From NCBI RefSeq assembly GCF_000739635.1, contig NZ_BATQ01000032.1:1-48311 (forward strand): a DNA stretch of 48,311 bases. The letters are read 5' to 3'. Positions 1-48,311 of this stretch are shown here, one piece after another. A program made the translations under genes and the position numbers. The notes below the pieces were generated by a model. It was not told the origin of the DNA. It ran no database searches and saw only the letters and a program-made list of their open reading frames with translations. This DNA is from Verrucomicrobium sp. BvORR034 (lineage in GTDB: Bacteria > Verrucomicrobiota > Verrucomicrobiia > Verrucomicrobiales > Verrucomicrobiaceae). How positions within the stretch are numbered: the stretch's first letter is position 1; each line of letters starts with the position of its first letter.

Positions 1-2383
1 CGGTGCCCAGAGCCAGGGCGCAGCCGAAGTGGAGCCAGCTGACGAAGGTCTCCCGCTGATGCTGGGTGGGGAAGGTGCGCCGCAGCCACGCGACGAGCGG
101 GCGGTACGTGGAAGGGGGCGTGGAGCCAGGGGTGCTCCCCTGGGGTGGGTCTTCATCCTCATCCATCCACAAGGTGGGGAAGAAGACGCGCCAGAAGTGG
201 AGGTGCAGGGGGGACTTGCCGCCGGTGCGCTGGCCCCTGGAGAGCCTCTCTGCCAGCCAGAACTGGAAGGGGACGAGCAGGAGCAGGGCGGCGATGAAGA
301 GGGCCCAGGAACTGGAGGCGGTAAGCTGGGTCAGGGTGGCGTCATGGGTGGCCCTGTCCTCTCCACAGACGTCCATGTAGAGGGCCTGGAAGGCGAGCAG
401 GAAGGCGGCACTGAGCAGGACGCGGCCAAGGCCCTCCCAGGACTCCAGCAGGAGGGTGTGCTTCCTCACGGTGCCGGAGAAGTAGGTGCTCTGCCCCTGG
501 ATCCAGCCTTTCTGCACGGCTTCCAGGAGAGTGAGCTGGTCTGGCAGCGGCTGTTGGAGAAACCACTGCCGGGTGCGCAGGTAGGGGAAGGTGAAGCTGC
601 TGACGACGCCGCGGATCCAGCCGAGCTCCCCACGCAGACGCTGGATGTAGCGGCTGGCGACGGCGGAGTAGAGGCCGGAGATGGACCAGTAGGCCTGGAC
701 GCGCATGCCTTCGGCAATGATGCGGTAGTCGAACTGGCGGTCTTCCACCTGGGCAGGGGGGACTCTGGTCTGGTCCTCCTTCTCCAGCCCAAACTGAAAG
801 AGGCGGGCGGGATTGTGCCCCCGGTGGAGCAGCCAGGCGACGGCTGAACTGCCGGTGGCGATGGCGAAGGCCAGCCCACGCAGGATGCCTGAGGCGGACT
901 CGCTGAGGGAGAACTTGACCAGATTGGTGGTGGAGAGGACGAACAGAAAAAGGGAGGCGACGGTGATGCCGACTATGAAGAGGTGAAGGTGGTCCGCCCT
1001 CTTGCCCCAGCCGTTGCCGACGTCGGCGGTGAGATCCCGCAGCCGGGCAAAGGTGCCGAAGGGGGAGGTGGTGCAGCTCAAGGCGATCCCCACGGCGCGA
1101 TCGTGGGTGGTGGCGTTCTTGCTGCCGGTGAAGAGCTTCCGCAGGGCCTCCTCCCGCTGCGCGGCGGTGGTGGGTACGGTGGGGAGAAGATGCTGATAGG
1201 CGTGCAGGTTCCTGACCATCGCCTGAAGGAGGCGGTGGCCGTTCTCCTGCCAGCGGGGGTGGTGCTCGGGCAGGTGCGTAGCGGAGGGGAGATCGTCAGG
1301 CTGCGCGTCGTAGGGCTGAAGGAGACGGAGCGGCCGGTGGGGGAGGGTGAGGCCGTTGGCGCCGGTCTTTGCCCGGTCGATGGGGACGTGAAGCACGGGG
1401 CCGGTGTCTGCCCAGGCGATGATGCTGGGGATGGGCAGGAGGCCATCGGTCAGGCCGCGGCGTTTGGCCAGGGTGATGACGGCCGCACCGGGGTTCTGGA
1501 GGGAGGTGAGGTCTGCCGGGGTGGCGGTGTCATGCGTCTCATCGTAGATGGCGAGCAGGACGTCGCTGTAGGCGGCGATGTATTCACCGGCGGCGCGGTA
1601 GCGGATGTTGCGCCGGGTGAACCTGACGGGGGTGGTGGTACCTGCGGTGAGGTCCACGGCGGGATCGCCGGTCGGATTGTAGTCAGGGTCTGCGGAGACG
1701 TCTGGGTGCAGGGGCACGCAGAAGAGATCCCGCTCCGGGCAGAAGCCGTCCTGGCTCTTGATCAGCTCCAGCAGATGCTGGAGGCGGCGCTTGGGGGCGT
1801 CTGCAACGCCCAGGGGATTCTGATCGGGGGTGCAGCGGGAGAAGGAGCTGGCCTCGGCATAGATCTCCTCCGGAAAGGGCAGGGGGGCGCGCACGGTGAT
1901 GCGGGCTTCCGGGTGCCACTTCTTGTAGGCGAAGACGGCTTCCACCACGAGGGTGTCCACCCCCGGTGCCAGGGAGCTGAGCACGACGATGGGGGTGGTG
2001 CCCAGGCCGAGGGGCTGCCAGATGGCGTGGTAGGCCTCTGCGGTGTTCCCCTGGGCGTTCTCAAACTGGAGGAAGCGGCGGGAATGAGGATCCAACCGGC
2101 CGGTGAAGAGCAGCGGGGTGGGGGTGTGGAGCAGCCAGTCCAGCGTGGCAAACACGGCGTCCCGCACGGCCTGGATGGCTGGCAGAGGGGATGGGCCGGG
2201 GTGGGGGCTGCCTGGAGAGTACGTGGGAGGCCAGTGGACGTAGCCCGCGGGATCGTTGTTTCCTGTGACGCCGAGGATGAAAGCGGGAGTCAGAACTGCT
2301 TCATTAACAATGGCATGGGGGAAATTTGATGCCGTCGATTGCCGTGTGCCGGCAGCAACAGCAGTTGCAGTGGGGCTTGACAT
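1..2383 (-). CDS. SLOG-like domain membrane protein (partial, C-terminus off the left edge)
   Basis: The minus strand is open from an ATG at 2383 to position 1 (at least 794 codons), so only the C-terminus is missing. The N-terminus resembles SLOG/LOG-type Rossmann domains: a first strand ending G38-V-T-G41, a GVDTLVVE helix start near residues 138-145, a following VRAPLPFPEEIY segment, and GEYIAAYSDVLLAIYD near residues 265-280. Residues from about 460 on contain hydrophobic helices (about 465-483, 498-518, 652-670, 687-708), with a DYRIIAEGMRVQAYW segment between them. SLOG domains are known as nucleotide-ligand sensors or processors in bacterial conflict systems, often coupled to membrane-spanning effectors. 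That role here is inference. An in-frame ATG at 2410 is an alternative start, and neither has a clear ribosome-binding site. The gene diverges from the cell-wall cluster that begins at 2938. Confidence 0.72.
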   Translation of the reverse strand, partial: MSSPTATAVAAGTRQSTASNFPHAIVNEAVLTPAFILGVTGNNDPAGYVHWPPTYSPGSPHPGPSPLPAIQAVRDAVFATLDWLLHTPTPLLFTGRLDPHSRRFLQFENAQGNTAEAYHAIWQPLGLGTTPIVVLSSLAPGVDTLVVEAVFAYKKWHPEARITVRAPLPFPEEIYAEASSFSRCTPDQNPLGVADAPKRRLQHLLELIKSQDGFCPERDLFCVPLHPDVSADPDYNPTGDPAVDLTAGTTTPVRFTRRNIRYRAAGEYIAAYSDVLLAIYDETHDTATPADLTSLQNPGAAVITLAKRRGLTDGLLPIPSIIAWADTGPVLHVPIDRAKTGANGLTLPHRPLRLLQPYDAQPDDLPSATHLPEHHPRWQENGHRLLQAMVRNLHAYQHLLPTVPTTAAQREEALRKLFTGSKNATTHDRAVGIALSCTTSPFGTFARLRDLTADVGNGWGKRADHLHLFIVGITVASLFLFVLSTTNLVKFSLSESASGILRGLAFAIATGSSAVAWLLHRGHNPARLFQFGLEKEDQTRVPPAQVEDRQFDYRIIAEGMRVQAYWSISGLYSAVASRYIQRLRGELGWIRGVVSSFTFPYLRTRQWFLQQPLPDQLTLLEAVQKGWIQGQSTYFSGTVRKHTLLLESWEGLGRVLLSAAFLLAFQALYMDVCGEDRATHDATLTQLTASSSWALFIAALLLLVPFQFWLAERLSRGQRTGGKSPLHLHFWRVFFPTLWMDEDEDPPQGSTPGSTPPSTYRPLVAWLRRTFPTQHQRETFVSWLHFGCALALGT

Positions 2384-2410
2384 GGAGAGGTGTTTTTCCA
2401 CGCACGACAT

Positions 2411-2937
2411 GTGCCATGCGATCTTTCTTTTAGACTACTACTACGTTGAGTCATTGTATGTCCATCTGGCAATATGCTGTTGGGTGAATATTTTGATATA
2501 TTTGCCGGAGATTGCTCATGCGGTCCCCGTTGGGACGGTTGGGATAGTCCGATGGACGATATCTCATCCCTTGAGTGCTGGCTGTTTCGGAGGGGATCGA
2601 GCATCGTTCATCCCAATACGAAGCGGGATGCCCGCAGAGGGGGCGAAGGCGCTGCCTGCCTCATTCTTAAAGGCTTGCGCGTGCCTGGCCTGTGCACTTT
2701 CAACCATCACTGTGCCTGGGCGGGCCGGTTCACGGGCCGGTGTGGTATCGAACCGAAGCAGTAGTCCGACTTATGCCATGGCGGGTGAAGGCGGAGGGGG
2801 CGGTGACAACAAAGTAGTATGTAAATATGTTGATATGTTGATAAGTCCGCTGGTGAATCGAAGACGGCTTGGTTTGTCAGCAACTTGATGGAGAAATGGA
2901 CTTGACAATGGTCTGGTGTAAAACTTGTTGGAGGGAG
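2411..2937. other. Divergent intergenic region upstream of the cell-wall cluster
   Basis: This 527-base gap separates two divergent genes and should hold both promoters. It is less G+C-rich than its flanks. A TTGACA hexamer lies at 2902-2907, but no good -10 box follows at normal spacing. A short tandem repeat (TATGTTGA twice) lies near 2825-2842. The open frames here have no recognisable product, and I see no gene in it. Confidence 0.5.
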
Positions 2938-5900
2938 ATGAGTGGCATGCTTTCGACCCTCTATTTCGCCCTGCCAGTGGTGGTTGTGGTTGTGCTCTCT
3001 ATTGTCGCGATGGTGTTCAGGATGAGGAGCGGGCTGATAGTGTTGCTGTTGTCCGCGGCGGTGATGGTGACGGGGCTTTGTTTCGCCGGGATGTGGCAAC
3101 GCGCGACGAACGACCATGCGCGCTGGGAGTGGAAGCTGACCGGCTTCCAAACCAGTGTGAGTGCGGTGCCCTGGGATGAAGGGAAGAACAGGAAGGGGGC
3201 GGGAGGCGAGAAGGCGGATCGCTTTGCGTTGCTGCCCTGGAGACTGCTGAACTCCGCATCCGGTGGGCTGGAGATCGGAGTTCAAGGCGGTGATGGAAGA
3301 CTTCTGGCGCGCCGTGCGGTGGTCGATCCTGGTGAAGGGGTGCTGTTTGTGGACTTCTCGAAGGCGGAGGTACCAGGAAATGACGGTGAGGTGCGGTTTC
3401 CGGTGGAAAGAGGAGCGAAGGTGGTCCTGCGGTCCACCGGCGTCATTGATTGTGAACTGACCTATGACGACAACGAATACCGGTGGACGCGGAAGGTTCT
3501 GAACAACAAAGGATTGTCCCAGCTTTTGGACAGCGTGAGCGTGCCGGCTTTTCCCAAGGCGGTGCGATTGGGTGAGGATGCGGTGTTTTGGACCACGCGA
3601 AAGGGCACGCAGGTCTACGTCCTCCGTACGGGTGTGGGCGGTCTGGAGCTGGATGGAACGGTGAAGGAGCCGACTGCGGTATGGACGGCTCCTGAGCAGT
3701 CCTCCTCAATGCTGCGGGTGTGGACGACACGCGAACGCAATGGGGAGACTCGTCTGGTGAGCCTGGCAGAGTTCAGCGTGGGGATCAAAGATGGCGGGTT
3801 GAAGGGGAAGCTGACGGGAGGGGCGGCCTCCAAGCGGGAGCAGACGGTGCGCATCCCGGAGCAGTTCATGATGCAGGGAGGCCTGGAGCACTTTCTGGTG
3901 AGTGGCTGGGTCTATGATCATGAAGGGGAGCGGGTTCCGGAGTCAACGGCCGTGAGGGCTGGGGATGACCTCTGGAGCGGGATCTATGGGGAGGGTCAGG
4001 AGGGGTTGTTGGGGAACAAGGGGCAGGTCCGTATTCTGCCCAATGACCGGCCGAGGATGCAGGTGGCGGTGACGTTTGACGACGGTCCGCACCCCACGAA
4101 CACGCCCAAGGTGCTGGAGGCGCTACGGCGGCATGGGGCGGTGGCGACGTTTTTCATCCTGGACAGCCGGAAGAGTTTTGCCAGCCCGGCAGATTACGCG
4201 AAGATGGTGCGGCGCATCGTGGCAGAGGGGCACGAGCTGGGCAATCACACGCGGACTCACAGCGTCGGCAACTGGACGGATGTGGAGGTGAACGAGTTGC
4301 AACGGATCCTGGTGGAGGATTGCAAGGTGCCGCGGCCCAGCTTGTTTCGTAACCCGGGTGGAGCGATGCCAATGCGACATGGGCATGGGGCAAGGCTTTT
4401 CGACAGACTGGGGCTCCCGGCGATCTTTTGGACGGTGGATTCTGGGGATTCCACCAAGGGGATCGACCAAAGCGTGACGGCGTTGACGGAGCGGGTGCTC
4501 AATGGGACAGACGGGACCTCGGGACGGCTGCAGGATGGCGCGATCATCCTGCTGCATGACATTCAAAATCATACGGTGGCCGCAGTGGATGCCATCCTCA
4601 CGGGGTTGAGAAACCGGAATGTGGAGTTTTTCACCGTGTCTGAGCTGCGGAGGTTGCAGCTCGGGTCGCAGCTGGCAGGGCTGAGGGTGGCGGAGCTGCC
4701 CAGAGCGGGCACAGAGCGTTATGCTTCATACCTGACACTGGGTGGATTGCCTGCGAGATATGAGCATCCTGAGCAGCCATGGCGGTTGATGATGGGGGCT
4801 CCTGAGGGCGGGCGGCGTGTGAGATTGGAAGGCGGGGCGGATTTTGCCATGGACTTGCCGGGGCAGGTGGATCTGACGCCCGCTGGTGAGATGAAGGATG
4901 GAGAGCGGATGCTGCTGGAGGTGGGGCGGTATGGAGCGGATAACAGGGGGGCTGCCACGATATTGGGGGCCGGAATACTGCTGGGCCTGCTGTTGTGGAG
5001 TACTCCTGACCGGGTGTGGCCCCATGGGGGCGTCTTGCTGGCTTTGCTATCCGTTCTGGCGCTGACGCGGGTGCTTCTGGGATGGAGTGCGGACTGGGTG
5101 TTCCCGAGCGATGAGGCGGTGCACGTGCGCTCAAGCTGGGCCATTGGCGTGCCGGTGCTCTTCTGGGTGGTGGTCTGGGCGCGTGGTTTTGTATCCTGGC
5201 TGCTGAAGCCTCTCAACTGGCAGGGGCTGTATCTGCGGGTGAAGCAGGGAGGACCGCATGGGCCGGAGGTTCGGGAGTCGGCGGTGCTCACGGTGGTGAT
5301 GGTGCTGGCGGCGGTGCTCACGTTGGGGGCTGCGGTCATGGGAGGGTGGACGGGGGCCTGGGGGGTGGAGCACGATTGGAAGATCCAGGCTGCGGTGGGC
5401 GTCGCCGGTGGGGGGGTGGGATTCCTGGGGGGCTATTTGCCAGGCAGGCTGTTGAAGTGGATCAAGCAGGAGGCCGTTCTGGGGGCTCTGTTGCTTGTGA
5501 TTCTTGGTCTGGGGCTGCTGGTGTGGAAACTGGGTGATGGATGGGGTGGGCTGGTGAAGACCGGCGGCTGGGCGGCCCTGGGCGGGCTTGCTCTATATTG
5601 CACGAAGGCTGCCTTTGGCGGGGCCCGGGCAGGCGGGGCCTGGGCGGACGGAGCCCGGGCTGGCGGGGTGATCTTCATCACGGGGATTCTGGTGCTGTTG
5701 GTGTTGGGCCCCGGGGTTCTACCGGGCGGGGAACGAATCGCCCTCGGCGTCGGCAACATTCAGAAGTCGGCGATCTATTTCCTCGCCCTGCCTCTGCTGG
5801 CGGGCTGGCTGGTGGCGGGATTTGGCCGGAGGTGGCAGCTGAAGCAGCAGTATGAGGAGCAGTCCTGGATGGTGTGGCGCTGGGTCATCCTTGTCTTCGG

Positions 5901-6939
5901 CGCGGTTGCCGGTCTGCACGCCGCGATATACGGCCTGGTGGTAAAGGATCTCGGTGCGGTGCTGATCCTGGCGCCTGTGGGGTTGGTGCTGCTGAGTTAC
6001 GTCGCGGGACGGGTGCCCGGATGGCTGGCGAGACTGGTGTTCTGGCTGTTGCTGCCGTTGACGGTCGGATGGTTCGGCATGCTGGGGTACAACTGCCTGG
6101 AGCGGGCATTCCGTGAGGATCTGGACGGGGTGGTGGAAAGCGCTGTCAGACTGAACTACTGGATGATTCTGGCCGCTTTGGCGTTGGGCGTGCTGGCCTT
6201 AGCCCCAAGGGTGATTGTCTTGTGGAAGGGGTGGGGCGTGGTGCTGGCGGTTTTGGCCATGGTGTTGATCCCCTATGTCTCCAGCTTGATGGCGGAGGGG
6301 CCGTTGAGATCTGATCACCTGCTGCCGGCGACGGCGTGGGCCGCAGAGAATGGCCGGGGGGCGGAGGAGGCTGATGGTGAGCTGCGGAAAGACGAGCTGG
6401 GGTGGCGCAAAAAATTCCTGCGGCTGCGGTCGCATGACCGGGAGTTCGTGGCGAGCCAGCCGGACGTGAAGGCGGTGGAGATCTTCCAGGAACTGGAGAT
6501 GGTGGAGATCTACGGGAGGTCTGGCTGGGGGGGAGATGGGTTGTTGAGCGTGCCGATCCGGCAGGGGGCGCGGGCGAATCTGCTGTGTGATTACGCGCCA
6601 TCTGTGTTTTTGAAGTCGCAGCTGGGCATCCAGGGCACGCTGGCGGTGGTGGCGCTGTACGCGATGTTTCCGCTGGTGGCCTGTTTGTACTGGCGTCCTG
6701 AGGGGGGAAGCTCGGTGTTGGTGGTGATGTCTGAGGTGGCGGGCAAGGCTGCCGCGTGGGCGATGGGACTGCTCTCGCTCTACATGATTGCCAGCAACTT
6801 CGGTCTCCTGCCCCTGACGGGCAAGAACATGATCATGCTGGGATTGAACAGCTATTCTGACCTGCTGGAGGCGGGTGGGCTGGCCGTGCTGATGGGATGG
6901 TGGGGCCAGGGACTGAACTCAAATGGGGGTGACTCATGA
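2938..6939 (+). CDS. Polysaccharide deacetylase (NodB) fused to a SEDS (FtsW/RodA-like) membrane domain
   Basis: This 1,333-residue protein has three parts. Residues 1-55 form two hydrophobic helices, followed by an unassigned beta-rich region to about 370. A NodB deacetylase domain follows: TFDDG with the Asp pair at 381-382, HELGNHTRTH with zinc-ligand histidines 437 and 441, RNPGG, and ILLHD. The D-H-H metal triad is intact. From about residue 680 it has at least ten hydrophobic segments, including KDLGAVLIL and, near the C-terminus, NFGLLPLTGKNMIMLGLNSY, which parallels the last conserved SEDS loop. SEDS proteins polymerise glycan strands with a class B PBP, and exactly such a PBP starts at the next gene with a 4-base overlap. 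NodB enzymes de-N-acetylate peptidoglycan or other glycans. The start was set at ATG 2938 just behind GGAGGGAG; ATG 2947 has better spacing. Deacetylase identity is strong. SEDS assignment is good but divergent. Confidence 0.85.
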   Translation: MSGMLSTLYFALPVVVVVVLSIVAMVFRMRSGLIVLLLSAAVMVTGLCFAGMWQRATNDHARWEWKLTGFQTSVSAVPWDEGKNRKGAGGEKADRFALLPWRLLNSASGGLEIGVQGGDGRLLARRAVVDPGEGVLFVDFSKAEVPGNDGEVRFPVERGAKVVLRSTGVIDCELTYDDNEYRWTRKVLNNKGLSQLLDSVSVPAFPKAVRLGEDAVFWTTRKGTQVYVLRTGVGGLELDGTVKEPTAVWTAPEQSSSMLRVWTTRERNGETRLVSLAEFSVGIKDGGLKGKLTGGAASKREQTVRIPEQFMMQGGLEHFLVSGWVYDHEGERVPESTAVRAGDDLWSGIYGEGQEGLLGNKGQVRILPNDRPRMQVAVTFDDGPHPTNTPKVLEALRRHGAVATFFILDSRKSFASPADYAKMVRRIVAEGHELGNHTRTHSVGNWTDVEVNELQRILVEDCKVPRPSLFRNPGGAMPMRHGHGARLFDRLGLPAIFWTVDSGDSTKGIDQSVTALTERVLNGTDGTSGRLQDGAIILLHDIQNHTVAAVDAILTGLRNRNVEFFTVSELRRLQLGSQLAGLRVAELPRAGTERYASYLTLGGLPARYEHPEQPWRLMMGAPEGGRRVRLEGGADFAMDLPGQVDLTPAGEMKDGERMLLEVGRYGADNRGAATILGAGILLGLLLWSTPDRVWPHGGVLLALLSVLALTRVLLGWSADWVFPSDEAVHVRSSWAIGVPVLFWVVVWARGFVSWLLKPLNWQGLYLRVKQGGPHGPEVRESAVLTVVMVLAAVLTLGAAVMGGWTGAWGVEHDWKIQAAVGVAGGGVGFLGGYLPGRLLKWIKQEAVLGALLLVILGLGLLVWKLGDGWGGLVKTGGWAALGGLALYCTKAAFGGARAGGAWADGARAGGVIFITGILVLLVLGPGVLPGGERIALGVGNIQKSAIYFLALPLLAGWLVAGFGRRWQLKQQYEEQSWMVWRWVILVFGAVAGLHAAIYGLVVKDLGAVLILAPVGLVLLSYVAGRVPGWLARLVFWLLLPLTVGWFGMLGYNCLERAFREDLDGVVESAVRLNYWMILAALALGVLALAPRVIVLWKGWGVVLAVLAMVLIPYVSSLMAEGPLRSDHLLPATAWAAENGRGAEEADGELRKDELGWRKKFLRLRSHDREFVASQPDVKAVEIFQELEMVEIYGRSGWGGDGLLSVPIRQGARANLLCDYAPSVFLKSQLGIQGTLAVVALYAMFPLVACLYWRPEGGSSVLVVMSEVAGKAAAWAMGLLSLYMIASNFGLLPLTGKNMIMLGLNSYSDLLEAGGLAVLMGWWGQGLNSNGGDS

Positions 6940-9863
6940 GGTGGACGAGGAAACTACGCGAGGTGGTCAGGCCGGTCAGGAGAGGGCTGGAGGCCTGGGC
7001 GCGAAGCTCGACGTCCTTCCGGCTGGATGGGGTGCGTGGCGATGGCTGGATCACCCGGACGGTGACGATCTGCCTGGCCCTGACGGGAGCGCTGGCGGTG
7101 GGCTGGGTGGTTTACAAGGCGGACAACCTGGAAAGACCGACCCATATCGATCACGACTTCTATGCCCAGACGGTGGAGCAGATGCTGAAGGACGGAGTTT
7201 TGACGTCCGACCTGAAACCGTGGTTGGAGATCAGCAAGAAGGCGCAGCAGGAAATCGCTGCGGGCTTTCCCGGCTTCTCCGAATGGCTCACCCGGCAGAA
7301 GCCCGAGATGCTGCGCAAACCCAAGGATTACCAGCGTCTGAGCTATCTGATGGAAGAGCATGAGGACAGCTTGGTGGAGGCTGTGGAAAGGTTGCGCAGC
7401 AGCAGCCGGTTGAGCGGTTTTGTGCGGCACAGTCCGCTGCTGCAGGAGCTGGAGAAAATGCACCGCAGCTATCTGACCTGGCATGTCGCCCGGAGTACTG
7501 CCGGGATCGGGGTCAAAAGAGCTGCGGCAGAGGCGACGGATGCGGTGGAAGGGGATGAGGCGGATGGATGGCGTGAGGGTGTGCTGAAGAGTCAAACCAC
7601 GTTTGAACTGAATGGTTCGCGCTATGTGGCCAGGCGGGGAGTGCACCGGCAGGAGACTGCGTACCACCAGAAGTTTTCCTGGAGAGGGGAGCTGATGTTC
7701 CTGGACCAGTTCAAGCGCCTGGAGGAGCAGCGCCGCCAGGGCAAGGATCCGGTGCTGACGCTGGGCTCGCAGGTCCGGATCGGGTACGTGGGGAAGCACG
7801 AGTCTTTCTGCCAGACGGTGATGCCGCAGAGCAGCAAGCCTGCTGTGGTGACGGCGCTGAACCGCAGTCTTGAGGATGGGCGGTTCGATCTTCAGGCGCG
7901 TACAGCCGTGCCGGTCATCATGTTGCGGGAGAATGGCAGGGATGTGTGCCACCTCTACGTCCTGAAGACGGGCTCGGGTCAGGAGCTGCGCCTGATCAAT
8001 CTGGCGAATACTAATAACGTGCGTCTCGATCCGGGAACGGATTGGGAGAGGATTGCAGGAACCAACCCCTTGGAGTACCGGTTGAGGGAGGGCCCGAGGG
8101 GGACGATTCACTACCGGCAGGGGGGGCGTAACTCAGACCGGGAGAGGTTGATGGTCACGCTGTTGGACGCCGGGCAGGCCGCGGCCACCCCCTATGTGGC
8201 GCCAGGCGGCCGTCGCGAGGAGGATGATCTGATCGGGTTCTTCCACTACCACAACGGTGGGCCGCAGCGGAGGGGGCGTGGGGTGGAGGACAGGATGCCT
8301 GGAGCGGAGTATGTGGCCAAGCTGGATGAGGCGATCGACTCTGCCATGGGCTCGATCGCGGAGGAGCACAGCCTCCGGGACAAGTCCTACATGTGCACGC
8401 TGGACCGTACATTGCAGGTGCAGATGCAGACGTCGGTGACTCGGCGGCAGGGAGAGCATCGGGGGACGGTGGAGCGGGAGTACGGGGTGACGATCATGAA
8501 CGAGCATGGTGAGCTGCTGGCTCTGGGATCTGCCGTGCGCGGGATGAAAGCGGGGCTGAATCCCAAGAGTGACCGGGCCATGAATGTAAATTTCCGGCAT
8601 CATCCGGTGGGCAGTGCGGCGAAGCCGATGTTTGCCGCGGCTGCGGCAGCCGTGGCACCAAGCTTGCTGAATCTGGAGATCGATGGAAAGGGAGCCGAGG
8701 ACTTGGGAAATAACAGTCGCTCGACGAGTGACGACCGCCTTCGCCTCTCCGCAGTGGGGCGGCAGGTGCGGTGGCTCAAGCCGTTCCACGACTGGACCTA
8801 TGGCACGGCGGACCAGACGGCACTGGCCTTTGCCAAGTCCTCGAACCTCTGGTTCATCAACCAGGCGCTGCTGGCGGTGGCGCTGACGGGAGACAAGGGG
8901 CAGCAGATGACGGCGTGGCAGTTGCGCCCCGGCGGAGGGCAGGGCTTCCGCCTGAACGGAGAGCCCTTTGGGCCGGTGGAAGTGCCGTTGATGGAGGGCA
9001 GGGATGAGGTGGCCAAGTTCCCCAAGGGCATCTCAGACACTGGCTTTGCCACGCATCTGGCGGCGCTCTTTGGCACGCCTCTGGCTCCGCCGGCGGAGGG
9101 GGATTTCAGTGTCTATGATGCGGAGAGGACTTATGCGGAGCTTTGCAGGGAGCTTCCCGCCGCAGTGCAATGGTTGGGGCGGCACCGGTGTGCCCCTCAG
9201 TACAGCCAGCAGTACCTGGTGTCATCGGACATCGATCTTCGGAACGACTTTGTCAGCATGATCGTGGGCGGGGGCAGATTGGGGGAGTGGACGAATGTGG
9301 CGCTGGCGCAGAACTTTGCCCGGTTGGTGACGGGACGGCAGGTGCAGGCCACCTTGTTGCGGGCCCGGCCGGAGGCGGGAAGTCCGCTCCAGATGCCGGC
9401 ACGGGCCGCCCCGCTGGCCCTGCCGGAGCTGACGGTGGCAAGGATGCGCGACCTGTTGCGCAAGCCCATCACGGGAACGGAGTCGGTTGCGGGCACGGCG
9501 TCCGTGGTGGGAACGGCGATGCAGAAGTACCCGAACCTTGAGGCGTTTGGCAAGACGGGCACCTATCTGCTGCGAGACTACGACACGGGGCACTACCGGA
9601 TGTTTGTGTGTTACCTGAAACCCAAGGCGGGGGCCTGGGATGGCCCGGGGCTGTCTCTGGTGGTCTCCGTCAATGGCGATGAGACGGTGAGCCACGGCGA
9701 TGGCGAGGCGCTGGAACTCTTCGTCAAAGATGTGCTGCCGGTCGCGGCCACCTGGCTGGGATACTATGTGCAGATGCAGACGGCCGGCGCGGTGCCGCCT
9801 GCGGCGGGAACGGCGGAATCAGACGGGGCGAAACGGACGGGCAAGGAGAAACAAGGAAGATAG
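6936..9863 (+). CDS. Class B penicillin-binding protein-like transpeptidase
   Basis: The protein has 975 residues. A single TM helix lies near residues 30-50, followed by a long extracytoplasmic part. The penicillin-binding transpeptidase signature is complete: SxxK as S560-A-A-K, SxN as S635-S-N637, and K873-T-G. The N-terminal half shows no glycosyltransferase motifs that I recognise, so class B is the best fit. It would cross-link stem peptides in the periplasm, probably with the SEDS domain encoded just upstream. The start ATG overlaps the upstream stop (ATGA), which suggests translational coupling and a 1:1 complex. It is longer than usual class B PBPs (about 550-700 residues), and the extra length is in an unassigned region before the SxxK box. 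Confidence 0.9.
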   Translation: MRWTRKLREVVRPVRRGLEAWARSSTSFRLDGVRGDGWITRTVTICLALTGALAVGWVVYKADNLERPTHIDHDFYAQTVEQMLKDGVLTSDLKPWLEISKKAQQEIAAGFPGFSEWLTRQKPEMLRKPKDYQRLSYLMEEHEDSLVEAVERLRSSSRLSGFVRHSPLLQELEKMHRSYLTWHVARSTAGIGVKRAAAEATDAVEGDEADGWREGVLKSQTTFELNGSRYVARRGVHRQETAYHQKFSWRGELMFLDQFKRLEEQRRQGKDPVLTLGSQVRIGYVGKHESFCQTVMPQSSKPAVVTALNRSLEDGRFDLQARTAVPVIMLRENGRDVCHLYVLKTGSGQELRLINLANTNNVRLDPGTDWERIAGTNPLEYRLREGPRGTIHYRQGGRNSDRERLMVTLLDAGQAAATPYVAPGGRREEDDLIGFFHYHNGGPQRRGRGVEDRMPGAEYVAKLDEAIDSAMGSIAEEHSLRDKSYMCTLDRTLQVQMQTSVTRRQGEHRGTVEREYGVTIMNEHGELLALGSAVRGMKAGLNPKSDRAMNVNFRHHPVGSAAKPMFAAAAAAVAPSLLNLEIDGKGAEDLGNNSRSTSDDRLRLSAVGRQVRWLKPFHDWTYGTADQTALAFAKSSNLWFINQALLAVALTGDKGQQMTAWQLRPGGGQGFRLNGEPFGPVEVPLMEGRDEVAKFPKGISDTGFATHLAALFGTPLAPPAEGDFSVYDAERTYAELCRELPAAVQWLGRHRCAPQYSQQYLVSSDIDLRNDFVSMIVGGGRLGEWTNVALAQNFARLVTGRQVQATLLRARPEAGSPLQMPARAAPLALPELTVARMRDLLRKPITGTESVAGTASVVGTAMQKYPNLEAFGKTGTYLLRDYDTGHYRMFVCYLKPKAGAWDGPGLSLVVSVNGDETVSHGDGEALELFVKDVLPVAATWLGYYVQMQTAGAVPPAAGTAESDGAKRTGKEKQGR

Positions 9864-9889
9864 ATTCTAAGAGCAACAACGGGGACGAT

Positions 9890-12580
9890 ATGAGCAAGAT
9901 CAAGGAGCTGCTGGAAAAGATGGGCCTTACAAACGATGAGGCAGGGGGTGGGGCGGGAGCCCGATACCCTCTGTCCGGAGGCGCGTCACATCTCGATCCG
10001 GCGAAGTGGTCGGCAAACTTTGAGGAAAGTTCCAGGAAGATCGAGGAGGTCCTGACCGGCTGGGATATCCTGCCGAACGGACATGACAACGACAGCAACC
10101 CTGAAGTTTACTCGTTTGGCGAGGCTTTCGCCGCGCTTTCAAAAAAGATCCAACCTCCGGGCTTCTTGATGAAACAGTTTGGGCGTGGGAAAGCGAACCG
10201 CGCCAAACCCACCACGAAGGACCTGGCAAAGGCCTTCGCCGAAGGTGTGGCAGCCCAGCCCAAGGTGGATCTGATGCTGCAGCGCATGCTGGAGTCTGAC
10301 ATGGAGCAGTATGACGTTTTCATCGTCATCCCGGTGGGGGCGGTTTTGACCCGGGACGCCAAGGACTTCTGGGTCAGCAACCAGGTGGGGCCTGCGTGCA
10401 AGGAGTTCACGAACGTGACGAGAGAAGCGATCCTGGAGAAGGCGGACCGTCTGGCCATCTCGATGGCCCGCAAACCTGGCAACTTGAAAGCCCTGCTGTC
10501 GGTGAAGATCCACGTCGAGGTGTGTTTCATAGATGCCTCGGGTGATCTGAAGAAGTCGGAGTATGTGCTGGTCACGAAGCGCCGCAGCGGTCCAGATGCG
10601 GTCATCTTCCGGTTAAAGGTAAGTACGGAAGCGCGCAGTGAACCCATCCTGTTTGCTGAGACCAGGGGGGTGATCGACCGGGCCTCAGATGCCAATGCCA
10701 GTCGCAAGCCGATCCGGCGGGCCGTCTATCCTGAGAACTACCAGTTCTACCTTTGCCACTATCCCGCCCGGCAGGTGAAGCTCAGCATCACGGATATCGC
10801 CGTGCCAGAGAGGGACGGCAGCAAAAACAACGGCGGCTGGCGCCCCCCAACGAAGTCGAAAAAGTTGTCCGTTTTTGAGATCCAGCATATTCCTGGACTG
10901 GGGCTGACGACCAACCAGCTGGCGGAGGAGATCCGGAGATTTACAGGGAGGAAACTCGAAGTGAACGCGACGGCCAACGATGTGCGCCGCATCTATCAGG
11001 ACTGGATGAGCCAGGCTGATGCGGGCATCAAGGGCAACATCGCCTGGCTGGGAGCCGCTACTTATGATGATGCAAAAGGGTGGCAGATGGATGCACCCAA
11101 GGTGTCGGGTCAGCGCGAGTTCAACCGGCTGCGCATTGACAGCCTGAACTATTTTCCAGAGTTCGACACCGATGCTTTCCAGGATCAAGAAGGGGTGGAC
11201 GTGCATCTGGAGGCTCTGCCTTCTCTGGTGGAGGCGGTAAAGGCGTCTGATCACGGACCCGACTTGTGGCGTGCGGCGACTCCTCCAGCCAAGGCTGGCC
11301 ATGCTGCCGCCAAAGGCCTGTTCCGAATTGCGTTCGATACGAAGAAGGATCACTACATCCTGGAAACTTATGAGGGGGTCGCAGCGGACCTTCAGTTCAA
11401 GGTGGCAACGCGCATGGAGCTCAACCCCGCGGGTACGGATGACCCGTTGCAGTTGAAGGAGAAGCTGCTGGGGTTTGTCTCTGGGGAATTGCTGCGAGGA
11501 GATCAGAAAGACATCAAGCAAGGGATTCCGCTGGGCAACGGGGTCTTTTACCTCGCGGTCGGCTTTCCAGCCGTAGGGTATCTGTTGTTTGTGATCAGCA
11601 CCGGGTCACGCACCACCTCCTCTGAGGCGTCCAGGGAGAACTCGCTTCCCGTGGAGTTGCAGCAGGCGCACCTGGTGAGCTTCTGTGAGAAGAAGGGGAT
11701 TACCGGTCTGCGGAAGGCGTTTGCCGACCGGATCACGACCCAGGGGGAAATCTTTGTCGCAGAACCAAGCGATGCCCCGGGGCAGACACACTTCGTCAAA
11801 GTCTTCTGGGGGAATGACCTCAACGGCCGGAAAAAGGCCCTCCGTAACATCTGGCCGGTGCTGCAGGACAAGGGCCTGCTGCCGCCCGACATCAAGTGCC
11901 TGGCGATGAACGCGGAGTTCAGGGAGGTCTATCCAGAAGACAATAGCTCTGTCGTCTGGCTGGTGGTGTCGCCGAAATTCAAGACCCTGGAGGAGCGCCT
12001 GGAGGAACCGCTCACGGTGGTGGAGCGACTGGAGCTGGTGAATCAGCTGCGGCAATTCTACCGCCGGGCGCTGGCGGCCGGGCTGGCCTTTCCGGATTGT
12101 ACTGCGGAAGACCTGGTGTTGTTTCCTGATGAATCCGGTCTGACGCTGATCGACTTCGGCTCCTACCTGCCGCAGGGGCAGTGGGATGACGACCCCCTGC
12201 CCCGCAAGGACGACTACCGGGACCCGGCTTTCGAGGCCTGGAAGAAGTGGCGAAGCAAAGACCTGCCACCATCGAGGGAGCTGCTGCTCAAACAGCATGC
12301 CTACAATCTGGGCCTTCTGCAGGCAAGGGTGCTTACTGGAGAGCTCTGCGATGTGGCGGACACCCCCCTGCAGACGGACTCGCAAATGAGGAAGGTGCAG
12401 GCGGACTACGAAACACGTCTGGCTGCCATCTCAGGAAAAATCGCAGAAACTTGGGCCGCGGACACGGAGGCGAGTGTGTGGCCTGCGCAGTTGATGCTGG
12501 TTCAAGGGGACACGGAGGCATTGCTGTCCTGGGATGTGCCTGGGCGCCCGTCTCCATTGGACTTGGAGGATATTGAGTGA
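9890..12580 (+). CDS. Protein kinase-like (possibly atypical or pseudokinase) protein
   Basis: The protein has 896 residues, begins 26 bases after the PBP gene, and has no TM segment or signal peptide. Its C-terminal third looks like a divergent protein kinase fold. A FVKVFWG strand could supply the ATP-binding lysine. AFPDCTAEDLVLF stands where HRDLKPEN normally lies: the catalytic Asp is kept at 736, the following Lys is replaced by Thr and the Asn by Asp. LTLIDFGSY supplies the DFG motif, with its Asp at 755. Residues 1-470 are unassigned. The altered catalytic loop means activity cannot be assumed. The adjacent PP2C-type phosphatase gene supports a kinase/phosphatase pair acting on the cluster's membrane proteins, as with PknB and PstP in Actinobacteria, but that functional link is inferred. 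Confidence 0.62.
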   Translation: MSKIKELLEKMGLTNDEAGGGAGARYPLSGGASHLDPAKWSANFEESSRKIEEVLTGWDILPNGHDNDSNPEVYSFGEAFAALSKKIQPPGFLMKQFGRGKANRAKPTTKDLAKAFAEGVAAQPKVDLMLQRMLESDMEQYDVFIVIPVGAVLTRDAKDFWVSNQVGPACKEFTNVTREAILEKADRLAISMARKPGNLKALLSVKIHVEVCFIDASGDLKKSEYVLVTKRRSGPDAVIFRLKVSTEARSEPILFAETRGVIDRASDANASRKPIRRAVYPENYQFYLCHYPARQVKLSITDIAVPERDGSKNNGGWRPPTKSKKLSVFEIQHIPGLGLTTNQLAEEIRRFTGRKLEVNATANDVRRIYQDWMSQADAGIKGNIAWLGAATYDDAKGWQMDAPKVSGQREFNRLRIDSLNYFPEFDTDAFQDQEGVDVHLEALPSLVEAVKASDHGPDLWRAATPPAKAGHAAAKGLFRIAFDTKKDHYILETYEGVAADLQFKVATRMELNPAGTDDPLQLKEKLLGFVSGELLRGDQKDIKQGIPLGNGVFYLAVGFPAVGYLLFVISTGSRTTSSEASRENSLPVELQQAHLVSFCEKKGITGLRKAFADRITTQGEIFVAEPSDAPGQTHFVKVFWGNDLNGRKKALRNIWPVLQDKGLLPPDIKCLAMNAEFREVYPEDNSSVVWLVVSPKFKTLEERLEEPLTVVERLELVNQLRQFYRRALAAGLAFPDCTAEDLVLFPDESGLTLIDFGSYLPQGQWDDDPLPRKDDYRDPAFEAWKKWRSKDLPPSRELLLKQHAYNLGLLQARVLTGELCDVADTPLQTDSQMRKVQADYETRLAAISGKIAETWAADTEASVWPAQLMLVQGDTEALLSWDVPGRPSPLDLEDIE

Positions 12581-12605
12581 AGAGTCTACAGGACTGAGGA
12601 GAACC

Positions 12606-14393
12606 ATGAATCAACCTGAACTTTACGGATTTACCTGCTTTGAGCCGGGGTACTTTTTTGACAAGGCTGTCGCCGGGGGGAGGGATGATGCAGTTCTATG
12701 GGTCGATGAAAGAACTGGGAGGTTGGTTGGCTATGTGACCGATGCTCCTGAAGACGTTCCCACGGCGATTCTGGGCGTGATAAGAAACGCGTTTGTGACG
12801 GCGGCCCAGCGACTGATCCAGGGGCCTGGTGGAGGGGCCAAGGTTGCGGCGGACCTGATGACCTCCGTCAATCGCGATGTGGCCGCCTATGCCGGTGATC
12901 GTGGTGCCCGGGATAAGATGGTGGCATGTCTCACCTGTGTGTACCGGGACTATGACGGCCTCTATGTCGCCTGCCTGGGGGACACCTCAGCAGTGCTTCT
13001 TTATCAGGACGGGAGTGCGGCGCGCGTGACGGTCACTGAACTGAATGACAGGCATGGTGACCGGTTTATCGAAAGAAAGAATGAGCTTGTTGAATCTTAC
13101 TGGGGGCGGCGGGTTGGGAGTCTGGAGATTGCCTATCCAGAGCAGGCGGTTTCCCGGTTTGCTGCCAATGCGAGAGCGATCTGCCTCTTCACGGACGGGA
13201 TCGAGAAGCACTATCCGGACTTTGAACGCCTGCTGGTGCAGGTGAATGGTTTTGCCCAGCTGAACCAGGGGCTTTCCAGCAGCGGACGCATCCCAACCGA
13301 TGCTCCGGACAAGCTTGAGGATGACATCTGCGTGTTATATCATGAACTGCCGCCTCTCAACAAGGAGGCAGGTCTGTTGGTCATCGCCCAGGGGCCTGGC
13401 GGGGCGAGAACGGGGAGGAAAGATGAGGCGATGGGGGATGCCTCCCAAAAACAGCCTGCTCCGGCCTCGCCACAACTCTCAAAAGAGACGGTTGAGGAGC
13501 TGAGAAAGAGCTTGCTCCAGGAAGGCCAGAGCCGGGGAAAGGTACTGGAGGGAAGGATCAAGGGGGTTGAAGAAAAGCTGCAACAACTCAGGCAGGATTC
13601 AGTAACCCACCTTGATAGAGTCTTTGATGAGTTGACGAAACTACAGATGCAACGGGCGGATTCGGCGCATGCAGGACGGATTGAACGACCGAGGCAAACC
13701 TCTGCCAGGAAAGGGAAATGGGTTCCGAATTGGCTGGCCCGAATGATCGGGTCGCCGAAGCTCGATAACTTGCAGGACTACATTGAGTCTTCTCCGGCTA
13801 GTCACCAAGAGCCTCCGTCAGGAGTGGATGCCGAGCGGCTGTTGAACCTGGAAGCCTCTGTCGAGACCCTCAGGGAGGGCCAGAAGCAGATCGTAGATGC
13901 TCTGGAAAAATTGCCGCAAAAGCAGAAGAGCGCCGTGGGGCCTGGCACCTTCGTCGCGATGGCACTGGGGGGAGTTCTGCTTTTCTATGGTCCGTTGATA
14001 TTGGTTTACTCTGACATGACCTCGAAGTCGGAGGAAGCTGCGGAAAAACAAAGTCGCCTGGAAAGGGAGATTTTGGCTGTCAGACAGAATCTGCAGGGTG
14101 CCAGAGAGGGCAAGCAGCCGGACAAAACGGGAGCGACCGACAAAGGGGCCGCGTCTGGATCGTCGGAGCCCGATGATGCGGGCATCTCAGGCCCGCCTGA
14201 TGTCACCAAAGCGGCGGCTGGTGCCGCGGATAAAAAGGAACCAAAGGCTGGAACGCCGGGGGGGCAACCTACTCTGGCGATGCCAAACCAGAAGTGGGAA
14301 GGCCTCTGCCAGTGGCGGAAGTGCCCAGAGCTGAAATGGACGCGCTTAACAAGAAACGGGAGGAGCTCAGAACTGAACTCGGAAAGGAAATGA
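12606..14393 (+). CDS. PP2C-type protein phosphatase with TM anchor and coiled coils (C-terminus probably frameshifted)
   Basis: The start ATG 12606 follows a good GAGGAG site. Residues 1-255 match a PP2C/PPM phosphatase in outline: GGRDDAVLWV at the N-terminus, the CLTCVYRDYDGLYVACLGD strands, LFTDGIEKHY (SDG-like metal site), and DDICVLYHE (terminal DD metal site). A coiled-coil region follows, then one TM helix (AMALGGVLLFYGPLILVY, near residues 455-475) and another coiled coil. After a G7 run at 14258-14264 the frame turns into a low-complexity tail, while the coiled coil continues in another frame to 14581. The intact product is therefore probably about 658 residues. It likely opposes the upstream kinase-like protein. 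Confidence 0.75.
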   Translation: MNQPELYGFTCFEPGYFFDKAVAGGRDDAVLWVDERTGRLVGYVTDAPEDVPTAILGVIRNAFVTAAQRLIQGPGGGAKVAADLMTSVNRDVAAYAGDRGARDKMVACLTCVYRDYDGLYVACLGDTSAVLLYQDGSAARVTVTELNDRHGDRFIERKNELVESYWGRRVGSLEIAYPEQAVSRFAANARAICLFTDGIEKHYPDFERLLVQVNGFAQLNQGLSSSGRIPTDAPDKLEDDICVLYHELPPLNKEAGLLVIAQGPGGARTGRKDEAMGDASQKQPAPASPQLSKETVEELRKSLLQEGQSRGKVLEGRIKGVEEKLQQLRQDSVTHLDRVFDELTKLQMQRADSAHAGRIERPRQTSARKGKWVPNWLARMIGSPKLDNLQDYIESSPASHQEPPSGVDAERLLNLEASVETLREGQKQIVDALEKLPQKQKSAVGPGTFVAMALGGVLLFYGPLILVYSDMTSKSEEAAEKQSRLEREILAVRQNLQGAREGKQPDKTGATDKGAASGSSEPDDAGISGPPDVTKAAAGAADKKEPKAGTPGGQPTLAMPNQKWEGLCQWRKCPELKWTRLTRNGRSSELNSERK

Positions 14394-14581
14394 AGAAGCT
14401 GAGGGACGAGTGGACGGCAGCGCAAAAACTCCATTCAGAGTCGATGAGCAAGCTCAATCAGGAGGTGGACGCGCTGAAGAAAGAGGCTGAAAAGGCCAAA
14501 GTGGGGGCGGCAAAAAACAGTCCGGCAAAAGAGCAACAGAATGCCTCAGGAGGCGGATCAAGAAGGAGAACCGGGCAATAA
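14294..14581 (+). CDS. C-terminal coiled-coil segment of the phosphatase gene in a shifted frame
   Basis: From a possible GTG at 14294 (or ATG at 14336) this frame encodes a strongly charged heptad-rich helix beginning EMDALNKKREELR and ending in a Gly/Ser/Arg-rich tail. It overlaps the end of the phosphatase frame by 100 bases. Read upstream, the same frame stays open back to the G7 tract and joins naturally to the phosphatase linker. One extra G there, or a programmed slip, would restore a single protein. An independent 95-residue protein is possible, but it lacks a clear ribosome-binding site. Confidence 0.5.
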   Translation: MGRPLPVAEVPRAEMDALNKKREELRTELGKEMKKLRDEWTAAQKLHSESMSKLNQEVDALKKEAEKAKVGAAKNSPAKEQQNASGGGSRRRTGQ

Positions 14582-14659
14582 CACCCTTCACGTTATTGCG
14601 GAGAGTTGTGCTGAGGAGATGCAAAGACCCAGCGAAATCATGACCGATCTGACAAAACT

Positions 14660-15433
14660 ATGAGGCAGATACTGCTTTGGCTTTCTTTCTCTTCACTCCT
14701 GGTGATGGGCTACTATTCAGTCTGGCCGGTGATCCGATATGGAGATCTGTCCAGGCATACGGTGCCATTCGGATGGGATTTTGCGACGCTCGCAGCCTGT
14801 CACGTGGTGGTGGTGTTTTTGTTGGCCCTGGTGGCGAGCTTCGGCCAGGGCAAATGGCGCGTGGCCCCACAGGCGGGGGCTGAGCTGGTGAAGCTGACTG
14901 GCTACCTCTATACCCTGGCCGGCATGGTGGTGCTGCTGTACGGGAATGCCGGAGGGAGCGCGCAGGCGGCATCCAACGAGTCATCGCAGCAAATTTTGAA
15001 GCGAATGCTGCCCATGCTGGGCAGTGGGCTGTTTAGCAGCCTGCTGGGCTGGTTTCTGGCGGGGTTTCTGGATGTGTGGGCGCTCAACCGCCTGCTTCTC
15101 CAGCCAAAGACGCCTGGTCCAGCCGTGGTGGCAAACCTGCCGGAGCCCAGCGCCAATGCTATTGTCGAAGGAGTGTCGGTGACCATGCTGGAGGCGATCC
15201 GGGAGAACATGGGACACTTTCACCAGACGGTGCAGCAGGCGGCGGACACGGTGACCCTGGCTTCTGTGGGTGTTGACAACGCGAACCTCTTCGTGGGCAA
15301 GGCGGCGGAACTGATGGCCGGTGTGCAGACGCTGTTGCTGACGGACGTTGCCCGCAGGGAGCAGTTGGAGGGTGAGCTGGCCGCCATCAAGGTGAACCTG
15401 GAAATCCTGACCGCGGAACTGCGGGACAGATGA
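14660..15433 (+). CDS. Four-TM MotA/TolQ/ZorA-like membrane protein
   Basis: The protein has 257 residues with TM helices at about 4-23, 40-62, 76-94 and 116-138, then a 120-residue helical, probably cytoplasmic tail. TM3 (LTGYLYTLAGMVVLL) and TM4 (MLGSGLFSSLLGWFLAG) resemble the paired GT-rich pore helices of MotA/ExbB/TolQ/ZorA stators. The short loops and long C-terminal tail are closer to ZorA than to MotA, which has its large cytoplasmic loop between TM2 and TM3. The next gene encodes a one-TM OmpA-like protein, the usual partner. Stator pairs couple ion flow to rotation or force at the envelope. The family assignment rests on pattern only. Confidence 0.5.
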   Translation: MRQILLWLSFSSLLVMGYYSVWPVIRYGDLSRHTVPFGWDFATLAACHVVVVFLLALVASFGQGKWRVAPQAGAELVKLTGYLYTLAGMVVLLYGNAGGSAQAASNESSQQILKRMLPMLGSGLFSSLLGWFLAGFLDVWALNRLLLQPKTPGPAVVANLPEPSANAIVEGVSVTMLEAIRENMGHFHQTVQQAADTVTLASVGVDNANLFVGKAAELMAGVQTLLLTDVARREQLEGELAAIKVNLEILTAELRDR

Positions 15434-15475
15434 TGTGTGACGGCCACCCAGGGCCTCTCTTCCCCTAGCCATACC

Positions 15476-16297
15476 ATGACGCATCGAGGAATCACTCCGC
15501 AGCAAGAACTGTTCATGGCCATCCTGCTGATTGGTATTGCGATGGCCGTGATCAGCAAGAACCCGGAACCGGAGCCTCCTCCTCCTCCTCCGCCTCCTCC
15601 TCCGCCTCCTCCTCCTCCAGTACCCGACCTGGTGGTTGAACCTGTGGCTCCGCCGGAGAAACTCCCGCAGATACGGCCCATCTCGGGTGAGGGGGCGTTT
15701 TTCGGGGAGCTGTCCTTTGATATTCCGGCTGACTCAGATCTGGCGCAGCGGCTGCTGGGCGTGGCGCGGGAGATTGAGGAGAAGGGGCGGGCTGGTGGGT
15801 TTGACGGGGTGGAGGTGGTGGGCCATGCGGACACGACGCCGTTGAACTTTTCGACCTTCGATTCCAAGGCTGATCTGGATACGTTGATGGCTGGCTGGCT
15901 GCGGGGGGATGAGACGGTGTCATTGCAACCTGAGCAGGGCAGTCCGCTGATCTTCGTGCCAGTGCCCTCCGCAACCGATTGGGCCAGAAGAAAAATGATC
16001 CCCAGCAACGTGGATCTGGCGATGCTGCGTGCTCTGGCGGTGGTGAAGTTTTTGCAGAAGAACCGCGGAGGCTCAGACTGGCCTTCGCTGGACTTCATCA
16101 GGGTGTTCCTGCCCTTGTCGGCAGGGGCTTTCATCTCCCCTGATTCCAGGCTGGATCAGGGGCTGATGAAGCAGGAGAAGGAGGTTGCCCGCAAACGCCG
16201 GCGCATTGAGTTCCATCTGTTCAAAACAGCGGACCGTCTTTCAGGACAGGCGGAGGAGCTCTTTCCTCCTCCGCCGGTGGCTCTGCCGGTTGAGTGA
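15476..16297 (+). CDS. OmpA/MotB-like protein with single TM helix and polyproline linker
   Basis: From ATG 15476 the protein has 273 residues: a short cytoplasmic start, one TM helix (ELFMAILLIGIAMAVI, residues about 11-26), a run of 15 prolines, and a C-terminal domain with OmpA-like peptidoglycan-binding features. These are VEVVGHADTTPL in place of the usual GHTD strand, NVDLAMLRALAVVKFL in place of the NxxLSxxRAxxV helix, and RKRRRIEFHLF in place of NRRIEI. MotB/ZorB-type stators carry an acidic residue at the start of the TM, and the Glu of QQELF could play that role. A GTG at 15437, 3 bases after the upstream stop, is an alternative start that adds 13 residues. The partner is probably the four-TM protein upstream. 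Confidence 0.68.
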   Translation: MTHRGITPQQELFMAILLIGIAMAVISKNPEPEPPPPPPPPPPPPPPPVPDLVVEPVAPPEKLPQIRPISGEGAFFGELSFDIPADSDLAQRLLGVAREIEEKGRAGGFDGVEVVGHADTTPLNFSTFDSKADLDTLMAGWLRGDETVSLQPEQGSPLIFVPVPSATDWARRKMIPSNVDLAMLRALAVVKFLQKNRGGSDWPSLDFIRVFLPLSAGAFISPDSRLDQGLMKQEKEVARKRRRIEFHLFKTADRLSGQAEELFPPPPVALPVE

Positions 16298-16379
16298 GGC
16301 GCGCAGTGGCAGGCAAGGCAAGGGATGGCATGGCCGCCCACGAAGATGATGCGCGGTATCGGTATCCCTCTTTCCGGGT

Positions 16380-17405
16380 CTAGGGGAGACGGGGTACAGT
16401 GTTTCGGCTGAACCAGGATTTCAGGCGTTCGACTTCGTCCTGCCACTTTCTTTGCTCAGGAGAGGGAGGCATCTGGGCAACGAAGTCCAGCAAGACGTAA
16501 GCGGCCCAGGGGCTGGGGGCAACTTGCTGCTTTTCCAGACTGCCTCCGTAATCGGGAGCATTCCAGAGGCGGTGGAAGGCATCCCGATCTTCAAGGGTGA
16601 CAGGACGGTGGGCTGTGTCGGGAGGCGGTGGCGACGATCGCTTGGGGCGGCCTGTGGGGGCCTTTTGTTTGTTGATGATTTTCTCGCCGAGTTCCTGCCA
16701 GCACCGCAGCTCCAGGCTATAGGCGGAGATGGAGTCGAGGTTCTCCTTCTCCACCCAGGCCCAGCGCTGTTGAATGAGGGGGACCCAGGCTGCGGCATTG
16801 AGGTGTGTCTTGAGGCTGGAGCTCAGTTTCTCGATGTTGCCCAGGATGAAGCACGCCCGGACGAGGCGGGCCTGGTAGTGGTCAATAGAGGTGGGGCACC
16901 TCATTCGAAGCACGGCGTGAACGACCTCTATGTCGATGCCATGCTTGACCGCGCCTGCGCAGGCCATTTCCTCGAACTGAACCCCCTGGCGCCATCTGGC
17001 GAGCCGGTGGGGCCGGGCCCTGTTCATCTCATCGTAGGTGAAGCCTTCTCTCTTGCTCCACTCCGCCACGGCGGCGGCAGGGCCGTGGAGGCGGGCGGAC
17101 TCCAGGACGTCGGCAGGTGCCAGGCTGCAGCCCACGCGGTCGAGCAGGAAACGGACGTAGCCATCACAAACCTCTTCAAGGTCGGCAAACCGGGATGGGG
17201 TGGAGGTGGAAGGAAGGAGCGGGGAATAGGGGTGTGACAGGGCCTGGTGGCGGTAGATGGTCAGGCGCCGTGAGTCATACTGCTGCCTGAGGGCTTGTAT
17301 CTGGCGCGGAATGACGGTGCCAATACGCCTGCCCTGGCGGAGCCACGGCCGAACTTGGTGCCTCATGCGTGAGACCCACCTGCGCCACGGATTGAAGAAG
17401 CCCAT
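16380..17405 (-). CDS. Hypothetical protein
   Basis: The protein has 341 residues and no signal peptide or TM helix. The N-terminus is strongly basic (many Arg/Trp in the first 50 residues). The middle is helical, and a short proline-rich linker lies near residue 265. I recognise no family. It is convergent with the preceding cluster (82-base gap) and divergent from the next gene, so it is probably transcribed alone. Coding likelihood is supported by length, an even amino-acid composition and a clean ATG at 17405, whereas the opposite-strand frame reads like a shadow. Confidence 0.65.
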   Translation of the reverse strand: MGFFNPWRRWVSRMRHQVRPWLRQGRRIGTVIPRQIQALRQQYDSRRLTIYRHQALSHPYSPLLPSTSTPSRFADLEEVCDGYVRFLLDRVGCSLAPADVLESARLHGPAAAVAEWSKREGFTYDEMNRARPHRLARWRQGVQFEEMACAGAVKHGIDIEVVHAVLRMRCPTSIDHYQARLVRACFILGNIEKLSSSLKTHLNAAAWVPLIQQRWAWVEKENLDSISAYSLELRCWQELGEKIINKQKAPTGRPKRSSPPPPDTAHRPVTLEDRDAFHRLWNAPDYGGSLEKQQVAPSPWAAYVLLDFVAQMPPSPEQRKWQDEVERLKSWFSRNTVPRLP

Positions 17406-17602
17406 GCGAGACGGTGCTACAGGTGGCGGGGTTTTTCAAGGGGCTTGCCTGTGCCGTATGCATGAAATTTCGTCAAAAAGGTGGAAAAATTTTACCATTC
17501 CCGCGCGAACCAATTCTGCAAGACTGTCAGTGCGTCATTACGATTTTTACCTGCTCGAATCCTCAATTGAATTAACAAACTTAACCGGACCGTCGACAGC
17601 CT

Positions 17603-18619
17603 ATGACCCCGCGCAATCCCATTTTTGGACTGGATGCCACCATTTGTGACGACTTAAGCCTATCAGGGCTCCCTTGGGGATCTTTGTATGCCGAGAGACT
17701 CGATCAAAGTGCTGAGATGAGCATCCTTCTCGGTATTCCTGACCGTGATCACCGCAACTTTGAGCAGGTGTGTAAATCCAAGATCGAAGAGCGTCTTATC
17801 GATTCGTCGTCTCTGACCAAGGTGGCCATGAAAGGCCTGCGCGGGATAACGAAAAATCCGATTCCCATTCGCAGTGAGCAGTTTAAGGATGGTGACCAAA
17901 AGCTCCGTGAAACAGCGGCGAGCGCTTCGCCTTTTCGCATCACTCGTCGCCTGGCCGAGGCCGTGAGTGCGGGAGGATTTGTAACGGAAAGACAACTGGC
18001 CGCCATCCTACAGATCGGGGTTGATCATGCGGGGGCGATCATCAGGGCCCTCTGCAAGCATGGCAGTCTGAGGAAGCGGGGCAGATTGCCCAATGGAGAC
18101 ACCAAGTATGAATACACAGGAAAAGGGTTCCAGCTCCCGCCCTCTGACAGCGTCTTGCGGGAGCTGGTCTTCCGTATTGGAAATCAAATTGTGAATGCCA
18201 CTCCCCGCAACAGCGGGTTCTTTGTGGAGGCGGCATTCGACCAGAATGAACGCGTTGATTTTTGCAACTACCTGAGAAGGAGCACCGCCCTCAGCCTGCA
18301 GCCTGTTCACGAGGGAATGTCTGAACACAACTATGGCTGTCTGGCACTTGTGGCACCCTGGGAGCAGGGGGATCCGGCAGAGCTCGCTGTCAGCAATGCG
18401 ATGAGGAACTATCAGTCTCCAGGATGTGCTGTGATGAGGCTGGCGCTGGCTTCAGTGAGCGAAGAGGGGTGGGACCGGGCGACGAACGATCTCATCCCTT
18501 CCATGCGCCACGCCCTTGTGGAGCAGGCCGCCGCATCGTGCTCCAAGAAAAAAACCAGCCGCAACCGCTATTTGATCGCGCTGTTGCACGCTCCCGTTTT
18601 GCTCCAGAAAGCATCCTAA
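17603..18619 (+). CDS. Hypothetical protein with a winged-helix-like middle region
   Basis: The protein has 338 residues and is soluble. Residues about 110-165 have a helix-turn-helix/winged-helix look (RLAEAVSAGGFVTERQLAAIL, then an ALCKHGSLRKRGRL recognition-helix and wing pattern). This would suit a DNA-binding or regulatory role. The rest is unassigned. The upstream 197 bases, shared with the divergent gene at 17405, are A+T-rich and probably hold both promoters. The gene ends 67 bases before the tRNA-Thr-like gene. Confidence 0.6.
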   Translation: MTPRNPIFGLDATICDDLSLSGLPWGSLYAERLDQSAEMSILLGIPDRDHRNFEQVCKSKIEERLIDSSSLTKVAMKGLRGITKNPIPIRSEQFKDGDQKLRETAASASPFRITRRLAEAVSAGGFVTERQLAAILQIGVDHAGAIIRALCKHGSLRKRGRLPNGDTKYEYTGKGFQLPPSDSVLRELVFRIGNQIVNATPRNSGFFVEAAFDQNERVDFCNYLRRSTALSLQPVHEGMSEHNYGCLALVAPWEQGDPAELAVSNAMRNYQSPGCAVMRLALASVSEEGWDRATNDLIPSMRHALVEQAAASCSKKKTSRNRYLIALLHAPVLLQKAS

Positions 18620-18686
18620 TTCCAACGCAACGAGTCATCAGGAATCTTTGAAGTCATCCAAACCGGCGCTCCACGGACCGTGGTGT

Positions 18687-18758
18687 GCTTGTGCAGCTCA
18701 GTGGTAGAGCACGTCCTTGGTAAGGACGAGGAAGCGGGTTCGAGCCCCGCCATAAGTC
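18687..18758 (+). tRNA. tRNA-Thr (GGT), structurally aberrant
   Basis: A cloverleaf can be drawn. The D arm is GCTC/GAGC, the anticodon arm CGTCC-TTGGTAA-GGACG with anticodon GGT (Thr), and the T arm GCGGG-TTCGAGC-CCCGC. The acceptor GCTTGTG pairs with CATAAGT using two wobble pairs. Two things are wrong: position 8 is C instead of the nearly invariant T, and the 3' side reads CATAAGTCCA, one base short of acceptor, discriminator and CCA. Adding a C after CATAAG would give a normal end. It is followed by an EF-Tu-like frame, the usual tRNA-Thr/tuf order, so it is probably a decayed duplicate. Confidence 0.6.
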
Positions 18759-18819
18759 CATCTGTCTGCGGAGTCAGCAACTGCCCGAAGTCTAACGCCT
18801 ACCTACCTCCCTATCCACC

Positions 18820-20118
18820 ATGGAAAAACAAGTCGTTAATAAGGCCGCCAGGAAACAGGCGGGCCCCACCGCCCGGAATGCCTGCATCAACCACGGCAAG
18901 ACCACGCTCTCCGCTGCGATCGTGAGGGTGCTTTCACAGCATGACGAGGTCTTGACCAAGAAGTATGATGAAATCGACGCTGCTCCTGAACCAGGAGAAC
19001 CTCACATCACCATGAGCGATGCCCATGAAGTGAGTGCTGCCGGCGAGCGTTGCGTCGTCTATGTCGTCCACCCTGAGCCCGCCGACTATGAGGAGCACAG
19101 GATGACCAGCCTCGGCAGGAGAGGCCAAGGAGATTCCGATGATGATGGACTCACTGATGCCTGCCTCGCGCGAGCAAAGGAGTATGATGAAATCGACGCT
19201 GCTCCGGGAGAAGGGGAGCAGGGCGTCATCCAGGGCGATGCCTGCGTGGTGTATGATATCGATGTGTGTTGCGTCGTCTATGCTGTTCACCCTGAGCCTG
19301 CCGACTATGAGGAAAACAGAATGACCAGCCTCGGCTGGAGGGAGGAGGGCGCTGTTTGTGATGGTGGCAGTCTCTGGCACCTGTTCCGGGAGTTCGCCCG
19401 GCGCGTTGTTGGCATCGGCAAGAGAGGCCAAGGAGACACAGATGGCGATGGTCTGCCTGATACGGCCCGAAGGGAGTGTGGACTCCTCGCGGAGGCTGTT
19501 GCTTGCGTCACCATGTCCCGGGCCGTCCCAGGTGTGGCAGAACGCAACGCGGAGGACTTAAAGGTCATGGACCCGGTGGACAGCTTGATGGCTCTTTCAG
19601 AGCGCCTCATGGATCCTGACATCCTGATGCCCGCGGAAGACGCGATCGCGATCGCAGATCGTGGAGCTGTTGGCCACGGCCGTGTCGAGCGCGGGATCCT
19701 CAAGGAGATGCCCTCCGTCCGAACCGTGTCCCCCAGCACCACCGTTACGGACATTGAAATGTTCCGCAAGCTTCTCGACGAAGGCCGCGTGGGTGACAAC
19801 GTGGGCCTCCTCCTCCGTGGTGTGAAAAAGATCGACGTGAGGCGAGGCCAGGCGGTCGTCAAGACCGGCGCAGGAAGGCCCCGGGGCAAGGTCAAAGGCG
19901 GCGGTGGTCGCCGCACCCGCTCCAAATGCCAGCAAGAACAGGCGGAGCTGTCGATCCTCGAGTTGGCGGCACGGAATGGCTGCGGCATGGTGCGTGTCGT
20001 CAACTCCCCGACGGACCTCCAAACGGAGCGACAGAAGCCTCCTTTCCTGGCAAGCGTCGCACGGACAGGCAGCCTGGCACCTTCTTTGAAGGTCCCTGCG
20101 ATCGACCTGGTCTGCTGA
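18820..20118 (+). CDS. Highly divergent EF-Tu-like protein (decayed tuf paralogue, probably not a GTPase)
   Basis: The 432-residue frame follows the EF-Tu order along its length. NHGKTTLSAAIVRVLS matches the P-loop helix (DHGKTTLTAAI), though its first Gly is lost. YDEIDAAP and HITM match switch I. HPEPADYEE stands where DCPGHADY should be. LMPAEDAIAIADRGAVGHGR and VERGI match domain II ([25 protein letters not shown]). EMFRKLLDEGRVGDNVGLLLRGV is very close to EF-Tu. The G4 NKxD motif is absent and domain III is barely recognisable. A 73-codon segment covering switch I to G3 is tandemly duplicated in frame. Loss of nucleotide-binding residues argues against translation factor activity. The open frame, with indels only in multiples of three, argues against simple decay. 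It follows a tRNA-Thr and precedes a strong terminator. Confidence 0.72.
   Translation: MEKQVVNKAARKQAGPTARNACINHGKTTLSAAIVRVLSQHDEVLTKKYDEIDAAPEPGEPHITMSDAHEVSAAGERCVVYVVHPEPADYEEHRMTSLGRRGQGDSDDDGLTDACLARAKEYDEIDAAPGEGEQGVIQGDACVVYDIDVCCVVYAVHPEPADYEENRMTSLGWREEGAVCDGGSLWHLFREFARRVVGIGKRGQGDTDGDGLPDTARRECGLLAEAVACVTMSRAVPGVAERNAEDLKVMDPVDSLMALSERLMDPDILMPAEDAIAIADRGAVGHGRVERGILKEMPSVRTVSPSTTVTDIEMFRKLLDEGRVGDNVGLLLRGVKKIDVRRGQAVVKTGAGRPRGKVKGGGGRRTRSKCQQEQAELSILELAARNGCGMVRVVNSPTDLQTERQKPPFLASVARTGSLAPSLKVPAIDLVC
18961..19335 (+). repeat. In-frame tandem duplication inside the EF-Tu-like gene (219-base period)
   Basis: TATGATGAAATCGACGCTGC occurs at 18964 and 19183. TGCGTCGTCTATG with its following GCCGACTATGAGGA segment occurs from 19051 and again from 19270. 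Both offsets are 219 bases (73 codons). Copies run about 18961-19116 and 19180-19335. After the repeat, copy one lacks 84 bases (28 codons) present in copy two before both reach AGAGGCCAAGGAGA (19120 and 19423). Confidence 0.85.
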
Positions 20119-20213
20119 TGCGTTCTGCAGGTTGACACGCGCCGGTGGCGGCAGGCCATCAGTGAGTGACAACTCGAACCTCACGCGATCACTGCGTCAG
20201 ACGTGAACACTCA

Positions 20214-20250
20214 ATGCCCGCTGGCCCATGACAAGGCCAGCGGGCATTTT
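20214..20250 (+). terminator. Rho-independent terminator after the EF-Tu-like gene
   Basis: A perfect 13-bp stem (ATGCCCGCTGGCC at 20214-20226 pairing with 20235-20247) with an 8-base loop is followed by TTTTGTT. It would end the tRNA-Thr/EF-Tu-like transcript and supports the view that this unit was once a normal operon. Confidence 0.85.
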
Positions 20251-20343
20251 GTTCCGCTTGGTGCCGGAAATAATTTGCCTGAAAAATGGCTTCCAGGCCG
20301 GTGCCGGCACAGAAAATAAGGGGGGCAGCAGCTTGGGTGCATT

Positions 20344-20358
20344 GGGTGTAAAACACCC
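20344..20358 (+). promoter_or_regulatory. Small hairpin immediately before the 58-residue ORF
   Basis: GGGTGT, AAA, ACACCC forms a perfect 6-bp stem whose 3' arm ends 2 bases before the ATG at 20361. It occupies the position of a ribosome-binding site and could limit translation. There is no T-run, so it is not a terminator. Confidence 0.35.
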
Positions 20359-20360
20359 TC

Positions 20361-20537
20361 ATGAAACTAAAGCACCTGCATTCAGTGTTGTACTTTGTCA
20401 TGGCAGTCTCTCATGTGGGCGACATCATTCTTGCCGTGAGTTACCTGGGGTTGTCTGTTATTTGTTTGTGTGAGATTCACCACGACGGTGCCAATCGTGA
20501 TGAATCGAACGAGGTGAACGCTCACGAGGAGGATTAA
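20361..20537 (+). CDS. Putative small membrane protein (58 residues)
   Basis: The ORF starts MKLKHLHSVLYFVMAV and has a hydrophobic span over residues about 9-41, which suits one or two TM helices. It ends in a charged tail (about 15 residues rich in Asp, Glu and Asn). No family is recognised. There is no Shine-Dalgarno site; instead a perfect hairpin sits just before the ATG. Support comes from the ordered architecture: basic N-terminus, hydrophobic core, acidic tail. A chance ORF cannot be excluded. Confidence 0.4.
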   Translation: MKLKHLHSVLYFVMAVSHVGDIILAVSYLGLSVICLCEIHHDGANRDESNEVNAHEED

Positions 20538-20601
20538 CAGGGGCGGTGGAAACGAGTGAACGTGCGCCGCCGGAAGCCGAGGTGGGGCTTGGGGACTGCG
20601 G

Positions 20602-21783
20602 TCAGGATTTTGAAGCGCGGCGGTTCAGGAAATCGAGAAAGAGCATCCAACCGACAAGGAATGCCATCACAATGTTGAACGATGGCGAGAAGTCTGCCAC
20701 CCATTTGAGGCCTCCCAGCATGCCCTGGCCTTCGTACTTCGCATCCAGGTGGAAGCCGAGTGCATTGCCGATACTGAGAATGGAGAGGCCAGTGACCGCC
20801 AACCTTCGGTGAAAGAGTTGCGGATCCCACTTCATAAAAATGAGCGTGAGGACCGCGAATACTGCGATGGCGTAGCGCAGCCATTGCCATGGCGTGTACC
20901 AGGCAGTGAGGATCAGAGCGGTGCCACCGGCGGCCAGGATGACCGACCAGAGCCACCAGGGCATCCCCACAGGGGCGGGGTTCGTGGAGCTTGCTTCCTC
21001 CGCTGGGTCAGGGGCAGGAGCAGGTGAAGTTGAGGTTGCCGGGGGGCGGGCATGGTCAGCATGGCGCTCTTCACGATGCCGCTCCCACTCTCCCAAGTCC
21101 TGGCGCCGACGGGCAGGAGCGATGCCGTTGAGCAACTGGGACAGGGGCACGTCGCCGACGTCCTCGATGTAGACTTCGGTCTTGCCGTCGCGCTCCATTT
21201 GAAGGAGTTTGCGGTAGGGCTCCCTCTTGCCGGGGTTTCCGGGTACGGGCACGAACTCCTGGGCGCCGAGTTTTTCCGAGAACCCTTCGTGGATGGAGTC
21301 GAGCACCTCACGGATCACCTCCAGAAAGCTGCGGAGGCTGGCTTCAGGCCCCATCACCTGGATCTCCAGCACGTGGTCCTCAAGGTCGGCTTTGACGCGG
21401 GCCTGGCAACCTTCCCTCTCCAGGATGGCGCCGTAGCGCCACGCAGAGTTGGGCTTGATATGGCGGTGCATGGCGACGATGAACCGGCTCACGACGGCCT
21501 GGGGCAGCACGGTGTACTTGTAGATGAAGGCGAGGGAGTTCGACCATTGTCCCCGGTAGCCCTCCTCCTTCTGCAGGAGGTCGGGAATCAACATGCCGGG
21601 TTCCTTGTGCCCGGGAGCCTCAAATTCGAAGCCGAGCTGGAACCGCTTCATCATCTCCCAGATAAAAGACTCATGCTGTACGTACTTGTAGCCGTCAACC
21701 TTCTTGAGGACCTCCACGAAGTACGGGTACTCCAGCAGTCCGTGCCGTTGATTGAGCGGATGGTCATTCAGCAGCCGGTACAC
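20602..21783 (-). CDS. Roco pseudogene fragment: COR C-terminal part and TM helices
   Basis: The 393-codon frame opens at a GTG inside the COR domain (VYRLLNDHP). It continues through the COR C-terminal lobe, a proline/alanine-rich linker and four hydrophobic segments beginning at WWLWSVILAAGGTALILT, and ends RRASKS. The missing upstream part lies in the next frame, so this is not an independent gene. Confidence 0.6.
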   Translation of the reverse strand: MYRLLNDHPLNQRHGLLEYPYFVEVLKKVDGYKYVQHESFIWEMMKRFQLGFEFEAPGHKEPGMLIPDLLQKEEGYRGQWSNSLAFIYKYTVLPQAVVSRFIVAMHRHIKPNSAWRYGAILEREGCQARVKADLEDHVLEIQVMGPEASLRSFLEVIREVLDSIHEGFSEKLGAQEFVPVPGNPGKREPYRKLLQMERDGKTEVYIEDVGDVPLSQLLNGIAPARRRQDLGEWERHREERHADHARPPATSTSPAPAPDPAEEASSTNPAPVGMPWWLWSVILAAGGTALILTAWYTPWQWLRYAIAVFAVLTLIFMKWDPQLFHRRLAVTGLSILSIGNALGFHLDAKYEGQGMLGGLKWVADFSPSFNIVMAFLVGWMLFLDFLNRRASKS

Positions 21784-22388
21784 CGCAGCGGTGTGACCCA
21801 GCCAGGATCCAGCACATGCGTATCCTTCATCAGGGCATGATCGCCAAAGTGGAGCACCAACCCAAGGTCATGCAGGAAGTGGAGGAGAAACTTGCGGTCC
21901 TCCTCCGCCACCTCACAGGTGCCACAAGCTCGCTCGAACTGTGCTTCCGTGAGGACATCGCGCTTGTCGTGCTCCAGCTTCGTTTTAAGGTTCAGCCATT
22001 CGGGGCGGAACGGGGTGTCCACATGGGCTACATTCTCCGCGACGGTGCGTCCGATGAGGGTGCGCAGTTCATCTAGGCCCTGCCGCTTGTCCTCGCGGGT
22101 GGTCTTGTCTTCGAAGCAGGATACCAGCCTGGCGTAGTGTTTGACCTGGGGGTACTTTTCCTTAAGCCCGTGCCAGTTGAGCTGCATGGGCTGCTGGTCG
22201 CACTTGTTGCAGACGATGATGACGGGCGAGTTGCCGCCGAAGCTCTGGATGAGCTTGAGCCAGTACTGTTCCTCGTTCGCATAGAGATCAAGGTACTGTA
22301 GGAGGGGGAGTTTGGTGAGGGTCTCGGGCAGGTGCTTGAGAGCGTTGCGGTACAATTTCAGATTCCGGAGCTTCTTCAAAATCGCCAA
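21768..22388 (-). CDS. Roco pseudogene fragment: last LRR, Roc second half, start of COR
   Basis: The frame begins inside a leucine-rich repeat (LRNLKLYRNALKHLP). It passes straight into the Roc segment SPVIIVCNKCDQ and the COR start, and reaches DPGWVT before going out of frame. About 120 residues expected between the LRR and NEEQYW, including GxxxxGKT and the switch regions, are absent. The estimate comes from the usual Roc layout. Confidence 0.6.
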   Translation of the reverse strand: MAILKKLRNLKLYRNALKHLPETLTKLPLLQYLDLYANEEQYWLKLIQSFGGNSPVIIVCNKCDQQPMQLNWHGLKEKYPQVKHYARLVSCFEDKTTREDKRQGLDELRTLIGRTVAENVAHVDTPFRPEWLNLKTKLEHDKRDVLTEAQFERACGTCEVAEEDRKFLLHFLHDLGLVLHFGDHALMKDTHVLDPGWVTPLRCTGC

Positions 22389-23763
22389 TCCAGTCCGGCA
22401 GTCTTTTCAGCTCGTTGTTGTCGAGGTCGAGCGTCTCCAGGTTGACCAAGTTTCTTAACGATTCGGGCACCGTGTCGAAGTGGCTGTTGCGCAGGCTCAG
22501 ATGCTCCAATCCGGTCAACTGGTTAAACCAAGGCGGCAGATCGCATCCACGCATGGAGGTGAATGCCAGGGATCGCAGCCTGGGGAGAGCTTTGATTGAA
22601 ACGGGAAGCGTCCCTAGAGGATTTTGTGTTGCATCGAGTGACCGTAGTTTTCGGAGGTCGCCCATGCTATCCGGCAATTGACCGAGTTTATTGAAGCTGA
22701 CATCCAGATCTCTGAGTTGGGGCAAATCAGACAGCCACGACGGTAGCGATGACAAACTGTTCCCAAACACAGAGAGCTCCCGAAGGTGCGATAGATGCCG
22801 GATCTCTGATGGCAGCTCATGCAGATTGTTGTTTTCAAGACGGAGGCTTGTAAGAAGGGGGAGCTCACCCAGCTCCTCTGGAACGGACCCCAATCTCAAG
22901 TCAGCATGGTTCAGGTGCTGTAGTTTTTTGAGCTGGCCAATTTTTGGGGACAATGAAACGGCACCGGCATTGGAGAGATCCAGCTGGCGAAGTTGATGGA
23001 GATCCCAAATCCAGGCTGGAAGTGAGCTGAGCCTGTTCATGGAGAGGTCGAGCTCTTGCAGTTGGGTGAACTCGCTCATCCATTTTGGCAGGGCTTTCAG
23101 GTCATTGTGCCCCAGGGAAAGGCGCTTCATTTTGACGAAGGCGGCGTATTCATCGGGGATCTCCTCCAGGTTGCATCCATATAGATCCAGCTCTTGAAGG
23201 TGACGACATTCAACGAGCCAGTCGGGGGGACGCAGCCGGTTGCAGTGCCTCAATTTCAATGACTGCAAGCGGGGTAGATGACAAAGCCAGCGTGGAAGAT
23301 TTTGCAAACTGGGACTGCGAAGGCCCAGCTCTACCAAATGGGTGCATGTATCGATCCAATCTGGCGGCTTATGGTCGATCAAGTTGTTGGTTCCAATATG
23401 GAGCTTTGTGAACCGATCGAAATTCTGCAGCCATTCTGGAAACCTCAGGAAGCGATGGCTCGTGAGGTCGAGCTCTTCCAGTTGAGTGAACTGTTGCATC
23501 CACTGGGGAAGCTCCATGAGACGGTTGAAGCCTGCGTTGAGGCGCTTCAACCGGCCAGCCGAGCACACCCATTCCGGGATTCTCGGGAGGGAGTTGCGGC
23601 TGATGTCGAGAGACCGCAATTCTGGCAGGCCACCGACAAGCACTGGCATCTTGCCGAATCGGTTGTCAGCCAGGGACAGTGTATGGAGATGGGTCAGATT
23701 CTCCCGTTTGGCCACTGGATTGTACTCCAGATCAAGCTCTCTCAGGTGGGGGATGTCTCCCAC
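22288..23763 (-). CDS. Roco pseudogene fragment: leucine-rich repeat domain
   Basis: The 491-codon frame consists almost entirely of about 20 leucine-rich repeats of roughly 23 residues with the bacterial LP-type consensus (LxxLDLSxNxLxxLPxxI). The frame is open further upstream to the TGA at 23835, and translation before codon 1 still reads as LRR (ELPQLESLKLKRN), so the ATG at 23763 is not the original start. After GDFEE it leaves the LRR frame. Confidence 0.65.
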   Translation of the reverse strand: MGDIPHLRELDLEYNPVAKRENLTHLHTLSLADNRFGKMPVLVGGLPELRSLDISRNSLPRIPEWVCSAGRLKRLNAGFNRLMELPQWMQQFTQLEELDLTSHRFLRFPEWLQNFDRFTKLHIGTNNLIDHKPPDWIDTCTHLVELGLRSPSLQNLPRWLCHLPRLQSLKLRHCNRLRPPDWLVECRHLQELDLYGCNLEEIPDEYAAFVKMKRLSLGHNDLKALPKWMSEFTQLQELDLSMNRLSSLPAWIWDLHQLRQLDLSNAGAVSLSPKIGQLKKLQHLNHADLRLGSVPEELGELPLLTSLRLENNNLHELPSEIRHLSHLRELSVFGNSLSSLPSWLSDLPQLRDLDVSFNKLGQLPDSMGDLRKLRSLDATQNPLGTLPVSIKALPRLRSLAFTSMRGCDLPPWFNQLTGLEHLSLRNSHFDTVPESLRNLVNLETLDLDNNELKRLPDWIGDFEEAPESEIVPQRSQAPARDPHQTPPPTVP

Positions 23764-23832
23764 CCAGCCTGATACATGCTCGATATGATTCCGCTTTAGT
23801 TTGAGTGACTCAAGCTGAGGAAGTTCTGAGAG

Positions 23833-24054
23833 TCATCTCGGCAGGGTGGACAACCGGTTGCCGCCGAGATTGAGCCAGCGCAGGTTTTTGCATTCAAGAA
23901 GCCATTCTGGGGTGTGGGGAAGATTGCAGTCGGATAGATCGATGGATTCAGCCTGATAAATGGGCTCCATGTCCCTTGGAAGATTATCAGGATCAACTTC
24001 GAATGGAGCGTTCGCGTTTGTGCTATCGGAAGGGATGAGGAATGCGCTGGACAT
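23833..24054 (-). CDS. Roco pseudogene fragment: N-terminus and first LRRs, ended by TGA
   Basis: This is a 73-residue frame from ATG 24054 (MSSAFLIPS...) with two LRR-like units ending GGNRLSTLPR, then TGA. Reading through the TGA continues the LRR pattern without any frame change, so the stop is a nonsense change rather than a gene end. The frame is open above 24054, but the residues there look non-coding. Confidence 0.55.
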   Translation of the reverse strand: MSSAFLIPSDSTNANAPFEVDPDNLPRDMEPIYQAESIDLSDCNLPHTPEWLLECKNLRWLNLGGNRLSTLPR

Positions 24055-24327
24055 GATGAAGGGGAGCGGGAAGGAGCAAGGGCTGGGCCAGTTTCTCCAT
24101 GGGGCGTGGTAAATTAAGGTTGGATCTGCCGACGGCGTCGCTGCCCTGGGGAGCTCATCTGGTTTCAGATGGGTGGGCCCAGCTGACACGTGGTGCCGGA
24201 TGTCACCGCTTCGGAATAGGAGGGGGCTGCCAACAGGGGAGCCGGCCTTGGGGCGGCGCGATGCTGCGAGCAGGGGCGCGATGGTTTCCAAGATCGGCGC
24301 AATCGATCCTGGTTCGCGAGGTCTTCG

Positions 24328-25643
24328 ATGACTCTTTGGAGTGCCCACCCGTCGATGCGCATGAACCCTCCCAATCAAAGAGCTATTGGAACTGAGTTGT
24401 CAGAGTTGAACGGTCCTGAGACGCATGCGTTGGCTGCTCCCCTAGCGCAGCCTGGTGGGGAAGCGCCGGCCAAGGTGGGCCGGTTCGTCGCTTACTGGCG
24501 CAAGGTGGGTGGCGGCTCCCTGGTGATCAGCTTGCTCATCCACGCGGGGATCATCATCGCCGCTTACTTCATTGTGAAGAGCGTGATCATCGAGCCGAAG
24601 GTGGACTTCCTGCCGGGTGGAGGCTCGAAGTGGGGCAACGATGCGTCCCAAGAACTGAAGCAGAAGGTCAATAGCAAGAAGAACAACCTTCACAAGAAGG
24701 TGCCTCTGCAACGGCTGGTCAGCACCTCCATGAATGCTGCGATCGCCCTGCCGGACATGCCGTTGGAGGATCTGGACCTTCCAGACATGAGCAGCCTGTC
24801 GGGCGGGGGCGCGATGAGTGGGGGCGGCTTTGGCTCAGGTGGTTTCGGGGGAGGGTCGGGAGGCGGGGCTGGCATGGGTTCTATGAAAGGGGTCATGCTT
24901 CGCACGGTCTTTGGCAGTGTGGGGAAGGGGGAGGGCCTGGTGGGCACTTTCTATGACTTCAAGCGGGAGCAGAATGGCGAGGCTGTTGGCATTGATCGCG
25001 CCGCCTACGTGGAGATCATCCGGAACTTTGCCAAGGGGAACCGTTGGGAGCCTCCGCACAGCGGCAAGTATTTCGTCTCGGACACGAGCTGTATGCAAAG
25101 ATCCTGATGTTCAAAGGCATCCCTGATGTCGAGGCGGGGAAGGCCTTTCAAGCCCCTGGCACGGGCCCGGGCAAGTGGCTGGTCCACTACACGGGGGAAG
25201 TGCAGGTGGCGACCCCGGGTTCTTACCGGCTGGTTGGGTGGGGGGACAACTGTTTGATCATCGGCATCAATGGCAAGGTGGTTTTGGACGCCTCTGACAA
25301 GGGGTACACCGGGGAGAAACGCGAGAGCCTTGGCCTCATCAATGTGCCCGGCAAACCCAGTGCAGCCGTCTTTGCGGGAGATTACTTCAAATTAGGCGTG
25401 GGCCAGCGCATCCGTGTGGATGTGCTCATCGGTGATGAGGGCGGCATCTTCTCTGCGGGCGCTCTTTTGCAGAAGGAGGGTTCGGAACTGGAACGAGGGG
25501 AGGGCGGCCTGCCTGACCTGCCGGCATTCATTGTGGCACCGCTGGACCGCGCGGATGAGGCGCTCTTCGACTTTGTCCCCGCCAAGAATCTCAAGGGTGG
25601 CCTCTTTCAAATGAAGAAGAGCCTGTTCGACAAGGGGATGTGA
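24328..25643 (+). pseudogene. Membrane-anchored PA14-like domain protein, frameshifted
   Basis: The first frame (24328-25107) starts at an ATG 7 bases after GAGG. It has a cytoplasmic stretch, one TM helix (LVISLLIHAGIIIAAYFIV), a Gly-rich linker and the start of a PA14-like domain (GLVGTFYDFKRE). Near 25083-25087 the meaning passes to the frame 25044-25643, from ELYAKILMFKG through WLVHYTGEV, GSYRLVGWGDNCLIIGINGKVVLDAS and on to the end. One missing base explains the break. PA14 beta-barrels usually bind carbohydrate or serve as structural modules outside the membrane. The gene diverges from the Roco relic. The repaired product would be about 438 residues. Confidence 0.72.
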
Positions 25644-25692
25644 TGGAGGGGCGGGTGAGGGGGAGGTCTTCAGGGGTGGGGGGAAATTCTAG

Positions 25693-25723
25693 TTTGACCA
25701 CAGAGGCACAGAGAGCGCAGAGG
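25693..25723. repeat. CACAGAG-type dispersed intergenic element
   Basis: The core reads ACCACAGAGGCACAGAG then AGCGCAGAGG. Sequences of this type recur between genes in many environmental bacterial genomes, from general knowledge. Only one copy is in this window. Confidence 0.45.
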
Positions 25724-25732
25724 GGTGGTGGG

Positions 25733-25764
25733 GTGGTGGAGTGGTGGAGTGGTGGAGTGGTGGA
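25733..25764. repeat. Tandem repeat (GTGGTGGA)x4
   Basis: Four perfect 8-base units are preceded by an imperfect GGTGG-rich unit at 25723-25732. It lies 90 bases after the PA14-like gene in non-coding DNA. Confidence 0.85.
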
Positions 25765-26972
25765 GGGCGCTGGGGTGTTTGTTTGCGCGTTCTTGCGGCG
25801 CACTGAGCCGACGGGAGGGGGTGATTAATTCGCTATTTTTTGGCTGGGGATGGGGGTGAGTGGGGCGGTTGGCGCTGGCCCGGAGTTGCTCAGGGGCCTG
25901 GACGCGAGGTGACCGGGGGTGCCCTATCTTATATAGGAAACAATTCAGGACGGGTGCGTTTGTGTCGGTGGCGTTACATTTGGCGGCGGAGGTTCTCCAA
26001 TTTGCATGTTAGGGATGAAAGGCATGAGGGAAGGGGGAGGGCGACTGGAGGGAGGTGGCAAGGGGGGTGGTGCACGGCGCTGTCATGTTCCAGATGCAAG
26101 AATGAGTGGATGTGGCAAAAATGGAATGAGGGTCGTCTGATCTGATGCGGACAGGGTTCCCAATCGTGAGAGAGCTGATGCTCATGTTTGAATGGATGAA
26201 AAATATACATGGGCAATTTCGCCAGATGGGCGGGGAAATCTGTGCGACAAAAAATTAAAGAGAACATCGAATAATGCATTGCAAGATGGTGAGAGGCGGA
26301 CAAGGATTTGTGCCGTTAACTCATCCGGACGAGGAAACTGAGTCACTTGTCCGAGCCTGGAAGGAATGGCGCGGTGCCCGTACGAACGGCGGCTGCGCCC
26401 ATTGAAGAAGACCATGAAGACGGACATTGTGGTTCTATGTAATTGCGTGTGCAGACGGGAGGATGCCCGGCGGGACGGCTTGCGCGGCAGGCGTGCCATG
26501 GGGTTCCCTGAAAGCACACGTTTGACCCGGGATTGCCGCGGGGTTGCCTGGATGAGAAAAGCAACTTATGGATAAACTTATTGCGCTTGACGAACTTATG
26601 AAGTGCATGTAGAGGGCCGGAGCAAGAGGCTGGCTGACCAACGGAGCGAAGTAGAAGGAATCGAAGGAGTCGAGAGCAGGAGATCGTCAGAGTCACACTT
26701 GAAGAGATGGACGACGCGTCGTCATGGAGCGCTGTGCTTCAGAGGCGCGCCGGGATGTCTGCGGATTTTTCACGCCAATCACCATGAAGTTTACAACCAA
26801 ATGCTTCACGCACAGAGGTGGCTGCCCGAGTGGGGCGGCACCGCATGCCAGTCGTCTGCATGACGGGGAGGCCGTGGGCCACCCGGGATCAGCAGGGGAG
26901 GACGGGCTGCCTTGTCCCAGCAGCAGAAGTTCTGGTGCCAGCAGGAGAAGAGGCCGGGGCAGGGTGAGAAGG

Positions 26973-29900
26973 ATGCTGCGCCCGCGGTCAACGACGTGGA
27001 TGATGCTGACGACGGCGCTGGTGACTCTGGCGAGCCTGGCCTGGGGAGACGGGGCGAGGGCGCAGGCGGTTACGGGAAAGAACCTGGCGGCGGGCCTGTA
27101 TCACACGGTGGTGGTCAGGGAGGACGGCACGGTCTGGGGCGTGGGCTCGGCAGAGGTGGGGCAGTTGGGCGTTTCCATGACGGGGAGTGCGGAGCTGCCG
27201 GTGCAGTCAGGGTCGCTCTCGAACGTCGTGTCTGTTGCAGCCGGGGCGGCGCATACTGCGGCGGTGCGGAGTGATGGCACGTTGTGGATGTACGGGCTCA
27301 ACACCTTTGGCCAGTTGGGCCTGGGCTACTCGACGGTGAGCGTGTGGAATCCCACCCAGGTGGGGGCGCTCTCCGGGGTGACGGCGGATGCGGCGGCCGG
27401 GGATCTGTACACAGTGGTGCTCAAGACGGACGGGACGGTGTGGGGTTTTGGTGAGAACGGAACGGGGAACCTGGGGGACGGCACGACCACGGGGCGGCTC
27501 TCGCCAGTGCAGGCCACGGGTCTGACGGATGTGGTGGATGTGGCGGCGGGCAGCGGGCATTCCCTGGCGCTGAAGAGCGATGGCACGGTGTGGGCCTATG
27601 GGTCGAACTATGAAGGGCAGCTTGGCGATGGCTCCAACACGACGCGGCTGACCGCGGTGCAGGTGTCGGGGCTGACGGATGTGGTGTCGATCGCGGCGGC
27701 GGGGAGCCACTCGCTGGCGCTGAAGAGCGATGGCACGGTGTGGGCCTTTGGGGCGAATGGGCAGGGGCAACTTGGCGATGGGACGACGACATCACGCAAT
27801 GCACCGGTACAGGTGACGGGCCTGACGGATGTGGTGGCGATTGCGGCCGGAGGCACGCATTCCCTGGCGCTGAAGAGCGATGGCACGGTGTGGGCTTTTG
27901 GAGCCAACAACTACGGGCAGCTGGGGGATGGCAGCCTGACGGCCAGCACGGTGCCGGTGGAGATGACGATCACGGATGTGGCGGCGATCGCGGCGGCGAG
28001 TGAACACTCGGTGATGATGAAGAACGACGGCACGCTGTGGGGGGTGGGCTACTCTGCGGGGGGCAAGCTGGGCGGGCTCTCGCCATCCCCCAGGACGCTG
28101 CCCATGCCGGTGAGCGGGGTGACGACGGTGGCGACGCTGAAGGCGGGGGGGGACAACACCGGGGTGGTGCGGGCCAACGGGGCGGTGCTGGGTTTTGGGT
28201 ATAACAATTGCGGTCAACTCGGGAACGGGGTGGTGGTGCCGTCTTCCGTGCCGGTGCAGCCCACGGGGCTGAGCGCGGTGCAGGATGTGGCGGTGGGGTA
28301 CAACCATACGGTGGTGGCCAAGACGGATGGTACGGTGTGGTCTTACGGGCTGAATTCCCTGGGGCAACTCGGGGTGACGGCGGGGGCGTCGCAGCTGACG
28401 CCGGTGCAGGTGACGGCCCTGAGCAATGCGAAGGCAGTGGCGGTGGGGTATGACCATTCCCTGGTGCTGAAGACGGATGGCACGGTGTGGGGTTTTGGCA
28501 GCAACAGCAATGGCGAGCTGGGGGATGGAACGTGGGTGTCATCCCGGGCCACGCCGCTGCAGGTGAGCGGGACGACGAACATCACGGCGGTGGCGGCTGG
28601 GCGGGACCACTCGGTGATGTTGAAGTCGGATGGCACGGTGTGGACCTTTGGCTCGAACACCTATGGCAGGCTGGGGGATGGGACGACGACGGGGCGGAAT
28701 GTGCCGGTGCAGGCGACGGGGCTGACGGGCGTGGTGGCGGTGGCGGCGGGTGGGATGCACACGGTGGTGCTGAAGTCTGATGGCACGGTGTGGACCTTCG
28801 GTGGCAACATAAGTGGGCAGCTGGGGGACGGGACCACGACCAACCGGCTGACGGCAGTGCAGATGAGCGGGCTGACGAATGTGGTGGCGATCGCTGCAGG
28901 TGAGGACCACACGGTGGCGGTGCGGAGTGATGGCACGGTCTGGACGGCGGGCAAGAATGCGACGGGCCAGCTGGGCGACGGGACGGTGGCGAACCGGACG
29001 ACGGCGGTGCAGGTGCCGGGGGTGACGCATGCGGTGGCGGTGGCGGCGGGCCGGGGGCACACGCTGGTGCTGCAGATAGATGGCACTCTCCTCTCCTGGG
29101 GTGCGGGGGAGCAGGGGCAGTTGCGTGAGTTTGGCGGGGGCGTGCCGGTGTCCCTGCCCATCAACTCACCTGCGCTGGGCTATCAGTTCGTGGAGCCTAC
29201 GGCGACCATCGTGTCGCCACCCACGGCGACGATCGTGCCCCTGGGCACGGCCCAGACGATCACGGCCACGATCTCCTCGACCGCAGCGCCTGCCAGGGTG
29301 CACTTTTACCACCAGGGGGTCCTGCTGGGGTCTGATGACACGGCGCCGTACACGGTGGAGTTCACGCCCTGGACCTTTGGGGACTTTGAAATAACGGCGG
29401 TGGGTGAGGATGAGCTGGGGGCGCTCTCCCTGCCATCGGATCCGGTGGTGATCCGGGCGCCGTATGATCACGATGGCGATGACCTGCCGGACTGGTGGGA
29501 GCATGCGCACCACGGTACGCTGGCGCATGACCAGGCGGATGATGTGGACGGGGACGGGCTGACGGAGGCGGGCGAGTACTTCTACGAAACCTCGCCGGTG
29601 GACACGGACAGCAATGATGACTCCATCACGGACGGGCAGGCCTTTGCCACGGCGCACGGGCTGGTGGCGACGAGTGTGACGGTGACGGAGCGCCATGCGA
29701 ATGCGGTGAAGCTCACGTGGCTGAGCGCGTGCACCTTTGAGACGAGCTTCAGCATTGAGAAGTCCCTGGATGGCGGCACCACCTGGGTGGCGGCGGGGAG
29801 TGCGCCGGCGAATGCGACGACCTACCTGGTGTCTGGCCTGCCGGAGAAGACGGCGCACCTGTTCCGCGTGGCGACGGTGAGCCTCTATGGCACGGGCCGG

Positions 29901-32546
29901 AGCGGCACGGTGGCGGCCAGCACGAAGCCCGCCAAGCCGGCCGCGCCTGCGCAGTTGACGCTGGTATCGGCCAATCCGGTGGAGGCGACGCTGTCCTGGC
30001 TGGACCAGGCGGGCAATGAAACGAGCTATGTGGTGGAGGGCAAGGAGGTGGGCGCGCCCGCCTTCCTGACCGGGGCCACCACGGGGAGCAATGCCACCAC
30101 GGCCACGGTGGAGGATCTGGTGGGGGCCAGTGCCTACGTCTTCCGGGTTCGGGCTGTGAACACTGACGGGGTGGACACGGAGTACTCCGACTATTCCAGC
30201 GAGCTGACGCTGCCGAAGGTCCCCGCCGCCCCCACCTCCCTGGTGGTGGCTGCGACGCTGCCCTACCAGGCAACACTGGGCTGGGCCCTGCCGGTGGATG
30301 CGACCCGCACGGCGGTGCGGGTGCGGGGCTATGATGCGACCGGGGCGAACCAGCGTTTCCAGATCGATCTGGCCCCTGCGGCCCTGCAGTATGTGGACAC
30401 GGGCCTGGTGCCCGCCACCACGTACCAGTACAAGGTGGCGACGGTGAACGAGCGGGGTGAGACGCAGACGGCCTTTGTGGGGGCGACCACGCAGGGGCTG
30501 CTGCCGGCGACGCCCACGGGCGTGACGGCGACGGCGCTGGCCGCACGCGCCATGCTGGTGAACTGGACGGACAACGCCAACAATGAGGTGAGCTACATCG
30601 TGGAGCGGTCCACGACCTCCGGCTTTGCCGTGGTGGTGGCGAGCCCGCTGCTGCCGGCCAACACCACGAGCTATGAGGACCGCGTGGGTCTGCAGGGGGC
30701 GACCACGTACTACTACCGGGTTAAGGCTGTCAACGAGTCCGGCAGCTCCGCCTACTCGTCCACTGCCACGGGTGTGACCTCGAACTACCCCACGGCCAAC
30801 CATGCGCCGGATGCGCTGGGCGTGGTGCCGGATGAGCTGGCGCTCTACAGCACGAGTGCGCCGAGTTATGCGGTCTTCACCACCATCGGCACGGGGCAGT
30901 TCACGGAGGCGTTCCAGGATGGGGAATTCGTCGCCACCTCAGTGGGCACGGTCTTTCTCTGGCGCACCACGCCGGCCTCGCCCACGGGGGCGGCTCCGCT
31001 GAACCAGGTGGAGGTGTATCTCTACAATGGCAGCAGCTGGGTGTACCAGGGGGCGCTGACGCCTCCGGTCGGGGCGGGCACGACCTCAGGGTTCGGCACG
31101 AGCATTGTGGCTTCAGGAAACAAGGCCTTCATCGGCGCGCCGGGGGCGGTGAACGGGGGCAGCGGGGCCACGGGCCTGGTCTATGTGCTGGATTTCAACG
31201 GGCTGAGCATCACCTCCAGCGTCATCGCGGCTCCGGGTGGCGGGGCGGTGGGGGACCAGTTCGGCGCGTCGTTGTCGGTGGATGGCACCCGCCTGATCGT
31301 GGGCTCCCCGGGCAAGGACAAGCCCAACGGCGGCGGCTCGATCACGGATGCGGGCGCGGCGCACCTGTACAACTGGAACGGCAGTGCGTGGGCGCTGCAC
31401 CGCACGGAGTACAGCCTGGGCGCGCAGACCGGGGGCAAGTATGGCTTCTCTGTCTCCCTCCGCGGGCGGAACTATGTGGTGGGTGCGCCGTATGAGGACG
31501 GGCTCTTCCAGGTGGGCAGCACGCTCTATGCGCTGGGGGACACGGGCTCGGTCTATCTGAGCCGGTGGAATGAGCCGGGACAGATCCTGGGCTTCCAGAA
31601 CCTGTTTGCCCTCTATCCCGCGGTGCAGGCGAAGATCGCCGGCCTGGGCAGCTCGCTCTTTGGTTACTCGGTCTCCATCGACAGCGCGATGCGCATCGCG
31701 GTGGGGCGGCCGGCCTCGACCTGGACGGCGGGGGACAACATGAGTGCGTGGGACCGGGGCAATGTGATGCTGCTGCAGTGGAACGGGGAGCTGGACCAGG
31801 ACTACATCTTTGCGATCGACACCATCACGGACGGTGCGCTCGCGGCGGGGGCCCGCTTTGGCGAGTATGTGGAGGAGGCGCAGGGCTATGAGCTGGCGGT
31901 CCGCACGGGTCTGCGTAATGCCACAAACCTGCCCGGGCACTACTACTCCTACCTGGGCATCACGGCGCGGCCGGGCCAGGTGATCGGCGGGGTGCCGGTG
32001 TCCCGCCGTGTGGGGGACATGGTGGGGCTGGATGAGGACTATGATCCGCTGACGTTCTCCATCCCGGGCACGAGCAACCCTCTGGCCACGCATTTTGAGA
32101 TCGGCACCGGCGGGGTGCTGAAGGCGAAGAACACGCTCTCTGGCGTGACCAACGGGCTCTATGTGCTGGCGCTGGCGGTGAGCGATGACCGGGGCGGCTC
32201 TGTGGCGCGGGGCCTGGTGGTGGATGTGACGGGGGCCACGGCCTCCAATGACGCGGACCAGGACGGCATCGATGACACGTGGGAGCTGGCCCATGGGCTG
32301 AACCCTGCGGACGGGCTGGATTCGCTCTCTGACCTGGATGGGGACGGCTACACGGCGCTGGAGGAGTACCAGCGGGGCCTCTCCGGCCAGAGCTACGCGA
32401 TCAACCCGGGATCCTGGGATCTGGATCCGAACGGCGACATCGACGGCGACTCGATCGCCAACAAGCTGGACGGCAATCCGCATGATCCCAGCGTGGGCCA
32501 GATGAACGTGCAGATCACCTCCCCTGGCAGCGGAGCGACGCTCTGA
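26973..32546 (+). CDS. Giant secreted protein: RCC1 repeats, FN3, FG-GAP and calcium-binding modules
   Basis: From ATG 26973 the protein has 1,857 residues, with a signal peptide (Arg-rich start, hydrophobic core MLTTALVTLASLAWG, cleavage near ARAQA). Then follow 14 RCC1-type repeats of about 51 residues marked by SDGTVWAFG-like turns, enough for two seven-bladed propellers. Next come an Ig-like segment, DxDGD calcium-type motifs (YDHDGDDLPDWWE), four fibronectin type III domains, FG-GAP repeats (FGASLSVDGTRLIVGSPG type), a cadherin-like segment, and a second calcium motif (DADQDGIDDTWE). It ends abruptly after ITSPGSGATL, a motif that normally opens another Ig-like domain. It is probably a cell-surface adhesin or matrix protein. 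The frame is open upstream to 26724, but that extension has no signal-peptide logic. A lipoprotein and an RHS gene follow on the same strand. Confidence 0.88.
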   Translation: MLRPRSTTWMMLTTALVTLASLAWGDGARAQAVTGKNLAAGLYHTVVVREDGTVWGVGSAEVGQLGVSMTGSAELPVQSGSLSNVVSVAAGAAHTAAVRSDGTLWMYGLNTFGQLGLGYSTVSVWNPTQVGALSGVTADAAAGDLYTVVLKTDGTVWGFGENGTGNLGDGTTTGRLSPVQATGLTDVVDVAAGSGHSLALKSDGTVWAYGSNYEGQLGDGSNTTRLTAVQVSGLTDVVSIAAAGSHSLALKSDGTVWAFGANGQGQLGDGTTTSRNAPVQVTGLTDVVAIAAGGTHSLALKSDGTVWAFGANNYGQLGDGSLTASTVPVEMTITDVAAIAAASEHSVMMKNDGTLWGVGYSAGGKLGGLSPSPRTLPMPVSGVTTVATLKAGGDNTGVVRANGAVLGFGYNNCGQLGNGVVVPSSVPVQPTGLSAVQDVAVGYNHTVVAKTDGTVWSYGLNSLGQLGVTAGASQLTPVQVTALSNAKAVAVGYDHSLVLKTDGTVWGFGSNSNGELGDGTWVSSRATPLQVSGTTNITAVAAGRDHSVMLKSDGTVWTFGSNTYGRLGDGTTTGRNVPVQATGLTGVVAVAAGGMHTVVLKSDGTVWTFGGNISGQLGDGTTTNRLTAVQMSGLTNVVAIAAGEDHTVAVRSDGTVWTAGKNATGQLGDGTVANRTTAVQVPGVTHAVAVAAGRGHTLVLQIDGTLLSWGAGEQGQLREFGGGVPVSLPINSPALGYQFVEPTATIVSPPTATIVPLGTAQTITATISSTAAPARVHFYHQGVLLGSDDTAPYTVEFTPWTFGDFEITAVGEDELGALSLPSDPVVIRAPYDHDGDDLPDWWEHAHHGTLAHDQADDVDGDGLTEAGEYFYETSPVDTDSNDDSITDGQAFATAHGLVATSVTVTERHANAVKLTWLSACTFETSFSIEKSLDGGTTWVAAGSAPANATTYLVSGLPEKTAHLFRVATVSLYGTGRSGTVAASTKPAKPAAPAQLTLVSANPVEATLSWLDQAGNETSYVVEGKEVGAPAFLTGATTGSNATTATVEDLVGASAYVFRVRAVNTDGVDTEYSDYSSELTLPKVPAAPTSLVVAATLPYQATLGWALPVDATRTAVRVRGYDATGANQRFQIDLAPAALQYVDTGLVPATTYQYKVATVNERGETQTAFVGATTQGLLPATPTGVTATALAARAMLVNWTDNANNEVSYIVERSTTSGFAVVVASPLLPANTTSYEDRVGLQGATTYYYRVKAVNESGSSAYSSTATGVTSNYPTANHAPDALGVVPDELALYSTSAPSYAVFTTIGTGQFTEAFQDGEFVATSVGTVFLWRTTPASPTGAAPLNQVEVYLYNGSSWVYQGALTPPVGAGTTSGFGTSIVASGNKAFIGAPGAVNGGSGATGLVYVLDFNGLSITSSVIAAPGGGAVGDQFGASLSVDGTRLIVGSPGKDKPNGGGSITDAGAAHLYNWNGSAWALHRTEYSLGAQTGGKYGFSVSLRGRNYVVGAPYEDGLFQVGSTLYALGDTGSVYLSRWNEPGQILGFQNLFALYPAVQAKIAGLGSSLFGYSVSIDSAMRIAVGRPASTWTAGDNMSAWDRGNVMLLQWNGELDQDYIFAIDTITDGALAAGARFGEYVEEAQGYELAVRTGLRNATNLPGHYYSYLGITARPGQVIGGVPVSRRVGDMVGLDEDYDPLTFSIPGTSNPLATHFEIGTGGVLKAKNTLSGVTNGLYVLALAVSDDRGGSVARGLVVDVTGATASNDADQDGIDDTWELAHGLNPADGLDSLSDLDGDGYTALEEYQRGLSGQSYAINPGSWDLDPNGDIDGDSIANKLDGNPHDPSVGQMNVQITSPGSGATL
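27070..29130 (+). repeat. RCC1-coding tandem repeats with near-identical DNA units
   Basis: The 14 RCC1 repeats are spaced about 153 bases apart. Stretches such as CTGAAGAGCGATGGCACGGT recur nearly unchanged around 27568, 27719 and 27868. This points to recent duplication or gene conversion between blades. Confidence 0.75.
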
Positions 32547-32609
32547 CCGCCGCCTCCTTCACGAACCTCGTTCTTTCTTTCCTGAAACTCTCCCAACCGG
32601 ACCTCCTCC

Positions 32610-33119
32610 ATGAAACTGTTGTTCACAACTAGAACTCCCGGCGCGCTCCTCACCCTCAGCCTCCTCTGCGCCGCGGTCTGGGGGCTGGGCTCCTGCTCCA
32701 AGGAGGGGGCACCTCCGCCAGCTGCGAGCCAGGTGTCTGCGCCGGCACCGGTGAAGAAGAAGGTGTCCGCCGACGGGATCGAGATCATCGAGCACCCCGC
32801 CCTGCCGGAGACCAAGGATCTGCGCCCGCTGGCGGTGGCACCGGAGCCCCCGGCCAATCCAGCAGCGGCAGCGGCAGCGATGCCAGCGCAGCCGCTGACG
32901 GTGTCGGGTGAGGGCGGGCTGACGCTCTCCAAAGCACCGGGGGAAAACGGCAGCCTCCTGACGGTGGAGTCTGCGACGGAGCAGAAGCTGCAGAAGCAGC
33001 CGCCCGCGGAGGGGCCCCAGACGGCGCCGCTGCGGCTGGAGGCCCGGCACCAGGCCATGGCGGAGATGCTGCGCGTGCGCAAGGCCGCAGAAACCCCCGC
33101 CCCCGTCCCGGCCCGGTAA
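32610..33119 (+). CDS. Proline/alanine-rich lipoprotein
   Basis: The protein has 169 residues. The signal peptide ends in a lipobox LGSC (Cys about residue 29), followed by SKEG and a low-complexity Pro/Ala-rich chain with no recognised domain. It lies 63 bases after the RCC1 protein gene and 62 bases before the RHS gene on the same strand, so the three may be co-transcribed. A role in anchoring or exporting the large neighbours is possible but not shown. Confidence 0.82.
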   Translation: MKLLFTTRTPGALLTLSLLCAAVWGLGSCSKEGAPPPAASQVSAPAPVKKKVSADGIEIIEHPALPETKDLRPLAVAPEPPANPAAAAAAMPAQPLTVSGEGGLTLSKAPGENGSLLTVESATEQKLQKQPPAEGPQTAPLRLEARHQAMAEMLRVRKAAETPAPVPAR

Positions 33120-33181
33120 GACGAGGCTGACCCACCCTTTCACTCAGGTTTCATAGAACCCTTCTTCACCCCTCTGCTGCA

Positions 33182-36100
33182 ATGATGACGAAGAGCACTC
33201 CCCGGGTCTTTTTGTGCCTGGCCACGGCCTTGATGGCCGTGAGCTCATGGTTGACTCCGGCCTCCGCCCAGGCCCCGTCCGGCCCCCAGCCGCGCACGGG
33301 CAGGTTTTCCTACGGGGCGGGGGATGACCCCACGTACCAGGCCTTTGTCATTCCGCTGGATTTCCAGAAGGGGGTGCAGCTCTCCCCCACGGGCATTGCG
33401 CCGTGGGCCTCCGGCCTGGACTACAATGCCTACCCCTGGTTCTTCAAGATCACGGGGCAGTCCAGCTTCCTCATCCAGAACAACAGCGGCACGGTGACGT
33501 ATCCGCTGGAGGTGCAGAACCCGATCGCGGGCTTTGGCAGTGAGTCGGGCGGGACGCCGCTGTACATCGGCCAGAGCAGCCGCTTTGCCCTGCACACGGG
33601 CGGCCAGTCTGCGGCGACGGATGTGCCGGATGAGATGAGCATCCGCGTGTACCGGAGGTCGGACTTTGCCCAGCAGGGGAACGTGGTGCCGGTGCAGGTG
33701 CAGGCGCTGGACATCCCGCACTGGAAGAGCGCCTCCGCCACGAACTCGGCGGCGGAGTGGAAGCAGTTTGGGGACAACGGATTTCAGAAGACCTTTGTGA
33801 CGACGGTGAGCGGGGTGCAGGTTCTTGAAACTACGGTGCAGCTGGCGCTGGAGGCGGGTCCGGACGGCATGTTTGGCGCGGGCTACTCCGCCCCCTTCAT
33901 CATCACGCACCGGGCGCTGCCGGGTGCGGAGAACTATTACTTCTCTGTGGCGGCGGTGGGGAACACGATGGTGGGCAGCAACGCCCACTGGATGGCGGTG
34001 AGTGATCCGGCCCAGCCGGGCACGAGCGGGACGTTCGTGGTGGGTTATGCCTTGAACTTCGAGTCCGCCCCGCCCTGGGGCACCACGCTGGTGAAGACGC
34101 CCCACTTCCAGGGGGAGCCCGCGCCGCCCACGTACCACGGGAAGACGGCGGAGGAGATCCAGGCGCTGACGCCGCGGTTCGAGCACCAGTTCGCGGCACC
34201 GGCGGGCAGCACGTACACGCAGCTCAACCAGGCACCGGAACTGCAGGGCCACACGATCCTGGACCGCTTTGTCTCTGAGATGGGGAGCAACCCGATGGCG
34301 CTGGTGAACTATGTGCACAATGAGATCGGCCTGACGGATGCGCTGGGCTACAATGAGAACGGGGACATCGATGAGGCGGCGGTGAATGCGGGCGGGATCA
34401 ACCGCAGCGCGCTGGCCACCTTCCAGGAGGGGCAGGGCTCGCCCGATGAGCAGTGTGCACTGCTGGTGTATCTGCTGCGCAAGGCCGGGGTGCATGCGTC
34501 TTATGTGCGCTCCTCGCCCAATGCGGTGAAGATGCTGGACCAGCGCCTGAGCAACCTGCTGCGCATGCGGCTGAAGGGGCTGCAGACGCCGGATGGGACG
34601 CAGCCGGTGCCGCAGCTCATCGGGGTGAACTACCCGTGGGTGGCGGCCTATGTGAATGTGGACGGGGTGAACAAGTGGGTGCACCTCTTCCCCTGGCTGA
34701 AGGACACGGAGGTGGTGGAAGGCCTGGCCGTGGAAGGCTATCTGCCGAGCGGGACGAAGAGCATCCGTGAATGGGTGCGCAAGTACCTGAAGGCGGAGGC
34801 CAATGATGCGCTCTGGACGCTGGATGCGGAGGACCGCACGCCGGGGAACATCTTTCTGAAGGATCTGGACAAGTCCCTGCAGCAGAACTGGCCGGGGCTG
34901 GCGAAGGACAGCCTGGGGGTGCGCTTCCGCAATCGGAAGTTCAACCGCGTGCAGTGGAAGGAGTTCCCGCAGCCGACGCAGTTCAACACGACGACGGGGA
35001 CGTACACGCAGAGCGACCGGGTGAGTGCGAATGGTTCGAGGTTTGACACGGTGGACATTGAGATCGCAAGCGTGCAGTTCCCCACGAACAAGGCGGTCAT
35101 CAACGGGGTGCGGATCATGGACATGCACAACCGCCGGGCGGTGGTGAGCATTGCTCCACGGGCCGAGGCCGGGCACTACGACATGACTTTCACCATGCAG
35201 CCGTTTGACCTGGAGAATCCGGACTCCGGCACGGGCAACTACACGTACGGGACGGATGCGTACCTGCGCAAGAAGCAGGTGACGACGCAGCATGTCAGCA
35301 CGGTGGATGACCAGTTCAGCTTCAAGGTCACCTACCACCGCCAGCGCAACTACGGTGGACCGGTGGGTGTGGCGGATCAAAATCTGCTGGGTGGCTGGAG
35401 CCACTTCGCGGGCATCACGAACTTGGACTTTGGCCCCAACCAGGCGGCTCAAGCTGGCAGCGCGACGACTTCTTATTTCAATCTGGGCGATCTGAATGCC
35501 TTCTGTCTGAACACGGGCAGGGTGACGGACCGGATGCTGAAGGTTCACCTGGAGCCGTTCTGGAAGCATGAGCAGGAAAGGGCTGCGAACTCCAGCATCA
35601 ATCCGGACTATGACCTGATCCAGGGCACCATGGCCTATCTGATGGGTATGTCCTACTATCAACGTGTGTCCCGCTCGTTTGAAACGCTGAAGGACACGTT
35701 CAAGGTGCATGCGGTGTCGATGCGCGCCCACGGGTTTGCCCAGCTGGGGGCGGAGCTGAATGGAACACGTGACCCGATCATGGTGACGGTGCCCAACCAG
35801 GCGGCCAAGCGGCCCAATCTGGTGTACCCGGTCGTGGACATGAACTTCAGCCGCACGGCCTGGGCCGGCTACGGGGACCTGCGACCAGATGCGGGTGGCC
35901 AGGGCATGATCACGGGGGCGGACTTCATGACGAACCTGTTCATCGCAGAGATCTCTGCCCTGGAGCACCACACCATCAAGCAATACATCAAGGTGGAGGA
36001 CAGTGATGCTGTCTCCACGGTGGATCTGATCCATCGGGTGCAGCAGGATGGGAACGTGAACACCAACGTCGTCGAGCTTACAGTAGACAACTACGTGACG

Positions 36101-39100
36101 GAGAAGACGAAGACGTACTCCTTTGAGTCGCAGACAAAGACATTGCAGAACTGGGCACCCAGCCTGTGGACCAGCGTGGAGGCGGCTTTTGCGGGTTGGG
36201 ACAAGAACCTGGCGCGTGTCTTCATCACGCCCGGACCGGTGGCGGGGGCGGCCGGGCAGTGGAAGGGCATGGGGGCGCTGATCATTGGCAAGAGCCAGGC
36301 GGGGGCCTTGATCGGGCGCATCAATGGTGGTGCTTCGAACTGGCTGTTCGGCGGCTCCAACACGTACTCATCCTCCAACCTGAGCTTCGGCAACTCCACG
36401 ATCAGCATCTCCAGCGGCGGCACGTTGAGCTTTTCCCCACAGCCTGCCTATACGCCCAGCTATGGCTTTCTCTCAGACAGCTGGTCGATGAGCTCCACAC
36501 CCAGTGTGGCCAGCCTGCTGGGATCGGCGGGCGGCTTCCTCTCCAGCAGCAGTTCGTGGTATTACGATGTGTACAGCACGCCATCGGGCTCGCTCGGCAG
36601 CCAGTTTCTGAGCAATGTGAGCACCGGCATGCTGCTGGGCAACACGAGCAGCACGCTCACCTTTGGCGACTACTACGGCTCGTCTGGCTACGGGGGCTTT
36701 GTGGGGGACCCGGTAAACTCCATCACTGGGGAGCTGTATGCGGATGAGCTGGACCTGACCCTGCCAGGCCCGATCCCGCTCCAGATCCGGCGCAACTATA
36801 GCAGCCAGTCCCGCGCGTATGGTCACTTTGGCTACGGATGGAAGATGTCCTACTTCCCCTACATGGTGCCGGTGGATGGTACTGACAAGCTGCAGGTGGC
36901 CGAGCTGGATGGCTCTGTGATCGTATATGCCAGAAACACGGCGAACCTGGTGCAGGAGGAATGGACGGTGCGCGCCCAGGACAACCCCCATCTCACCAAC
37001 GGTGACGGGCTGGAGCTGGGATCTGTACGCAATCTCTTCCGGAACCGGATCCTGCGCACCAGCCCGGGTGGTGTGGTCACGTACACGTTGTACGGGGCCG
37101 ATGGGAGCACGCGAGTCTATGAGAAGCGGAGCTATCCCGTCTTTGGCGCCAGCCCTGCCATCAGCCGCGAGCGGCCGTATCTGAAGCGCTGGACGGACTC
37201 GGCCGGCAACTACCTTGATTTCAAGTTCTTTGGCGACGGGGTTTCGGGGGATCCGTGGTATGTGGCGACGTCAAATTCATCCTACGGTGAGCTGGCGCGG
37301 GTACAGGCCAGCAATGGCAACTACTACGGGTTCAAGTACGATGTGTATGGTCACATCGTGGAGATCTATACAGGGGACGGGCGGCGCATCTCCTACCGGT
37401 ATGACGGCTCTGGCGACCTGGTGGAGGTGACACTGCCGGACAACGCGTGGGTTCGATACGACTACCTCCATGAGCTGGGCAAGGTGGGGAGCACGAGCAA
37501 CACGGCATGGTCATCCACCCACCTGATCAAGAAGGAGATCCGCCCTGGCGGACGGACGGTGGAGAGCGACTACCAGCTCTATGTGCAGGGCGACCTGGAC
37601 CTGGAGGGGAATGTCATCGGTGCCGGGAGCGACAAGATCGGCAAGACATCGCACCTGCGCCGTGTGGTGCAGCAGCGGGCGACGGTGGGCAAGCACAGTG
37701 GAGGAAACAACCAGGCCCTGCCTGCGGCGGAGTCCTATGAGGCAGTGCGCAATGCCACCTACAGCTACTTCAACAGTGAGGATGCGAACGGGATGACCAC
37801 CGGCCGGACGGAGATCCTGGACGCGTACAACCGCAAGACCATCTACTACTACACCAACAACCGGCTGACCAAGGTCTTCGACCCGGTGAGCACGGTGACG
37901 AATGCCGCGACGGGCACGGGCACAAATCCGAAGATGGAGCAGGAGTGGTACACGGCGCTGGATGTGATCAACGGGGTGCCGGGGGCGTTTGCGGGTGCCT
38001 TGAAATCGCTGCAAAACCGGGGGGGAGTGCGCACGGAGTTTGGCTACAACAGCGGCGGCGATGCGACGGAGATCCGCGTGAAGGGGGACCTGGACGGTGA
38101 TGGCGTCTCTACGGATGTGGCAGTGACGACTGCCACCTACAACAGCCTGCACCTGCCGGAGCTGATCACCCACCCGAATCCCACCACGGGTCTGGCCACG
38201 GGCAGGCGCACCCGATACTACTACCAGGATGCGGCGCGACCCTACGCAGTGACCCGGGTGGAGAACCAGGATGCCTCTGGCACGGTGCTGAACGCATCCA
38301 CCACGAGCTACCAGGATGCCTTCAGCAACCCCTCCAATCAAGCCCAGGTGCCGTTCTGCAAGGGCATGGTCTACACGACCAAGATGGCCGAGGGCACGGC
38401 GGAAGAGGCGGTGACGGTGTATCAGCAGGATGCACGTGGGTTCATCACCAAGAGGACGGGCTACAGCGGCCAGGTGGATCAGACTAACTACCCTGACGTG
38501 GTCATCGAGTACTCCCACAATCTGCGGGGCGAGCTAGTGGAGGAACGGGTGATGGATGGTGTGGTGGCCAAGAAGGTGAACCGCTATGCCTATGATGACA
38601 TGGGCCGCCGCCTGTGGATCGAGAATCTGAACGAGTCCGGCACGCAGCTGGGCTGGAACTACACCTACTACAACCTGACGGGTGAGGTGGAGTGGACGGA
38701 TGGTTCAAGGACCAACCCGGAGGACTACACCTACACCCGGTACGATGGCGCGGGACGCAAGGTGGAGCAGGTGTCCTGGCGCTCCCGGGCGAAGGCGGAC
38801 GGCACGGGAGTGGAGGCAGTACCGGGAGTGGAGCAGTACGCGACGACGAAATACTTCTACAACCTCTTCGGCGATCTCATCAAGATCATGGACCCTCGTG
38901 GACATACGGGGAAGGCGGGCTACGACGGCATTGGCCGCAAGACCCTCACGGAGGCCTACCAGGGTGACTGGCAGAATGGCGGAACCCTGCTGGCAACGGA
39001 GACGACTGCCTATGATGATGCCCTGCTGAAGGTGACGCAGACGGATTCCCGCGGAGGGGTCACGCAGAAGTTCTTCACCTCTGATGCGAGACCCAGACGG

Positions 39101-42100
39101 CAGATCAATCCGGATGGCACGGAGCTGGAGTGGCGCTACTATCTGGACGGGAGGATCAAGCGGGAGCCCGTGAGTGAGCACCAGTACCACGAGTATGCCT
39201 ACAACGACGCGACTCGCACTACGACGAAGACCTTGAAAAATGCCAGTGGGCAAACGCAGGGCAGTGAGGTCACCACGGCGGATCGCAGGGGGAACGTGGT
39301 CAGCTCGACGAACTTTGTCGGGCATGTGACCACGAGCACGTTCGACAAGCTGGATCGCGCCATGACGACGGTGCTGCCAGCCTCTGGTGCCACGAGTGCC
39401 GCTCAATCCACCACCGTGTCCTATGACGCCGCCGGTCTGAAGAACAAGGCGGTGAGCAGCCTGGGCGAGAGCACGGAAACGATCTGCGATGCACTGGGGA
39501 GGAAGGTGAGCGTGACCGTGAGGAATGCTGCAAACACCATCATCACTCAGTCTGTCTCGACCTACAGCCTGGACTCCCACCAAGTGACCTCCACCACTGG
39601 CTCAGGAGGGGAGCAACTGACCCAGTCAACCTGGACAGACACGGCGGGCAGGACGGTCCTTGTCAAAAACGCAGACGGAACCTACGCACGCACGGAGTAT
39701 GATGCAGCGGGGAATGCAGCCGCGGTCACGGACGAGTCCGGGCAGACGACGAAGACGAGCTACGACGGGATGAACCGGATGGCTCTGACGCTGCTGCCAG
39801 ACGGGGCTGCCACCCAGTATGTTTACACGAACCTGGGCGGAGGCGGGCAGAAGGTGGAGCGCCTCATGCCTCAAGGGCTGAAGGAAGTGGCGACGCTGGA
39901 TGCGGCAGGCCGGCCCACGGAGAGCTATCTGGAGGGGGCTGGCGGAGTGCAGAGCCGGCGCTATCACACCTACCAGTTCTACACGGCGGGCAAGGAGAAG
40001 GGGATGCTCAAGCAGTTCACCGATCCGCGCGGCCTGGTGCACACCAGCACGTATGATGACTGGCAGAGGATTCTGGCCACGACGGTGGGCACGGTGGGGA
40101 GCCCGACCTATGTGAAGCGGGAGATGCTGGCCTATGATGTGCGGGGGCAGGTGACCCATATCAAGGAAACAACAGCGGCCGGGGTCACGGAGATCCTGCG
40201 CGCCTATGACGGGCAGGGGCATCTGGAGTACGAGAAGACCAAGCTGGATGGCGTGGTGATCTCCCACCTCGCCAACACTTATGACGGCTCTGGACGTCGC
40301 AACGGTCTGGCACGGGGAGGGGATGTCTCGCCTCTGGGGAGTGGTGCCGGGGGCAGCTGGGGCTTTGGCTACCGTGCGGATGGCCTGCTGGCGCAGGTGA
40401 GCCTTGGGGGCAGCACCTTCAACTACACCTATGGCGACAGCGGTCTGCTCAAGACTCGCAGCAACCCCTTCCGCAACTACACAGTGCCGGGCAGCGGCGG
40501 TCGGGACAACCGCGGCCGGGTGCTGGCGGCGCAGACGCGACTGACGGGGCGCAGCGTGGACGTGGTGGCAGAGGCCATCTCGTGGACCTCTGACAGCCGC
40601 CAGGCCAGCTACGCCGCCACGCGTCTGACAGCGAACGACGGCACAGGCACGGCCACCTGGCAGGATGCGAGAAACTACCAATACAGTGCTCAGCGGCGGC
40701 AGTTGATCAGCGAGAGCTGGGTGCCTGGTGACGGCCAGAGTGCGAGGACGCAGCTGCACGAGCATGACTACGGCCACCCGGGCGGTCTGGGCATCTACAC
40801 TGGGCGTGAGACGCCGGCTCCGTCTGGCAGCACGGGCAGCCAGTTGTTCCTGGTAAATGATGCAGGGATGGAGGGCGGTGCCGGCATCAATGCCCTGGGC
40901 CGCGTGACGCGTGAAGTGAGCGGCTTCGAAACCCTGGGGCTGACCGCGCAGGGAACGGCCAAGGGGGCGAAGAATGTGGAGCTGGTGGTGAACACCAAGA
41001 GTGAGTTGAGCGAAGTGCAGCATGCGGCGGCGACCCGGTTCACCAGCGGAGCGTGGAGCAGGCAGATGTGGATGCCGGCAGGCGGCTACAATCTGTTGGC
41101 CAAGGGGAACCACCCCAGCGGGCAGTTTAGCGCCCAGGCGAATGCGACGTTTAACCTGGGGGTGCGGCATTTTGGCGTGGAGAACCTCTTTGATGACGAT
41201 GGCAATGTGACCCAGCGACACATCGCGGGGGGCTTTGCCCAGAACGGCCGTTCGCAGAGCCTCACTTGGGACGGGTTTGGCCGTTTGGTGAAGGTGGTGC
41301 AGGAGGAGTTTGGCGGCTTTGGCTACGAGTGGACGGCGGTGTATGATGGCTTCGGCCGCAGGCTGCAGACCAAGTATGTGCCGAAGCGTGGCAACCTGTA
41401 TCAAAGTGCGGAGCAGGTGACGGAGCGCTCATGGTATGACCCGCTGGTTGAGTTCCTGGAAGTCGGGATCGAGGTAGTACGCGGCTCTGGCGGCGCTGCG
41501 GTCAGGGAGCGCTGGTGGAAGGTGCACGGCCCCGACTTGAGCGGCGGCTATGGCGGCCTGGTAGGTATGGGCGGGCTGGAGGCCCTGGTCAATGAGGCCA
41601 ATGCCCAGGCGGTGGGCACGGTGGATGATGCCTACGGCCACATCGTGGGCTTTGCCAGGGCGGCGACGCTGAGTGCGGCCGCTGGTGGGACTCTGACGTT
41701 CGAGTGGAATGACGCGCGCTTCGGCGGGTATGGACCGTTGTCTGGTTCGTGGAGCCCATCCATACCAGATGGGTTGAGCGTATGGCGTGCGTTTGGCTGG
41801 CGTGGGAAGAGGCAGGATGTGACGGGCTTCTATCACATGGGGGCGCGGTACTATGAGTCTGCAAGCGGGCGGTTCCTCTCCACCGACCCCATGGGGCATG
41901 AGGCGAGCATGTCGCTCTATGACTATGCGGGTGGCGACCCCATCAACTTCGTGGATCCACAGGGCAGAAGCGCCGTCAACATCTGGAGTTCTCCGGTGCT
42001 GGGTACGTCCTATGGCATCTACAGCGAGTCCTGGAACAGTGGCGGCAGCAGCAGCGTCAGCAGTGCTCAGTCTGCAGTGCCGCCAGCAGCGCAGCCCAAG

Positions 42101-43372
42101 ACGGGCTTCTTTAGCGGGCTGTGGGGCGGTACGAAGGATCTCGCCGTTGGATTCTGGGAGGGTGCGGAGACGATCGGCCACACGTTGGGCTATGCCGCTG
42201 TCACGGTCTTTGACAATGATCTGGCGGAGGACTTGTACGGCACGGGATATCACCGTATGGCGGGCTTCACGTCTGAGGTGGGATACCAGCTCACGTCCGT
42301 CTATGACAGGGATCTGGCGGATGACATCTACGGCTCCACACGCAACGGCTTTGCCGATACGATCTCCAACTACGGGTTCGATGTCTATGAGGGAAATCGC
42401 AACGTGGGCGCGGACATCCAGTTTGTCCTGAAAGAGGCGTCTGGCGGACAGGATGCCAGCTGGGAGTATCGCGCTGGATATGTGATACCGGCCATCGTCA
42501 GCGCCATCGTGGAAAGGAAGATGCACACGGGTGGTGGCCTGCCGGGCTACTGCTTTGCCCCGGGCACTCCGGTACTGATGGGTGATGGCTCAACCCGCCC
42601 TGTGGAAACTATCCGGGAGGGAGACTGGATCATGGCCGATGATCCGGAAGACGAACGGGCTGCGGCACCCCAGAGAGTGCTGGCACTGCATCAAAACTGG
42701 TCAGATCACCTGTACGAAGTGCGGGTGGACAAGGACCAGGATGGGCTGCCGGATGGCAGGCTGAAGGCGACAGGGGGACACCCGTTCTGGACGAAAAACC
42801 GCGGTTGGATCAAGGTCTGCAACCTTCAACCCAATGACATCCTGGCTGATGCCAGCGGGGGTGATTCCCGGGTGCTGGACACGAAGATCGAGGAAAGAAT
42901 ATCCGCCACATACAACCTGAGTGTGGCCAACATTCACACCTTCTTCGTCATGGCGGGCAAGGTGCCGGTGCTGGTGCACAACACCAACCCGGGACCGAGG
43001 ACCTACATCATCTACCAGGCCCCCATACCGGGGACGAACCTGATTTATACAGGCCGGGCCAGCATGCCTGGGCTTGTCAGCGGTAGAGAAGTGCTCGAAT
43101 ATCGGTTCGGTGGGGGGCATCATCGGGGACTCGACTTCAATAGCGCAGACGTCGTGGCCCATGTCCAAAGCACGATCGGCAGAGGCTCTATCGAGTACCA
43201 GGCGATTCGCGGTGCAGAGCAGATCTGGTACGACCGGGCGGTGCTGAATGAACAGGCCGTGCGACAAATTGCACCGATCAGTGCGTCCAACGGGATGCGG
43301 GATGACTACCTGCGGGCAGCACAGACACTTAACCAGAGTGGGTCGCTGGATCTGCCTTGCCCTCGCAGATAA
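33182..43372 (+). CDS. RHS/YD-repeat polymorphic toxin with HINT domain and GIY-YIG-like C-terminus
   Basis: The protein has 3,396 residues. A signal peptide (cleavage near PASAQA, residue 30) is followed by a transglutaminase-like region with Cys425 (EQCALLVYLLRKAGV) and an HLFPW strand. The RHS part starts near residue 1173 (GDPVNSITGELY), has many YD repeats (YDAAG, YDGxGR), and ends with the RHS core signature near residues 2884-2930 (RYYESASGRFLSTDP, NFVDPQGR). A pretoxin HINT domain begins CFAPGTPVLMGDG (Cys3124), contains TGGHPFW, and closes with VPVLVHN near 3264, the usual self-cleavage end. The last 130 residues have TYIIY and LIYTGRAS spaced as in GIY-YIG nucleases, then HHRG and IRGAEQIW with a candidate catalytic Glu. 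RHS shells enclose and release such C-terminal toxins against competitors. Candidate immunity genes follow. Confidence 0.92.
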   Translation: MMTKSTPRVFLCLATALMAVSSWLTPASAQAPSGPQPRTGRFSYGAGDDPTYQAFVIPLDFQKGVQLSPTGIAPWASGLDYNAYPWFFKITGQSSFLIQNNSGTVTYPLEVQNPIAGFGSESGGTPLYIGQSSRFALHTGGQSAATDVPDEMSIRVYRRSDFAQQGNVVPVQVQALDIPHWKSASATNSAAEWKQFGDNGFQKTFVTTVSGVQVLETTVQLALEAGPDGMFGAGYSAPFIITHRALPGAENYYFSVAAVGNTMVGSNAHWMAVSDPAQPGTSGTFVVGYALNFESAPPWGTTLVKTPHFQGEPAPPTYHGKTAEEIQALTPRFEHQFAAPAGSTYTQLNQAPELQGHTILDRFVSEMGSNPMALVNYVHNEIGLTDALGYNENGDIDEAAVNAGGINRSALATFQEGQGSPDEQCALLVYLLRKAGVHASYVRSSPNAVKMLDQRLSNLLRMRLKGLQTPDGTQPVPQLIGVNYPWVAAYVNVDGVNKWVHLFPWLKDTEVVEGLAVEGYLPSGTKSIREWVRKYLKAEANDALWTLDAEDRTPGNIFLKDLDKSLQQNWPGLAKDSLGVRFRNRKFNRVQWKEFPQPTQFNTTTGTYTQSDRVSANGSRFDTVDIEIASVQFPTNKAVINGVRIMDMHNRRAVVSIAPRAEAGHYDMTFTMQPFDLENPDSGTGNYTYGTDAYLRKKQVTTQHVSTVDDQFSFKVTYHRQRNYGGPVGVADQNLLGGWSHFAGITNLDFGPNQAAQAGSATTSYFNLGDLNAFCLNTGRVTDRMLKVHLEPFWKHEQERAANSSINPDYDLIQGTMAYLMGMSYYQRVSRSFETLKDTFKVHAVSMRAHGFAQLGAELNGTRDPIMVTVPNQAAKRPNLVYPVVDMNFSRTAWAGYGDLRPDAGGQGMITGADFMTNLFIAEISALEHHTIKQYIKVEDSDAVSTVDLIHRVQQDGNVNTNVVELTVDNYVTEKTKTYSFESQTKTLQNWAPSLWTSVEAAFAGWDKNLARVFITPGPVAGAAGQWKGMGALIIGKSQAGALIGRINGGASNWLFGGSNTYSSSNLSFGNSTISISSGGTLSFSPQPAYTPSYGFLSDSWSMSSTPSVASLLGSAGGFLSSSSSWYYDVYSTPSGSLGSQFLSNVSTGMLLGNTSSTLTFGDYYGSSGYGGFVGDPVNSITGELYADELDLTLPGPIPLQIRRNYSSQSRAYGHFGYGWKMSYFPYMVPVDGTDKLQVAELDGSVIVYARNTANLVQEEWTVRAQDNPHLTNGDGLELGSVRNLFRNRILRTSPGGVVTYTLYGADGSTRVYEKRSYPVFGASPAISRERPYLKRWTDSAGNYLDFKFFGDGVSGDPWYVATSNSSYGELARVQASNGNYYGFKYDVYGHIVEIYTGDGRRISYRYDGSGDLVEVTLPDNAWVRYDYLHELGKVGSTSNTAWSSTHLIKKEIRPGGRTVESDYQLYVQGDLDLEGNVIGAGSDKIGKTSHLRRVVQQRATVGKHSGGNNQALPAAESYEAVRNATYSYFNSEDANGMTTGRTEILDAYNRKTIYYYTNNRLTKVFDPVSTVTNAATGTGTNPKMEQEWYTALDVINGVPGAFAGALKSLQNRGGVRTEFGYNSGGDATEIRVKGDLDGDGVSTDVAVTTATYNSLHLPELITHPNPTTGLATGRRTRYYYQDAARPYAVTRVENQDASGTVLNASTTSYQDAFSNPSNQAQVPFCKGMVYTTKMAEGTAEEAVTVYQQDARGFITKRTGYSGQVDQTNYPDVVIEYSHNLRGELVEERVMDGVVAKKVNRYAYDDMGRRLWIENLNESGTQLGWNYTYYNLTGEVEWTDGSRTNPEDYTYTRYDGAGRKVEQVSWRSRAKADGTGVEAVPGVEQYATTKYFYNLFGDLIKIMDPRGHTGKAGYDGIGRKTLTEAYQGDWQNGGTLLATETTAYDDALLKVTQTDSRGGVTQKFFTSDARPRRQINPDGTELEWRYYLDGRIKREPVSEHQYHEYAYNDATRTTTKTLKNASGQTQGSEVTTADRRGNVVSSTNFVGHVTTSTFDKLDRAMTTVLPASGATSAAQSTTVSYDAAGLKNKAVSSLGESTETICDALGRKVSVTVRNAANTIITQSVSTYSLDSHQVTSTTGSGGEQLTQSTWTDTAGRTVLVKNADGTYARTEYDAAGNAAAVTDESGQTTKTSYDGMNRMALTLLPDGAATQYVYTNLGGGGQKVERLMPQGLKEVATLDAAGRPTESYLEGAGGVQSRRYHTYQFYTAGKEKGMLKQFTDPRGLVHTSTYDDWQRILATTVGTVGSPTYVKREMLAYDVRGQVTHIKETTAAGVTEILRAYDGQGHLEYEKTKLDGVVISHLANTYDGSGRRNGLARGGDVSPLGSGAGGSWGFGYRADGLLAQVSLGGSTFNYTYGDSGLLKTRSNPFRNYTVPGSGGRDNRGRVLAAQTRLTGRSVDVVAEAISWTSDSRQASYAATRLTANDGTGTATWQDARNYQYSAQRRQLISESWVPGDGQSARTQLHEHDYGHPGGLGIYTGRETPAPSGSTGSQLFLVNDAGMEGGAGINALGRVTREVSGFETLGLTAQGTAKGAKNVELVVNTKSELSEVQHAAATRFTSGAWSRQMWMPAGGYNLLAKGNHPSGQFSAQANATFNLGVRHFGVENLFDDDGNVTQRHIAGGFAQNGRSQSLTWDGFGRLVKVVQEEFGGFGYEWTAVYDGFGRRLQTKYVPKRGNLYQSAEQVTERSWYDPLVEFLEVGIEVVRGSGGAAVRERWWKVHGPDLSGGYGGLVGMGGLEALVNEANAQAVGTVDDAYGHIVGFARAATLSAAAGGTLTFEWNDARFGGYGPLSGSWSPSIPDGLSVWRAFGWRGKRQDVTGFYHMGARYYESASGRFLSTDPMGHEASMSLYDYAGGDPINFVDPQGRSAVNIWSSPVLGTSYGIYSESWNSGGSSSVSSAQSAVPPAAQPKTGFFSGLWGGTKDLAVGFWEGAETIGHTLGYAAVTVFDNDLAEDLYGTGYHRMAGFTSEVGYQLTSVYDRDLADDIYGSTRNGFADTISNYGFDVYEGNRNVGADIQFVLKEASGGQDASWEYRAGYVIPAIVSAIVERKMHTGGGLPGYCFAPGTPVLMGDGSTRPVETIREGDWIMADDPEDERAAAPQRVLALHQNWSDHLYEVRVDKDQDGLPDGRLKATGGHPFWTKNRGWIKVCNLQPNDILADASGGDSRVLDTKIEERISATYNLSVANIHTFFVMAGKVPVLVHNTNPGPRTYIIYQAPIPGTNLIYTGRASMPGLVSGREVLEYRFGGGHHRGLDFNSADVVAHVQSTIGRGSIEYQAIRGAEQIWYDRAVLNEQAVRQIAPISASNGMRDDYLRAAQTLNQSGSLDLPCPRR

Positions 43373-43406
43373 GATACGCTTCGGCTTGTAATCACGATCG
43401 GTTGAT

Positions 43407-43457
43407 GGGCGGGAGAAATAGAGCTTGGGCACTGCTCAAGCCAAGTTTCTCCCGTCC
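43407..43457 (+). promoter_or_regulatory. Hairpin between toxin and first immunity-type gene
   Basis: GGGAGAAA at 43411-43418 pairs with TTTCTCCC at 43446-43453, and GAGC (43421-43424) pairs with GCTC (43434-43437) inside. No T-run follows. It may be an RNA stabiliser or partial attenuator. Confidence 0.4.
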
Positions 43458-43570
43458 AGTCGTCTCACGGGATGGAATTGGTCTGTTGCGTGCAGTACGC
43501 AGGATCTTAAGAGAGACAGTCCGCGAAATGAGTTGCAGGCAGAGATGCCAGGAAATAGGGATCGGACACC

Positions 43571-44053
43571 ATGGCCAGCAAACCCAAAGCGACATTGCGG
43601 AAAACCAAACCCGGGGACTATGTCGCCATCGCGACAGGGGCCAATGAGTATTGCTATGCCCGATTTTACCGTGATCGGACCATTGGCGTGCTGCCGGTGC
43701 TGTCGAGGGGGCTGGTCAATTTGGATGAGGTGAGTGGCTTTGAGCCCGCATTTTTTGCCAGACTCTGGGTGTATGACGATGATCCTACGCCGGCATCTGT
43801 CTTGGGTCACCGCGCCTTTGAGAGCGAGGAGGCCTCCTGCCCACCGCCGCAATACTACCCTCCTGACAAGTTTGATCCGGACTACCGGATCCACGGGTTC
43901 AACCATACCCTCTACTACATCAAGCGGACCAGCAATCCCGAGGATGTGAAAGGCATGGAAGAATACCTCAAACTGCAGCCGGGGGATCTCGGTTCCTATC
44001 TGGCAAAAAAGAAGATTGAATGGCCCTGGCTGGAGGGCTCCCTGGATGTGTGA
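43571..44053 (+). CDS. Candidate immunity protein (first copy; Imm26-like start)
   Basis: The 160-residue soluble protein begins with a Lys-rich stretch, then PGDYVAIATGANEYCYARFYRD, which resembles the opening strands of Imm26-type immunity proteins (G-D-x-x-A-I ... Y-x-x-x-R). The family link is by pattern only. It starts 198 bases after the RHS toxin and is nearly identical to the gene at 44647-45129. Position right behind an RHS toxin is the usual place for its antidote. Confidence 0.7.
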   Translation: MASKPKATLRKTKPGDYVAIATGANEYCYARFYRDRTIGVLPVLSRGLVNLDEVSGFEPAFFARLWVYDDDPTPASVLGHRAFESEEASCPPPQYYPPDKFDPDYRIHGFNHTLYYIKRTSNPEDVKGMEEYLKLQPGDLGSYLAKKKIEWPWLEGSLDV

Positions 44054-44058
44054 GCGGG

Positions 44059-44541
44059 ATGGTGAAACCACAAGATTTAGGCAAGTGCACGAATGACCAA
44101 CTCGTGCAATCGACCCCTTTGAAATCTTTTGATGTCTGGCAAATTGAACTGAAGGAGGGGTTCCCGGGAGTCCGCATCCTCAAGTTTTACGGCAAGAACC
44201 ATTACCTCGTCCTGGGCCGGCATGAGGAGCTCAAGCCTGGGCCTCACGGGGATCTCTACTTCGAGTGTGATTCCCAGGGGCAGTCTGGGTATGATGTGAT
44301 CGACTCGGTGATCACGGGGCCCGTAAGTATGGAGATCCTGCTGAGGAATCATGATCCGGAGCAAGGGGTGGACACGGAGCATTTTGGCCCGAGGACTCAA
44401 TACCATCTGTCAATGAAAGTGCCGGACGTCAAATGGACCAAAATCAAAGAGCTTTTGCACCATCTGTTGCGGGACTTCCGGACGGAAGTTCAAGAGGGGG
44501 GATATCACGCCTTCCAGCTACAAGCGGAGGCTGGGCAATGA
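44059..44541 (+). CDS. Hypothetical protein between the duplicated immunity genes
   Basis: From ATG 44059 the protein has 160 residues (an in-frame ATG at 44020 would overlap the previous gene). It is soluble and mixed alpha/beta, with GVRILKFYGKNHYLVLGRHE near the start and a helical C-terminus. No family is recognised. Being sandwiched between two immunity-type genes, it is likely a second kind of immunity protein, or a leftover of the unit that was duplicated. Confidence 0.65.
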   Translation: MVKPQDLGKCTNDQLVQSTPLKSFDVWQIELKEGFPGVRILKFYGKNHYLVLGRHEELKPGPHGDLYFECDSQGQSGYDVIDSVITGPVSMEILLRNHDPEQGVDTEHFGPRTQYHLSMKVPDVKWTKIKELLHHLLRDFRTEVQEGGYHAFQLQAEAGQ

Positions 44542-44646
44542 GGAATGAAGGTGGTAACTGATGCTCAAGGGGGCCTTCGAAGTGGTGGTCAAGCCAACGA
44601 AGCCGCTTGAACTGGAGGTATTGTTCGGGGAAATGGATTCAAACCC

Positions 44647-45129
44647 ATGGCAAGCAAACCCGCGGCGACGTTGCGCAAGACCAAACCGGGAGACTATGTC
44701 GCCATCGCGACAGGGGCCAATGAGTATTGCTATGCGCGATTTTACCGTGATCGGACCATGGGCGTGCTTCCGGTGTTGTCGCGGGGCCTTGTCCCTTTGG
44801 ATGAGGTGAGTGGCTTTGAGCCTGCATTCTTTGCAAGACTCTGGGTGTATGACGATGATCCTACGCCGGCATCTGTCTTGGGCCACCGTGCCTTTGAGAG
44901 CGAGGAAGCGTCCTTTCCTCCGGCGCAATACCATCCCCCTGACGAATTCGACCCGGACTACCGGATCCGCGGGTTCAAGAATGCAGCCACCTACATCAAG
45001 CGGACCAGCAATCCCGAGGATGTGAAAGGCATGGAAGAGTATCTCAAGCTGCAACCGGGGGATCTCGGTTCCTATCTGGCAAAAAAGAAGATTGATTGGC
45101 CCTGGCTGGAGGGCTCCCAGGCTGGCTGA
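44647..45129 (+). CDS. Candidate immunity protein (second copy)
   Basis: The protein has 160 residues, the same length as the copy at 43571, and is nearly the same over most of it, including GDYVAIATGANEYCYARFYR and the C-terminal LQPGDLGSYLAKKKI. Differences cluster in the middle and at the last residues. The DNA is also nearly identical over long stretches, so the duplication is recent or kept alike by gene conversion. Extra immunity copies are common downstream of RHS toxin tips. Confidence 0.72.
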   Translation: MASKPAATLRKTKPGDYVAIATGANEYCYARFYRDRTMGVLPVLSRGLVPLDEVSGFEPAFFARLWVYDDDPTPASVLGHRAFESEEASFPPAQYHPPDEFDPDYRIRGFKNAATYIKRTSNPEDVKGMEEYLKLQPGDLGSYLAKKKIDWPWLEGSQAG

Positions 45130-45362
45130 CAGGGAAGGTGTTGTGTGAGCGACTTGCGGGGCGTTGTGGACGGTAGAGGTGATCAACGGCCCTTGTTCCT
45201 CTTCGAGCCTCTGATGTCGCAAGGTCAGTAACGTGCCGCAACTCCAGCGCTCTCAATATCTGGATGTGGAGCTTGACCTGTCAGAGGGCTTTTGGTCAGG
45301 CTCTGGCTTCTTCATGAATCGGGCCGCAATGTGGAGACTGGATGCTGCGTGGGTTGGGGCGC

Positions 45363-45851
45363 TCACCTCGGCGTCGTCTTTGATTGGTAGTGTCCATCGT
45401 CTGGATTCCAAAACGCGAACCCCGATTTGGCGACCTCCAAGCTGCCCTTGAGATTGTGCTGGGCAAGAACCCGGCGAACGGCGTTTGGGTCGCTGGTTTC
45501 AGGGAACTCCAGAACCAATGTCAAGGCAAGTACGTCCCCGTAGTGCTTCTTGATATGGTCACGGGCAAACTCTGCCGGTCGGTCTTTCACCTTTCCCAGG
45601 TCGCCCAAGCTGTGAGGATGGATGTCATGGTCCGTGGCGTATGTCCTGATGCGCCATGCCTTGTCGGGTCCAATCCAGAACTGCAAGGTGTCCGGAACGC
45701 CCCGCGCTGGCAGTTCCGTGTTCTGTGCATAGCTGCTCTCGATGGTGAGGATGCCAATGACCAGAGTGCCTCGCATGACCGAGGTTGATTGAGCAGCGGT
45801 GTTCATGTGGGTGTAGGCAACCAAGATGGTGATGAGTGCGATGAGCCGCAT
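45363..45851 (-). CDS. Hypothetical exported protein
   Basis: From ATG 45851 the protein has 162 residues. The start MRLIALITILVAYTHMNTAAQ reads as a signal peptide. The mature part is mixed alpha/beta (QFWIGPDKAWRIRTYATDHD) with no recognised family. The frame is open further upstream (alternative ATG at 45896), which would only lengthen the basic N-terminus. It is convergent with the immunity genes and is the last gene of a minus-strand run of small exported proteins. Confidence 0.6.
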   Translation of the reverse strand: MRLIALITILVAYTHMNTAAQSTSVMRGTLVIGILTIESSYAQNTELPARGVPDTLQFWIGPDKAWRIRTYATDHDIHPHSLGDLGKVKDRPAEFARDHIKKHYGDVLALTLVLEFPETSDPNAVRRVLAQHNLKGSLEVAKSGFAFWNPDDGHYQSKTTPR

Positions 45852-46295
45852 GACGTAACGACGGCCCGGGACGGCACGGTGGAGTTGTCTGGTCATGGCA
45901 AGTGTGCCGAGCCCACGGGCCTTCAGGTGGGAACAAATTTCGAGGGCAGACGGCGGCTCCATTTATCTGTGAAGATACGAGGTGTCTGCCAAGGTGCAGG
46001 GGAAATCAACTTTCTCAGGGCCTGCGTTTTTTGCAGGTGAGTGCTGGGCTGGGGGCAGTGACTGAACGGAACCGGCGGGACGCCGGTAGCACGCTCCGGC
46101 TGGAAGCCGGTGTCACGGGGGCATTGGGCATCGGTGCCTGCATCTGGGGCGAGATTCACAACCGATGAGCAACGCAGTCCAGGCTCAAAAGGACCGCAAC
46201 CCGGAGGGGGCAGTTCTCAGGCTCGGCGAAGCCGCTTTTATCTCATTCCCTTAATTGAACCTGCCACACCCGGATGTTTTTATCCAAACAGGTTC
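45852..46295. other. Intergenic region with a dyad-rich repeat
   Basis: No gene is seen in these 444 bases. They contain a GCCGG-rich element at 46067-46118. Confidence 0.5.
46067..46118. repeat. GCCGGT dyad element
   Basis: The sequence ACCGGCGGGACGCCGGT is an imperfect palindrome, followed by GGCTGGAAGCCGGTG, a second related unit. The look is of a dispersed intergenic repeat of the kind seen in many high-G+C genomes. No second copy lies in this window. Confidence 0.45.
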
Positions 46296-46916
46296 TTAGG
46301 GTTCGGACCAGTCGTAGGGCAATGCGGCGATGGGATTGGTGGCGGTCTTTTCAGGCCAGGGCGTGTCGGTGCGCCACCATTGCTCGTAGGCATGGAGGAC
46401 GGTCTCGAACGGCAACTTGTGGTGAGTGACGGCTGAAGCGAGTGGACTGAGATAGTACTTGCCGATGGAGTTGCCACGACGGCAGCCCTCGATCGCTGCC
46501 AGCGCGGCGAGCTGATGATTCTGGTCGTAAGAGGGAATGCGCGCAAAGACCTGCTCCACGAAGGGCTCTCCCATGACGTGAAGGTTCCGTCCCGGACGGC
46601 CGCGAATCTGTTGGTGGACGAAGAAGTCCACGATGCCGATGCGCTCGGAGGCTGATGGGGTGGTGAGGAATCGCCTGGCGAGGTTGGCGTCAATCTGAGG
46701 GGGGATGGAGCCGCCCTCGTGGAGGGCCAGCTCGGCGGAGAATGCGGTGAGAAAGGCCGCTTTGTCCGAGTTGCTCGCGTAGCGCAGGCGGAAGAGCGGG
46801 ATGCCAACGGCGCTGTCTGGCTCGGTGATGGCATACTCAACTAACCCTGCGGATCCCAAGACGAAGAGCGCAAGGAGAGCGAGGCCGCTTGCCAGCCTGC
46901 GAAGATGAGAGGTCAT
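46296..46916 (-). CDS. Hypothetical protein with N-terminal signal anchor
   Basis: From ATG 46916 the protein has 206 residues. A basic start (MTSHLRRLAS) and one hydrophobic helix (GLALLALFVLGSAGLV) make a signal anchor or signal peptide. The rest is helical (DKAAFLTAFSAELALHEGG) with no recognised family. The frame is open to 47237, but the extension is proline/arginine/serine-rich shadow sequence. It is transcribed in the same direction as its neighbours, although a 317-base gap separates it from the gene at 47710. Confidence 0.62.
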   Translation of the reverse strand: MTSHLRRLASGLALLALFVLGSAGLVEYAITEPDSAVGIPLFRLRYASNSDKAAFLTAFSAELALHEGGSIPPQIDANLARRFLTTPSASERIGIVDFFVHQQIRGRPGRNLHVMGEPFVEQVFARIPSYDQNHQLAALAAIEGCRRGNSIGKYYLSPLASAVTHHKLPFETVLHAYEQWWRTDTPWPEKTATNPIAALPYDWSEP

Positions 46917-47233
46917 GGGGCGTGGAGTGATGGGAACGTTGTGAGGTATGTCCCGGAGGGACGCTGGACTGGATGAGGGTGCTCCCGGAAAAGGCGGTGA
47001 GTGGTGAAACGGTTCGTAGTACAAACTAAAGATTGAACGAACTGGCCTTTGCTGGCGGTGGTGTCGGGGTGGGAAGGGAGTCTTGCCGGTTGGCGAAAGC
47101 GACGCCGAGCCGCACGCACTCCAAGACGCTTCGCGAGGCTGTGGATGCTGGGGCAAAGGGGATCGCGTGAAGGTGGGCGTCTCGTGACCGCAACCAACTC
47201 GCCAAGGCGGCAGGTCGGGAGCCGCATGGATTC
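46917..47233. other. Intergenic region without a visible gene
   Basis: The 317 bases hold only shadow-like frames. The promoter of the gene starting at 46916 is probably here, but I see no clear motif. Confidence 0.5.
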
Positions 47234-47710
47234 TCATTTGAGCCTGGTCTTGTGAAGTTCAACGGTTCCCGTTGGGGAGTCGGCGTGAAGCAGGCAGGTT
47301 TTTGCGCCGCGCTGAATGACGGCGAAGGCCAGATCCGCATCCTGGGATATTGGCGATTCGAACAGGAGGATCATGCCGTCGTATAGATACCAGTGACCCG
47401 CTTTCATCTCCGGCCTGAGCGATGTGGATGACCAGGTGCCATTGCTTGAGAGCGTTAGGGCAACTTTCGTTGGTTCCTCACCGTCTTCCTCCAGGAAACT
47501 TCCCTTCCAAGTGCCAACGTATTGGTCATGACTTTTGGCTGGGATCTTGTCGTAAACAAGCTCGCCCTTTTCCATCCATTCCTTCCAAATTGCCTTGATG
47601 GTGATTGCTGCTTCTTTGAGCAGGAGGTCTTCCTCAGCGCTTTGAGCCGGGGATGATGAAACTACGGTGGAACAGGCTGCCGCTATTGTCAGAAGGCGTT
47701 TTATGTTCAT
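47234..47710 (-). CDS. Hypothetical exported protein, lipocalin-like pattern
   Basis: The protein has 158 residues with a signal peptide (MNIKRLLTIAAACSTVVSSSPAQSA). IAAAC could be a lipobox, but the SPAQSA site is equally good. The mature part has YVGTWKGSFLEEDGEEPTKV, VALTLSSNGTWSS and AGHWYLYDGMILL, a strand order often seen in small lipocalin-like or copper-resistance-type domains in which a GxW motif opens the barrel. Function unknown. Confidence 0.65.
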   Translation of the reverse strand: MNIKRLLTIAAACSTVVSSSPAQSAEEDLLLKEAAITIKAIWKEWMEKGELVYDKIPAKSHDQYVGTWKGSFLEEDGEEPTKVALTLSSNGTWSSTSLRPEMKAGHWYLYDGMILLFESPISQDADLAFAVIQRGAKTCLLHADSPTGTVELHKTRLK

Positions 47711-47822
47711 GAGGCGAACAGGTGATAGTACCGATGAGTCTGTGTTGGCTGCGGAAGCCGGAGCCGGAGGCGGTGATGGGCGGGGCGAGCTTCGTGCTGT
47801 TGAGGCACTGCGCTGTGGTCAT

Positions 47823-47939
47823 TCAAATTTGAAGCCCGCATTTGGGGTTGTCTTCGCGCCGGACGGTCTCGTCACCGGATTTCTTGCAAGCGGTGAAGGC
47901 GAGTGATGCGACTAGGAAGGCGAGTGGGAGTGTCTTCAT
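47823..47939 (-). CDS. Very small lipoprotein (38 residues)
   Basis: ATG 47939 gives MKTLPLAFLVASLAFTAC, a complete short lipoprotein signal with lipobox FTAC (Cys18), followed by KKSGDETVRRED and a stop. The mature peptide would be only about 21 residues, like other small entericidin-type lipoproteins. No family is recognised. A short reading frame like this could be chance, but the signal sequence is textbook. It could also be a truncated larger lipoprotein. Confidence 0.5.
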   Translation of the reverse strand: MKTLPLAFLVASLAFTACKKSGDETVRREDNPKCGLQI

Positions 47940-48087
47940 CTTGGATGAGCGGGGGCGACGCGTAACGTTGGACCTCAACCGCAACTTGGCGGAGGCGTGG
48001 GGAAAACGAAGGGATGTTGGGCGAACTGTCGGAGCCTGTCAATGGAGCGATGTTTGGCTGTGCACGTCCCGCCTTGCACATGCGAGA

Positions 48088-48311
48088 GCGCTCTGACGCC
48101 AAGGGCGTCATACAAAGTAGCCCAGGGTCAGGCGAGGCACGAGCTGCCACCCTGGGTGCTTGGGCGGGTGAACCTGAACTCCGAAGTGAGCTCTACAAAC
48201 CGTGACCGCCTTCCCGAGGTGTCCGCCGCATGTAAGAGGATCGTCTCCGGGTGATCTGGACGGTCTGTAGAACTCCCTTGGAGTTCCATCACTACCGCGT
48301 GTTACCCGGGG
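48088..48311. repeat. Dyad-rich repeat-like sequence at the right edge
   Basis: Three perfect dyads lie close together: GACGCC/GGCGTC (48095-48109), CCCAGGGT/ACCCTGGG (48121-48128 and 48149-48156) and GAACTCC/GGAGTTC (48270-48286). No gene is convincing here. The layout suggests a structured dispersed element or the edge of one. It continues beyond the window. Confidence 0.45.

What the first reader, a model, noticed from the sequence alone, without database searches (positions are those of the whole stretch)
2938..6939. Fusion of a NodB deacetylase to a SEDS-like polymerase domain
An intact D-H-H NodB domain is followed in one chain by about ten TM helices with SEDS-like loops. Coupling glycan polymerisation to immediate deacetylation in one polypeptide would make modified (lysozyme-resistant) peptidoglycan during synthesis.
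Basis: partly seen in the sequence, partly recalled or inferred. Interest (0 to 1): 0.65.

Follow-up and report, generated by a model that had tools for sequence, protein, structure and literature searches.

The report
Cell-wall polymerase fused to a deacetylase
A verrucomicrobial bacterium encodes one membrane protein that joins a sugar-deacetylating enzyme to a distant cousin of the FtsW/RodA cell-wall polymerases, beside a matching cross-linking enzyme, which suggests a machine that may modify wall strands as it makes them.

Summary
Confirmed in outline. The ORF at 2938-6939 encodes two TM helices, an outer region with an intact NodB domain (Pfam 9.5e-19), then a long membrane half. No profile calls the window's own membrane half SEDS, but its family profile matches canonical SEDS (hhalign 2.4e-5; reversed 0.56, MurJ 0.38, Wzy 0.018), and HMMER matches run both ways. 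The essential SEDS Asp is invariant in 9 of 9 aligned members. Hydropathy and charge place NodB and the SEDS active-site loop on the same side. The next gene encodes a class-B-PBP-like transpeptidase with SxxK/SxN/KTGT; a homologue lies within 4 kb of the SEDS-like gene in 10 of 10 loci and is fused in an eleventh. The fusion recurs in two other MAGs in a shared 7-gene cluster; seven relatives show no NodB. Weak points: secure alignment covers only the C-terminal third, several SEDS motifs are changed, and both AlphaFold models were unusable. Deacetylation during synthesis is inferred. Filed as a new variant: divergent SEDS-bPBP pair with in-chain deacetylase.

The parts
2938..6939 (+). NodB-SEDS-like fusion gene, 1333 aa from ATG 2938 (2947 possible)
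   Evidence: open frame, start region, homologues in G076 and G170
2959..3087 (+). two N-terminal TM helices, RMR between them
   Evidence: Kyte-Doolittle
4048..4647 (+). NodB/CE4 domain with D-H-H and R, D, H motifs
4933..6936 (+). membrane half, divergent SEDS-like
5947..5949 (+). D1004 of the DLG motif, invariant in 9 of 9
6406..6822 (+). stretch aligned to canonical SEDS (large outer loop to PLTG)
   Evidence: hhalign 2.4e-5 over 123 columns
6589..6591 (+). D1218, aligned to the essential SEDS Asp
6936..9863 (+). class-B-PBP-like transpeptidase; SAAK at 8613-8624, SSN at 8838-8846, KTGT at 9552-9563
9890..12580 (+). kinase-like protein (motifs degenerate by eye)
   Evidence: homologues in G076/G170; no Pfam hit; G076 homologue weak PADLOC hit to PD-T4-6, 0.0039
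12534..14393 (+). PP2C-like protein
   Evidence: PF13672 9.8e-5, below cut-off; homologues
14660..15433 (+). small membrane protein of unknown family
   Evidence: no Pfam hit; homologues
15437..16297 (+). OmpA-like protein
   Evidence: PF00691 0.12 here, 0.0039 in G076, both below cut-off; homologues
16380..17405 (-). unknown protein, probable homologue of the seventh cluster gene
   Evidence: 7e-4 to G170 only, no match to G076 at 1e-3

Best explanation
A divergent SEDS-type glycan polymerase carrying an outer-face NodB deacetylase on the same chain, paired with the class-B-PBP-like transpeptidase encoded next to it. Most likely the SEDS half polymerises lipid II at the outer membrane face, NodB removes acetyl groups from the emerging glycan (GlcNAc or MurNAc unresolved), and the PBP cross-links it, perhaps under control of the kinase-like/PP2C-like genes. 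Shown by sequence: the fusion, NodB motifs, SEDS kinship of the C-terminal third with its Asp, PBP motifs, linkage, recurrence. Inferred: topology, polymerase activity, peptidoglycan as product, order of events, regulation.
For: NodB intact. Family profile to canonical SEDS: hhalign local 1.1e-4, 2.4e-5 for the C-terminal part. HMMER both ways among 1644 frames: canonical profile finds relative L047 (3.2e-5); family profile finds two canonical SEDS (4e-4, 1e-3) and, apart from family and G467, nothing else up to E=1. PF01098 is the best Pfam hit among 9 members (1 of 9, 4e-4). Asp invariant 9 of 9. Topology. PBP homologue in 10 of 10 loci, fused in G467; PBP profile hits MrdA 7kis 1.9e-6; homologues pass Pfam Transpeptidase at 4.7e-14 and 6.7e-7.
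Against: The window's own half hits no SEDS model. hhalign probabilities are moderate, 55-75%. Canonical SEDS against Wzy also scores 7.2e-4 locally and 3.2e-6 globally, so kinship to the wider SEDS/Wzy group is not far from this level. The EE pair, SYGGS and QPSE of canonical SEDS are lost or changed. Seven of ten relatives show no NodB. AlphaFold models unusable.
Confidence: 0.55

Rival explanations
1. The SEDS-like half is not catalytic; it is a scaffold or activator that places NodB and the PBP where another polymerase works.
For: Several canonical motifs are lost; three canonical SEDS genes exist in the genome.
Against: The essential Asp, DLG Asp and loop glycines are invariant in 9 of 9.
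Confidence: 0.2
2. It is a Wzy/WaaL-type polymerase or ligase, and NodB modifies a surface polysaccharide rather than peptidoglycan.
For: SEDS and Wzy are distantly related (PMC8765783 passage; canonical SEDS vs Wzy).
Against: Family vs Wzy 0.018 local and 0.0058 global for the C-terminal part, weaker than vs SEDS; no Wzy Pfam hit; a transpeptidase partner in 10 of 10 loci.
Confidence: 0.1
3. NodB acts on mature wall or another glycan; the fusion only co-localises it and does not couple the reactions.
For: NodB substrate is unresolved; seven relatives do without NodB.
Against: Same chain and same predicted side as the active-site loop.
Confidence: 0.13
4. Chance or assembly artefact joins two genes.
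For: The other two carriers are MAGs.
Against: Same architecture in three genomes, no internal stop, shared cluster.
Confidence: 0.02

Closest known systems
SEDS glycosyltransferases RodA/FtsW (PF01098) with class B PBPs (RodA-PBP2, FtsW-FtsI)
   Same: C-terminal third aligns with the essential Asp in register; SEDS-like helix plan by hydropathy; PBP partner gene.
   Different: NodB and a large outer region in front; extra helices; EE, SYGGS, QPSE lost or changed; below Pfam detection for the window protein.
CE4 peptidoglycan deacetylases PgdA/PdaC (2c1g, 6h8l)
   Same: Domain similarity 2e-20 and 9e-20 and all metal and catalytic motifs.
   Different: Here joined to a polymerase-like membrane half; no subfamily model reaches its cut-off.
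Actinobacterial pknB-type operon (SEDS, PBP, kinases, PP2C; recalled, not looked up)
   Same: SEDS-like, PBP, kinase-like and PP2C-like genes together.
   Different: Kinase-like motifs degenerate by eye; adds NodB, an OmpA-like protein and two unknowns.

Membership tests
SEDS (PF01098) | Sequence homology to the family | tested here: inconclusive
   Met at family level (hhalign 2.4e-5, HMMER both ways; PF01098 1 of 9 members); not met for the window protein alone
SEDS (PF01098) | Essential Asp in the large outer loop | tested here: met
   D1218, invariant 9 of 9, aligned to the HTDF Asp; equated with RodA D262 (passage) partly from recall
SEDS (PF01098) | Other conserved motifs (QPSE, EE after the Asp, SYGGS) | tested here: not met
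   Alignments; DLG kept
SEDS (PF01098) | Ten-helix SEDS fold | tested here: inconclusive
   Hydropathy fits ten plus extra helices; models pLDDT 42.2 and 37.0
SEDS (PF01098) | Lipid II polymerase activity | not testable with these tools
   bench assay
CE4/NodB (PF01522) | Domain homology and D-H-H, R, D, H motifs | tested here: met
Class B PBP (next gene) | SxxK, SxN, KTGT | tested here: met
   invariant in 6 of 6 aligned; 6 of the 11 homologues were aligned
Class B PBP (next gene) | Transpeptidase domain homology | tested here: met
   profile to 7kis 1.9e-6; L047 and L049 homologues pass Pfam; window protein alone no Pfam hit
Wzy/WaaL (PF04932) | Homology to Wzy_C | tested here: not met
   no Pfam hit in 9 members; hhalign 0.018 local, 0.0058 global at best

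The most novel reading that the evidence does not exclude
An undescribed branch of SEDS-bPBP machines in Verrucomicrobiota in which polymerase and deacetylase are one protein, so that the glycan is deacetylated as it is extruded, building a chemically distinct wall zone under phospho-control by a dedicated 7-gene system.
Probability: 0.35. Interest if true: 0.72.

Novelty: new variant of a known kind. Interest (0 to 1): 0.52.

Why it matters
Peptidoglycan deacetylation is usually pictured as a modification by separate enzymes (general knowledge). A polymerase-like protein with the deacetylase in the same chain would make coupled synthesis and modification testable with one protein. The wider family also shows SEDS-like diversity that Pfam and NCBIfam models largely miss, so SEDS-bPBP systems may be undercounted in this phylum.

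Tried and rejected
Structure: AlphaFold on the window's membrane half (9 sequences, pLDDT 42.2) and on the full G076 fusion (8 sequences, pLDDT 37.0). Too poor, so no fold search was run. The global hhalign score (4.6e-7) is not used as support because its N-terminal register is wrong. The single-protein scan of genome contigs confirmed no relative. PADLOC: no hit at 0.1 for the seven window genes; three G076 genes were also given and two had weak hits (PD-T4-6 0.0039; PDC-S65 0.013 and ZorB 0.074). NodB tree: the three fused domains group only weakly (69/74, midpoint root, long branches), so a single fusion event is not proven. Class and phylum scans with the family profile added only G467 and one canonical SEDS protein; at most 3 candidates per genome were scored there, so absence elsewhere is weak. 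Papers: searches showed no NodB-SEDS fusion in the listings and abstract starts seen (capped lists; PMC open licences only); passages only were read of PMC8765783, PMC10449877 and PMC8406291.

Full report
The frame. The window is a whole contig (C169) of an 8.58 Mb assembly in 200 contigs. The nine named relatives found in genome contigs are all titled as verrucomicrobial MAGs. The stop overlaps the next ATG by 4 nt.

NodB. Pfam PF01522 matches at 9.5e-19. Six NCBIfam NodB/PdaB/PgdA/PdaA models match between 2.6e-24 and 1.9e-15, all below their cut-offs, so subfamily and substrate stay open. The nearest solved structure is PgdA 2c1g, 2e-20. Motifs TFDDGP, NHTRTHS, RNPGG, VDS and LLHD carry D381, D382, H437, H441, R471, D501 and H540.

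Family of the membrane half. A search of 386 genomes of the order (drawn from a larger group) gave 10 with a match, the window's included. The window, G076 and G170 carry NodB in the same chain. In the other seven, a NodB search of all frames listed no domain of 150 residues or more at 1e-5; the frames of G019 and G047 (L051, L052) are cut by contig ends, so NodB cannot be excluded there. Four of the seven were scanned with Pfam and had no hit. Three genomes of the own genus (G001-G003) had no match. In the family of G076, 3 of 74 matched. In the class 2 of 384 matched, the window and G467; in the phylum 2 of 387, the window and G908.

Is it SEDS? Pfam and NCBIfam do not call the window's half. 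Among nine members PF01098 matched one, at 4e-4, and was the best Pfam hit. Among 1644 frames a profile of 12 canonical SEDS proteins found the relative L047 at 3.2e-5 (its shorter copy L038 at 2.1e-5), weakly G467 (0.037 and 0.13 for two overlapping copies), L048 (0.45) and L041 (0.78), but not the window protein up to E=1. The family profile found, outside the family and G467, only L096 (4e-4) and an own-genome FtsW/RodA protein in L002 (1e-3). L096 is the G908 hit and scores 6e-85 with the canonical profile. hhalign gave 1.1e-4 for the whole half and 2.4e-5 over 123 columns for the C-terminal part, probability 55-75%. Controls for that part, local/global: reversed SEDS 0.56/0.12, MurJ 0.38/0.069, Wzy 0.018/0.0058. 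For the whole half: reversed 0.36/0.34, MurJ 0.67/0.039, Wzy 0.037/0.5. Canonical SEDS against Wzy gave 7.2e-4/3.2e-6, so the wider SEDS/Wzy relation is visible and global scores do not separate them; the family's global alignment is out of register in its N-terminal part. A search of solved structures with the membrane alignment found no SEDS structure (best 0.9, unrelated).

Catalytic positions. The supported alignment puts D1218 on the HTDF Asp of canonical SEDS. I equate that residue with RodA D262, whose change to Ala abolishes activity (PMC10449877, passage), and FtsW D297, the putative catalytic residue (PMC8765783, passage); the equation rests partly on recall. It is invariant in 9 of 9, as are D1004 and the G of the DLG motif. 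Changed or lost: the EE pair after the Asp and SYGGS; QPSE is at best faintly recognisable, by eye.

Topology. In the G076 homologue hydropathy finds 15 helices, two before the large region and 13 after. With the N-terminus outside, most Lys/Arg-rich short loops fall inside, and NodB, the DLG loop, the 92-residue loop with the Asp and the PLTG segment fall outside. L091 (no NodB) shows two helices, a large region, then ten; I suspect one more in a 44-residue gap, which would fit ten SEDS helices plus one linker. This is inference, not structure.

Partner gene. The next gene has no Pfam hit alone, but SxxK, SxN and KTGT are invariant in six aligned homologues, the profile hits MrdA 7kis at 1.9e-6, and homologues in L047 and L049 pass Pfam Transpeptidase (4.7e-14; 6.7e-7). 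A homologue lies downstream in 10 of 10 order loci: directly in seven (two cut by contig ends), after one other frame in G032 and G047, and 3.7 kb away in G050. In G467 SEDS-like and PBP-like parts share one 1894-residue frame.

Cluster. Seven genes of the window have homologues in order in G076 and G170 for the first six; the seventh matches G170 only (7e-4) and lies on the other strand in the window. Labels beyond the PBP are weak: PP2C 9.8e-5 and below cut-off, OmpA 0.0039 in G076 and below cut-off, kinase-like by eye. Three canonical SEDS genes exist elsewhere in the genome, so this one is additional.

Verdict. Kinship is supported: divergent SEDS half, intact deacetylase, same predicted side, transpeptidase partner. 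Deacetylation during synthesis is the simplest reading but untested; lysozyme resistance is speculation.

Noticed in passing
L084 (G467:C168) 1653-7334, minus strand: One 1894-residue frame joins a SEDS-like membrane part to a PBP-like part with SxxK, SxN and KTGT by eye: a natural SEDS-bPBP single chain.
   Followed up: partly
L046 14812-18192 (+); L052 827-3775 and 6473-8788 (-): NodB-less SEDS-PBP pairs sit beside a caspase-domain protein (L046) and beside a kinase-FGE protein and a CHAT protein (L052), hinting at a signalling or conflict context.
   Followed up: no
window 33182-43372 (+): 3396-residue RHS-repeat-like protein with a Hint/intein-like stretch near its C-terminus, by eye.
   Followed up: no
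window 26724-32546 (+): 1940-residue protein with RCC1-like and fibronectin-like repeats, by eye.
   Followed up: no
L002, L003 (G000:C151:56525-59011): Two canonical SEDS genes lie in tandem in the own genome.
   Followed up: no
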